This document shows, piece after piece, positions 1 through 64,000 of a stretch of DNA of 64,000 nt. Under the pieces are notes generated by a model. That model saw nothing but the letters and a program-made list of their open reading frames with translations. It searched no databases and had not been told where the DNA came from. How positions within the stretch are numbered: the first letter of the stretch is position 1; each line of letters starts with the position of its first letter. The position numbers were made by a program, and so were the translations under genes. Source of the stretch: Branchiostoma floridae. Lineage: Eukaryota > Chordata > Leptocardii > Amphioxiformes > Branchiostomatidae. Where the stretch lies: positions 5,310,803 through 5,374,802 of the forward strand of contig NC_049983.1 in NCBI RefSeq assembly GCF_000003815.2. Reading direction: 5' to 3'.

Positions 1-158
1 AAATTGAACTTAATTGCACAGCTATGTTCTCTCGACGGACTTCCAATGGTATCATCAACTTAAAATCAACTCAGGCACTCATAAAAATCTTAACAATGAA
101 TTGATATATTTCATATATCATTGTTTATCCGCTTGAAGTTGTACAACATTTCATACAG

Positions 159-234
159 GTCTTCGACCGCCTAGATCGCAATTGTTGCGGATTCAATGAG
201 ACGTTGGAAACCGAAGAGGAAGCATGCTTTACAG
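159..234 (+). CDS. internal exon of the unrecognised 5' gene
   Basis: Open frame VFDRLDRNCCGFNETLETEE and onward, flanked by an AG acceptor (157-158) and a GT donor (235-236). It is 76 nt long and ends in phase 1. Confidence 0.5.
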
Positions 235-1053
235 GTACGAACAACATGCTAACATTTGTGGATATACGGTGGCAAAGTTGACCACATGGGGAAGTTGACA
301 CACTGTGACACGATTCTCAAAGTTGGTGTAATTTCCTGGCGCAGTCAAATTAGATATCAGCTAAAGTTGCTAAACCCTTGTGTCGACTGATACCCTAAAG
401 ACAAAAGTGTGTCTATTCATATTAGATGGCAGACACCTTGAGTGTGAAACACCGGAGGTGCTGATGCTAGTGCATATGCTGACACGGAATTCAGACCGGA
501 CTCGCCTCGTCTACATTGATAATGCAGGGAGACCGTTTCGCTCCAGGAAAAACCTAGACTGGCGGTTACTACAAGGCATAGATGAGTAAGTACCCTCTAA
601 CAACCCCGACAATCTTGTGATGCAGAAAGATCACTCTTATTTCTTGTCAAGTTTTCTTATACTCCTCATTACGTTAAGTATGGTTCTGATTGGGCGCACT
701 CTTTCCGCAGAGGATCATTTCCCAGCGGGCTTGTACGCTTTAAGATCTTGTATTGTGTGGTTTGCACAAGTCTGAGTAACATTCATTTAAGACACTGTAG
801 ATCGTTCATGTCACAGTAATGACCTGTGATATCCATGCCGGTCTGCAGGTTTCCGGAAGGCCCGGTTGTCCTGCTCCGGGACCCTTCCCGACTCCGGCGC
901 CGCCTCTTACAGTCCTTGCACATCGACAAGACTTTCTGGAATTCCGTGGGGACGAAGACAATACTGAATGTGGTACAGAATGTTGTCAACAGAGGACAGT
1001 TATTAGTAAAGTACGTCGACGAGAACTATATCGCTGTAGTTCCAGATTATTAA
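159..1053 (+). CDS. 3' end of an unrecognised gene (three exons, 5' part outside the window)
   Basis: Three open segments join in phase: 159-234, 426-585 and 849-1053 (TAA at 1051-1053). Together they give about 146 residues of a C-terminus. The first exon follows a TTTCATACAG acceptor and ends in ACAG|gtacga. The second ends GATGA|gtaagt. The third follows CTGCAG. Phases are 1 then 2, and both junctions keep the frame. The first exon encodes a Cys-Cys pair (RNCCGFNETLE); the second contains ECETPEVLMLVHML; the last contains PVVLLRDPSRLRRRLLQ and ends YIAVVPDY. I do not recognise the family and saw no membrane segment or known catalytic motif. The second exon could instead start at 408, which is also in phase but has a poorer pyrimidine tract. 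The coding look and three matching splice junctions are direct evidence; the model itself is inferred. Confidence 0.6.
426..585 (+). CDS. internal exon of the unrecognised 5' gene
   Basis: The acceptor TTCATATTAG ends at 425 and the donor GTAAGT starts at 586. The exon is 160 nt and in phase with both neighbours. The frame stays open back to a TAA at 371-373, so an alternative start at 408 is possible. Confidence 0.5.
849..1053 (+). CDS. terminal coding exon of the unrecognised 5' gene
   Basis: It starts after CTGCAG and completes a split GAG codon from the previous exon. It reads FPEGPVVLLRDPSRLRRRLL onward to the stop TAA at 1051-1053. A large interspersed repeat starts about 15 bases after the stop, so the 3' UTR is either very short or repeat-derived. 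Confidence 0.6.
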
Positions 1054-1068
1054 ATAACTGCATTGTTA

Positions 1069-2475
1069 CCTCCATGAAATATTCATGTGGTATAGTAGCG
1101 ATTGTCTGTCTGCCTGTCTGTGAACCAGATGATCCAAGAACGGAGATATGGATTAGTTTCGTGTTTGCTGTGTCGGTTGGGTGTGACGAAAATTGGAAAT
1201 GATTAGATTTGGGGCCCTCTGTTGGCTTTCCTTGGTACTGCAGCGAAACTTCTGGTTCCTATGAATGTATCTTGTGTTCTGGATATGCTATTTTTTCTAT
1301 ATCATGCTACAATTTTTGGGTAGTAAATAGCTCTTGTGCTCGGGAAGAAGTGACATAAGTTTGGGTCTCCTAGCAAAGGCGTTTCTGCCAAACATTTCCG
1401 AATAGGGTAACCAAAGAAAGGAGTAAAGGATTTTCACTTTTTTTTTGTAATAAGGTAGCTTAGACAAAGATGTACAAAATGAAATAAAAATTATGCAAAA
1501 TAGTAGGTAATTTGTGTGATCAACGGCAAAATTCTAATATCATTCTTTCAATGTATCGCTTGTCCCGAACATGATGTGTTTTTTACTTTTAGGTGACAGA
1601 TACAGTTTGACGTCAGGACGAATTGGGGTAGGTTTGGTCCCCATGACGTATCATGTCAGGACACCCCAAATGCACAAAAAAGCACCAAGGCAACGGGAAG
1701 GTAAAGAAAGGGCAATTGTCGACAATTATAACAAAAATGATAGATCAAATATCATTTTCTTTCCCATGGGTGTTTTTTTGTGCATTTGTGTTTTTCTGAT
1801 ACAAAACGAGTATAATTTCATCAATTAGTAGTATTTTCAGAAAAACACTGCTGTTTGGCAAAGTTTGAGCACAATTTTTGACGTGAATCTTTGCATCAAT
1901 GTTTATTACACAATCTATAAAGTTGTACAAAAGTTACAAAACCAGACATTCTCATGGACCACTTGAGTCTGTTGACAAGAAAATTAAAAAAATTACTGAT
2001 AATATTGTACCAGTTGCTGTATTTTCAAAGGTAACATGACGAATCCAAATGATTGTGGGTCTCAGTAAGCCATCTGGGGGGTGTATTGTTGGATGTGTAT
2101 ACAGGAATTCTGGGAAGGTAGACTGCTCCCCCTGTAGCCAAGCTAAAATGTACACATTTATAAACATGGTATGCAAAGTTGATTAGGAACATCTATAATT
2201 CCATTGTTTTCTGTTACTGGACTTCAATACATGTAACATATGTAATTTATGGCAGGTGAAACATAGACACATACCAAGCATGCAAATGAGGAACTGAGCA
2301 TATTAAACGCAAGAATTGCAAACATGTTCAATTGTGAATAAGGAGAAGTTTATACTTGTGAAATGTGTGAGTTAATGTTAAGTTAGTTGAAGTTGAACAT
2401 TACAAAGCAAGAGTCTAATTAATTGACATAAAATCTACAAGAACTCCAAATATTTCGTGGAGATATGAGGTTGTC
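1069..2475 (+). repeat. large interspersed repeat, copy 1
   Basis: It begins with CCTCCATGAAATATTCATG and ends near 2446-2470 with ATTTCGTGGAGATATGAGG. This is the inverted-end signature of a repeat seen again at 13703, 20220, 21590, 33684 and 43080. Shared internal phrases include TGTGACGAAA..GGAAATGATTAGATTT, TAGCTCTTGTGCTCGGGAAG and CAAATGAGGAACTGA. A palindromic insert (1668-1790) carries inverted arms AATGCACAAAAAAGCACC / GGTGTTTTTTTGTGCATT. There is no coding capacity. It is probably a nonautonomous transposon, class undetermined. Confidence 0.7.
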
Positions 2476-4387
2476 AAACTTTTGTTTTAAATAATATGCA
2501 TAGTATTTGAGGAGAAATGTTAGTAATATGGTACCACACTGCCAATGAACAGACAGAATTTGTCCCTTCGATGTTTACTATTTGTGACTTTGTAACTAAA
2601 TTGTCAATTATTTTTCTGTATCCTTCACTTGTTTAATTATTTTCGCAATCCATCTGGGGCCAATATGTTGATCAGTTAAAATTTTAGTATATAGATTTGC
2701 TCTAGCATGACTAAAATCGCGCCCCTAGCGGCCGGCCCTGCAATTGCCGCCGCCCTAGGAGCTCGGGGGGTCATTAACCCCAGCCAGCGAGAGATTGTGT
2801 AAACACAGGCTATGACTTGCTCAATATAAACAAAATCCACAGTTCGCTGGAAAGAGTTGGCCAAAGGGACAGATGTCAGATGTTAGAGGAGTTACCCGTT
2901 CGCATCAAGGGCTTCCTGATGATTCAGTGGAGATGAAGGCATTTTATTACCTAATCAACATTTCTTTTAAATGCTGTAATACCGATTAATTACGTTCATA
3001 GATTTTCGTTGCCGCGATAGTACATTTGCGGGTTTCATCATTATCCATCAGAAAAATCTAGTGGTGTATTGTTTTGACTTTTTCCGTGTTACTTGTCAAT
3101 TGTTCCTGAACACTATAACGTTAAGTTTGGTTTTGAATCGAGTCCACTCAGACACAATCATCAGATTTGATACTAAGAGCCGTCTTGTCCCAAATTCACT
3201 ATCAATTTCCATATCTGTTGCCATGATTCGCCATACCTTTGACATGAATGAATGAGATAAAAAAAGACGGTAATTTTAAGATGCGAATGGCAGAGACTTT
3301 ATGATATCGGAGCGAACCTTAGAATGTACCGACTGATAACCGTTCTCCAAACGCTTTAAAAATCCAACAGTTAGTTATGAATGGGTGAGCTCTAGGGGAA
3401 CTGATCTTCTGACAAGCCTCCAGGGGTGCAGTCATCTTGAAATCAACTCAATTGCTCATAAAACCTGAACAACAAATTGAGATATTTAGATCTCGGGGTG
3501 CATGGGGGATATATGCCTTTACCTTTGTGCCAAATTTCAACTCATTCAATGAAAAAAAAATGAGCCTGTTATAAAACCAATAGCATTACGTTTTCAAGAA
3601 CCCTTGTATTATTATTTGCCTTGACGTCATGCTACATGAAGACGGCAAATAAGGATCAGAAATCGCAAATTGAAAATGCATTGTTTTTAATGTAAAGAAA
3701 TTATCTACCTACCACTGTACAATATTAGAGGTCCAGATATATAAGGCTTTCTAATATAGCCGTTCATAAGGACTAGAAGGTATACTCCATTGAACCATAT
3801 TCGTAGACGAGCTAATACAAAAAGTATCTGACTGCTACAGACTAGCATTGATTCCATAACAGTACCAGTTTGTAAGTACATTGAATCGAGGCAGCAAACA
3901 ACAAACTGTTCTGAAAGCTAATAATCACCAAGCATTTCTTTTCTTGCAAGACAAATGGATTGGTTGCTTTCAATTTTACTACGAAAATCTGTTAGTATGC
4001 TATTCGAATTGAAGCTCTTCCTCTTCATGTAGCAATAATTTTACACATAAAAACTTTGCTAAAGATAGGGGTTCAAAACAAAACAACGTGGCAGAAACCT
4101 GCCTAAATACTCGACTTATGCTCAGTACAGTCCTCATAATGGATGTCTTGAGAAGCAGTAGTGCGGTCTTCAAGCAAAACTGCTGGGGAACAATGCAACC
4201 AACATGATATCATGTGAACAAAAATGTCCAGTACAGTGTTCATAGTCGTTAATTGTCAATTACGCAAGAAACCACCAATGCAAGAACCATAATTTCATAA
4301 AATATCGCTCCAAACTCAACAAACATGACGTTTTCTATATTTCTGAGTCTTGTGGGACGGATCGGCGTTTTCGGTAGTCCTCTAGTT
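2476..4387. other. intergenic sequence without a recognised gene
   Basis: Only short frames are present, with no coherent splice signals. The stretch 3430-3490 resembles 50-120 (shared phrase ATCAACTCA..GCTCATAAAA), so both are copies of a minor dispersed repeat. A GC-rich island at 2725-2790 stands out against the AT-rich background. Confidence 0.5.
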
Positions 4388-5674
4388 TCATTGATAATAT
4401 AGATATGAGGAGGGAGACGTGTGTGAGGAGGGAGACGAGTATGAGGAAGGAGACGGGTATGAGGAAGGAGACGGGTATGAGGAAGGAGACGGGTATGAGG
4501 AGGGAGACGGGTATGAGGAAGGAGACGGGTATGAGGAAGGAGACGGGTATGAGGAAGGATACGGGTATGAGGCGGCAGACGGGTATGAGGAAGGAGACGG
4601 GTATGAAGATGGATACGGGTATGAGGAAGGAGACGGGTATGAGGAGGGAGATGGGTATGAGGAAGGAGACGGGTATGAGGAGGGAGACGGGTATGAGGAA
4701 GGAGACGGGTATGAGGAAGGAGACGGGTATGAGGAGGGAGACGGGTATGAGGATGGAGACGGGTATGAGGAAGGAGACGGGTATGAAGAGGGATACGGGT
4801 ATGAGGAAGGAGACGGGTATGAGGATGGAGACGGGTATGAGGAAGGAGACGGGTATGAAGAGGGATACGGGTATGAGGAAGGAGACGGGTATGAGGAAGG
4901 AGACGGGTATGAGGCGGGAGACGGGTATGAGGAAGGAGACGGGTATGAAGAGGGATACGGGTATGAGGAAGGAGACGGGTATGAGGAGGGAGACGGGTAT
5001 GAGGAAGGAGATGGGTATGAGGCGGGAGACGGGTATGAGGAGGGAGACGGGTTTGAGGCGGGAGACGGGTATGAGGAGGGATACGAGTATGAGGAGGGAT
5101 ACGAGTATGAGGAAGGAGACGGGTATGAGGAAGGAGACGGGTATGAGGAAGGAGACGGGTATGAGGAGGCAGACGGGTATGAGGAGGCAGACGGGTATGG
5201 GTAGGATGCGGCAGGAGATGGATAAGAGGAGGGGTATGGATAGGCCGAAAGGGCGGGAACAGGGGGAAGCGAAGGAACCGGCGCAGGTGCTGACACAGGT
5301 GCAGGTGCTGGCACAGGAACAGATGCAGGTGCAGGCGCAGGCACAGGAGCGGGTGCAGGTGCAGGAACCGGTACAGGTGCTGGTGCTGGTACCGGCACAG
5401 GTGCAGGTGCTGGTGCAGGCGCAGGTGCAGGTGCTGGTACAGGTGCAGGTGCTGGTACAGGCGCAGGTGCTGGTACAGGCGCAGGTGCAGGTGCTGGTGC
5501 TGGTACAGACGCAGGTGCAGCATCTGGCTTTTGAGCCCCATCATCCACCGATCCTGCAGGTGCAGCCGGTTCTTGCGGGTACTCGTATGGCGGGTCCAGA
5601 TCACGAACACGATTCTTTCTCGATGTTTCTTTTACATCTTGCTTGTCTTGTTTCACAGGCACACCATTAACAGT
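4388..5674 (-). CDS. repeat-coding terminal exon of the Pro/Ser/Tyr-rich protein
   Basis: Single long open exon read on the minus strand from the acceptor (CAG at 5677-5675) to TGA at 4390-4388. The N-terminal part is unique sequence, then Ala/Pro/Val repeats (about 5530-5270), then SYPSPS repeats with occasional SYPYPS and SYPSPA variants. Confidence 0.7.
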   Translation of the reverse strand, partial: TVNGVPVKQDKQDVKETSRKNRVRDLDPPYEYPQEPAAPAGSVDDGAQKPDAAPASVPAPAPAPAPVPAPAPVPAPAPVPAPAPAPAPAPAPVPVPAPAPVPVPAPAPAPVPAPAPASVPVPAPAPVSAPAPVPSLPPVPALSAYPYPSSYPSPAASYPYPSASSYPSASSYPSPSSYPSPSSYPSPSSYSYPSSYSYPSSYPSPASNPSPSSYPSPASYPSPSSYPSPSSYPSPSSYPYPSSYPSPSSYPSPASYPSPSSYPSPSSYPYPSSYPSPSSYPSPSSYPSPSSYPYPSSYPSPSSYPSPSSYPSPSSYPSPSSYPSPSSYPSPSSYPSPSSYPSPSSYPSPSSYPYPSSYPSPSSYPSAASYPYPSSYPSPSSYPSPSSYPSPSSYPSPSSYPSPSSYPSPSSYSSPSSHTSPSSYLYYQ

Positions 5675-7173
5675 CTGAAAAAAGTTATACCAACTGTATC
5701 AGTTTTACTATTATTAAACAGCTTTCAATCTTTCAAGACATTTTATCAACTGTAAATGAGTACAAGGTTCTTCATTTATTGCTGTGTGGCTGTCCTTAAA
5801 AATAGGTCACCAGATCTGATAAGCACATTTTGAGCTTTAAACCTATTTTCTAACTAGCATGGAGAGCAACATGAAACAGAAAGGCCGATATTTGTTTGAG
5901 AGCAAATACAGCATATTTCAGCCATCTCCCTAAATCCAAAGCCAAAATCCCCCATTTGAAATATCACTTTTACTAATGGCGGTTTAACCCAAACATGAAT
6001 CTTACAAAAGTGCACCCCATGTGAATCTGCACAATAGACCTGTCCAGAAATACTCCAACTGAAAACATTGCCGTTTGAATAAGAAACCGAATCCAAAATT
6101 GAATTTAGAAAAAAAGGCCCCCGTGCATGACAAGGTAAAATAGACCAGTCTAAAAACACTTCCGCTAATAATGGAATTTTGAATCATCACCCGTCCAAAA
6201 TGGAATTTGAAAAATCCCCCGTCCCGCATTATAAACGACAAACAGCCTCCACGATAGAGCACCTGAATAGAGAGGTAACCTGAATGGAGAGGGTATGGTC
6301 TTCTTCATCTTTGTACAAACAAGAGCCCAAACTTTTAGCTATTCTATGTACCTCTTTTTGTTGTGATTTATTATATATGATGATGATGATGTTATATATA
6401 TCAAGCAAATATACTTTACACTTTGCGACTAAAAGTAAACTAAAAGTCCATATTTTCCACATTCTACCCTCTGCTTACGTTGAAGCGTTTTGTAGTGATC
6501 GTGTCCTAAACTTTGCCAATTTCACTGTGCGGAATGACGTGCTAAATCTGTAAAAATGACCCAAATCATCTTTGTCTGTTGCTATGACAACAATGGGTTT
6601 TGATACCGGAAAGAAACCTAGTGTGAGAGGTTGTGAGAGGTTGTGAGCACAATTTTTAGTACAGTAATTTGTAAGATACGATCATACGGGACAAATCAAC
6701 TTTTGACTTTCGACTGTTTGCTTCTTTCAGAAATTTGCTCTTGAGTTTTCACGGGCAACTAAATGTTGTGGAAAAATATAAAATTAAGCAAACAGAACGG
6801 GGAAAAGGTTCATATCATTACGCTTTACAAACGAATCCTGATACATTTGTACTGTTACTTTTCCATATATATTTGCACAATCAACGTCCAAAGACGAAGT
6901 TTTCACGCGCAGAGATGTTTGAAATTTGTACTGCTCATTTTCTGTATTGAGACTTTTTCACACAAAAAAACAAACTTTTTTTCCCGTGACAAACAAACAA
7001 CAAAAAAAACACTTAAAAAATAAAACTATTGGTATCATCATAGACCTTAACCTATGCTACATTTGCAATCAAAACTTCATTTTGGTGCCGTCGGTGGCAC
7101 ACGTCTAGTCTCAACTCACCAGAATGTTCAGGAGTAGCACTGACAGAAGGAACCCGGAGACTGCTCCCTTCAT
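4388..7173 (-). CDS. secreted Pro/Ser/Tyr-rich repeat protein (two coding exons)
   Basis: Coding exon 1 (7173 down to 7120) is MKGAVSGFLLSVLLLNIL, a textbook hydrophobic signal peptide core. It ends at a GTGAGT donor in phase 0. Coding exon 2 (5674 down to 4388) follows a strong CTTTTTTCAG acceptor and continues in phase with TVNGVPVKQDKQDVKE. The predicted product is about 446 residues. After the signal peptide comes a charged linker with a basic SRKNRVR stretch, roughly residues 23-70. Next is a block of alternating Pro-Ala/Pro-Val. The rest is about 40 imperfect SYPSPS hexapeptides ending YLYYQ and a TGA stop. There is no cysteine in the mature part. Pro/Tyr/Ser repeats of this type occur in extensin-like, adhesive, mucous or cuticular structural proteins; the exact role here is unknown. 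Other frames are also open because the repeat unit is 18 bp, but only this frame joins a signal peptide exon through good splice sites. Confidence 0.72.
4403..5215. repeat. 18-bp coding minisatellite
   Basis: About 44 tandem copies of GAGGAAGGAGACGGGTAT, with substitutions such as GAGGAGGGA, GAAGAGGGATAC and GAGGCGGGA. The unit length is a multiple of three, so copy number can change without shifting the frame of the minus-strand exon it encodes. Confidence 0.95.
5275..5525. repeat. short degenerate GGTGCAGGTGCTGGTACA-type repeat coding Pro-Ala/Pro-Val
   Basis: Imperfect 6-bp-based repeat (GCAGGT, GCTGGT, ACAGGC) on the plus strand. On the minus strand it encodes APAPVPAPAPVP-type sequence within the secreted protein's second exon. 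Confidence 0.85.
5675..7119 (-). other. intron between signal peptide exon and repeat exon
   Basis: Bounded by GTGAGT (minus, 7119-7114) and TTTTTTCAG (minus, ending 5675). It holds AT-rich sequence with an ATGATGATGATG run near 6378. No other gene is seen. Confidence 0.6.
7120..7173 (-). CDS. signal peptide exon of the Pro/Ser/Tyr-rich protein
   Basis: The ATG is at 7173-7171, giving 18 codons to the donor (GTGAGT on the minus strand at 7119-7114). The transcribed exon appears to begin at 7193 after a CTTTTTTTCAG-type acceptor, leaving about 20 nt of 5' UTR in this exon and implying an upstream noncoding exon. Confidence 0.68.
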
Positions 7174-9229
7174 TATTGGAGTTTGACGGGACGCTGAAAA
7201 AAATCATGAATAGAATATAACAACACGTTGAACATACACGGGGATTCATGTGAAATGTAATCTTTCACGATTCTACTTAATGTGCATTGTGTATGACTTT
7301 TAACAATCCATTCTACAGAAGTTGCGCATGTCAAAAATATGTAGTCTAAATGCAGAAACAAGTCCCCGTATTTCTGAACTACAATTTATTTACTCTTGCT
7401 GCTCTTGCACAAACCAAGGATATGTGGAAGTCCGTGACGGGCACTCTTCTGTACTCATGTCCCCCCCGGCCAGTACAAATGATGCACAAAATGGAAGAAG
7501 ATGAACTGCACCACATTAACAAATGCATATATGCGAGGGGAAAGATAAATGCTGCAATAAATCACCCACACAGTACTGCAAATCCATTTGCGTTCGCGGT
7601 CCCAGTGATGGTGATTCTATCTCGCGGTAATTAGGATGAAACCCAGTGTTTGCAGAGCCGTGTGAAGCTCCCGACAGCACTATAGTCACATACTCATGTA
7701 TAGTAATGGTAACCTATTCAATATTAGCCCGAATCGGGGTCGTAAAACTTTAATTATCCAAGTCAATTTTGGGGGCACTTTTCTACGTAATAAGATGAAG
7801 CAACTCTATTCCACTCCATACAATACCAACATTCAAAAATTCGATGCCGCAGTGGCAAGAGGACGCATTTAAGTCAGGGCGCTTCACCGTTGCTATTTGG
7901 GACAGGCATGTTTGAATTTTCCGAACACTCTCCGACTTCTCCCGACCTCCCCCGACCAGATCCGACGACTAGTCGCGTGGTTTACTGTGACATTTCTGCG
8001 CGCAGTCGGACCAGTTACTGGCTGGATCAAGACCTAAATTTTTGTGGGTTACAATTAAGGGTTAATGACACGCCCCGAGGTGTATATGTTGTCATAACTT
8101 CGCTCACTCGGTGGTTTTATTCGGTGGTTATAGCAAAGGCCCAGGCGTCATGACACCATATACACTGAGGAACAGGAGGGTCATTAACGTTATTATCATA
8201 TAGCCTACCCAAACTTGCAAACTCCTGTATGACGCATAGATCCCTTCGTACTATACCCGATGTCGGTGTCGATTCATTGTGACCAATCATCATCATCATC
8301 ATCATCTGACCAATCAGAAGGAGCTATGAACACCGGGTTGGCCGGAATAACCAACATGGAACGGGGCCTTCTGATTGGTCCGCGGGGCCTGGCGATAACT
8401 GTTATGATAATAGTTAGTAAATCCTAGCGCGTTTTTTTCTGCGCCTTTTTAACCGCTCAGAGTATGAACTAATGATGTAAATGTGGGAATATAGTGCAGT
8501 AGATATCAATTTCAAACAGATCGCCGTATCCAGATTATTTCCATTTTTGACGCTAACATATTGCTTAGAGTGCCTTTAAGGTGATATCTCACGTGTATTG
8601 GACTTAGGGTACTAGTACGGCACAGCGGTTTTTATTCTATTTTTGCCAACTTTCCCTTGCTCTTACACTGACGTGCGGCACTGTTGCGTTTCTAGACTAA
8701 TCGAACATGTTATTGGAAATCGCAGCATTGTTACTTTATGACAAATCAGTGTAAAATCATGAAATGCACCAAAAAGATATTTGTGATGAAAGGATATTTC
8801 CTTACGCTACTCGGTGCAACATAAGTAACATATGGTGAATTACATGTTACATGTGTTTTGTATAACATTGAAAGACTTTTACAGTAGAAGACCCAAATGA
8901 ACGGACACGAACCATATACTTAGTACAAGATTTGAGGCCATGTTGATTCAATTATATGGATGGCATGCTGTAGGAAGCTCAAAACTGATGCGAGCGTGCA
9001 AATGAAAGAAGGAAAAAAACGTTGCCTTTAATTTGAATTCTGTGGTCAAGAATGTTGAAAAATGCACAGAGCATGTGTTCTATCAATCGTGCCTTGTTAC
9101 TGTTTCGCGTGTCTTCACCGTTTCAGGTACATCCAATGCGCCAACACATGCCAATAAGCCAAGGCCACAGGCGGGCAAAAGACAGAACCAAACTCAAAAC
9201 TTAAATTTAAGTTAAAAATTACAATAGCA

Positions 9230-9261
9230 TATTTTCGTGGTGATCTATCACCGCGAAAATA
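9230..9261. repeat. small inverted repeat (TATTTTCG.GGTGA)
   Basis: Arms TATTTTCGTGGTGA and TCACCGCGAAAATA are separated by TCTA, with one mismatch. It resembles the ends of the CGCGGTGA palindromic element at 10695-10830 and is likely a relic of the same family. Confidence 0.6.
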
Positions 9262-9509
9262 CTTGTTCTGTCCGCCTTTCCCCGAACGGTTCTGTTAACT
9301 CTTAAGGTCCGTAAAATATTTTCACTGCGCCTAGGAGCTAGGCGTCCCAAGGGAGGTCCGGGTAAAACGCAAACGCCATTCCTTCCATTTTAAGGGGCAA
9401 GAAGTTTGAAAGAAATGAGAAAACTGTCGGAACCTTTAATGGTATGACGATTTGTATTTTTCCCATGGGTCTCCCCCAGACCCTGACCCCCCCCCCCCCA
9501 ATACACCCA

Positions 9510-9605
9510 ATCTTGAGGTCCCGAGTTCGATACCCTCCGTGCCCTTGGGAAAGGCCATCTTCACGACCTTCCTCGCTTCACTTTCGATTTCAGAAGGAGA
9601 GGTTA
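9510..9605 (+). mobile_element. tRNA-derived SINE fragment
   Basis: GAGTTCGATACC resembles a B box and is followed by GTGCCCTTGGGAAAGGC and a pyrimidine-rich CACGACCTTCCTCGCTTCACT. The same order occurs in the clear SINE at 53416-53904 and in the copy at 24362. Confidence 0.6.
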
Positions 9606-10360
9606 ACGAAAAATATTACCTTTAACTTCAGTGACCTTCTGTCTGTACTGTGTATGTGGCACATATAAGTTACTACCTTGAAGTCACTGCAGTGTCATAT
9701 TGTCCTCATCTACCCAAAAGCAAGTAGAAAATAAAAGAATGAGCGAGGCATGAAAAACAGCCAAAGTCAGCCCCAAAAGACATACTTTTGGAAAACAAGA
9801 TCTGTGCAGGATGCTAGATTTGGATATCAATGTTCAGGCAGCCTTCCCTTGTCAGTTAATGTTACATATGAACGTCATACTCTTTTGTTTTCCAAAAGTC
9901 CGGTCAGAAACTGATACCTTTCAGGAACAAAAATTTAGACCAAATTACAAAAGTGATGCCAGCCATCATCACAGCCTGTCGAAACTAATATAACACACAA
10001 CATTCCTTTCACTTGTCCCTTTACTTAGAAGGGGGTTTCCTCAATGTAGATCAAGATGCTGACTGTTGTTTTCATTATCGGTGTAGATAAGGCCTGACAG
10101 ATTCAGGTCATGGGATGTTACAAATTGTTCTCCTGGACGGTTTCTTGCAAGCCTGGTTTCTTGGAAAGCTTGAGTCCTTGAGCTGTCCTGGGGCTGACCA
10201 CCGCTTTTAACTCAAACCATCCCTTGCCTGTGAATTGTAACTTCATACCTCTACCACGTCGCCTGCTGATCAGATCCAAGGTCTGAGCTGTTTTGGAAAC
10301 TTTCAAAGCAAATCATGGGTTGGTTCCGCGAGCGTAATCACAAACACTGGCAATTTCAAA

Positions 10361-10520
10361 TAGAGTAGAGTAGAGTAGAGTTCTTCAGGCACAAGTAGGA
10401 ACTCCAGTTCCAGTTTAGGCCGCTCTCTCGTTTCTAAGGCACTGACATCCCAGGTAATTGCGGATCATCCAGGGCTCTTAAGTTGTAGTACACGCTGTGT
10501 TTCTTCATGTGGTAGGTAAT
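10361..10520 (-). mobile_element. truncated LINE 3' end, copy in minus orientation
   Basis: Read on the minus strand this segment encodes HMKKHSVYYNLRALDD-like residues and ends in a (CTACT)n tail (10381 to 10361 as TAGAG repeats). It aligns with the 3' end of the plus-strand LINE at 10955-11490, including the microsatellite tail, so both belong to one family. Confidence 0.75.
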
Positions 10521-10694
10521 ATTCTTCTATATTCTATTTGTTTATATATAGATCTATTTCATCTATCTATCTTAGAATCTTAATGGCAGTCCCCTCAGTT
10601 GTTCAACTGACTTTCCATGATTTCCATGAGGCGGCAGGAAAAATTCATTTTTGGAGCCAGCCTGTGGAGCCCTATCCGCTACATACTGTAAATG

Positions 10695-10830
10695 CAGAAA
10701 TGTTCGCGGTGGATTAATGTTCGCGGTGACCACTTCACCGCGAACTTAAAACCAACGCGAACATTTTCTATTATTGTATTAGACTGCAGTCTATGGTGTT
10801 ACCGCGAACTTAAATCCACCGCTAAAAGTC
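10695..10830. mobile_element. palindromic inverted-repeat element (CGCGGTGGATT ends)
   Basis: Left GTTCGCGGTGGATTAATG and right TAAATCCACCGCTAAAAG are inverted, and a second internal pair is formed by TTCGCGGT/ACCGCGAA. There is no coding capacity, as expected of a MITE or foldback element. It sits between two opposed LINE ends. Confidence 0.65.
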
Positions 10831-10954
10831 CACACGTATAAATGAAGACGAGGCTGTACAGTGGAAACGTAGGGCGCAAAGCGTGCTAGAAAAACGGGTC
10901 TCCGAATCGGTCTGGTGCCCCGATGAGGGTCTGCATGCTTTAATCCTTTTGATT

Positions 10955-11490
10955 TCACTTAATAAAGTGCAAAAAAGGGCAACCAAAAGAGTGCCGGGTC
11001 TGGCGGATCTACCCTACCCAGATAGACTTAGGAGTCTTCACCTCCCCACATTGGTATATAGAAGACTAAGAGGCGACCTAATAAACACCTTCAAATACAC
11101 GAAAGGACTATACGACACTCCATGTTTAGTCCACACGTCTGTTGAAACAAGAACAAGAGGCCACCAGTTAAAACTAAAAAAATCCCTGGCGAAAACAAAT
11201 ACACGGCTATACTCCTATACAAATCGGGTCGTCAGCTGGTGGAACAATCTCCCAGAGGAAGTAGTGATGGCACCAACTGTGAACGGTTTTAAAGCAAGAT
11301 TTGACAAACATATGAAAGACCATCCCGTCGTATACAACTACAGGGCACTGGACCATGCCCTAAGTCCGAAAATGTCAGTATCCTGAGAACCCCGAATTGA
11401 AGAGCAGGCCAAACTGGAGTGGATACTCCTACCGGACTGGAAAAACTCTACTCTACTCTACTCTACTCTACTCTACTCTACTCTACTCTA
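10955..11490 (+). mobile_element. 5'-truncated non-LTR retrotransposon (CR1/L2-like), 3' end with (CTACT)n tail
   Basis: The frame NKVQKRATKRVPGLADLPYP through RLRSLHLPTLVYRRLRGDLI to WWNNLPEEVV and VNGFKARFDKHM is the familiar C-terminal region of animal CR1/L2-type reverse transcriptase polyproteins. The stop is TGA at 11384-11386. The element ends in about eight CTACT units (11450-11490). Endonuclease and catalytic reverse transcriptase domains are absent, so this is a dead copy. Confidence 0.85.
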
Positions 11491-13702
11491 ATTCGTAGAG
11501 AAAGCTATCTTTCTTACGTATTTCGTAGCCAGGTGACCACATTTTGCATGACTACGTTCCTTTCTCCATTATGTGGGGCGCTCTTTTAAATTCGGCGTAA
11601 ACTGTTGACGGGAACTACGCAGACCCACAGTGATGAAGTTATGTAGCTGTAATTGGTCACTTTGGTGGTTTTAAAGCCTGAATCGGTAATTGATGATGCG
11701 ATATCTTGTTCTTCCTTCTTGTTTTCCGTCCACTTTACACAACATCAGCGGTGGTCTGCGCTCGCTAAATTATAACACAGCCATCATCTTAATTATCGCC
11801 ACAGTGACCGCAACTGTTTACAAAAATGAGGAAGTTGAAATAAATAAATAAATAAACCCTTCGGCTCAAAATAACGCACTGTCACAGATACATTTTACAT
11901 GGCTATCATTATTTGCAGCTGGCCTTGCCGAAACGTTAAAGCAACGAATAGACGGTGTGCTAAAATTTCCTTGGGTGCATGTTATTAACCCTAGAGCCGA
12001 GTAGCAGGCCTGTGCAGGCCCTGGAAACAGTCTGGCATCCCACAGGCTACTTCTCACTCTCTGAACAAAGGAGGCGGTGGGGATGTCACAAAGCGGTTAT
12101 CCCTAATTGTGTCCGAATTCCAGAGACTTGCAGAGTTTGTTACCTAGCTCCGAATTCTATTGTGCACAAGGACAAAACTGTTTTCCGTCTATGAGCCAAC
12201 TGGCTAGTCCTACACACTAGGACTAAAAGTTAACCTTTAATTTTTCATGACAGCTACGAACCCTAAACACATTGAATGTACAAATGGAAAAGCAGAATTT
12301 AGGGATGAAAAGGTTGGGGAAAGAGTTCCCGTTTTAAACGACAATATGAAAGTGTACAAAATGTACTTTGGCCCGCCTTAAAGCCATAGTCTTGCCCGGG
12401 TTTCCATTGAAGATGTCTCTGTCTGACCCTCAGGACATCGCGACTCAATCATATCATAGTCGTGCCGTAAAGGCGAGCCAGTGAAAGTATATTGGTCAAG
12501 ACAATACAAACGAACACTTTGAACTTAATAGTGATATCAAGTGTTATATAAGGAAAGGTACCTACTTACCCTGTAATCACAAACAATCGAGGAGAGCACG
12601 CTGCTGATGTCCAACGAAACGTTTATCAGAGAGAGAGTGTCGGAGAGGACCTTCTCTGGACCACGGACTAGCGAACTGATCCACAAGAGGACCAGGGCAG
12701 CACTTTAGTAGTCGAACCCGATTGGCCATCTGCGACTGATTTTACTAGGACCAAATCACAGCCGGTTGATGAGTGGTCTGACATGTGGCAGGGTCTAGTC
12801 ACACCAAATACTGTCATGAAAACCGAAGAAAAGTTTTCACATGTTCTATCTAAACATCAACGTCGTGACAAGCATCTTTGGAAATAATGATAAGTAAGGA
12901 TGATTTTGTAAAGTTTGCAACATAACGCTGAATACATCAAATTGTATACAAAGACTTTTATAAGACTCATTAGATTAGGACTTTTAATAACGTAAACTGT
13001 ATCTCTGTTATATACTTTGTCTGACCCTTGCCTCTTCCCTCATGGCCTCAATGAAAAGCGGCCTTCAGGCCGATTTGAGCTTCTAGTGAGGTTCAAACAT
13101 ACATACTTGCAGCATTAAAAACCGGACGTAAAATTTGCAGAAGTTTCCATATGGTTTCCATGAATGAAGTGACCCCTGGAGGTGACATCAGTAATGGTCA
13201 TCACGGGAGACAGGGCGAGGGGGTGGAGATCAAGGAATGGCCGGCGCCGATGGAATCCTCACATCTTGTTTTATTTGTAACAGTTATACGCTGAAGGACA
13301 TTTACGGCTTGTTTACATATCGCTTTGTATAATACGAGTAGTCGTTACACCGTCTTTGTGCAATATTATTTTTCTATCAGTAAGTACCAGTGAAGATGCT
13401 TTGGATACTTTTAGTCCATTAGCTGACAACAAAAAAACTTGTAATCAGTTAATCTTTCTGGACATAAGGGATCATAAGGCATTTGAAGATGACGATGATG
13501 AACAACTTTCTTTCTCAGTCTTCTCTACACCAACGTTATTATAGGCCATATGGATGATATCCTCGGTGCCACAAAACTGATGCGAGCGCGCAAATAAAAA
13601 AGTTCGGCCCCAAGAGAGTTGCATTCAGTATGGAATCTAATTGGTCATGAAGTTTGAACAAATGACTAAACACGAGTCGTCTGGTATACCGAACATTTTT
13701 CC
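11491..13702. other. region without a recognised coding gene
   Basis: At 11985-12050 there is a segment (GTGCAGGCC.TGGAAACAGT then CTGGCATCC) repeated at 60170-60225, a dispersed repeat. A frame at 13376-13542 follows a TTTTTCTATCAG acceptor-like sequence, but I do not recognise it and it has no partner exon. Otherwise no structure is seen. Confidence 0.45.
12570..12800 (-). other. possible 5' untranslated exon of the Pro/Ser/Tyr-rich gene
   Basis: On the minus strand a GATTACAGG|GTAAGT donor lies at 12570/12569, a strong splice signal. The next acceptor found downstream on that strand with a matching product is the signal peptide exon at 7193. The 5' boundary is not visible and 12800 is a guess. 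The link is inference only. Confidence 0.25.
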
Positions 13703-15575
13703 CTCCATGAAATTTCACAGAGGCTATACAGTATTTTCACTAGCGCGCGCGCGCGCGTGTGTGTGTCTGTCTGTCAACAAGATAACTCAAGAATGGCTGG
13801 ATTAATTGGTTTCATATTTGGTGTGTTGGTGGGGTGTTACGAAAGCTTCAAATGATTAGATTTTACTTCCCCTTGTACTGCAGCGGAACGGCCGGTTTTG
13901 ATATCTCGCTTGCTGAACAACCTATGGTTACGATTTAGGGTGTTCGATAGCTCTTGCGCTCGGGAAGAAGTAACGTTAGTTTGTGCTCCTAACGTTAGCG
14001 ACTAGGGTTTCTTATTGCAGGGGCATTTTTTTTAAATTCCGAAGATGATGACGATGTCAAGATAGGAATAACGGATTTTTATGATTTTCGGTATCTGAGT
14101 AGCTTTGATTTTTGGTATCTGGGTAGCTTTGATTTTTGGTATCTGGGTAGCTTTGACAAACATGTACATAATGAAATAGAAATTATACAAATTAGGAGGT
14201 CATTCGCATATTTAATGAGAATATTCAATCATAGCAGTTTTTTTAATGCTTCTCTTGTCCCGGTCAAGATACTGTCTTGACATTTGGTTGGCAGGTAACG
14301 TTAGATTACGATGTCAGGACAAGTTGGGGCGAGCTCCAGCTCCATAACGTTGAATTTGGGAACAGCAGGGTCATGTTGTCAGAACATTCCAAAGAGGATG
14401 AAGAAACTGAAGAAAGGAACGACGGATCTCCGTCATTTTGGGTAATCGGGTGGCCTATGCAAAGATGTACAAAATGATATACATGTTATGCAGATGAGGA
14501 TTCAATTTGTATGATTAATGAGGAACTTATATAATTTCATTGTTTTCCATTGTTTAACACATGTAATTCATGACTGGTAAAACATAAACAGATACCAAAC
14601 ATGCAAACGAGGAACTGATTTGCATAATTAATGCAAAAATGGCAAAAGCGCTTAATTATGTCTTTACTCTGTGACTGGACGGTAACCTCCAGCGACAGAG
14701 TCTTGTGAACGGTTTATGCGTTGAATGTTGAGAGTTCCGTTTGCTGCAATTGTATGTGGTTTGGCATGTCGTCTGTACTCCGTTGCGAAATGATGCACGT
14801 TCTTTTTTTCGCAGTAGCTGTTTTTATGATGGATGTTATAATTTCAGTTTTCACCCCTACGCTGTCCGGTATAATGGCCCAGGTCTTTCTTATGATCGCG
14901 CATTAAGCCTTGTGGTAATTGGATATCACCAAGCAGATGTTGTCCTCGTCGGAATATGCCATCTCGTTCCGGCTTTGCGTTTTTAGTATTGAGGTTGGTT
15001 TCACATAGCATACTGTTAACATTTTGCGCGGTTGATAGTCATATGCATTTTATGGTTTGAACGTGTTTGATCCATGGGATCTTTATTTTCGCGGTAGCTG
15101 TTTTCAATATCGATGTAATAATTTGAGAAATCACCCCTATTTCCCTGGTATTGTGGAACAGCTGGCCTATACGCCATGGGGTTTGCTAATTACTTATCTC
15201 CAAACAGATATGGGGTTATGTGAATGTCACTGCCCCACTTTTTACAATGGTGTGCGTCTAATGTATCCATTGTGAAGCTATGTGGTTGTTTTCGTTTTGT
15301 GTCGTTCGATTGTATGTTAGCTTTTCAGTACGTTTTTGGTATAAGTCGATGTGATATGTTCTGTATGCGATATAAACACTAAATCATACACCACAGAAAT
15401 CATCACAACCGACATAAACCATAATTAGGTCACAGAGTACGGTCACTTGTTTTACTTGTGACATGTGCATGCCTAATCCATGATGAAAATCGCCACGCAA
15501 ATGTGTATGTTATTTGCATATCACCGACAAAAGACAAAAGCTCTGAATATTTCATGGAGGTATGAGGTCGTTTTG
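13703..15575 (+). repeat. large interspersed repeat, copy 2, interrupted
   Basis: It starts CCTCCATGAAATTTCACAG and a GCGCGC/GTGTGT microsatellite (13743-13765). It continues with the family phrases AGCTCTTGCGCTCGGGAAG and CATGCAAACGAGGAACTGA, then is interrupted at about 14680. It resumes near 15437 with CTTGTGACATGTGCATG and ends ATTTCATGGAGGTATGAGG. The 14680-15437 interruption has its own internal duplication. Confidence 0.7.
14720..15300. repeat. diverged tandem duplication, about 285-bp spacing
   Basis: TTCGCAGTAGCTGTTTTTATG near 14810 and TTCGCGGTAGCTGTTTTCAA near 15090 are followed in both cases by a GATGT(T/A)ATAATTT then TCACCCCTA pattern. It lies within the segment that interrupts the interspersed repeat and has no coding support. 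Confidence 0.55.
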
Positions 15576-15639
15576 AATATTATTTTGTTACCTGCATGTA
15601 TGCAGGTATGGTTTTCACGGGCGTGGGAAAATTTGGAAG

Positions 15640-16245
15640 CTGGGGATTTAGGGCGCTGTATCTCGAGAACGGATGGTGCGAGCACGACGATTTTTGGTAC
15701 GTGGGTTGGGGGTGGTGGCCTGACACTCAGGTTTGATTTTGGGCCTCCTGGCGTTTGAACTTGACATTGCATGTGGCATTTTTGGTGTTTTGGAGGCACT
15801 TTTGGCGCTGTGTGTCCGGAACGATACGCGCGATTGCAACGATTTTTGGTGCATGGGTGGGGGATTGTTGCCTGTTGCCTAGGATTGACTTTGGGCCTTG
15901 CCGCGTTTGAACTTGACCCGGCAGGTCGAATTTTGTGTCCGGGAGGGGTATTTCCGGAGTTATATCTTCTGAACGGTTGGTGCTGGCGCGATGATATTTG
16001 GCACATGTGTTGGCGATGGGTGAATAATTCTCAATTTTGATTTTGGCGCCCTTGGTGCTTGAACTTGACATTTTAGGTTACCTTTTGTGTGGGCACGGGG
16101 CGTGCGCTGTATCTCCGGAACGCAAGGTGCCATTGTGTTGCAATTTGGTACGTGAGTTGTTGGTGGTGTCCTGGTGGTGAGGTTTGATTTTGGGCCTCCT
16201 AGTGCTTGAACTTGATACTGTATAGGTTGACCCTGTTTTGGTGTG
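15640..16245. repeat. four tandem copies of a ~150-bp repeat
   Basis: The phrase (G/C)CGTTTGAACTTGAC or GTGCTTGAACTTGA recurs at about 15752, 15903, 16055 and 16202, a spacing of 147-152 bp. Each unit also holds GCGCTGT(A)TCTCCGGAACG and CGATTTTTGGTACGTGGGT-like phrases. Frames on either strand are consequences of the repeat. Confidence 0.85.
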
Positions 16246-17710
16246 GTTGGGGCATCCCCCCAATATCTGCTTGGTTGCTGACGGTTGGGTTGGGTAGAAC
16301 CATCATCTGTTTTGGTTGATTGAGAGGTCTTTAAGTTTACACCTAGAACCATCATCTGGCCTGGGCCACCTTCAATGTATCAGGTTACTTTGTATCAACA
16401 GTGTCTGACCTGCCAGATGATATAATTAGTCTAGTATCTGTTGCTGTATTTGTTAGGTACAGTTTGAGTTTGCTTCTTAGTCCGAGTTTGTGGTGTTTTG
16501 AGAGCTGTGTAGTACTGGGTTTAATGTTCTGGTACAAGTTCCTTTACCCTGTTTGGCAATCAGCAGAAGATACAACTTTCTAAAGTAAAGTGGAGGAGAA
16601 ATGTATAGAGCTTGAGTGTAAGACAAAGGTATGTGTATGATTTTTCCTGTTTCTTGTTGTTTCTTTGGGGATGCCATTTCCGTATTGTATGCAGGTAATT
16701 TGTAGTTTGGGGCTAGTCATATTTGCTTGATTTTTGGGCCTGCTTAATCTATAGTACGGGCAAGGTTAAGTGGTAGAGGCTTTGTTTTGTTTTAAATTTG
16801 GTATCGTTTGTTGCATTTTGTCACTGCAAAAATATGATGAAATTGTTTCCTCCTCTAAGCAGCTGCTCATTGATTTGGGGGGATGTTTGCTGGGTGTTCA
16901 CTCTGACTACAACAGCTTTCTGAACTTTTTAAAGTTGCCAGCAGCTTGCCATTTATGAATGGGATTGACAAGGACATTTTGAGTAGTAAATTCTGCTGTA
17001 AAATTTGGCTTAGGTACTTCAGGAGATTTAGGTTTTAGTTGGACGGATTGAACAAAATATCATACCACCCTAATGCTGCTGGATGGGGCCTACCACTATT
17101 CATATTGTCTATGGAACTACTGTAAAAATATAATTTTTCAAATTATGCAAATAACCTTCCAGTGTCAAGTGATATAACACTCCAGAAATAAATCTTTAAT
17201 GAATATCATTGGTACAATAAGGAGATTTAGCAGCTGCATTAGGTCAGTACATTGAAATAGGAAGATATCAGTACTGAATATATCATATGTGACAGAACAA
17301 CTACATGGGCCATCTGACTCTGAGACCAAAAAAGGTAGGAAAAGTCGTCTCAATAACTTTAAGGTACTGTGGTTGGTTACATGCTTAAGAAATCCAAAAT
17401 AATTAATGTTCATCCATGCCCAAACTTAGACATTCTGAAAATGGAATTTCAGACTTTTGCATGGTGCACAACCAACACGGTAAAAATACGCAACCAGGGA
17501 CGAAAAGGAAAAAAAATACACAATAGGTCTACAGACACCTAATACATTTCATGCAGGCCTGAGGTCTACGAACTCTTGTTCTTTCTTCTTTGACTTTGGA
17601 ATTTACTTCGAAATCCTACGAAATTAGTATTCGCTTTCCGGTTCTGTTTTTCATTTGAGGCATATGCTAGTCTATACGACTTGCAGTATGGTCGAAAACT
17701 TTTTTTTTAA
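16246..17710. other. AT-rich region without a recognised gene
   Basis: Only short unsupported frames on both strands. No splice-consistent exons, RNA genes or clear inverted repeats were seen. Confidence 0.4.
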
Positions 17711-17714
17711 ATTT

Positions 17715-19608
17715 CGCCTGCTCAACACATCTATTTTGCCTGCTCAACACACCAACTTTGCCTGCTCAACATACCAACTTTTCCTGCTCAACACACCGAC
17801 TTTTCCTGCTCAACACACCGACTTTGCCTGTTCAACACACCAACTTTTCCTGCTCAACAGACCGACTTTGCCTGCTCAACATACCAACTTTGCCTGCTCA
17901 ACATACCGACTTTGCCTGCTCAACACACCAACTTTGCCTGTTCAACACACCGACTTTGCCTGCTCAACACACCGACTTTGCCTGCTCAACACACCAACTT
18001 TGCCTGCTCAACATACCGACTTTGCCTGCTCAACACACAAACTTTGCCTGCTCAACACACCAACTTTGCCTGCTCAACATACCAACTTTTCCTGCTCAAC
18101 ACACCGACTTTTCCTGCTCAACACACCGACTTTGCCTGTTCAACACACCAACTTTTCCTGCTCAATAGACCGACTTTGCCTGCTCAACACACCAACTTTG
18201 CCTGCTCAACACACCGACTTTGCCTGCTCAACACACCAACTTTGCCTGCTCAACACACCGACTTTGCCTGCTCAACAGACCGACTTAGCCTGCTCAACAG
18301 ACCGACTTAGCCTGCTTAACATATCAACTTTGCCTGCTCACCACACCGACTTTGCCAGCTCGACAAACCAACTTTGCCAGCTAAACACACCGACTTTGCC
18401 AGCTCAACACACTGACTATCTCATTTATGCCTGCTCAACACACCAACTTTGCATGCTCAACACACCAACTTTGCTTGCTCAACACACCAACTTTGCATGC
18501 TCAACACACCGACTTTGCATTCTCAACACACCGACTTTGCATTCTCAACACACCGACTTTGCCTGCTCAACACACCAACTTTGCCTGCTCAACACACCAA
18601 CTTTGCCTGCTCAACACACCGACTTTGCCGGCTCAACACACCGACTTTGCCTGCTCAACACACCGACTTTGCCTGCTCATCGCCGTGACAGACTTTGCCT
18701 TCTCAACACACCGACTTTGCCTGCTCAACGCCGTGACCGACTTTGCCTGCTCAACACACCGACTTTGCCTGCTCAACACACCAACTTTGCCTGCTCAACA
18801 CACCAACTTTGCCTACTCAACACACCGACTTTGCCTGCTCAACAGACCGAGTTTGCCTGCTCAACACACCAACTTTGCCTGCTCAACACACCGACTTTGC
18901 CTGCTCAACACACCGACTTTGCCTGCTCAACGCCGTGACCGACTTTGCCTTCTCAACACACCGACTTTGCCTGCTCAACGCCGTGACCGACTTTGCCTGC
19001 TGAACACACCGACTTTGCCTGCTCAACACACCAACTTTGCCTGCTCAACACACCAACTTTGCCTGCTGAACACACCGACTTTGCCTGCTCAACACACCGA
19101 CTTTGCCTTCCCAACACACCGACTTTGCCTGCTCAACGCCGTGACCGACTTTGCCTGCTGAACACACCGACTTTGCCTGCTCAACACACCAACTTTGCCT
19201 GCTCAACACACCAACTTTGCCTGCTCAACACACCGACTTTGCCTGCTCAACACACCAACTTTGCCTGCTCAACACACCAACTTTGCCTGCTCAACACACC
19301 GACTTTGCCTTCTCAACACACCGACTTTGCCTGCTCAACGCCGTGACCGACTTTGCCTGCTGAACACACCGACTTTGCCTGCTCAACACACCAACTTTGC
19401 CTGCTCAACACACCAACTTTGCCTGCTCAACACACCAACTTTGCCTGCTCAACACACCGACTTTGCCTGCTCAACAGACCGACTTTGCCTGCTCAACACA
19501 CAAACTTTGCCTGCTCAACACACCGACTTTGCCTGCTCAACACCGTGACCGACTTTGCCTGCTCAAAACACCGACTTTGCCTGCTCAACACACCGACTTT
19601 GACTGCGC
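17715..19608. repeat. 22-bp minisatellite array (~85 units) with higher-order structure
   Basis: Head-to-tail units CAACACACC(G/A)ACTTTGCCTGCT (22 bp), with an A/G polymorphic site and occasional CTGCTGAAC or TTCTCAAC variants. From 18675 on, a 26-bp variant containing GCCGTGACCGA appears at about 18679, 18729, 18929, 18979, 19136, 19338 and 19541. This gives a repeated spacing near 202 bp, which equals eight 22-bp units plus one 26-bp unit. Because 22 is not a multiple of three, all plus frames read the same LLNTPTLPAQHTNFAC-like peptide, so the long frames are artefacts. Confidence 0.95.
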
Positions 19609-20219
19609 GAAATGTGAAGTTCTCCGATTGGGGGGTGGGGTGGGGGGTCTATTTACTGACAACAAAAAAATTGTTATCATCATTACATATCACAGACCAT
19701 AAGATGCAGGGGGCGTTGGAAAAACAGGTTAGCATTTGAGGATGAGTCTGTTTGGTTTGAAGTTTTGATTCTTGAGATAATGACACCAATTTCCTACATT
19801 GTTGCATATATGAGGGTCTGCATGGGGGGTCCTGAGAACGCTTTACGCTAATATAGAAATTCGGGATGGCCGACAACGAAAGCCGGCAACGCTTTACGAT
19901 AAATTCAGAAAGGTCAGCAACGCTGTATGCTTAATTAAGAAAGCTCAGCAACGCTTTACGCTAAATTCTAGAAGGCTGTCAACACTACACAGAGGCGGTG
20001 GAAGCAAATTTCGGATTTGGCGGCGAAATATTGCTGACCTATGGCGCGACATCATTTACAAAGATGGAATGATGCCTACCACTATGGCGCGACAACCCTA
20101 GACATCCTAAGAGGTTTCGAGGCTGAGCAGCTGCTTGAAATTTTGACTCCCTGAAACGCTAATTCCTGTATTTGGAGAGAAAATTTTGGTGACAGACAAA
20201 GCTAATTTCAATGCATCTA

Positions 20220-20660
20220 TAACAAGAGATACATTGAAAAGACTGCTATGATAGAATATTCTCATTTATTATGCAAATGTACTCCTATTTTGCATAATTA
20301 GTATCTTATCTTGTCCAACATTGTCTAAGGTACCTACATACCAAAAATGATGAAAATCCATTGTTCCCTTCTTGAGCTATCGTCTTCAGAGGTTTTTGAC
20401 AAAAATGCCCCTGCTATCCCAAAACTAGAAGCTAGGGGGCCCAAACTTATGTCACTTTATTTCTAAGCACAAGAGCTATCTAACACCTCAAAACCGTGAT
20501 CATAGCGTGTTCAGAACACGAGATAGCCATACCGGAAGTTGCGCTGCAGTATGAAGGGAAGCCGCTGGGGGGCCCAAAATCTAATCATTTTCAGCTTTCA
20601 TCACACACTACCAACACACCAAGTATGAAACCAATTCCCTCAGCCGTTCTTGAGTTATCT

Positions 20661-20749
<89 letters not shown>

Positions 20750-20818
20750 AGACACACGCACACACACACACACACACACAGACACACGCAGGGTATCTCC
20801 ATGACATTTCATGGAGGT
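20220..20818 (-). repeat. large interspersed repeat, copy 3 (partial, minus), with CT/CA microsatellite
   Basis: Minus-orientation copy of the family. The right end is TCTCCATGACATTTCATGGAGG (20797-20818, itself a palindrome). A pure (CT)n run (20661-20693) then a (CA)n run (20694-20790) lies just inside it. Confidence 0.7.
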
Positions 20819-21589
20819 AATAAACACTAGGTTCGTTCCGAGCAAATACCCTGAAAGAAGAAAGAGCTGTCTCCACCCACTGCCAACACCAATTCCTCGC
20901 TACCTCCACCAGGTCCACTCTCTAAGCAGACGTTAGTTTTGGCTGTTTTTGATGTTTTTTTAGGCGTTTTTATAATCCTCATGCGTTTTGACAAACCAAC
21001 CATAGCTAAACCCATACAGTCGATATATTTTCACCATTGCCAAGAAGCGAGAAGAAGCCGAATTTCTGTGTTATACAAGATTTGTGATACTTTATGACTT
21101 ATGATATGTATATAATTTATGTTTTGACTTGTTGTGACCTGTACTTAGCTCGGTTGGGCAAAACTGTAAAATAAAGGTCTTCATCCATTCATTTATTGGG
21201 CTTTCTATTTGGTACCGTTTTGTTGATGTCTCGTGGCTTAACATCAACAAAACGATAAAACGCCTAAAAAAAAGTTTAAAAAACAGCCATGTTGACAACC
21301 TACATCAAGCAATGACTGGCAGAGACATATGGAATGCCATCATAGCTCGAGACCAGAAGGACTCGTTGGACAAAATGTTGGAGAGTAGGCCTAGTGCACG
21401 TGTAGGTGAGGAATTGTTGTTGATCAAGACAAGGGACCGTGCCAAAAGATAATTGCAACCTGCTGCGCTCATGGAACACTCCGTCAGCGCTGGGACACAC
21501 TCAAAACAACCGTCTGGCCTAGTTTGAACTCTTGGGGGTGCCAAAAACAATCGAAAACTAGAGTTCGGCGAATGACTCACACATTTACA

Positions 21590-22495
21590 TAATTAATGCA
21601 AGGTGATGTTCATCATTGACTAACGTACACGTCACAAGTATAAAATTCCCATCATTAGTCATTATGCGGATTTGCTATTTTTGTATATATCGTGCAAATC
21701 AGTTCCTCATTTGCATATTTGGTATCTACTTATGTTTCACCTATCATAACTTACATGGGTTACATTTACTGAAGTTCAGTTATTGAAAACAATGGAATTA
21801 TACAGTTTCCTCATCAATTATGCAAATTAAGTCCTCATCTGCATAAAATGTATATCATTATGAACATCTTGGCCTAAGCTACCAGCATGCCTAAAATGAT
21901 GGCAATTCGTCATTCCTTTCTGCAGTTATCCTCTTTGGAGTGTCTTGACAAAAACGCCCCTTCAGTTCCAAAATTTGATGTTAGGGGGCTGAAACTTGCC
22001 CCACTTTTTCATGACATTGCAAGCTATTTAGCACTTAAATATTAAAACCATGTCATGCTCGGGACAAGAGATACATTGCAAAACAGCTATGATAGAATAT
22101 TCTCAAGATCGTACTACATACCAAAATCACGAAAAGCTGTTGTTCCCTTCTTGACTCCACTTCAGAAGTTTTGACAAAAATGCCCCTGCTGTCCCGAACT
22201 TATGTCACTTATTTCTGAGCACAAGAGCTATCTAATACTCAAAATTCGTGACCATAGCGTGTTCAGAACACGAGATAGCAACACCGGAAGTTGCGCTGCA
22301 GTACTGAATCTAATCATTCCCAGCTTTCATCACACCCCACCAACACACCAAGTATGAAATCCATCCAGCTGTTCTTGAGTTATCTTGTTCATAGACAGAC
22401 AGACACACAAACGCTACTGAAAATATAACCTCCATGACATTTCATGTTCATGGACGCAATAGATATAGCCTCCATGACATGACATTTTAATAAGT
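21590..22495 (-). repeat. large interspersed repeat, copy 4 (minus)
   Basis: Contains the inverted family phrases TCAGTTCCTCATTTGCATA, GACAAAAACGCCCC(T/C)TC and GAACACGAGATAGC. It ends CCTCCATGACATTTCATG near 22431, with a second partial palindrome at 22470. Confidence 0.75.
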
Positions 22496-23099
22496 GTGGA
22501 AAAAGAAACTATTGCCATGACGACGGTTTTATTGTATTTGTGTTCTATCCTTTCGCCTGGCTGTATGTATGAAGATTGGTTCACGCGATGGATGTTTAAG
22601 AAGCGATCTCTTGTGACGAGTGACCTATTATAAATGTGACGAGTGACCTACGAGTATCATAAATGTTTTTCGTTGCTTATACCAATGAGGTCTTCATTTG
22701 CATAAAACAGTCGAAGGGTCTAGCATCGAACATTCGGTTCAACTTCCTGGGTTTTCTAAAACGGCGCAGATCACATAGAACGCGTAATTCTCGCGCACGC
22801 CAGGTCACGGCTTTATGCTGTTGCATGGATGTAAAAAAACTGTCTGTGGTGCAACAAAGAGACCTTAGACTTGCATAATGTTTATACTTTTTCCCATTTA
22901 CAGGGTGTTCCCAGCACAACAATATACACATTTTGCCCGTTATAAAATGACTTCTGACACTATGGCTTTTGAAAACGTTTAGCAATTTTTGTCCAGTTTC
23001 TTGTGCTTGTCTGTTTTACATTTCACCTAAATCCGATTATCTAATTCCACATTGTGATAGTCCATTTTGTCGCCTTTGTAATGATACCAAAGTTTTTTA

Positions 23100-23885
23100 G
23101 TTAATTTGAGGAGCAACGAGTTTTTTACACCGAGAAACCAACGACAACACGTTGAACATTCTCTATGCCATTGCTATGCTAGTAACCGACAATACATTAT
23201 ATATGAAATTAAAGCTAAGGTTTCCGTGAAACAACACAGAAATTTCAAGAGGGATAGAGAACTCGTCATTACTGTAACGCCGTTACAAAGATGACAGACC
23301 CGCGCACTTTATAACGAAGTGAAAATCTTATATTTTGGTGCTGTACTATCAACCAATCAAGTGGACAAAATGCTATATATCAAATGAAATAAAGGTTTTT
23401 AGAAATAAGTACACAGATTTTCAAGAATATTCATGAACTCTACGTGCTTGCAACGCCGGCGGTACCGTGACAAATTTGACCGTCTGTTCCGTGGTTGTAT
23501 GCAGGGCGACCGCGTTCGGAGGCGTAGAACACGATAGATGCCGCGTCTCTGACGAGGTGACAACTTTCAGTGTTGTATCATTGTGCAATTAAACATGTAA
23601 AGAGACATATAGATATGTATCAAGTGAAATCTACGTTTTTGGGGAATCAGAGGAGCTTACGACCCCGTGACAAAGATGAACATAAGTTCCATGCTTTCTA
23701 CTGGGCCGACGCGTTCGGAACGCGCGGGGCGCGGCGTCTTAATTTGAACAGAATGGCGATGTTCTATTTTGGTGCTGTGCTATCAACCACTCCAGTTGAC
23801 AATAAGCTACATATCAAATGAAAGGTAATGTTCAAAAATATTCTTCAACGTTTCATGCTTGCTAGAAAAGCCAACAAACTTGCCG
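23100..23885. repeat. imperfect tandem repeat, four ~200-bp modules
   Basis: Near-identical phrases (TATATATCAAATGAAA or a variant) occur at about 23199, 23372, 23612 and 23806. Each is preceded by a TGCTGT(A/G)CTATCAACCA-like element and the first three are followed by a CCGTGACAAA-like element. Spacing is 173-240 bp. No coding support. Confidence 0.65.
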
Positions 23886-24361
23886 TAAAGTGTGCAATGT
23901 TCGTGGAGCGATTTCTTAAAGTCTTAAAATGACGATGAGCCGTCAACCCCTTCCCGAGTTATTCCCTTCCAAAAGGATGGTGCAATTGCGCACGCGCGGA
24001 CGAATTGCTGTGGAATTCCGGGAATTTTTGCGATCGGATATATATATTTTTACATTAGTGATAGAAAATGCTACAGACGATTCCATTTCAGTTACACTTT
24101 AACAGCAAGCCTAATATTTCTCTCTTGCATCTAAGTAACACATTTGCTTAGTCTACAAGTAGTCTCCGACGATGGGGTCGCGGTGTAGTAGTGGGCACAA
24201 TAAGAAATCGCGGTCACTTGACATTACTTGTCATTGACTAATTACCGAAAAACAACCCGTAAGCTAGACAGGTAATTCTGTATTTGTTTGGAAATGATTT
24301 GGAAGCAAATACAAAATGTTACCTTCACCTTTCTATCTGGAAGGGTAAACTGATATCGAAG

Positions 24362-24610
24362 TTATCTGTCGTGACCGAGAGGTGGGGGGTCGAATCCGGC
24401 TGCCGTGTTACCGATCTTATGCCCTTGGGAAAGGCACTTTACACGACTTTCCTCACTTTACTCAGGTGAAAATAGGATAGGATGTTAAATGGAGGTCCCG
24501 TGTTTGGGGAGAGCCGGTCACGTAAAAGATCGTAAAAGAACCCGCGCGATGGTGCGATGTTAGCGGATCAAACCATTCCGGCCAAAATGGGGTAGGGAAT
24601 TTCCCGATGA
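24362..24610 (+). mobile_element. tRNA-derived SINE copy (5' part)
   Basis: CCGAGAGGTGGGGGGTCGAATCC carries a B-box-like GGTCGAATCC. It is followed by GCCCTTGGGAAAGGCACTTT and ACACGACTTTCCTCACTTTA, the same body as the 53416-53904 SINE, but the tail differs. It lies about 300 bp upstream of the DENND6 start. Confidence 0.7.
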
Positions 24611-24913
24611 ACCCCTGCTTTGCCTATTGAGTCATTGAAGTCAAGCTTGCCTAAGCTTGATGTTTCTGACTTAGGGAGAAGAGATGCTGCTAACGTTACA
24701 GTTATCGCGATGGAGCGCTCTTCAGACGAACCTGATTTAGAAAAAAAATAGAAATCTCGATAAAAAGGACTAAAAAAACTTCAACAAAAACAGCCAGAGC
24801 CTAACCTCTTCTTGGAGAGTAGCATACATCAACGTGCGTACTGTCTACACACGTGTCGCTATGGGCTTTCGTACTTTTTGACCCCTCTTACTTGTAGTGG
24901 TATGCCCTAGTGC

Positions 24914-25099
24914 ATGGCTGTCAACATGGCGGCTTCCGGAGAGGACCAGAGGCCCAGAGGCTCGGAGTCGTCTTTTTCGTCTCACGGTCACAGTTCCAGG
25001 CTCCCCAATAGTCCCACGCTACCTTGGGACAAGTTCTCCAACTGGCTTCATTGTATATGTGTAGTCACATTCGATTTAGAGCTCGGACAGGCCATGGAG
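24914..25099 (+). CDS. DENND6: DENND6 exon 1
   Basis: Sixty-two codons from the first ATG, or 58 from the TISU ATG at 24926. The N-terminus is a short Ser/Gly/Arg-rich linker ([20 protein letters not shown]) before the conserved [14 protein letters not shown] start of the uDENN region. Donor GAG|gtgggt, phase 0. Confidence 0.92.
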
Positions 25100-28000
25100 G
25101 TGGGTGTTTTCATCGCCATTAAATTTCTTTCCTTGCTGAGCTAGCTTTTTTTTGTGACGAGATAACAAAGGAACATGTGCCTTTAACAGTGCCTCTGACG
25201 TTTGGTACACGTACATTTTGAACCTGGAAGCTAACGTGTACTCAATCAGAATAGGTTGCAAAAAGAATGTCACTCTATACTAGCAAATTATCTGACTTTG
25301 GGCGCATGTCGTCAGACACGGGGGGGGGGGGGGGAAATTATCATAGAGTGATGATGTTAATTATCTACAGCAAGGAGGTCTAGAGGCACCCAATGCAATA
25401 TAGGGCCTTGAAAATTGAAAGTTATTTCTACACACAGTAAGTTTAATAACACTATCCTATTCCATATTGACCTTCATTAGCCAAAGTTTCGATTTCATTG
25501 GGTGGTGAGAACTCATTTGAAAAGCTGATCCCGAGGCAGCCATTATTTCACATTTTTGGAACGCATGCAATCATCACCGATGAGTCCCGAATTCTCGTTT
25601 GTTTGAGACATGTTTTGATTTGTGAACGCGTGCAGTCGAACCGCAGGGCTCTATGCGCATCCATTCTGCACGGCCCTCTCTAGTCTTGGACAGGTCACAC
25701 ACCTGATTGCGTTTTTTCCTGGTTTAACCCAGACGCATGGGTGGAAACAGCTGCCTGTTGTGCATCAAAAAGACCTCAGACCTATATAATGTTTATACTT
25801 TTATATCTACAGGTTTCGCCCAGTACTACCATGTAGATATTTCGTGCATTGAAAAATGACAGCGGTCACAGTTCCAGGTATAGCTTCCGAAACGTTGGCA
25901 ATTTTTACAAAAATTTTTAGTCTCAGCATAGTCAAATGTTACTCTGCAACTGCGCTAAGTGACCAATTTGACCTTTCAATGACCTTCATTTCAATCTGGA
26001 GGTAACTGTGCAGTTAATTCAAACTGGAAGGTACAGTCTGTTTTTTTTTTGGGGGGGGGCAGTTTTTGGCATAACGACGTCTGAAGTATCCCTCTTCATG
26101 TTTTCACCAATGCCATAAAACGGCATAGAACATTAATCCGATACTTTCCAGCATTTTCAACACTGAACAATGAATAAACAAGCAGCCTTTGGCGCATTCC
26201 GGTAACTATTTAGTGCACTGTTTACTATGTTTCCCCGGCAATTGCTACACGTGCATTGGTCTCCCACTTTCTGTGGTGTCGCTAGAAAATAACACTTCAA
26301 AGAGAGTGTAATTGATAGCAGGTCCCTTGGTTTTCTATTCCCAGTGGAATGTAAATCCGTCACAATGATATAATAAGGCTGGTTATAAACGGATTTCATA
26401 CTTACAATGACAAATCTGTATCAATCAGCAGGCATTTACTCATGGTTTAATGCAAATCGGCATGTCAGTAAACTGCCAGCATCGCGATTAAAACATGGCC
26501 CGAAAATGCATCAACCAGCGGCAAACCCTTTCTTCTGTTCCACTACTTGGTTATGACATTCTATGAAACTTTTCTATGAAAGCTGTTTTATAACTTTATA
26601 AGCAAATGGCTCCCTCAAAATATACCCGCAAAACACACTACAAACAACCTACAGTAAGTCCCCATGTGGGGCTGTTGGTATCGCCTGAGATCCGTCTTGC
26701 TGTGTATTGGGATGTGAGCATTTTCAGATTGGGGGGGAAGGGGTGCTGATGCACGTTTTCAAAATGGCGCCTGATCTGTTCGGAAGGCTGCTGATAAGCC
26801 TGCAAAGCCGCGCTGGACTTGTAGGAGAGATGATTCCAAGGCATGTTGGTTGTCATCGATGGACAGTTGATTGATTTGTTGTTCATTCACTGTGATTATA
26901 ATTTTGTGATGTAAAGACGTAATGTAGGATTCATCGAAATTATGACCGCTGCCCCCGTCCCATGGCTCCATTAACGGCAGGAAAACACACCGGAAGATCG
27001 ATTAACTTGTCACTCCAACATGTGATCTTTGAGAGCTCAAAATTTCAAGGTTTTATGTCATACACTTTACTGGTTTTATAAAGCACTAGAAAGAATTTGC
27101 ATACCAGAGCTAGAGTTTTACTAACAGATAGGTTATGAAAAGTGTCGAATAAAAGGGGTGTCGTATTTATGTTTCCTAGCGTTAGTCTGTACTTCACACA
27201 AGGAACTACAATTAGTACAAAGGCTTATGTTACAACACTGCTACTGGCAAAAGTTCATTTGTGTTGGTAGAATACATTATAGAAAAAAATTCCTAACACT
27301 GAATTAAACTATAGTCCAACACTGATTAAAACTATAGGGTCACTCACCCCTCTAAATTTTCGGTCAATCTCCGTCGACCTTGTTCACAGAATGACCCGCT
27401 CTATCTCCAGCAGTGACATCAGGAACACCCCACTTTTGCAGGAGGGGGTCATAAGTATCAGAAAGGCTATGTCGCCCCCGTCTCTGTTGAGTGTGGGCCA
27501 GTGGGCTCTAATGTATCGGAGATTAACTGAAAATTTAGAGGGGTAAGTCCATATAGTTTAATTCAGTTTAGGAAGTAAAGTTGTTTTTTTTCTATAATTG
27601 AACTGTACTAATTCATTGGTTCCAGGTCTGGGAGCAAACGCCAGCCTGGGTTGATGCACCTGCTGTCTTTTTTGATATAACACTTTAACAGCGCATGCAA
27701 GCATGGCCGGTGTGTCAGACAGGACCTGTTCCAGCTTATCAAGTTTCACACACGGCCCGCGGGTATCTCTTTCTGGTGCAGACACGCCCGGGGCCTGACC
27801 ACAACCTCACACAATATTGCTTTCTTTTTCTCCTGATAACAATTTCGTATACAGGGCTCGAAATACAGGTGCACCCAAAATTGGAGCTGTGCACCCAATT
27901 ATTTTCTGTGGGTGCACAGGGTGCATCCAAATATTTTCTTGTGTTTATGTATGTAAGGGACCGTACGGCATTTAGTGAGGGGGGAGGGCCGGTCGCCAGA

Positions 28001-31000
28001 GGGTCGGGTCAAAAATTTTTTGCTAGGCCCTCCCCCCAGGTCAAAATTTTTTTTGCTAGGCCCTCCCCCCAAGTCAAATTTTTTTTGCTAGGCCCCCCCC
28101 CCCTCCTATCAACTTTGAAAAAATATTCAAGAATCCGATAAAACACTGCGCTCTCATTTGGAAATGTGCTTTGCGTCATACTTTTTCATGATTTTCATCG
28201 CGAAGTAGATCTCTCACCCCTAGTAAAAAGGAAAACAGAATGGCTCAAAATATCTAAATATCTGCTGTAGTGGTGCGTACCGGAGCTCACATTCCGGTTC
28301 AGGTCCGGGCTCGAGTCCAGAGATTCCGGTTCAGGTCCGGACTTATAAGTCCGGTTTTTGACGGCCGCTAAATTTTTCCGCATCAACACAAGCGTTAAGC
28401 GACCAGGCCGCATGCGATAAAAAAATATTGCCGAAGACATCAATTTTCAATGATAATTTTCGGGAAATCACGGTAGAATATGGCCTTTTCGGCTTGCGTT
28501 TTGACGGCCCGAAATTTCAGCATGGCGCTTGCGAGGTCAATACGGGTCATTGGGATAGCCTACTGTAATGCGGGTAGAAGCGACGCGCGCGGTTTCATTA
28601 TTCTCTTCATTTAACCTTACAAATGAATTGTAAGTTTATTCGTTACAGATTTAAAGAAAAGGAATATAAAATAAGTTTATGACTTCATAATATTTATTTA
28701 AATAAAGGTGTCTGTGTTTCTTTTTAACAAACTGCTCGCCCATGCTTTTAGTGAAGTAGCCCGACAAGCGACAAACATGACAACAAGCGCGGGTGATTTG
28801 TTTTTTCTCGGGAAATTTCTCATTTACATGTATCAGAAGGTATGGGACTTCTAAAACCCACACCAGAAGATAAACAAAATCACAGACGTTATTTTCATGG
28901 GTTAAATTACTAAAATGAACCAGTCATTTTTGCCGCGTTGCCAGATTTTGAAACAAGGTTTCTGTGCGGACGGTGGCGCGACCATGTGCTAATGGCCCGC
29001 TCATGGTGGTAGGACAATCTATTTTCGCAAACATACAGTTATTTTCGGGCCCGTTGGCTGCAGTTAATAAAGTAACATAGGTATCTAGCGTTGTTTTAGA
29101 TGATACTAGTATACAACAAGAAAGAGATTTCCGGTTCTCAAAAGAAAAACGGTTTTCTACGTTCCGGTTTTAACCGGACTTGAACCGAAAGTTATAGCAA
29201 GTCCAATTCTACGCACCACTAATCTGCTGCATAGAGACATAGATATTTGCTTTATAGCAGCTATTTCATTGTTTTGATATTAAAACAACACCTAAAAAGC
29301 ATTTGTACCTGGATTTCTAGTAGATTTGCGCCACGAAGCGGCACGCGGCCCGCCCTCTTAATTTACGCATTGCAAGCTCGTGGCCTGAGCGGCTTGACGG
29401 AAACTATTTTCAATTTACATAATATATTTTGAACTTTTTCTTGGTTCTGTGGTGGTAATAACTTACGGTAAATCAGGGAAAAAATTACCAAAAAAAACGA
29501 CAGAACGATTCAAGTAACCAAAACTGTAGTGGGGAGGGGGGGAGGCTCGTTACTAAAACACAACCAGTAGATTTCTAGCGAGGACATGATCCCTTCACAT
29601 GCAAAGTACCCAATTACCACGTACTGGTCTTGTATAGCGCAAATAGATAGTATCAAGAAGGTTATGGTTTGAAGGTTTGGTGCCGACGCGTAACGCTGAT
29701 TTTCCCATGGCGGGGTAGACCGGTCGCCTCTCTCTAGCCGCCGGCGGGCGTGAGAACGCAGACTTGCAGGAGATCTTTTAAAAATGCCACGCTCTTTTGC
29801 CACGATTTCCTGCATTGCATTTTAATGGGCAAATTTGCTGGTTAAATGACATTTCTATAAAAAAAAACCCTCTGACACGAGGGTTTCAAGTTTTTGAGAA
29901 CGACGTTCCAAACACCATGTCCGGCGCCAAAGGCACGAAGAATCGCAAGGTAGGTTCGGGGAAATTTTGAAATCTTGACCCTCTTAAAAGCCGTATTTCC
30001 TGCCGTTTGAGGGAAATATTTTGCTGGCAAGCAAAGCTAACTTAAATGGCGTTTCAATTTAGAAATACAAAATTAAATCCCTCCGAACACATTATCACAA
30101 TGTCGGTCACCAAAGGCGCGAGGCCCGGCCTGAGGTCACGTCAAAAGGGATCCAGGGAAATTTTTACAAATTTTTACCCTCGAGCTCTGAAACGCCAGTT
30201 ACATTTTGAGGGCAATAGGCCAGGGGTAAATTTTGCTGGCAGACTAATCTAGAGTTTAATAAAATTTCTGTAAGTGAAAAGGGTTTTCAAGCGCAATGCA
30301 TAAGCCCCGCCTCCTCCCCTTTCGCATTTTCACTGTGTCCCGAGCGCTGACCATGGGCGATCCCTTGCATGCGGAGGCCAGTCCAGAAAAATTTTGAAAT
30401 CTTGACCCTCTGAAACGCTGTTTCTTGGATTTTAAGGGACAAATTTTGCTGGTAGACCAAGCTAATTTTTTTTGCTTGGCCCTCCCCCCAAGTCAAAAAT
30501 TTTTTGCTATGCCCTCCCCCTGGCTCAATATTTTTTTGCTAGGCCCTCCCCCCTCTGGCGACCGGCCCTCCCCCTTGCTAAATGCCGTACGGTCCCTAAA
30601 GATATCAAAGTCTAGTATACATCATATCATCACATTCTTTACATCAAAGTGTTAGAAAGATAATAAAAATGTCTGTCATGGTACGTGTTTAAAAATTTGA
30701 TAAGTTTTGATATATGCACCCAAAAATTTTTTGGTGTATGCCGGTTTTTAGCACGCATTTTGAGTCAATTTGTTGACAATGTTTGGTTTGACATTTTCGT
30801 GTAATTATCCGGAATTGGTAATTTTTCGTGATGCAGATAAGAGAAGTCATGCCAAACAGAACATTATAAATGTTTTGCCATTTGCTAACAAATATTGTGA
30901 TTTTCATTATTCATGTACATGTAGCAGTGGGGTTCAAGGACTGAACCCCACTGCTACATTCATATCGGATTCCAAAAGTCATCTTGAACTTTTCATTGGT

Positions 31001-34000
31001 ATGATATTCCTGTCATTTTGCACAATTAAAATATAGATATTCCCAATAATCAGGCAAAAACCTATTTAGCATATTGTACGTGCTATTATGTTAGCGTTCA
31101 ATCTACCGGTACCTACAGATAAATGAACTATGAAAATTCAATTGTCCCTTCTTTACAACTTGCCCTGTGATGACATGTATGTAACTAAATCAGTTCACCA
31201 TTCTAGGCAGAAATGTCAGGCATAGACCAGGTGCTTGCAAATGTTACCTTTCTAGTTAGACTTACTAAAATAGCTTTGTTGATGACATCAAAATTTGTCG
31301 CTAAACATGCAGCCATGTAGGAAATGGTTTGAAGGTTAGGTTTGTCATGCCTTTGAAAATTAGGTAAGAAATATCCCAGTCATTTCTTGGTCATTTTAAC
31401 CCCCCCTTCAAAATTTTCTGCTGTTGCTGGGTTGAAGATGTTAATATCATACAGTCAAACCTGTATTAGCAGCCACCTTTGTATAGCAGCCACCTGGCCA
31501 TAGTGGCCACTTTGTGTCGGTCCCTTGGATTCATAATGATTAAGAAATAGGCTTAGCGGCCACCTGTCCAACGTGGCCACACGATTTCCGGTCCCGTTGA
31601 TACAGAAACACTGCCTATTGCAACCATACTGCAGCCTTATGTCACCCTGCACCGAGTTTGAAATTGTAGTTTGTGAGGATTTGGAGTTCCTGACAGGGTC
31701 ATTTTGGCAGTAGCAGAGGGTATGCATGCCTTGAGCATTAAAGTGCAAGTCTTTTTCGGTGAATTTACCGATTGAGACAATGTTACTTGGTGAGAAAGAT
31801 TAGTGGGAACTGAAATCATGTGTGGCTTGCTCATAGTCAATTGATCGACATTTTCTCTATAGTGGCCACCTGTCTATAGTGGCCATATTTCTCCAGTCCC
31901 TTGAGTGGCCGCTATAGACAGGTTTGACTGTATTTTTTTGGTTTATCTTTGTAGTTCGTTACTTGTTCTAGACAATTACCATCGATTTTGATTTCTAAGC
32001 CATGACAATTGTTCATTCTTTAAGAAGATCCCTTGGTCTTACTAATATTAAGTGTTAACTGATTATTGTGAAACCAAGTAAACAGTTGATATGTATGTTT
32101 ACTTTCCTTGTCACAAATCAAGTTGATCTTTTTTATTTTTCAGCTCATTTACCCAGGACATATCAAGTTGTCAGAGAAAGAGGTAAGTACATGTTGTAAT
32201 GTATGTTTTATGTACATGCATTGCACATCTTCCAAAAGTTACTTTTCTGGTACTGTACACTGTAACATGCATTGGCATAATACCGGCCATAGACTTATAC
32301 CGGCCGATAAAAAATAATGGAATTTAAAGAGATCTACACATGCAACAATAGTTATTTCTGAGGTATGCACACTTCAGACATCTACATGTAGGTGTCCAAT
32401 ACATCATTTACAAAGCATCGATAACAATGCATTCGAAGACAACAAGGCCAAAAGTTTCCAGTTCATTTTCGGGGCAGGCGAGCTCGTCGTGGGACAAACA
32501 CACTGTCACGTTCATCGCCAGATTTGTAGATAATAATCACATGTGCTCACGGCACAAAACGAGCATGATTCAACAGCAATCTTGAATTTCTTTTGGTGAC
32601 CTACAACTCGTGTAAAAGTGTGAAGAACCGTTGCATTATCGCCCGGATCTACGGCTGAATGGGTCAAATTGAACGTACGCCGCCATTTTCCTGCCATTTT
32701 TAATGCTACGCCAGCAGTAAAATTTTGCGTCATAGCGGTTGTGACGGACCAAAATTAAATGAAAATTCTTGTCAGTATACGCCCATTTTCTCATGACTTT
32801 TTGTATGCTCATGCAGGTTTTTGTTTTGTGCAACTACTAACAGGAAAGGAAGGAACAACAGAGGATGTATAAAGGTACATAGCGGCAGTTAATTGTGCCG
32901 TGTTTCGTTCGGCCGGTATTGTTGCACCCCCTTCCAACCACGCGCCCGTTCTCCGTGCAATTCCGCAGTGTGTTCCAATTACGATAATATGTTTTTAGCA
33001 CGACAAGAGAGACAAAATAATATACACAGAAGAAGTGGCAAAGGTAAGCTGTAACAGCAACATCTAACTCTAGAAAATGATGTGTTGATCATTTGCCAAA
33101 TTAGTATTGCTTGAGAAATTGCAGTAAACCGGCCGGTATTATGCCAATGGATGTTAGCTAAGAATTAGATTTTTTGTCAATTTTGAACATCCAACATCTC
33201 ATAGTTTTAAAGCTTTCTTTGTTTTTCACTACCTGCTTCCTTACTGGATCACTATTCATTATGCATGTAGGCACATGCTCTAGGCATTGCAAATTTGCAT
33301 ATTTATCATATTCAAAGTAATAAACAAAATTGGTGCCATATACCAGAGCAGGGTTGGACAAGCCCACTAACCTCATTGTCCCAGGCAAGTTAAAGTGCAG
33401 TTCGGGCAAGTACATGTCCTATCCTACTTGTCCTATTGGGCAAGTAAGATTTTTTGTATGAGTGAGATTTTGATATACTTGTTACTTTTTGCAATCATGG
33501 AATCTAGCATCGGTCAACTCAGGAAAATAGACAATGACAAAAGAATTCTATTGCTGGAAGTGAAAATACATAGAAAAATGTTTATTTTTAAATTTAGGAC
33601 AAGTGAAAAGTTGGTTTGGGCAAGTCAATTTTTTATGTACTTGCCCAATAGGACAAGTGAATTTTTGAAAACTTGTCCAACTATCCTCATTTGCATATTT
33701 GTTATCTGCTTATTTTCCACCATCATAATTCACATGTGTTACATTTATTGAAATCCAGTTAATGAAAACAATGGAATTATACAATTCCCTCATTAATTAT
33801 ACAAATTAAGACCTCATTTGCATAACATGTATACCATTCAAGCATCTTTGCCTAAGCTACATGCATGCCTAAAATGATGTCAATCCGTCGATCCTTTCTG
33901 CAGTTATCCTCTTTGGAATGTCTTGACAAAAACGCCCCTGCAGTTCCAAAATTAAATGTAAGGGGGCTGAAACTTGCCCCACTTTGTCATGACACTGAAA

Positions 34001-37000
34001 GCTATCTACTTGAATGTCAAGACGATATGTCCGGGACAAGAGATGTACTCCTTTTTTGCATAATTAGTATTTCATTTTGTACAACGTTGTCTAAGATACC
34101 TACATACAAAAAATCATGAAAATCCGTTGTTCCCTTCTTGAGTTATCGTCTTCAGAAGTTTTTGACAAAAATGCCCCTGCTATCCCAAAACTAGTCGCTA
34201 GGGGCCCAAACTTATGCCACTAATTCATAAGCACAAGAGCTATCCAACACCCAAAAATCGAGACCATAGCATGTTCACAACATACAATGTAAGATAGCAG
34301 AATAAAGGGGGGAAAACGCCTGGGTATTTGCTATCTCTACCTCCATGCTGAATTTCAGCTCATTTGGCCCAAAAATGAAAAAAAAGTTGAATCCATTTGA
34401 AGATTTAACAGTAGAAGAAGAAGAATGAGAAGAAGAAAAACATATCAAACTAGAAAGACAACATTTTTGAAAAAAATGCAGGATGTGGGCGAAGGGAAAA
34501 GAAAGCAAAAATCGCAAGAAAAGAAGCAACAAGAAAGGCAACATTTACGCGAAAATGCAGCAAAAAGAAAAAAAAATTAAAAAACATTATCTGTCCACGG
34601 ATTCGATCCCAGAGCGTTGGTTTACCACGCGTGTATAATACCACTGTGCCAGTGCTACGACATGTTACATGCGCATGTTTTAACAGGTATACAAATGTAT
34701 TGCGTTGCTTGAACACGTCCGTTCACCTTTGAATTTGCAAGATTCCAAGGTCCAATTTTCTGAAGATAAGGTTTTTGTGTGAAAATTTATCAATCTCGTT
34801 CATTCCATCGTCACCGAAACTCCGCGATTTTCCACACGGCGGGGGAGGCCGGGCGGCCCCGCTGGCGAAACCCGCGACCTTCCGCTGGCTATTTCTCGCT
34901 TATAATCGAAGGTATTTCACTAAAACTTGGACAGAATACTAGAATAATTTTTTGCAGGGGCATTTTTATGTTGTTATTTAGCCGATTAGATGCTCTGAAC
35001 TTGCTGCATTTTCAACGTTTTTCGGCCCCGTAACCGGTTCTACCCAACGTCCAATACCCCTACTTTTTGTGATACTGCGCTGCCGAGTGCCATTTTGTGA
35101 CCTGTGCGTTGATAGGTTTACCCCTGGCGTATCCACCAGACAGTCAGAATGTCAGCCAATCAAAAAGCTGGAAACGTGGACTGCATGCTACAGGTTCCAT
35201 TTTTTCTGAGTTTTGATTGGTTGGGTGGTATATCTGTAGAGATACTAAATGTGTGGCTTCGCCCACATAAATACAATAACCCATTAGTCAATGGAATCCG
35301 ATATAAAACCCCTTAAACTAAAAACTAAGTGCATGTAAAATCAACGCCAACATACAATTTTGAATGTATGATTACTCAAAAAAGTATTGCTAGCACACTT
35401 GCCATGGGTTCAATGTGGGCTTACAAGTCCAGACCTGAACTTGGGTTGTACCCTACATCTGACTATATTCTTGATATACCGGTGTGATGATATTTGTTTT
35501 TGACTGTATTGTTGATACATCAGTGTGATGATATTTGTTTTTACAGAAAATGAACATCTGTTACCTGTCCTTCCCTGACTCCAACTCTGGTAAGTGTGGT
35601 GAAACATCTCTCATTCTTGAATGAAGAAAAACATGTAAATAAAGCGTACCATATTCCTTGTACTTTATGAGTCTTGACATGCATATGTCAACTTTAAAGT
35701 TGGTCAAAGCCAAAGTCCAAATGCATACTTAATTTAGGTTTTCTCTCAAGAAAATTGCTACAACTTAGAAGTACAAGCCAGGAATTCGCTGCAGTATTGT
35801 CCTGAACATTGATAATAATTTACTTATCATCTTTTGTCTACTATTTACAAGATAATGGTGTTCCATGAATTTAAATCATGTAATAGACATACATTACACT
35901 TAGTATTAAAAAGTGTTTTGTTATACTTATGTTGCTAAGGATATTGTGAGAAAACAACTGGAAAAAAAAAGTTGGCAATCGCCCAATTCAATTTGCAGTG
36001 TGCTGGGGCTGGCCGTCACAACAAATAATTTATCCCTGAGTTATCATCGGGCTGCACACCGGCACAATGTTCATATCCATGAACATTGCGAGAGAAAGCA
36101 TAATCGTTAATATCTGAAAATGTTGCAAGGTTCTTCTTAGTGGGAGTTTTGTTTTTGTTTTATGAGTAAAATGCAAACTTATTGTGGAAACCCACGCTGC
36201 TTTCAGTACACTTCAGATTCAGTGCTAGAGACACTGTAAATCTGCATATAAATGCATGTTTCCTCAGAAGGTTCTTTGAACTATTCCTCAACTCGAATAT
36301 TGCAATGTAATTGGTGAAAATAACGTTCTGTTGTGTTTTGACACTTTTGAACAAAAAATTGCGGGTGGGCTTGCTGCCCCTTCTTTAGCTTGACCAGCAT
36401 GAGTTCTAAGGGGGTTTCCCTTCATTATGCAAACATCAACCAATCAGAGGTGCATATTGCGAGTATGTGATGCTAGAGCTGTAGACAAAAGTTACTGTTA
36501 CTTTTCCTAGTCTTAATTGATGATGCCTGCAATAACGCCGACAGTTCTGTGTGGAAGTATGTCGATGATATGAACATGTTAGAAACTAGAACCCTCAACC
36601 AGGCATCTACTCTACAAAGTGATCTGGATGAGTTAAACTCCTGGTCTGAAACTAACCATATGCTTTTGAACAGTGGTAAGTGTATGGTCATGCATGTCTA
36701 CTTTAGCCGGAATCCCCCATTGCTGCCATCGCTACAAATAGGTGATGTGTCACTGCCCGAAGTCCCCAGCTTGAAACTACTTGGTGTGTTTGTCCAAAAC
36801 AACCTACGCTGGGACAAACAAGTGAACTACATGGAGGGGAGAGCAGCTAAGAAGCTGTACTTCCTTAAACGACTCAAAAGGTTTAACCTCTCCCATAGTG
36901 ACCTCACCACCATCTACACAGGATACATTAGACCTATCCTGGAGTATGCAGCCCCTGCCTGGTCCCCCGGTCTCACTAAAACCCAAGAATGAAACCTTGA

Positions 37001-40000
37001 GCGGATCCAAAGACGGGCGTGCCGCATTATTCTTGGTGACTCCTACGTAGGATACGACCTTGCACTCCAACGGCTAGGACTGTCATGGCTATCCGAGAGA
37101 AGGGAACTGTTATGTGTAAAGTTTGCTAAGTCACTCTTGAAATCTGAGTACAGAGACTGGCTACCTCCGCAAAGATTTCAGATAACTGGCCGCACTACCA
37201 GAAACAGTGATAAGGTAGATTGCCCAGCAGCACGAACCAACAGATATAGAAACTCGCCAATACCGTACATGTGCCAACTGATTAACAAGTATGGCCTGAT
37301 CACTGAGTGACTTTTGAAAGAATTGAGTGACTTTTGAACACATCTTTTGAACAAATTATATCGACTATTATATTGTGCATGCCTGTCCATAATAATAGAA
37401 TACTTGTCTTGATTGTGATATGTAGTCTAAGACCAATGGTCCCTTATCGGTGATAAAAGTCGTATTGGTAGCATTTAAGACTTTGAACTATGGTGTCCTT
37501 TTAAATTGATGTACTTAACTTATAGTGTATTTCTCCCTGGAGGAGCACATGTAAATGCCAACACAATTCAGACATAACTAAATGTCTGCAACGTGGTATG
37601 TTAATAAAGATTTAAAAGAAAAGAACACTTTGTATTTCTGTACAAAATATGTATTTCTCGTGAAGAACGAAGGGGCACAATGTTTTGTTATGACTGAAGA
37701 TGTGTTTAATAAGTCCATCTTTGAATAGCCCGGTAAGATTACCAGTATGCTTTGATGTCTGGACCCTTGATATAAAATTGGGGTTTTATCCTTTTTGTCT
37801 GCTACAAATTCTGGCATGAGGTTCAGCCTGAGGTCAAGCCACAGAAAATTGTCCATTTTTTACTATGTACAATACATTTGTAAATCAAGGATGTTAAGAA
37901 AAGAAAAAGGAGTAGGATCCTGATTAGCACCCTGCCTTTGTTTTGGCCTGTTAAACCCTGCTGCGTCCCATTGTTCCGGCTGGCCGGTGGCATGCCTCTA
38001 ACTGTGGTGTTTGACTCCTATGTTCACGCAAAAAAAGCCACATAATGAGCCGGCCAAGACGTCACAGGCAGCGGAGGTGACGGTGGAAGGCTTGATTAGA
38101 AGACAAAGCCCCTTTGGTTTCCAAGAATTTCCTTATTTGGATTGCACAGTAGTCAGTAGAGCTGTGCAGAGGTATTTGGAAGAACAACATCGCAGTCATG
38201 TTAAGGTCTCAGACCCGGGTTTCTTTTTTGACTTTGGAGGTTGGCAGATGCCCTGAGGCCGAAGTCTCCACTAAGAAACGTAGGACGCGAAACATGACAT
38301 ATTTTTCTCCAATTAAAGTACGCACCCCTGATTTGGGGAAGATAATATAAAGAGTGTTGTTGCTGTTCTTGGGATATACACCTCTCAACAACTTCTCAAA
38401 ATCACTCCAGTGTAAGTCACCCTTGGCACCACTTAATTAGGGTGAACAATGAAAATAATGCCCATAGCCGGGTGGGTGTATGCAAATCAAGACCCAATGT
38501 TAATGTTTTTTCACATGTGAGTTGAACATTGCTGAAAGGGGAAAAATCTTGAGACTTTTTAACCTCCTTGAATGAATTAAACTGTACATGTAGTTCTGAT
38601 CCAGAAATTGTTATATTTTAACTTTTTATGATTATATGACTGCAAGATAATGAAGTGTTAGTGTTGAATCATGGTAACCTATTTCCTTAAAGATTCCGTG
38701 GCTGGAAATTAGGAATAATGTAAGAAAAACATCAAAGGGTGCTGCACTGTATGAGGGTGTGGCCATGCTTTGAAGGTACAGTACTGATTGGATTACTCTT
38801 AAAAAATAACAGATATCGCATTATCGTCACAATATCATTGCAATATCATTGCGATGTTGTCATGATATCATCACGTTGTGCAACTTGTTGCGTAAAGCAT
38901 TTTTTGCATTTGAGTTTTGTCCCAGCCTGTCGATCAGATGCGTTGCCCTGTGTTATCAGGCAGTGATCTGGTGTGTTACCCATGTGTGGAGAACCTTGGA
39001 ACATGGCAGACTGTACAGTTTGTTGTGATAAATGTACAGGTAGGCCATTATGGCAAAATGTGAGATGCGAATAGCACCATACAGGGGTGAAACGCGTGGT
39101 GCATAGCGCCATTAGAAGGCGGAACGGGAGTTGTCGATTTTCCCCCTAGAAGCTGTATCGTGAAGTGCGATACGAATCCCGTGCTGATCATCTCGCTTTG
39201 CGCCGTCACAAGTTTTGAATTTGTCCACACGTATCTTAGTTATGAAACTTTTACAGACTGGGGCAAAATTGCCAGTTATACAGTACGAGCACTGTAAAAA
39301 GTAACACAATTACGGAAATTCGAAAATGCCAACAGGGCATAATTACGATCGTGTACACGTTTACAGTGAACACCAGATTTCGGAGCTGCTACATGTAGCT
39401 CATTAACGATAATGAGGTCGATAATAAGCAGCATGTCCTCACCGTAAGAACTGATTAGTGCCTTGATTTTACAACAGTGTGAATACTAAGAATGCTGTAA
39501 AATTGACGTAAGGCAGGCTTCTGCTGGTGCAGTCTTCGGGTTGCTAGCGAGCCGGTGCATTCTCTTCGGTATAAAATTCTTTTTTTTTTGGTCGAAAATG
39601 TAATATCCAACACGACTTTTATACTAATATTCTCTGAAATGAGAAAACCGTAGTTTGGATTGATTCGATTGTGTTATCCATCAGAAATTTTCTGCATTCA
39701 AAGCCGCACACATTTGGTCGTTGACCCCGAAATACAAAGGCTTGCGTGGATAGGTCGTTGACCCGTAAATACGCAGCATGCATGGATATGCCTGCGGACT
39801 TCGAGCTAGCAGTAGTAAACTTAATCTTTATACTTGCTCTTCTAGATAGCTTTAGAAAAATAAGAAGTTGGCAATGATCAAAGTTTGCATCATTCTTGTT
39901 GATGAATAATTGCTAACTAAGAAGTCTATTTGAGCCCACCCTGGCCACACTGTTTATCACCAGTGTAATTTGGGCTCTAGCTGCTCTATAGATCTGAGAC

Positions 40001-43000
40001 TGGATGCAACATAGGATCTGCTGACTTTCACAAAGTTTCAGTGCTTTGGCGACAAACACATTTGTACATGTAAGATAGTTATTTTACATGGGATACATTT
40101 CAGAAATGTAAAAAAAATAGTATCATAAACAATCACAGCACTGCCGTTGGGGAAATCATCAGACACTTGTGCAATTGCATGCCATCTTGATCATGCAAAA
40201 ATTCTAGATACAAAATCAAGAAAAGCTGGCTTGAGAAAGCATATTATATTCTGTATCACATCACATTGGCAGATAGATAATTTAGATTCTACCCAGATCG
40301 ATATTGATTCTTGTCTTGCACTTGTTTTATTTTCAGCAATCCCTTGTAATCACCTGCGAAAAGTCGCATACCCATGTAGTTCCAGAGCCGAGGAAATCCT
40401 GGGGGGCCCTCATATTTGTGAACTTAATCAAACAAGCCACAACACTAGATAGGCATCGTAATTCGTATGTTTTAAATAGATTTGACAGAAATTGGACAAA
40501 GGTTTCGGTGGTCCCATGTGGGTCAGCTGATCGTGTGGGAAAAAGTTAAAACTAGAGTGGCACTGACAGTCCGGGGTTGCCTGACTGTCTGGCACGGAGC
40601 GCCGGCAAGTCTGTGACTTTGTCGCAAGCTCGTTCTGATTTCGTTAGCCATTGAGTGCAGAGAATTGAAAAATAACGATAGACGTACTAAAGAGTACTGA
40701 AAGTACAGTGGTTCATTACTTTGGAGCTCTTGGCGTGATTCGTTTCCAAAAGTAAACAACATTCAATGACATGTATGTTAGTACGAATCTACAGACCGGC
40801 GATGCCACAGTCTATGTTACTATGGTTGTAATTGTGATGGACAGTCATGTGGTTTTATCTATAACAATATTCAAACACCTCAGCATATCGATAACTTCTA
40901 GAATGTGTAATAGTTTCCAGGAAACATATCTACAAGAGATGCCCACAGTTTCTAACCTCCATGCTGTTATCTACATTTTCTCTTCTCTATTTGCCAGGTT
41001 GCATGGGAGACACACAGTTCTGTTTCCGGATTCGTCAGAGCCCAGGACGGAAGGCACCTTCACATACAGACACACAATGGGAGAGAGATGCACCAGTCTA
41101 CCTACATCGGGACCACGCCCATTACTATGGTTACGTGTACTTCCGTCAAGTAAAGGACAAGTCTTCAAGGAGAGGATACTTCCAGAAGGCATGTAGAATA
41201 GAGGGTTAACGACCCACCCAAGGTTTATATGAATTATGATGTCAGAAAGCCTAAGAATGATTTCTTCAGTGGTTATAGCAAATTACTCAACCCTCTGGAA
41301 AAAACTGATGCACCCCCAAACCAACCTCGGATAGGTATCATGGCCAATGTACATTGTACCCTACAGACTCAAATGTGAAGAACCCAACTGCACAATATCT
41401 AGTACATACTAAAAGATTGCCTGAAATTTTTCCTGTTCTACCCCCACAGTCACTCGTGCTGGTCACCCGGCTTCCCTTCAACAACCTTTTCAACTTCCTG
41501 ACAGAGATTGTCGCTCCAGAGTACTTTGACAATGGAGAGCCCTGCCTGGAAGCTGCCTGTCATGACATTGACCAGTGGCCTTCTCCACAGCCTGGGGAGA
41601 CTCTGTCACTTCCTATGATGGGGATGGTCATACAGGTTAGAGGTGCTTTCTTAGGACATACTGGGGTACCGATTTTTACATAGGGGGGAGGATTGCTCCC
41701 ATAAAAAATTAAGCTGAAACTGTTGAAATATTTTCACTAGTAAAAGTTTAATCAAATTTACTTTACCAGCTTAAACAGGCATTGTTAATGCTATAGCAGT
41801 GATGTACAGAGACACATCTGCAGTTGTTATCACCCCAGATGGAGAAACTGACATGTTTAGCATTGACACTGGTGTACTGCAGGAGGACCCTCTTACCCCA
41901 TTTTTATTCATGATATGTCTATACTACGCGTTAAGGTGCTTGATTTCAGACACTGATGGTTTTACACTCCGTTGTCAGCGTAGTAGTTGCCACCCTGTAG
42001 AAGTTCTTGCTGATATTGACTTTGCAGACGACATTGCCCTTTTGGAAAATTCATTACTTTTTGCACAAATCCTGTTAGATAAAGTAGAGGTGGCATGTCA
42101 GGCCATCGGTTTATATTCTAACCCATCCAAAACAAAATACATGCATATACATGTAAACCCAACATCTTCCCAGCAACTGTATGTCTGACGGCTCTGAAAT
42201 CGAGCGTGTAGTAGACAAAAAATATTTAGGGGGTTATACAAATTCTGAGAAAGATATGGAATATATATATATATATAGGGTTGCTCAAGCTTGGAGAAAG
42301 ATATGGAATATATATATATATATATATAGGGTTGCTCAAGCTTGGAGTTCTCTCCATTCTTTACAGAAGATATGGAAAGCAACCCCACATTTTACAAAAA
42401 GTACAGTCAAGCCATTTCACATGGAAATCTCACTGGAGCAACTACTTCAGATGAAATGGAAAACGTTATCTCTGAATGGGCCAGCTATAAATGTTTGACT
42501 CTGAAAGGTAAAAGGAAACCTCTGCAGAAAAAAATAAAAACAAAAGATGGTTCAATAAAAGTTGCACGGAAATGAAACGTGAAATGAAAAACCTAGCTAC
42601 CCTACTCGAAAAACACCCACTGAACCCAGAAATATGGGAAAAATTCAAAATGAAAAAGGAATACAGAAAATTGGTTAAAAAGCAAAAGCGTGACTTTCAG
42701 CAGAAAATATCCCACCCGCTATTGTCTCTCAGGGAAAGTTTTTCTGGAACTTAGTAAAGAAACTAAAGCCAGAAAAAATAGCAGGAGGCAACCAGATCTC
42801 AGACGAGGTGTGGTTACAATACTTAAATAACCTATAGAACAAAAATCTACCAAACACGACTAGGGATTGTGATACCAACCTTCCCGCCACAGAAACTGTG
42901 GACACTTCTTCCATGTTTAGCACTGCTCCAATAGACAGATATTTTCTTGACACCTATCCCTAATAGACAATACGATTAATGTTAGGCCATTCTATTTATA

Positions 43001-46000
43001 ATTGAGTTAATGGGAAATGGTTTGGGTTTTCAGAATTTTATGCAATTCCCAGATTTATGCCAATGGCTGTGATGGTGTCTACTGTACCCCCATGAAAATT
43101 GTGATATTGTTTTTGGTGTGTCTGTCTGTGTGTCTGCTTGTCCCGTTTTTGATGGGGGTATAACAAAAATTTAAAAAAAGAGAGAAAACCTGACAGGAGG
43201 GACAAGACGTTTTTTCACTGTTTTCATTTTGTTACATCATTTCAAAGAACATACAAGAGAAGAAGGAAAGAAAAAGGGATGTGTAAAGCTACCCATGACA
43301 GGTTACTTGTCCTCCGAGCTCCCACCAACCCACTCCTGCCAGCTTGACACATACAAATAAAAAAGACATACAAAACGTACAAGACAGACAGTTCATGCCA
43401 GTAGACTGATATGACTGTGTGTTTGGGTGTCCAGTTTTTGTAGTAAACTTTTTTTCAGCTTATGATAGGTGGAACATAAACAGATGCTAGTAGTATGTGA
43501 ATGAGGAAATGATTTGCATAAATCATGCAAAAAATACTCAATGATAGTTGATGGGAATTTTATACTTGTGACATGTGTAAGTTTGTCAATGATGAACATC
43601 GCCATGCATAAATCATATTAATGTGTAAGTAATTTGCATAAATTGTATACGAAAGCTCTTAGACTATATGTGAATATTTCATGGAGGTATGAGGTCACCA
43701 AAGTCTAGTTTATTTATCTTGTTGACAAACAGAGGGACGGACAAATGCTTAGTGGTCAAAATATAACCTACATGACATACGTCATGGAGGTAATAAGGAT
43801 TTGTGGCTAGTCCATTCTATTACACATACGTACATGTTTTTTGTGCAGACCTTCTTAGGGCACATATGGCAGCATGTTACCTTGCTGTCTCAATATCAGG
43901 GTATTTTACAAGGGGCGGTTATAAGCCCCTTCATCTGTAATGCTCAGACACCTCCTTGATCACAGATCCCCAAACGTGATGCCATAGCCAGGATTTAAAC
44001 CGGGGTCTCACAGTTACCAACTCATTGGAACCAGGAGCTCAACTGTGAAGCATGTACAAGGACAATTTTGTAAGTCAACTGAAGTCTTGTGCATCAGTAC
44101 ATAGAAATTATACATGAATGTACAAAATGTAATGTTTGATATTTCTGTTTTTAGGTGCGAATACCATCCAAACAGGACAAGTTAGCGACCACTCCCGTCC
44201 AGGTTATCCACCAACAGTCTACTGTAAGTTCCCATTCATATATGCTCATATGAGTAATGAACAACAATCTACTGTAAATTCCCGCCCATATACTGACATA
44301 GTCATGTACATGTAACAAGTGGTCTTAGTTTTCCTTTCCACATGTTTTGACTTGTAGAAAGTGTACAAAAGTTATTTCAATTAAGATATGAAATGTAATT
44401 GTCTCACTCATCCCTGTCCACTTCAAAGTTCAAATGGCCTAGAATTACAAATTATTATCACTCAATACCAATGAAAAGTTTGGTCAATACCAATGGAAGA
44501 AACTTTGAAGTAACTGAAGTAAGGCGACTTCAGTAAGGTCATTTCTGCACTTTATTTTTGTGACCTCTTGATGTAAGCAGCAAAACCACACAAAACGCAT
44601 ATCGAACGCACAATTCGGGTGATCCGGCCCAAAATTGCAACCTTTACTTAGTGTACGTGGCAGACTTCCTTTTTACTTTTTTTAGCCAGGTTGCCCGGGT
44701 GGCAACATGAGTCAAAAGCCAGGTTGCCCCATCAGCATTTCAGTTTCCTGCACTTCATTGTTTTCTTGAATTCAACTGCTTGTCTTTTGTTCTAGTTAAC
44801 TTAAGTTTTATCATATGAATTAGTTAACTAACTCAAAAGCTCTCAAACAGTTATGGTATTACAACTAAAAAAAAATTGAAAAAGAAATACAACTATTAGT
44901 ACTAAGTAGATTTCTAAGACAAAAACCAGGAGTTCAAGTAGAATTTGCTGGGATTGTTACATCATCATCATCATACTGACAGGTACAATTTATTTCATGT
45001 TGGCTGAAAAAATTACATGCAATTTGATAAAACCTTCTTGGAAAAACCTGCATGCAAAGCCTTATCTGTATACACCTTTCTCACGCGGCGGCCATCATAG
45101 ATTGAAGACGAGGTCAATGAGGCAAAGACAAAACTTATTTCTAAAATCAGCTCCCATTTATTTTTTTCCCCAGACCACACAAATTTTTACAATATATGGT
45201 CAAATTATAAATACTATAACCAGTGTTATGCAGCGCGAAATATGTAGCAATCTAGACTCGCGTACTGATCCCATATTCCCTTAAGAGATGCAAAATAAAA
45301 ACATAATGCAAATATTTGACGGACATGCAGCCATTCTCTTATTGGTCAATTTTCTAATTTCCATGCTATCATTGGCTGAACTGCTAATTATGATGGACAG
45401 TCTTTTGTTTGCCTCATTGAACTCGTTTTAGATCTATCATGGCCGCCGCGTGAGAAAGGTGTATGTAGTCAGTACAAAAGCTCTCAAAAAGCTCTTCACA
45501 AAAAGTTCAAAAGGGGGAGCACTGTTGCAAGTTTTTTTAAAAAAAGGATCATTGTTGACTGTCTCTGTGCATCTTTTGGACTTGTTCAAATCTTTTTTAT
45601 TTCAGGGACATCAAAACAAGTTTACTGGGCACCAGGGCTCTAGCCAGCGTCCTTTTTTCTGTCAATTGAGGGATATTTGCCGCATGTGCCGGAAAAATTT
45701 TAAAACCAATCTGTCAACCTTGACAGACAAAAATCCTTGGTGGAAGCTTCAGGCAGCTTGGAGACTTTAAAATTGTTCAAAAATCGCATTACAAAACATG
45801 TCTTATTTTCTCTCAATGACAACTTTTATATCGTAGTGTCATAGCGAAGTCAGTTAATTTTGCGGTTTTAGCGACAATGGGTATTGGCTGACAGATAAAA
45901 ATTTCGAGCTGGCTAGAGTCCTGCTGGGCACTGAATATTGAAAACATTTGCCAACTTTGTTTTTTGGCACTATGAAAAAGGAGTTTATGGGCAAAACCTT

Positions 46001-49000
46001 TCTTTGTTTTGGGGATGTTAATAATGTGTTTTAATTGGGATAAGGTCTAGAAATATGATCAAGTACTAGTAGCTAAACCCAGACGTTTTGCAAAAAGATT
46101 TTATTTTTTTCAACCTGCAGCTGTCGGCCTAATTTTTTTCTGAAAAAAATCCGAGAAGTGACAAATTAATTTGGTGCGCGCCAATTCACTTTAGCTGGCT
46201 CTACGGCAGCACAAACATGCCAGTACAAAAAGTAATGGCCAGCAAAAGTATTTTATGAGCAAAAAGAAAAAAAAAAGAAAAGAAAAAGACCCAGAAAGCC
46301 TGCTCTGAAGGTTACATGAACAGTTCTTCTTGTTCTTTTCTACCCTGGGGGCCAGTCGGGATCGGGCAGCTAGGACAGTTTATTTGTCGGCCCAAGACAG
46401 TCAGGCCCGCCAATCTTCTATCAGCACTCGGGGGAGTTTGAGCCCAATGAGGTCCACTTGTCCTTTTCCCTTTGGAAAGGGTAGCAACAACTCCTTCAAA
46501 ACTCCCCGGAGCGCTAATGTGAGATCGGCGGGCTGCCTTCCTTCCCCAAACAAAACTCGCTAGCTAAATGATCCTGTCTGGTATCCAGGGTAGTTCTTTT
46601 CATCCTTTCATTCATGAGAAGTACATAATTCATTATATATTAATATATAGGAATTGTTATATTTTTCAACATCTGATATTATTTCGAGTTTCACAAATAT
46701 TGATACTTTTAGTGATACCTTATTTCTTACATTTTCTTCCTTCTGAGTTCATCTCTGCAATCTGCCCAAACAATTATAACAGTAATCTTTATTGCAAACT
46801 CTTGCCCGAAGGCTAATTCAAACAGCGTGGTATACATGATTGTATACTCAACAAGGAACTTGTATACATAATTGTATACTCAACAAGGAAGGAACAAGAT
46901 ATTTATAGATGAATGGGGAATAACATCTTTTCTAAATCTACATCAATCTGCTTAAGCTGTTTAATGGGTTTGACTTCTTTTCTGTGTGCAGTGGGAGATG
47001 AATTGTCCAACATTTTCATAGATAAAGGGGTTGGACGACTTAAGCAAGAAAATTGTTTTTTGTTGGTCGGTAAGATGTGAGAAGCTTGGGAAAGTTTCAG
47101 TGATTTTATGGAAAATTTTCTTCCTTTTGTAAAATGAACATTGACAAATAAAATGAAGTTCATCTTCCACTGCTTTCCCTGAACAGTAATACATGTTCTC
47201 TCGCCAACGGACAGTTTTTTGTACCTGCCCCTTTCTATTTCTAGTGAATGAGCACTTATCCTCATTTTACATGCATTGGACCTTAGCTCAAAATCTGTGT
47301 GGTACAGGTAACTTTCCATATTGTAGTCAGCTTAAGGTTTACATTAATTTTGTAGATACATTTGATACATACATTGTGCATTAATTGTTTTGAACTGTTC
47401 CAGTCCCCAATACCTGCCCCATATGTGCTGCCTTCACTACACGAAGCTGATATTTTCAAGTAAGTTTTTTTTGTATGTATGTATGTATGTACATGTACAT
47501 GTGCATATTCCAGGACTGGCCCCTCGCGTAGGGTAATACCACCCCTTACGAAGTGATATACCCTTATTCGGCAGAGTACAAGACGGTGATGCGCCACGTC
47601 TCCTGTCCGGGTGAATGTTCCAACATGTCACTCACCATATTTTTTTTTTTGCAGTTCACTTATTACCTTTGCCAAGAAGGTTATGTTTTTGATAGCTATC
47701 TAATGTATGTATGTATGTATGTTTGAAGACCAGCATAACTCAAGAATGCCTAGATGGATTGATGTTGATATTTGGTATGCAGGTAGGTCTAAGGAAACGA
47801 TCACTAGAATAGTAGATTTTGGGCCAAGATTACAGGGTAGCATGAAGTGTTGATGTTTGTTGGCCATTTATTTCTCCTACAAATAAATTGTTTTTGAGAA
47901 AATTAGGGAAATGTGGATTGTTTTTATCTTAGCTCAAGCTAGCTTAGTTCATGATGCAAAAAATCAAACAGTTCTATCTGTTTGGCAAGCTGAAATGGAT
48001 GAATTTGTCATCATTAATGCTCCTTTTGGATATGAAACAAATTTTTTGGAACCTCCTCGCTAGGTGGACCTGATCATGGAACGGTTTCTAGGTATCCAGA
48101 TTTTTTTTGTAAATTGTCATCATGAATATGGATTCAGATTACATCCAGGAACGTGCATTCATAGTTGGTGGTGTCACGGGGAAAAGTAGAGTTTTAGACC
48201 TGTCAGCCGGTTATTTGGGCCGCGTTTTTAATTGTAAAATTTGTTGTTATTACCCGGCCACCTCCTGGTTGACAGGGGAACCGACAGTCTTGAAATCGGT
48301 GGGGGGATAGTATAGTATTAAAGATGAGTATCATTTCGTTATGACTTGTCCTACATATTAAGAAGGAAGAGAAATGTTAATCCAATCAATCACATATAAG
48401 CCAAATGCACAAAAACATGCATCTCTACCACGCACAAGTAGTGACACTTAAGTAGTAGTACTTTTATCATGTCATGAGTCCATCTATCTACAATCATTTA
48501 TAATGCCATGCCAAAAAGAAACTTTACCTTGTAGAGCTGTGTCTTTGTAGTGTTTTGATTCCTTACTAATTGTATGAATATGTGTATTATAAACATGCGT
48601 ATGTTGTTATGTATGCCTTACTAAGATTGAATTGTGATATTCTTAAAAGACGTAAAATTTTACATCCAGGTGTCTCCACCCAGTGCTACCACACGTACAG
48701 ATGTTATGGGAACTTGTTCTCACAACAGAGGTATGGCTCTTCTTTTAACATTTTATACAAACTGCAACTCTAAGAATTCAAAGACTTCAAATGTCAGGTA
48801 TAAGATTTCCTCATATTATTGCAATATTCCAGTCTGGATGTCAGAACATCCAATTTATTCAGTTTTGCACTTTTTTATGGAATCACGGCATTTGGGCTGC
48901 GATCCCATCTGCTGCGCCATTGAAGTTGCAGAGCGATGGACATCCAACGAAATGTTTCCCATTATTGAAAACATTTTGTTGGTGTGTTTTTCTTTGTTCT

Positions 49001-52000
49001 TCTTCTTCTGTCATGAAGTTCCTCGCATAACTGCTAGGAGGTGATGGTAGACTGGAGGCTGCAAGCAGATTGTGCTTCCTCCTTATGTAACTGCGTCTTA
49101 GTTAAAACTCATTTTTCATTGGGATGTGAATATGTTTTTTTCTTTTTTGGTAACTCCTTGGCGGAGCCTTATTTTTTTTATGGCATTGTATATGAGTTTG
49201 TTTGTTTGTTTGTTTGTGCCTTTATTTTGACTCGATAGATACTCCATCGGCCTATGAGTAGCTTAACACAAGGCAAATACCTGTCACGGAACATCCTGCA
49301 GTTTCTGGACAATGTTGCCCTTCTAGTTTGGAATTCACTTAATAAATTGTATTACATTTCTTGATAGTAATAACTGTTAACACTTTTTCATTTGTTCAAT
49401 GACATTGTTTTCATCCAGCCCATAATTGTGATGGCACCTTCTCCAACTGTGTGTTCTGAAACAGTATTGGCACTTACTAGGTAAGTACATTGATTATACT
49501 GTTAGGGACCGTACGACATTTAGCGAGGGGGGAGGGCCGGTCGCCAGAGGGGGGAGGGCCAAGCAAAAAAATACTTGCCAGGGGGAGGGCCTAGCAAAAA
49601 AAAATTGACTTGGGGGGAGGGCCAAGCAAAAAAAAATAGCTTGGTCTGCCAGCAAAATATGTCCCTTAAAATCCAAGAAATGGCGTTTCAGAGGGTCAAG
49701 ATTTCAAAATTCTTCTGGATCTCCGCAAGGGATCGCCCAAGTTCGGCGCTCGGGACACAGTGAAAAATGCAAAAGGGAGGGGGCGGGGCTTATGCATGAC
49801 GCCCTCGAAAACCTTTTTCAGTTACAGAAATGTTATTAAACTCTAGATTAGTCTGCCAGCAAAATTTACCCCTGTCTTTAATATTGTCCTCAAAATGTAA
49901 GAAATGACGTTTCAGAGCTCGAGGGGAAAGATTTGCAAATTTCCCTGGATCCTTTTGACGTGACCGGACTCGCGCCTTTGATGACCGACATTGTGATAAT
50001 GTGTTTGAAGGGTGATTCACTTTTGTATTTCTAAATTGAAATGCCATTAAATTTAGCTTTGTTTGTCAGCAAAATATTTCCCTCAAACTGAAGGAAATAG
50101 CTTTTAAGAGGGTCAAGATTTCAAAATTTCCCCGAACCTACCTTGCGATTCTTCGTGCCTTTGGCGCCAGACATGGTGTTCGGAACGTCGTTCTCAAAAA
50201 CTTGAAACCCTCATATTTTTTTCATAGAAATGTTATTTAACCAGCAAATTTTCCCTTTAAAAAGCAATGCAGGAAATCTTGGCAAAAAGCGTGCCATTTC
50301 TAACAGATCTCCTGCAAGTCTGCGTTCTCACGCCCGCCGGCGGCTAGAGAGAAGCAACCGGTCTTCCCCTCCGTGGGAAAATCAGCGTCGGCGACCCCCT
50401 CCCCACTACAGTTTTGGTTAGTCAAATCGTGCTGTCGTTTTGGTTTTCATTTTTTCCCCCGATTTACCATAAGTTATTACCACCACAGAACCAAGAAAAA
50501 GTCCAAAATATATGTAAATTGAAAATAGTTTCCGTCAAGCCGCTCAGGCCCGCGAGCTTGCAATACGTAAATTTAGGGGGCGGGGCGCGCGCCGCTTCGT
50601 GGGGCAAATCTACTAGAAATCCAGATACAAATGCTTTTTAGGTGTTGTTTTAATATCAAAACAATGAGATAGCTTCTATAAAGCAAATATCTATGCCTCT
50701 ATGAAGCAGATATTTATCCCTCTATTAAGCAGATATTTTGAGCCATTCTGTTTTCCCTTTATTTCTAGGTGTGAGAGATCTGCTTCGCGATGAAAATCAT
50801 GAAAAAGTATGACGCATTTAAGCACATTTCCAAATGGGAGCGCAGTGTTTTATTGGCGTCTTGAATATTTTTTTTCAAAGTTGATAGGAGGGGGGAGGGC
50901 CAAGCAAAAATATTTTGACTTGGGGGGAGGGCCTAGCAAAAAATTTTTTACCTGGGGGGAGGGCCTAGCAAAAATTTTTTGACCCTCTGGCGACCGGCCC
51001 TCCCCCCTCACTAAACGCCGTACGGTCCCTTACTGGTACTGTTATACTCATCATTCACTCACTCATTCATCCTCGCCACATACTGTATCAGTCTTTCAAC
51101 CACTCGGGACTGAGCAAAGAATGGTTGCTGACTGAGGACAGGTGGCTATTCCTGACAAATTGGTTGGCTGGTCGGATGAGTGATGTACATGTATCGTATA
51201 GTAATATTGGCTTATGCAAGAAGGAAAACTAGACATGAGAAACAGGAATTTTTGCTTGGGAGAGCATCTTAACTATGTAAAAAAGGACAGGACTGTTTCA
51301 ATGTGTGCTCTGTCAGGTGGTTGCCTGCACCTGGTGGTAGCTTGGACAGTTGTGACTGTACCATGGTTTTCAGAAGGTACTGTATATCACTAGTACTAGA
51401 AAGCCTGATTACCCTTACTCCAACTGCTGTGCTCTTACTGGAATTCAGAGGTGCTAAAATTTCATACACAACACATGTACTGGTAAGGATGTTTACACAT
51501 GGTACTAGTTTGAGATTGGCAGGGAAATCTAGGTACTTTTTTTGCAATTGACCTGCAAAATCCGTCATAGTGCTTGTAGCACAAAAGCATTATCATGATC
51601 ACAAATGAACTATTCTTGATTTGTTGAATACAGTCAGATTTTGCTGAGCAGTCTTACTGTGTTGATGTGTTTCAGTATGATATCTCCACTGAACTTCTGC
51701 TCAGACTTCCGTCCTTACTTCACCATCCATGACAGCGAGTTCAAGGAGTACACCACTAAAACACAGGCTGCGTAAGTACATTGTTAACTGAACTTAGATT
51801 TTTTATCAGCATGAAGTGCAAGCAACGTTAGTAAGTCTATTGCCGAACGTTTGTATGACTTTATCCTGGTTATAGTGAATTCGTTCTGTACACATACATG
51901 TACATACTAAATTATTGTGCATAATTCCTGTTACATTGTAGGAACCCCTATTGAATTTTCTAGATTCAAGTACACACTTTTTAAAGTTTTCATACAGAGC

Positions 52001-54375
52001 ATGCTGAAATCGAAATTGTTGCCAATGTTGGGTATGTGTAGTTCATTTAAGGTTGTTGCATGGATGAATGGGAAAAGAATGTCCAATAGACTAAGGTAGT
52101 GCTTCATTTCTAGGATTGATGCAAAACTATACACAGTTGTTTTTGTATGAAATATGTCTTTAAATTTGAGTGTGAGTGATACCATTTGTAACATTTCTTA
52201 AGCGATTCTTAATTGCAAGTTTGTAGATATAATGCCAGTAGGGAATTTTAACATTTTAAAGCAAATTTAAGCAAGGATATACATGTAAGTCTTTGTAAAG
52301 AAGTCCTTGATTTATGCAAAAGGAAAAAGCACCATAAAATAAGCTTAGAATTAGAAAATAATATCAGTACATATCTGCAGGCATCCTCATGTTGTAGTGC
52401 TTACTGACCCTTGAAAATAATTTGCTAGACTAGAGTTTACAAAAATGTGTAGTCATTTCTGTTTCTACAGTAAATTGTACAGAGGCAGTTAACCTTATTG
52501 ACAAGAAGGTAGGATTCTAAAATGTTTGTGGGAGTCAGATATTCTACCAAACAGATTCCTTTGTAGTGAAATTAACCATAATGATTGTTTTGAGTATTGC
52601 CCATTCACAAGTTTTCACAGACAAGCAGGTCCAGATTTGCACCTGGACCTGAACTGGACCAGAATTTTCTGTACTGGGACCTATGTCTAGATAACACTTC
52701 TGATTGATGTGGAAATTGAGGTAACGTGAGGAATACAATCTTAATTTAATAATTATTGTTTTTGAGACTTGTTTCAAATATTTCAGACCACCTGTGGTGC
52801 TGGGAGTGACCAACCCTTTTTTTGCCAAGACACTGCAGCACTGGCCACACATTATAAGAATAGGGGAGATGGGCAACATAGGTAAGCAGTAGACTTAGTC
52901 CTCTATACTGTATGTGTTTTGTCTGTGTGCTGTATCGTAAGGTACTATCATATTTGCGCCGGAATACTGGTCCAGAAGGTATAAGGGTATTCTGGAACAG
53001 TCTACTGCATTTAGTAGATAAATACATTGTACATGTACATGTACTGAATGAATAGTTTATTTATTGCACAATGCAACTTCATTTAGCAGCCATCTGGCTG
53101 AACTACATGTTTTGCCTCCATGAAATATCATGGAGGTTATATTTTACCCTGCGTTTGTCTGTGAACAAGATAACTGATAGGTTAAAAGACGTAAAATGCC
53201 ATCTGCTAAACTTGACATCAGATTCACCTTTGAAATAGTATTGCAGTTACTGTAACAGTTGTCTAATGAAGTACATACTGGATACTACTATTTATGAATA
53301 CCATTGCCTCCTAATTTGGAGGCTCCATCAAGCCTTAACTTGGGGATTCATCTGGAAAGTTGCCAAGTCAAACTTGGACGTATCTGAATTCAACATCATG
53401 TTTTGGCGGTCATCTTTTTGGTTTCTCCTGTCGATTGGGCAGGTGAGAAGGCAGACAGGCTATTTGCCTGTTTGCCTGACCCGCACATGACTTTTTATGG
53501 TGAAGGAGGGGTTTGCAATTCCTTCTCCACCCCCTCGTCTATTGGAGCACTTAGTCTCACAGGGGCAACTGTATGCAACGTGTGAGGCGGCTCCAGCAGA
53601 TGCAGCTTTGTTGTTCGGAGTATCCGTCTCCTAGGAGGACTTCCAACCAAGGATGTAGGGGCTTCCTCCTACCCCCGACTCCTGTGCCATGGCAGGTGCC
53701 GCTCATGCCCGAACATGCCCCTGTCTCGGCCACGTAGCCCCATCAAGCCACACACTAGATATTCATTTACACCTGAGTTAAGTGAGGAAAGTCGTGTAAA
53801 GTGCCTTTCCCAAGGGCACAAGATCGGTGACACAGCAGCTGGATTCGAACCCGCAACCTCTCGGTCTCGAGCCGCAAATGCTGCCACTGCGCCACGCGGT
53901 CCCATGGCGGTCATCTACAATGTGCCTATATGCATGGAATTCGAAGCATAGAGATCATAAGGGGCCAGGAGATAGATAGTATCTCTGAGGGTTATACATT
54001 TTCAAGGGAGGATTCCCCTAGACTTCTACAAACCTCACTTACCACATGGCTTTGCTACACTAAGATGCACCTATGCTGTGAAAAGATAATCTCCAAGCAG
54101 ATCCTACGGTAGCATTTAGATTGAAGCCGGCTTAGGAGTGTGTTTGGCTACATGGGAAATGGACACCTCTTGGCTGACTACACTCCTTGGCCAGTTTAAT
54201 AGGTACTATTTTATGCCATTGTAGGATCTGCTTGGAGATTAGTGAAAAGATGCAAGAACATTGAAGGGTCAGACAAAATACAACTAATTGTGTTTTCAAC
54301 ATCTAGTTTCAGGTGGCAGACAGATGCTCAAGACAAAGAAAAGTAGCTCTCTGAAGACAATAGATGCTAAACCAG
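24914..54375 (+). CDS. DENND6: DENND6 (FAM116) DENN-domain Rab exchange factor, 12 exons, 3' end outside
   Basis: Exons: 24914-25099, 32144-32182, 35547-35589, 40998-41188, 41450-41635, 44155-44223, 47404-47459, 48670-48730, 49419-49480, 51676-51771, 52787-52881, 54307-54375. All junctions keep one frame, giving 384 codons plus one base. Diagnostic stretches match the DENND6A/B family: [20 protein letters not shown] (exon 1), [13 protein letters not shown] (exon 3), [12 protein letters not shown] and [14 protein letters not shown] (exon 4), [20 protein letters not shown] (exon 5), QMLWELVL (exon 8), [18 protein letters not shown] (exon 10), [20 protein letters not shown] (exon 11), DAKPG (exon 12). 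Vertebrate DENND6A is a GEF for Rab14 on recycling endosomes and affects ADAM10/cadherin traffic. About 220 C-terminal residues (dDENN part) are expected further downstream and were not found before 64000. The intron after exon 4 uses a GC donor. Confidence 0.93.
24922..24933 (+). promoter_or_regulatory. TISU / YY1-type initiator overlapping the DENND6 start codon
   Basis: CAACATGGCGGC matches the published TISU consensus SAASATGGCGGC at every position, with ATG at 24926. In vertebrates this element drives both transcription (YY1 binding) and cap-proximal initiation on mRNAs with very short 5' leaders. An in-frame ATG 12 nt upstream (24914) would usually be skipped or lie outside the transcript. 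I therefore favour 24926 as the true start. Confidence 0.65.
25100..27956. other. DENND6 intron 1, first part
   Basis: No coding support. It contains a G homopolymer (about 25320-25334), a segment at 25735-25900 duplicated from 22800-22990, and a TIR element at 27328-27565. Confidence 0.5.
27328..27565. mobile_element. short inverted-repeat element in DENND6 intron 1
   Basis: Left CACCCCTCTAAATTTTC then GGTCAATCTCC; right GGAGATTAACTGAAAATTTA then GAGGGGTAAG. Inverted ends are about 40 bp with mismatches. There is no coding capacity, and the exact boundaries are uncertain. Confidence 0.6.
27957..30596. mobile_element. Harbinger-like nonautonomous transposon with 3-bp TAA target duplication
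   Basis: Terminal inverted repeats GGGACCGTACGGCATTTAG at the left and its complement CTAAATGCCGTACGGTCCC at the right are flanked by TAA on both sides. Subterminal arrays of GGCCCTCCCCCC..TTTTTTTGCTA are inverted at the two ends. A 3-bp T-A-type duplication with GG-starting ends fits the PIF/Harbinger group. No transposase was seen. A second copy lies inverted at 49505-51029. The copy is split by the hAT-like element at 28268-29221. Confidence 0.8.
28268..29221. mobile_element. hAT-like nonautonomous element nested in the Harbinger-like copy
   Basis: Ends TAGTGGTGCGTA and TACGCACCACTA are perfect inverted repeats. They are flanked by the perfect 8-bp direct repeat ATCTGCTG (28260-28267 and 29222-29229). 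An 8-bp duplication with TAG-type ends is characteristic of hAT. Internal CCGGTTCAGGTCCGG-type inverted motifs occur near both ends. No transposase frame, so it is nonautonomous. Confidence 0.85.
30919..30959. repeat. perfect 18-bp inverted repeat with 5-nt loop
   Basis: ATGTAGCAGTGGGGTTCA, loop AGGAC, then TGAACCCCACTGCTACAT. All 18 pairs match. It lies in DENND6 intron 1, about 320 bp right of the Harbinger-like element. It could be a young foldback element or a structured RNA; nothing decides between them. Confidence 0.85.
31452..31930. mobile_element. TA-flanked inverted-repeat element (CAGTCAAACCTGT ends)
   Basis: Left CAGTCAAACCTGTATTAGC and right GCTATAGACAGGTTTGACTG are inverted and flanked by TA on each side. 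Internal TAGTGGCCAC/GTGGCCACC tandem phrases repeat. This fits a Tc1/mariner-type MITE. It is in DENND6 intron 1. Confidence 0.8.
32144..32182 (+). CDS. DENND6: DENND6 exon 2 (39 nt)
   Basis: [13 protein letters not shown] between TTTTTATTTTTCAG and GTAAGT. It matches the family sequence VIYP.H.KLT..E directly after GQAMEV. Confidence 0.9.
32263..33156. mobile_element. inverted-repeat element with 26-bp ends (CATTGGCATAATACCGGCC)
   Basis: Left TAACATGCATTGGCATAATA then CCGGCC, and the complement at the right with one mismatch. It is about 894 bp with no transposase. It lies about 80 bp downstream of the DENND6 exon 2 donor. Minus-strand frames inside it are not supported. Confidence 0.75.
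33353..33681. mobile_element. palindromic GTTGGACAAG-ended element
   Basis: GTTGGACAAG at the left and CTTGTCCAAC at the right are inverted. GGGCAAGTA and TACTTGCCCAATAGGACAAG repeat the theme internally. Foldback-type, noncoding, in DENND6 intron 2. Confidence 0.65.
33684..34285 (-). repeat. large interspersed repeat, copy 5 (minus, partial)
   Basis: Shares TGTCTTGACAAAAACGCCCC, TTATCGTCTTCAGAAG and AGCACAAGAGCTATC with copies 3 and 4. It abuts the GTTGGACAAG element. Confidence 0.75.
34591..34661 (-). mobile_element. tRNA-like / SINE head relic
   Basis: On the minus strand a TGGCACAGTGGTATTA A-box-like sequence is followed 30 nt later by GGATCGAATCC, a good B box. An anticodon-like stem can be drawn (GCGTG/AACGC, one mismatch) but the acceptor stem does not pair. 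It is therefore a tRNA-derived relic, not a functional tRNA. Confidence 0.5.
35461..35542 (+). repeat. 41-bp tandem duplication of the exon 3 acceptor region
   Basis: Two units (35461-35501 and 35502-35542) share GATATTTGTTTTT and GTGTGATG in register. The second unit leads directly into ACAG of DENND6 exon 3, so the pyrimidine tract and likely branch region are duplicated. Confidence 0.8.
35547..35589 (+). CDS. DENND6: DENND6 exon 3
   Basis: [14 protein letters not shown] plus one base, after TTTGTTTTTACAG, with donor GTAAGT. The acceptor region is tandemly duplicated just upstream (35461-35542). Confidence 0.92.
36505..37310 (+). mobile_element. 5'-truncated LINE reverse transcriptase with one internal stop
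   Basis: The frame from about 36510 gives a [11 protein letters not shown] catalytic box (the conserved D-D pair of reverse transcriptase). It continues [25 protein letters not shown] and [11 protein letters not shown] to a TGA at 36990-36992. It then runs on in the same frame with [14 protein letters not shown] to a second TGA at 37308-37310. Sequence and order fit CR1/L2/Jockey-type non-LTR elements. Upstream reverse transcriptase motifs and endonuclease are missing. It lies in DENND6 intron 3, in the sense orientation. Confidence 0.85.
37311..40997. other. rest of DENND6 intron 3, no recognised gene
   Basis: Short unsupported frames only. Near 38815-38880 a cryptic simple repeat (ATCATTGC/ATATCAT) occurs. 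No RNA gene or clear inverted repeat was seen. Confidence 0.4.
40998..41188 (+). CDS. DENND6: DENND6 exon 4, followed by a GC donor
   Basis: Starts after TATTTGCCAG and completes a Gly codon: [15 protein letters not shown] through [18 protein letters not shown]. Only an end at 41188 (AAG|gcatgt) keeps frame with exon 5, so the donor is GC. A GT at 41193-41194 would shift the frame. Confidence 0.88.
41450..41635 (+). CDS. DENND6: DENND6 exon 5
   Basis: [20 protein letters not shown] through [11 protein letters not shown], 62 codons, acceptor CCCCCACAG, donor CAG|gttaga. Central cDENN region. The family has SLVLISKLP at this position. Confidence 0.93.
41790..42960 (+). mobile_element. rearranged LINE reverse transcriptase fragments
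   Basis: 41799-42188 reads [20 protein letters not shown] and later [15 protein letters not shown], a reverse transcriptase core with an F-A-D-D box. A shifted frame from 42181 continues [15 protein letters not shown]. It is then broken by two TA microsatellite blocks (42259-42277, 42309-42330) embedded in a duplicated 50-60 bp segment, before [15 protein letters not shown] resumes. 42342-42960 contains a second, Lys-rich LINE segment (for example [18 protein letters not shown]), probably from a region that normally precedes the reverse transcriptase. It is therefore a scrambled, dead insertion in DENND6 intron 5. Confidence 0.75.
43080..43800 (+). repeat. large interspersed repeat, copy 6 (partial)
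   Basis: Starts CCCCATGAAAATTGTGATAT with a TGTCTGTCTGTG run. It resumes at about 43455 with CTTATGATAGGTGGAACATA and ends ATTTCATGGAGGTATGAGG at 43678, plus a terminal palindrome near 43770-43795. Confidence 0.65.
44155..44223 (+). CDS. DENND6: DENND6 exon 6
   Basis: [20 protein letters not shown] plus QST. Acceptor TCTGTTTTTAG, donor GTAAGT. It matches the variable linker after GVV.KVRIP in vertebrate DENND6. Confidence 0.88.
45073..45461. mobile_element. TA-flanked inverted-repeat element (CACCTTTCTCACGCGGCGG ends)
   Basis: Ends are inverted over about 50 bp with few mismatches (CACCTTTCTCACGCGGCGG and its complement) and flanked by TA on both sides. It is 389 bp and noncoding. It lies in DENND6 intron 6. 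Confidence 0.8.
45626..45935. mobile_element. imperfect inverted-repeat element (GGGCACCAGGGCTCTAGCC ends)
   Basis: Left GGGCACCAGGGCTCTAGCC and right GGCTAGAGTCCTGCTGGGC are inverted with mismatches. CTGTCAATTG and TTGGCTGACAG lie just inside. Noncoding, boundaries approximate. Confidence 0.5.
46341..46592. mobile_element. inverted-repeat element with 9-bp target duplication (MULE-like)
   Basis: Ends TACCCTGG and CCAGGGTA are flanked by the perfect 9-bp repeat GTTCTTTTC (46332-46340 and 46593-46601). A 9-bp duplication fits Mutator-like elements. A relative with the same ends lies at 59779-59957. It is 252 bp and GC-richer than its surroundings. Confidence 0.75.
46903..47330 (-). mobile_element. 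LINE 3' fragment, minus orientation, frameshifted
   Basis: Minus frame 47319 onward gives [20 protein letters not shown] then [11 protein letters not shown] neighbouring frame continues [18 protein letters not shown]. This is the usual C-terminal Cys/His region of non-LTR polyproteins, here split by a frameshift. It ends only about 75 bp before DENND6 exon 7. Confidence 0.75.
47404..47459 (+). CDS. DENND6: DENND6 exon 7
   Basis: [18 protein letters not shown] plus two bases. Acceptor CTGTTCCAG, donor GTAAGT. The family has LPTVHEVDIFR here. Confidence 0.88.
48670..48730 (+). CDS. DENND6: DENND6 exon 8
   Basis: Completes Lys then [20 protein letters not shown]. The family has [15 protein letters not shown]. 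Acceptor TACATCCAG, donor GTATGG. Confidence 0.9.
49419..49480 (+). CDS. DENND6: DENND6 exon 9
   Basis: [20 protein letters not shown] plus two bases. Acceptor TTTTCATCCAG, donor GTAAGT. It matches the family motif PLVVMAPSP..SSETVLALV. A transposon begins 24 bp after the exon end. Confidence 0.93.
49505..51029. mobile_element. Harbinger-like nonautonomous transposon, second copy (inverted), TTA duplication
   Basis: Left GGGACCGTACGACATTTAG and right CTAAACGCCGTACGGTCCC are flanked by TTA on both sides. The internal sequence is the reverse complement of the 27957-30596 copy minus the hAT insertion. Examples are GGAAATTTGCAAATC-type blocks and a shared AAACAGTTTCCGTCAAGC-like stretch. It lies 24 bp after the DENND6 exon 9 end. 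Confidence 0.82.
51676..51771 (+). CDS. DENND6: DENND6 exon 10
   Basis: [20 protein letters not shown] then [12 protein letters not shown]. Acceptor GTGTTTCAG, donor GTAAGT. It is almost identical to the vertebrate cDENN core [16 protein letters not shown]. Confidence 0.95.
52787..52881 (+). CDS. DENND6: DENND6 exon 11
   Basis: [20 protein letters not shown] then [11 protein letters not shown]. Acceptor AATATTTCAG, donor GTAAGC. The strongest family match in the window. Confidence 0.95.
53115..53175 (+). repeat. fragment of the large interspersed repeat (end only)
   Basis: CCTCCATGAAATATCATGG then AGGTTATATTTT and GTCTGTGAACAAGATAACT. It is the palindromic end of the family without the body. 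Confidence 0.6.
53416..53904 (-). mobile_element. full-length tRNA-derived SINE with 12-bp target duplication
   Basis: Minus strand begins GGGACCGCGTGGCGCAGTGG (A box within) and carries GGGTTCGAATCC (B box). The body has CCCTTGGGAAAGGCACTTTA and the tail is CCAAAAAG. The exact direct repeat TGGCGGTCATCT flanks it at 53404-53415 and 53905-53916. It lies in DENND6 intron 11. Long frames within it are tRNA-SINE artefacts. Confidence 0.88.
54307..54375 (+). CDS. DENND6: DENND6 exon 12
   Basis: [20 protein letters not shown] then AKPG, donor GTGAGG. The family has LKNLKTLDSKPG. A second acceptor (TTTCAG, exon from 54313) is also in frame, so the two residues Val-Ser may be alternatively included. 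No following exon was found in the window. Confidence 0.82.
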
Positions 54376-57162
54376 GTGAGGAACCCATTTGTTGTGACAT
54401 TATGGAGTTGTCAAATCAGTTGTGGAACTACAATGCGTATAAAATTGCCTAGAAATTATATTACTGTGAAGTTACATGTAATTTTTCCACCCTGTTGCTC
54501 CACTAATTTTTCTCACGAAAAAATCTGAGAATCAACAACTCAAAATCAACATGTATTTGTGTTGTTACATGGAAAATTAAATAGGTTTGGCCCAATTTGC
54601 TTAATCAAGTGAGGAAAAATTAGCAGGTACATTCCATGATAGGACTATTGAACATTTGTATTATGTCATTCGAACAACTCGAATATCCTGTACCAGTATG
54701 TAGAAAGATAGCTGTCTTTCTTGTATTATTGAGGTACATGTATCGTAATACATTAAATTTCTCGATTAAAGCGTTAAGTATGCACCCCAATTGAAGTACA
54801 TTTGTGTGCACCCCCAATTTGGAGCAAGTCAAATTTGCCGGACTGAAATGTAATGGAAAAACCTGAGTAAAGTATGCACATGTTTCGGGATTCTTCAAAG
54901 ACAAATGACAGAACCTTGGACATAGGCGACGAATATCAAGTTTTGTTCGGCCTAGGAAAAAAAATGTTGTGTTTCCTGTTTCAGTCCTGAAAAAAATAGG
55001 GTCGGTAGGTAGGGATCATCTTTTTTTTTCTCTCTTTTTTTCAAGACTTTGGTCCCAACTCTATAGCCTGACTCTGGCCTGGCAAATACAGTTTGCAAAG
55101 TAAAACTGAAATGCATGATAGCACAGGAAAAAATTTTACACTACGTACACACACAAGTAGATTGCAAATGTCACTTTGAGGATGTCCTGCCCTTCAACAA
55201 ATGTTACCAGCAGGGCTGTCTCCAAGACCCATCCCTCCGTCTCAGGACTGAAATTTGCTTGCTGGGACAGAAAAAGATATTACCCCTTCCGCCCCCAAAA
55301 TATGAACTTCTGACCTTAAAATCACACGTAAAATCCCCGAGGAAAAATCAACAACTTGGGCTCCCAAACAATGAGTGGGACAAAAACAAATTAAAGCTGG
55401 AGACAGTCCTGGTTACCAGGCACCCTTTTCACACCCCAGCTAACAAAACATGAAACACCTACCTGATCCTGCCAAGTTGATATCTTACTTATTTATCTCA
55501 AGTCTAAAGGAAACAAATCTAGCATCTATAAATTACAATACTGTGTTGCATGTAACATGATGTTACAACTCTGCCAAATGTACTGTTAGCAATGCAGTCC
55601 ACTGACTCCCATGTAATACAATACTACACTTTTTGGCGACGCCTCAGGGGCGGAGGCATTTTCTACAGTATTACGATCACTTTGAAAGAATTTAGAAAAT
55701 TGCACGAATGCATTCCCTTGGGAATTGATTTTTGGCTAAACGTCAAGCGTATAGTTCATACAGTGGTAATTGAGGGCTATTCTAGCTGTTCTTTTTCTTT
55801 GTTGAGGCATTCTTTGCGTCAGGATTAATGGTTTAAGGGAGCGGTCTTTTCACATAGCCGGGAATAACTGCACTCCTTGCATATCATAAGCCGTACACAC
55901 AGATTATTACGATGTTTCGCATGCTTTATGAATTTGCAATGGAGACCAATATGTCCCAGCTTTTTGCCTTTATTTCTTCTATAAGCCTGTGCTTTTTACA
56001 ATATGGAATGAAATGCTGTCAAGTGGTTATCGTTCGGAGTCATAGGGAGCCTGATTTTGAGTGGTAGAAAAATAAGATGTTTTAAAGAAGACAAGACCAA
56101 TATAGCACAACTTTTGCCAATATCTTTTGAGCTATGCTTTTATAAGGTGGGATGATTTGCTTCGCGAGGTCAAAAAAAATAATGAAGACCAATGTGTCAC
56201 TGATTTTTGTCGATATCTTTTTATGAAATATGAAATGTTCTGCTTTCAGGTGGTTGTCGTTGGGAATTGAAGCTGGTGTGTTACGCCGAAGGACGGTTAT
56301 ACTGGCTATATAGATACAGGTTACGTAAAGCCTGATTTTGAAAAGTTAATAAGTCACATGTTTCAAACAAGCCATGAAACCAATGGGTTTCAAGTTGTTT
56401 AGATTCTGCTTTGATGACTAGCATAGCTAGAACAAAGGAAGGACGCAGAGACAAGGTTTTCCGTACACTGGGCACGGGAGACTGTTAAGATGGTTTGACG
56501 TTACTATATACTAGTAATGCTGGCCTCGCTAACCTCGTTCTTAGCTGCGGATCTCTCTTTCTCTTCTAAACTATACTCTCTGACTCTCTGTCATACAAAT
56601 ACATTATATCTCGTGGTCACATTTTGGCGTATCAAACAGACAGGTCTTGTCACACCACAAAACAACGGTTATTTCATCTACTGTCCATTCATATACATAT
56701 AAAATCAACCACTAAAATGTATACACTAAAATACATATTCGTGATATAAACAGTCGATCAATCAGTCAATCCGTGAATTCTATAACTGGTGTCATGTCAG
56801 GTTATCTATACATGTACAAGTATGATCGCAATCTATCGGCTGTACGTCTTGGCTCTGCTACTGGCCTCTACTTCCCTCATGTAGATGGCGCTGTTCTGGG
56901 TGTTGTGTGGCTCCCCTCTGTTCAGAATTTTCAAGCCGCACAAATGTATATTCTGGCTTCTCCCAGCGATGGCCACTTCTGCATATTCTTATGTTGGTTT
57001 TCTTCATTAGTACATACACCTCCGGTTTGATTAGGTCCGTCGTCGCTGTGGTAAACTTATTTACGGTTCTTTGTTGTACATATAAAATCCACTACTATAA
57101 TATATACACATTATAGATACATATTCATGGTATAAATCAGCCAAAACCAGCCCGTGAATTGT
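54376..57162. other. region after DENND6 exon 12, no further DENND6 exon recognised
   Basis: I looked for the expected continuation (a YTSYKPYLNRDEEII-like sequence) and did not find it. The stretch 54950-55440 resembles a dispersed repeat with GGGTCGGTAGG, echoed near 63607. 56690-57060 is a decayed copy of the exon at 57163-57481. Confidence 0.45.
56690..57060 (-). pseudogene. decayed tandem copy of the 57163-57481 exon
   Basis: Aligns at about 370-bp spacing with the neighbouring exon. Shared plus-strand landmarks are ACATATAAAATC(C/A)AC, GTGAATT(C/G)T..TAACT and GTTCTGGGTG(T/A)TGTGT. In the frame corresponding to KELHITQNRT it reads EPHNTQNSA and soon meets a stop. Confidence 0.5.
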
Positions 57163-57481
57163 CTAACTAGTTTTAGGTTTTCTGTGGTTGTGGCAGTGCA
57201 ATCGATTTGCTGCTCCAGATCTGCTACTGTTCTGGCATTCCTTAGGCCCTCTCGTTGCCTTCCTTCTGTGGACGGTGCGGTTCTGGGTGATGTGTAGCTC
57301 CTTCCCGACTTTATAAGGTGCACAGACGTCTATTCCGGTCCCTTCAGCGATACAGCTCGTCTCAGTGACTTGCAGTAGAAGGACTCGACTGACTTTGTGA
57401 CGGAACTGTTTCGTCCTGATGGACACAGGTACGGGTGTCAGGTACATCTCGTCGTTGTCGCTCTTGTCCTGTATAGTTAGT
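57163..57481 (-). CDS. unrecognised terminal coding exon (minus)
   Basis: On the minus strand a TCTCGATCCCAACAG acceptor precedes an open frame of about 105 codons: LTIQDKSDNDEMYLTPVPVS, then CIAEGTGIDVCAPYKVGKEL, then HRRKATRGPKECQNSS, to TAG at 57165-57163. It has four cysteines and a basic C-terminus, the look of a secreted or extracellular domain. I do not recognise the family. No matching upstream exon is established. Related copies on both sides (56690-57060 and 57660-57790) are decayed or shorter. Confidence 0.45.
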
Positions 57482-57659
57482 CTGTTGGGATCGAGAGAGA
57501 ACAAAAAAATGACATCGCCCGTTTCATATACTATACGAATATACTGATACTGACACTAATGGTTTATTCCAAAGTCACCCATAACTTTGTCATCGTCATT
57601 GTACGTTTATTTGGGTGCTCGTCACAGCTATTAAAGATATGTTGTAGGAGCTGATGTTG

Positions 57660-57790
57660 AGATATCACAAATAAAGAAAGGTGAGTCACAGTGTGTGGCG
57701 TGTCGGTGTTGTGGAGTCCAAGTGAACATCGTCATCATTGCTCTTGTTAAGTATGGTCGGCCTGTAAATGGATCGAGGGAGAAAACACAC
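57660..57790 (-). pseudogene. third partial copy of the same exon
   Basis: Acceptor-like TCCCTCGATCCATTTACAG then a frame PTILNKSNDDDVHLDSTTPT ending at TGA. It parallels LTIQDKSDNDEMYLTPVPVS in the intact exon. A (CA)n(CG)n microsatellite (57788-57812) lies just upstream on the minus strand. It could be an alternative exon rather than a relic. Confidence 0.4.
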
Positions 57791-58066
57791 ACACACACGC
57801 GCGCGCGCACGCAATGCTTTAAACCATAACAATATACATGACAGGACTGTTGAGTGGGCATCACAGAAGTCTTAGACGCAAGTCTGGGGACATATGCAGA
57901 GCAAATGACTGGGAGCCAGACACAAGAATCCACGGATAAATCCTATCAAATTTCCTGTCAGATCACTAAGGTCGTTGTCGTCCCGTTCAACATAACCTTT
58001 TACTTAACTTAACTAAATATAACTAAGTCGACTAAAACCAGAGCAGCACAACGGGCATACTCACCT

Positions 58067-58225
58067 GAGGAGAAATTCATACATCAAGGCGATTAGTTAC
58101 TCGAATCCTCAGCATCCGGCCATTTGTCTCCATTTTGCAAGTCCATGTCAGTGGAACCAGTCCATGTTTCTTTTGAAACAGTCAAGGTCGTCGTCATGTT
58201 GACTGGAACATTTCTGGCCGGGGCT
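58067..58225 (-). other. possible minus-strand exon
   Basis: Bounded by a GTGTATTTTTAG acceptor (exon start about 58225) and a TCCTCAG|gtgagt donor (58067). One frame reads ARNVPVNMTTTLTVSKETWT and ends DAEDSSN with a stop 26 nt before the donor. It may be a terminal or noncoding exon; coding status is uncertain. Confidence 0.3.
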
Positions 58226-58429
58226 AAAAATACACCAAATGTGAAGCCAACTCGCGATTGAAGCAATTGAAAAAAAGGTGAACAAAACAAGCCTTCAATT
58301 GGGAACAATTTGAAGAGAATGGCTAAGAAAAATACTGAAGAATGCAAATGAGGCAACTTTAGAATCATAACAGGAAAAACTCAGTGGGAGGCGATGGCAG
58401 GTACAGATAACAGGGGAGGAATTTTAAAC

Positions 58430-58710
58430 ACTTATAACCCGATAACAACGCACTCAATCTGAAAACGATTTTCACTGTTCAACTCCAAACCAAGAGAACT
58501 TTCCAATGATACAATGGCTTGGCTATTTTAGACATTTTAAAGAAAGTCTTCAAGAGTCTTTATTTTAGGTGGTACTTAGCCGTGGTTACACTCATAACCC
58601 ACCAACAATGCACTCAATCTTCAAACGGATGTCACCGTTCAACTACCTACTAAGAGAGCTTTCCAATGGTACCAGAGTTGTTCTATTTCAGACTCTTTTC
58701 AAAACGAAAA
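58430..58710. repeat. two-copy tandem repeat, ~162-bp spacing
   Basis: AACAACGCACTCAATCTGAA at about 58444 and AACAATGCACTCAATCTTCA at about 58606 are each followed by CGTTCAACT/TGTTCAACT and then (G/A)AGA(A/G)CTTTCCAATG. No coding support. Confidence 0.7.
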
Positions 58711-59778
58711 AGTTTATTTGTTTCGTGAAACTTGATTGAGGTAAAAGAACAAGATTATTCTGCAAGGGGGTGAGAATGGGTATCAGGACAGCCAGCTCAG
58801 CTGGAGTTCAAATGAAGGCGCTGTTCCAGGATTTATTTTTCCGCCCCCAAATTAGTCAGATACTAGGGGTATTGCATCATCACCTAGCAACAGCAGGCCC
58901 AGCCCCCTGTCTATTTTTGGCACCTCTGCCTAGCGATGACTTCCGACCCTACTTGGTCAACCCCCATTTGATTTACTCCAGGTGTCCAGTGCGTCTGCCC
59001 CCTTTTAGTTCATGCAATGCTCATACAAGTACCTTGAACTTACAGTACTGTAGCTTTAAGTCCAAATCCTGATTTTCTTTACGTCATTGTAGAAAAACCC
59101 AAATCCGCCTGTAAAAATCCAAATCCAGGGTTTGTTTGACCCCCAGATTGTCAAATTCGACTTCTTTAACCCACCCTCAATAGTTATTGTTTTGGAACGG
59201 CCAATATGTACGTTGCCCTGTGGCACATATGGCATCAATTTACCCTGGTTGATGCCTTAGTTTCCCAGAAATCCGCTTTGCTGAAAGGTTCCTTTTGTTG
59301 CACGTGACAAAAATAACTTAAGACTACTAGCTGGGTATTTAGGTCACCAAGAACAATGTGGAGAATACATTTTGGCAGGAATATAGACTGTACAGAATTT
59401 ACACTGTACTTTATACTCTATGACTATAGATCTACATGCTAAACGTATAAACCCAGATCTGTTTTCAAGACCTTTTCAAATGGGATGAACCATTGTCCAC
59501 TCTGAAGAATAATAATAAAAACTCTAGCTGTCGACAAAATGGAAGACTACAGCAAAGCAGAGTAGATCTAAGTAAACAAGAGAACAAAACCGGCGTCCCG
59601 AACAGGATCAGCCTATAAAATTGGAGCCCACCCACCTTTCCTCAGTCAAACAGTCACCAAATCTCTTTCCCGCTCGGACCTCAGTGCCGCGTGGCCGTTT
59701 TGCCCCTCTGCATCGTCCGAGATTTCCGGACCAGCGGCCTCGGAGTCTGGGGTCGGGCCTCAAAGTTCTATATGTTCT

Positions 59779-59957
59779 TACCCTGGATATTAGAGTACAA
59801 CTTAGCCGGCTAAGGAAGTTTACGATCAGAGTACAACTTAGCCGGCTAAGCGGTGGCGTATCTCCCCGGGCCGGCTAAAGTCGGTTTACGGGGCTATGTT
59901 GCTAGCGGCCCGGGAAAGAACCGTAGCCGCGAGCGCTGTTCTCTGGATACCAGGGTA
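59779..59957. mobile_element. second MULE-like inverted-repeat element (TACCCTGG ends)
   Basis: Ends TACCCTGG / CCAGGGTA are flanked by ATATGTTCT and ATGTGTTCT, a 9-bp duplication with one mismatch. Inside is a direct repeat AGAGTACAACTTAGCCGGCT (twice, about 42 bp apart). Same ends and duplication length as 46341-46592. Confidence 0.65.
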
Positions 59958-60964
59958 ATGTGTTCTTTCCTCTTCCCGGGTCGCTGGTCACTGCTCGTTG
60001 CCAGTTAACGGCTCGTCATCAGCCTGCTACCAGGCCTGCCCGCTACGGACCTCAGTTCCATTAGCCTCGACGTCAGAATGTTTGTTTCTAGGGCCTACAC
60101 AGCCCAGCTCCAGGACAAAGATACCCCCAATGAAATTTTAATCATGAGGCCTTCCTTTGGGGCATGCTGGCCCTAGTGCCGAGAAGTTTGCCTGTGCAGG
60201 CCATGGAAACAGTCTGGCATCCAGACTACAGTTCACTCGCTCTTTATCCGTCCTTCTTGTGAAAGTTCAATTTTGGTCTGTTCTCCAGGCCTCTGTGAAC
60301 CGTCCAAGGCGCGTCTTGCTAGCTGTAGCTGTGCTCCTTCCTAACTGCCACGTCTCTGTCTCCCTACTCCTGTACATGTGGTCTTAGTTACCGGGGCGGC
60401 ATGTCACCGCATGGTACAGGCGACACCCAAAAGGCCACAGCATATAAATTATATGGATGACATCCGCTGCAGACTCCAAATTTTATACAATAAGGTGAAA
60501 AAACAACGTGACTATAAAAACAAGATGCCTAAATTTTCAAAACATGGACATCATAAACGTTGTAACAACAATGGTAGTGCAAAACATGGTCATGTATCAT
60601 TTTGAGCTAACATGTCTTTTATTCTTGTTCGAAGCAAGTTGGAAACTTCGCTCTATTACCTCCACAACCTCCGAACTATTTTCACTTCAACAACTATACT
60701 CATTGCTACCACAGTAGTGTCACTTCTACTAGTACAATCAAGGCTAGTACAAGGCATATTTTCTCATTTTGATATTTTCTCTTTACAATTTTCTGAGAGC
60801 AAGGATTATTCGCGCTGATGTCATCCACAATAGCTACTTTCTGTGGCCCAATACTAGGTGAGGTGAAAGGGTCAACACAATATTCGATAAAAGATTTGCC
60901 AAAAGAATTAATAGATCTCTCAAACAAGATCTTCAACAGCTCCTCAAAAATAAGGGTAATGTTA

Positions 60965-61298
60965 CGGTCACATTTCCAAACGGGAACCGACCAGGCAACT
61001 TTCGCTCCTCTAAGCTGGGGGTAGTTTTATGGTAACAGTTCCAAACCGGGGTCCGATTGGGCAGCTCTCGTGAACAAATTAGAAGTATGTAGAGGGCCTA
61101 AAACACACAAAATGCAAAGAAAATAAGTAGTGGCCATAATCTGTGAACAGATAAACGACCATAAACAGCTTTACTTTTTCGAATACAATTCAATCTCTAT
61201 TGGATTGTATTTGAATATTGTTAATTTGGATGTCTATCCTTCATAAATGTAGCTTTATTTTTGTTATTCCGGTAACTTCCGGTTTGGAAATGTGACCG
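60965..61298. mobile_element. TA-flanked inverted-repeat element (CGGTCACATTTCCAAAC ends)
   Basis: Left CGGTCACATTTCCAAACGGG and right CCGGTTTGGAAATGTGACCG are inverted with few mismatches and flanked by TA. It is 334 bp and noncoding. A third, internal copy of the end motif (GTAACAGTTCCAAACCGG) lies near 61031. Confidence 0.8.
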
Positions 61299-62005
61299 TA
61301 GCATAAGACATTCATGATCATTCTTAGGTAGCCTTATTAGCAAGTTCACAGGTACCAGTTTTGTTGATGCCAAAATGCCTAAGAAAAAGGCGAACACGTT
61401 CAAAAAATATGTCCAGTCTATTTTTTTTTACTTTGCCGGACGCTGGAAGAAGAGACTGAGACAAATAAGATAAAAGGCGTATAGAGTATTTGTACCAGAT
61501 GTTTATGTTACTAGCTAACTAGGCTATTTTAGGAATAGAACACGTGACTACACCATATATGGAAGTTCATTTGAATGTAGCATTGACCAATGACTAGGGA
61601 GCACAGCTATGAGTAATTGGTAGAGCGCCAAGTTTGAACTGCCCAAGACGCTGCCAATGCTCTGAGAGCTACTCTTGTATGTAGTAGTAGTATGATGTAT
61701 GAAATATGATGTAGTATAGCGCATGCTTCCGTCTGTAATTACCCTATATGTGGAGTAAGACATGGTTAGGCTTATGTACACAATTGTGCATACTTGGATA
61801 GTATAGACTGCATAGTACATGTAACATATGTGTCAGCCAGGTTCTGTCTGGCTGTAGGTGGTATCAAATCATCAAACGTAGATCCTGTTGGTTCCACCCG
61901 CTGTTGTTCATGTAGACATTTGTTTTCGGCTTTGTCCTCACGTGCATCATAAGCCACTTCTAGTTATTTACCAGGACTTGAGGTGGCTCGTGACTGTTCG
62001 ATTTT

Positions 62006-62106
62006 NNNNNNNNNNNNNNNNNNNNNNNNNNNNNNNNNNNNNNNNNNNNNNNNNNNNNNNNNNNNNNNNNNNNNNNNNNNNNNNNNNNNNNNNNNNNNNN
62101 NNNNNN
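62006..62106. other. assembly gap (run of N)
   Basis: About 101 undetermined bases; gap size may be arbitrary. Confidence 1.
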
Positions 62107-62600
62107 ATGCGGAAGCGTGACATGCATTTGGTATGCGGAAGCGTGAACTACATTAACCATATTTTTCTCTGTACTAATAATACTATGTACAAACATACTG
62201 TTGAAGATGATCTACACTTTTTATTATCATGTCCCTCGTTTATATTGAGGAAAGACAGAAGATTATGGACGTAATTACCTTGTATATTGTGCATCCTATA
62301 ATCCGTCTTCTTATGGACCGAACCAGTTAGATAATGTCACATAGTTTTCTACATTATTGTTATGGTTAACGTTATCTTCTTTATGAAAAATCAGGAGAAA
62401 CCAGACTGATGTGTATGGCAGAAGAAAAGCGGATCCTGCGAAAAGAACTCTACAACAGACCTTAGTCAGCTTACAGATGTACCCTATGTGGCAGAGAATG
62501 TAATGCTCGTATAGGACTGTTTAGCCACAGTCGACGCTGTAGGGCTGATATCAATTAGGATTTTGCCATGGTCAATATTGACCGAATGAGGCCATATATA
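62107..62600 (+). mobile_element. LINE 3' fragments beside the gap
   Basis: 62107-62274 encodes VEDDLHFLLSCPSFILRK, the Cys/His tail seen in the minus-strand LINE at 46903. At 62478-62558 the frame YRCTLCGRECNARIGLFSH then SRRC is a C-C-H-C zinc finger typical of the extreme C-terminus of another non-LTR group, ending in TAG. The two parts are separated by stops and may be different elements. Confidence 0.65.
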
Positions 62601-64000
62601 GATTGAAGCCGTCAGTTGCAGTAGCAATTTAAGTCCTTAATTTCTAATGCTTTAAATCTCTCTATTATTGTAATGGGAAGTTCTTGATACAAGTCTTAAA
62701 GTTTTGTACGTGTACTGTTTTAGATCTTGTTTGCACGTGTTGCAATCGATTGAAGGATCGATCGACTGACAATTCGGACTATGACCTCCCAAAGATAATG
62801 TCATAATAAGACAATTGTCTGTGTAATAGTATCAGAAGTTCAGAATATTTTCGCACCTCCTTAAGGCCACTTTTGCCCCCCCCCCCCTAAGGAACCAACC
62901 CTGCACAAACCAGATCCCCCCCCCTCAAGCTCACCATATACACCCCGGGGCGGGTCAGTAACATTAAAATGCGTCGCCTATGTCCCTGTCTTTTTTAGAC
63001 ACCTTTACTTGTTTGCAATTTGTTGTAGCTCTCTCTTCAAAACTTCCCTCCTGTCGAAAATGGCACAAGTAATTTGAAATAAGCACAAAATTCCTGCTTT
63101 ACATGCAGCCAATCACATTGCAGCAAACCAAACAACACCATCTAGCGACCCACTTCAAAACTGCAGTACTTCGCCATGCAGGATTCAAGATGGCGGCGTA
63201 TTGCCGAGCGCTAAAGTTTCTTCCTTCGAGGCCACATAAATGCATCTCAAACTCGGAAAAATGGATTGAATACCCGCGCACAAGAAAGAAAAAATGTTGT
63301 TCACCCCATGATTATTTTTTCTGAGTGCTGATTCTTCATTTATAGAGTGAAAATTTACGAGAATAATTGAGGACATTTCTACTCGAGCTCCGTATACATT
63401 GTGTATGTACCCGATAGACCTCGTGGTAACATTTGATTTTTTTTCATAGGAACGGATATGCATTTATTGTAGGCTAATCTAATTTGATTTGTGGCTATTT
63501 TCCCCTTCCGTGACCATAGTAAGATCGTGTCTAAAATGACTAGTATTTTCTTGAAATTGTCCAGACTTCTGTGTCCAAAAAATGGTTCAGCCAAAAAATA
63601 ATCTAGGGTCGGCATGTTTTTCTACGGTCGGTCGGGAAACAGGAAAGACAACATTTTTCTTATGCTGTCAGTGTTCCTCTTGGCTGATCATGATTGGCTG
63701 CTGCCTTAGATTTATGTCCCACAAAACTTCAGACTGCCCGAAGCCAGCGGATTCTCAAAAAAGCTGCGATTTGCCAAGACCATGCACTGTGAGAGTTTGT
63801 GTCATATTGAATAATCATGGTCAGTTTTACCTCAATACGAACAGATCCCAGGTGATTCTCGCTATCAATTATTTTTTGTCACAGTGCTCTAATTTAATTC
63901 ATATCTTCGCCCAAATCCATTGCAGCTTTGAGAGTTGTAACTGTAGTGAAGTTGTAATTGGATGTTTATTTATGTGGTGAGCATGTGCGGTCACTGAACT
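62601..64000. other. window end, no recognised gene
   Basis: Contains a C homopolymer near 62878-62888, a possible promoter/start at 63108-63324 and short unsupported frames. The 63590-63660 stretch has GGTCGG-type motifs also seen near 55005. Confidence 0.4.
63186..63197 (+). promoter_or_regulatory. second perfect TISU-consensus site
   Basis: CAAGATGGCGGC matches SAASATGGCGGC exactly, with ATG at 63190 opening a 44-codon frame (MAAYCRALKFLPSRPHKCIS). A CCAAT box (GCCAATCAC, 63108-63116) sits about 75 bp upstream. It could be a gene start near the window edge or a chance or repeat-borne YY1 site. Confidence 0.35.

Follow-up and report, generated by a model that had tools for sequence, protein, structure and literature searches.

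The 64,000-nt stretch of lancelet DNA analyzed here (the window) carries on its minus strand a gene model with two coding exons, and the secreted Pro/Ser/Tyr repeat protein predicted from its sequence is well supported. The first exon (7120-7193) consists of 20 nt of 5' untranslated sequence, an ATG at 7173 with an A at -3, 18 signal-peptide codons (MKGAVSGFLLSVLLLNIL) and a phase-0 donor (CTG/GTGAGT). A 1445-nt GT-AG intron (5675-7119) separates it from a single large exon (4388-5674), whose acceptor, AACTTTTTTCAG/ACT at 5675/5674, has a branch-like CTGAT at -28. This exon comprises 428 codons and a TGA stop at 4390-4388, and the phase-0 join of 7193-7120 to 5674-4388 gives a product of 446 amino acids without cysteine. 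The coordinates, strand, splice sites and phase that a sequence-only reading had assigned to this gene were confirmed by direct reading of the minus strand.

Directly 5' of the signal-peptide exon, at 7194-7206 on the same strand, lies a pyrimidine tract with an AG acceptor (TTTTTTTCAG/CG), implying an additional untranslated exon farther upstream, which we regard as a candidate. A scan to 12000 for its donor gave GTRAG(T/A) sites at 8592, 8666 and 11517, with none singled out. Downstream, the nearest polyadenylation-like hexamer of the form A(A/T)TAAA is an ATTAAA at 3686-3691 on the minus strand, about 700 nt past the stop, a weak signal that matches in consensus only. Within the window, the exon pieces and the intron matched only themselves, while the flanking DNA had matches at a few scattered positions.

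Over the 1284 coding nt of the large exon, minus frame 0 is the sole frame of the six without a stop, the other five holding 2, 3, 46, 6 and 1. This frame contains no Met, so an upstream exon is needed to start translation. Four ATG-initiated, phase-0 exons with a GTRAGN donor occur between 12000 and 5675, and only that at 7193-7120 has a GTRAGT donor; it also encodes a signal-peptide core. When both strands of the window were scanned for signal exons, this exon was the sole match, and a match occurred in 1% of 400 Markov sequences of 3 kb; the criteria of the scan were fixed after the exon had been seen, so that these numbers serve as an illustration and not as a blind test.

By construction, a stop-free array of period 18 leaves several frames open, and long frames are indeed found on both strands here. 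The locus might thus be a non-coding minisatellite, in which an 18-bp array lacks stops by chance and lies downstream of a fortuitous signal-like exon, an explanation that we consider improbable. In its favor, another large minisatellite is present in the window at 17716-19606, and a second TRF row, which treats the Pro-Ala block as 24-bp units, has 11% indels. In addition, a count that took each distinct change in the SYPSPS array once, over units 1-42 of 44, found 4 of 9 to be synonymous where 2.7 (29.6%) were expected, a difference that is not significant; the array by itself is therefore no proof of coding. However, one frame is common to two different repeat blocks and to the unique linker before them, and the signal exon has a consensus donor. 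TRF described the Ser/Pro/Tyr array as 44.2 copies of 18 bp with 90% match and the Pro-Ala/Val block as 12.5 copies of an 18-bp unit with 76% match, both with 0% indels at this period. The 22-bp array at 17716-19606 has 3-5%, but some short arrays of the window likewise have 0%. The spacings between unit hexamers point the same way: none of 37 deviated from multiples of 18 in the 18-bp array (4391-5134 examined), compared with 6 of 52 in the 22-bp array that were not divisible by 22. Differences between neighboring units were also concentrated at third codon positions in both blocks. Counts at positions 1, 2 and 3 were 4, 18 and 42 in the Pro-Ala block (period 6; third 42/64) and 15, 12 and 40 in the SYPSPS block with the last three copies omitted (third 40/67), or 22, 16 and 45 with all 44 copies. 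The binomial p-values of this excess (1e-7 and 9e-6) presuppose independence, an assumption that duplicated copies violate.

The third-position excess cannot choose the strand, because a plus-strand frame encoding an acidic (GYEEGD)n protein has its third codon positions on the same bases as the minus frame (a correspondence established by hand). This frame, plus 1, runs for 268 amino acids without a stop (4398-5204), and it could be argued that it is the true product of the locus. We consider this highly improbable, since the frame has six stops over the exon and no Met, counts that do choose the minus strand, and since its (GAGT)n part is severed by stops at 5202, 5223 and 5241. In the other long plus frame (4378-5670, MRKETG), third positions hold only 16 of 83 neighboring-unit differences by hand count. 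Taken together, the minus-strand model very probably represents a real gene.

The product contains 137 Ser, 134 Pro, 58 Tyr, 45 Ala, 22 Val and 3 Thr. The proposal that the mature chain lacks cysteine held, and extends to all 446 residues. According to the (-3,-1) rule, the signal peptide could be cleaved after residue 19 or 22. We infer that cleavage after Gly22 (VNG/VPVKQ) is preferred, in which case the predicted signal peptide ends in TVNG, four residues encoded by the large exon (5663-5674). The mature protein from Val23 has a predicted mass of 43.3 kDa and a pI of 5.1. It would begin with a unique linker (residues 23-74; 5507-5662) that is basic at first and then acidic and Pro-rich. The linker had been described as basic, which is correct for approximately residues 23-43 (7 K/R, 4 D/E) and not for the whole, whose net charge is -2. 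An RKNR at residues 37-40 resembles a furin site, at which the chain may be cut.

Two repeat blocks follow in the same exon, as had been proposed. The Pro-Ala/Pro-Val block (residues 75-152; 5273-5506) is 47% P, 33% A and 17% V. The Ser/Pro/Tyr block (residues 161-446; 4391-5248) is 45% S, 30% P and 20% Y, and its residues 183-446 form 44 units in a 6-residue register, 28 of which are exactly SYPSPS. The suggested regularity of the tyrosines was also found, with a Tyr-to-Tyr interval of 6 in 33 of 57 cases. The tyrosines are not confined to a tail, as the sequence-only reading had it, but enrich the whole second block. The repeat blocks contain no Lys or Arg and have a net charge of 0.

When the 428 residues of the large exon were submitted to AlphaFold as a single sequence, the mean pLDDT was 43.6 and the pTM 0.15. 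The pLDDT was below 50 in 327 of the 428 residues and between 70 and 90 in 44, and no secondary structure was assigned. Ten-residue bins with a mean pLDDT above 70 (71-76) were limited to exon residues 61-110, inside the Pro-Ala block. Since the input was a single sequence, this is weak evidence for the lack of a fold. The low profile agrees with a disordered chain bearing a polyproline-type rod and is proof of neither.

From these features, we estimate a probability of about 0.5 that the locus is a genuine animal gene, probably restricted to its lineage, whose product is a disordered structural protein of an extracellular surface or matrix, cross-linked via its tyrosines. Signal cleavage at Gly22, possibly with furin-type trimming at RKNR, would leave 424 residues at most. 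Of these, the (PA/PV) block would form an extended, stiff polyproline-type rod acting as a spacer, and the 44-unit SYPSPS block a flexible, uncharged tail in which tyrosines recur at intervals of about six residues. Once the protein is secreted, a peroxidase or phenoloxidase might link tyrosines of different chains by dityrosine formation or quinone tanning, and the coupled chains would make up an insoluble, extensible film or coat. The secreted Pro/Ser/Tyr repeat protein of the sequence-only reading is thus upheld on the sequence, and its extracellular structural, Tyr-cross-linked polymer is the best reading by composition and analogy. Several points count against such a polymer, namely the 45% Ser beside proline, which could mean heavy O-glycosylation, the lack of a GYR or YLP motif, and the non-significant synonymous bias of the SYPSPS array and the period-24 indels mentioned above. 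If the gene is expressed, its product would be an animal-surface building material of a kind easily passed over as low complexity. The repeat number may differ among individuals, which opens length polymorphism and material properties to testing.

The reading as an adhesive or mucous material, offered alongside the structural one, is less favored. It is possible, although on balance unlikely, that the Ser-Pro block is O-glycosylated as in mucins and forms a hydrated, lubricating or mucous coat, the tyrosines being incidental or sulfated. The signal peptide, the tandem repeats and the content of 137 Ser and 134 Pro in 446 residues would suit such a protein, but it has only 3 Thr, and a PTS domain would not usually contain as much Tyr as the second block (20%). 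Gel-forming mucins, in addition, have Cys-rich VWD, C8 and CK domains, which are absent here (no Cys, no Pfam family). As far as described in the portion available of a study on a tunicate gel-forming mucin, its multimers depend on cysteines and disulfide-linked parts (PMC6109156); without any Cys, the present protein has none of these parts. A small soluble Ser-Pro glycoprotein is possible.

The adhesive role is somewhat less favored than the structural one, as the repeat blocks are devoid of Lys and Arg. Proteins of the mussel foot protein-1 type are built of Tyr- and Lys-bearing, Pro-rich repeats with DOPA, whereas there is no Lys in the repeat blocks here, and we know of no attachment organ in the lancelet. 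A DOPA-type adhesive or cement protein, comparable to those of mussel foot and tubeworms, is therefore quite improbable in our view. There is nevertheless some likeness. In the parts of two reports that we draw on, byssal and tubeworm cement proteins are secreted, some have short tandem repeats rich in Pro and Tyr, and some are predicted to be disordered (PMC6474901, PMC4275877). Among the byssal proteins, Dbfp2 contains YPTYPEKK, while Dbfp9 contains (Y/S)GYPGN, which like some other byssal repeats lacks lysine (PMC6474901). On the other hand, in the same parts of these reports several byssal repeats are lysine-bearing or basic, and so are the tubeworm proteins Pc-1 and Pc-2, which contain DOPA (PMC6474901, PMC4275877); the repeat blocks described here are uncharged.

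Searches for relatives of the cross-linked polymer that we prefer gave little. Neither the whole protein nor residues 1-71 matched a Pfam family at E up to 10, in a search in which the HMMER filters drop most weak matches. The strings GYR and YLP are absent from the 446 residues, and there was no match to the corresponding families (PF02756 and PF02757). A sequence search of the PDB with residues 1-74 gave two matches (best E 0.72), none credible as a relative. With the full protein, 7 distinct PDB sequences were obtained at E up to 0.01, six aligning with the Pro-Ala block and one with residues 320-377, in the Tyr block; the two alignments inspected were both of low complexity, and we rejected these candidates. 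Patterns from residues 1-74 matched 15 times in viral contigs and 97 times in prokaryotic genome contigs, with none confirmed in either collection, both of which say little for an animal gene. A degenerate SYPSPS DNA pattern had no match in the viral contigs. In the literature, the SYPSPS-type repeat letters retrieved only papers unrelated by title or the start of the abstract. No such protein appeared among the amphioxus, Branchiostoma and lancelet matches listed, which were open-licence papers judged by titles and abstract starts that often leave the animal unnamed.

The rest of the window was also surveyed. The minisatellite at 17716-19606 has about 85 copies of 22 bp with higher-order units of 44 and 66 bp, and its plus-strand frames are open for up to 436 amino acids. 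As 22 is not divisible by 3, its three frames give nearly the same 22-residue text, so that the length of these ORFs does not speak for a gene. What appears to be one 32-bp minisatellite (GGCCCTCCCCCC core) occurs at 28007-28102, 30468-30553, 49548-49644 and 50890-50984, twice in each orientation, and is possibly carried by a mobile element. A text shared by 989-1258 (minus) and 20484-20801 (plus), GKP..GPKSNHFQ.SSH, represents a repeat dispersed within the window. Outside the arrays, the window has 120 ORFs with 80 or more amino acids, 10 of which were searched against Pfam; eight had no match at E up to 0.1, and no recognizable neighbor gene was seen among the 10. Two plus-strand stretches, 36477-36989 and 41775-42185, are likely reverse-transcriptase fragments, with RVT_1 scores of 16.6 and 26.8 bits, below the curated cut-off of 29.6; one of the two ORFs also matched ALKBH8_N and Pho88 below cut-off. 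The segment at 10826-11383 has no Pfam match and resembles the end of a further non-LTR element ORF. Rfam found no family in the window at gathering scores, and the tRNA-Ser (cga) called by ARAGORN at 53829-53901 on the minus strand is for this reason perhaps a tRNA-derived repeat.

Several known systems resemble the gene in part. In plant extensins and proline-rich tandem-repeat proteins, repeats with Ser-Pro and Tyr lend themselves to cross-linking of the wall, but the SPPPP motif is absent from the 446-aa sequence and the gene context appears to be of animal type. Vertebrate SCPP genes have an untranslated first exon, a signal-peptide exon ending past the cleavage site, phase-0 introns and a large Pro-rich exon. 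The phase agrees with this plan, whereas here the preferred cleavage site lies 4 residues beyond the end of the signal exon, and a literature search linking SCPP gene structure to amphioxus found nothing. Arthropod cuticular and vitelline-membrane-like proteins are likewise secreted, low-complexity components of extracellular coats in which spaced tyrosines are conserved, but carry, in the part of the source used here, YLP/GYR motifs that have no match in our protein (PMC2932725).

The closest gene design found, by our reading, is that of nematode epicuticlin-1. The Ascaris gene Asu-epic-1, as far as the section consulted describes it, has a 55-bp signal exon, a 1593-bp intron and a 1067-bp second exon of tandem repeats up to the stop, and encodes a disordered, Ala/Pro-rich chain with spaced tyrosines, dityrosine being reported in the insoluble layer (PMC9612446). 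The gene model described here follows the same plan, with 54 coding nt in the signal exon, a 1445-nt intron and a single tandem-repeat exon ending in the stop, and its product is also Ala/Pro-rich and predicted to be disordered, with regular Tyr. It differs in the implied untranslated first exon and in its repeats, which are 6-residue units without Pfam match, whereas those of Asu-epic-1 in that section are about 50 residues long with GYR (PF02756) and YGD (PMC9612446). Because of the absent GYR and the unit length, we do not class it as an epicuticlin. A bolder proposal, which we put forward tentatively, is that a chordate-lineage orphan polymer with a stiff N-terminal PA/PV rod, a 44-unit charge-free SYPSPS tail and periodic Tyr cross-links arose by minisatellite expansion within a single exon and converged on the epicuticlin gene plan, serving as a main component of the lancelet skin, cirral, notochord-sheath or egg coat. 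If expressed, the gene would be a separate case of the plan that joins a signal exon to one tandem-repeat exon, and nematode epicuticlin-1, as far as that source describes it, would be its functional analogue rather than a member of the same family.
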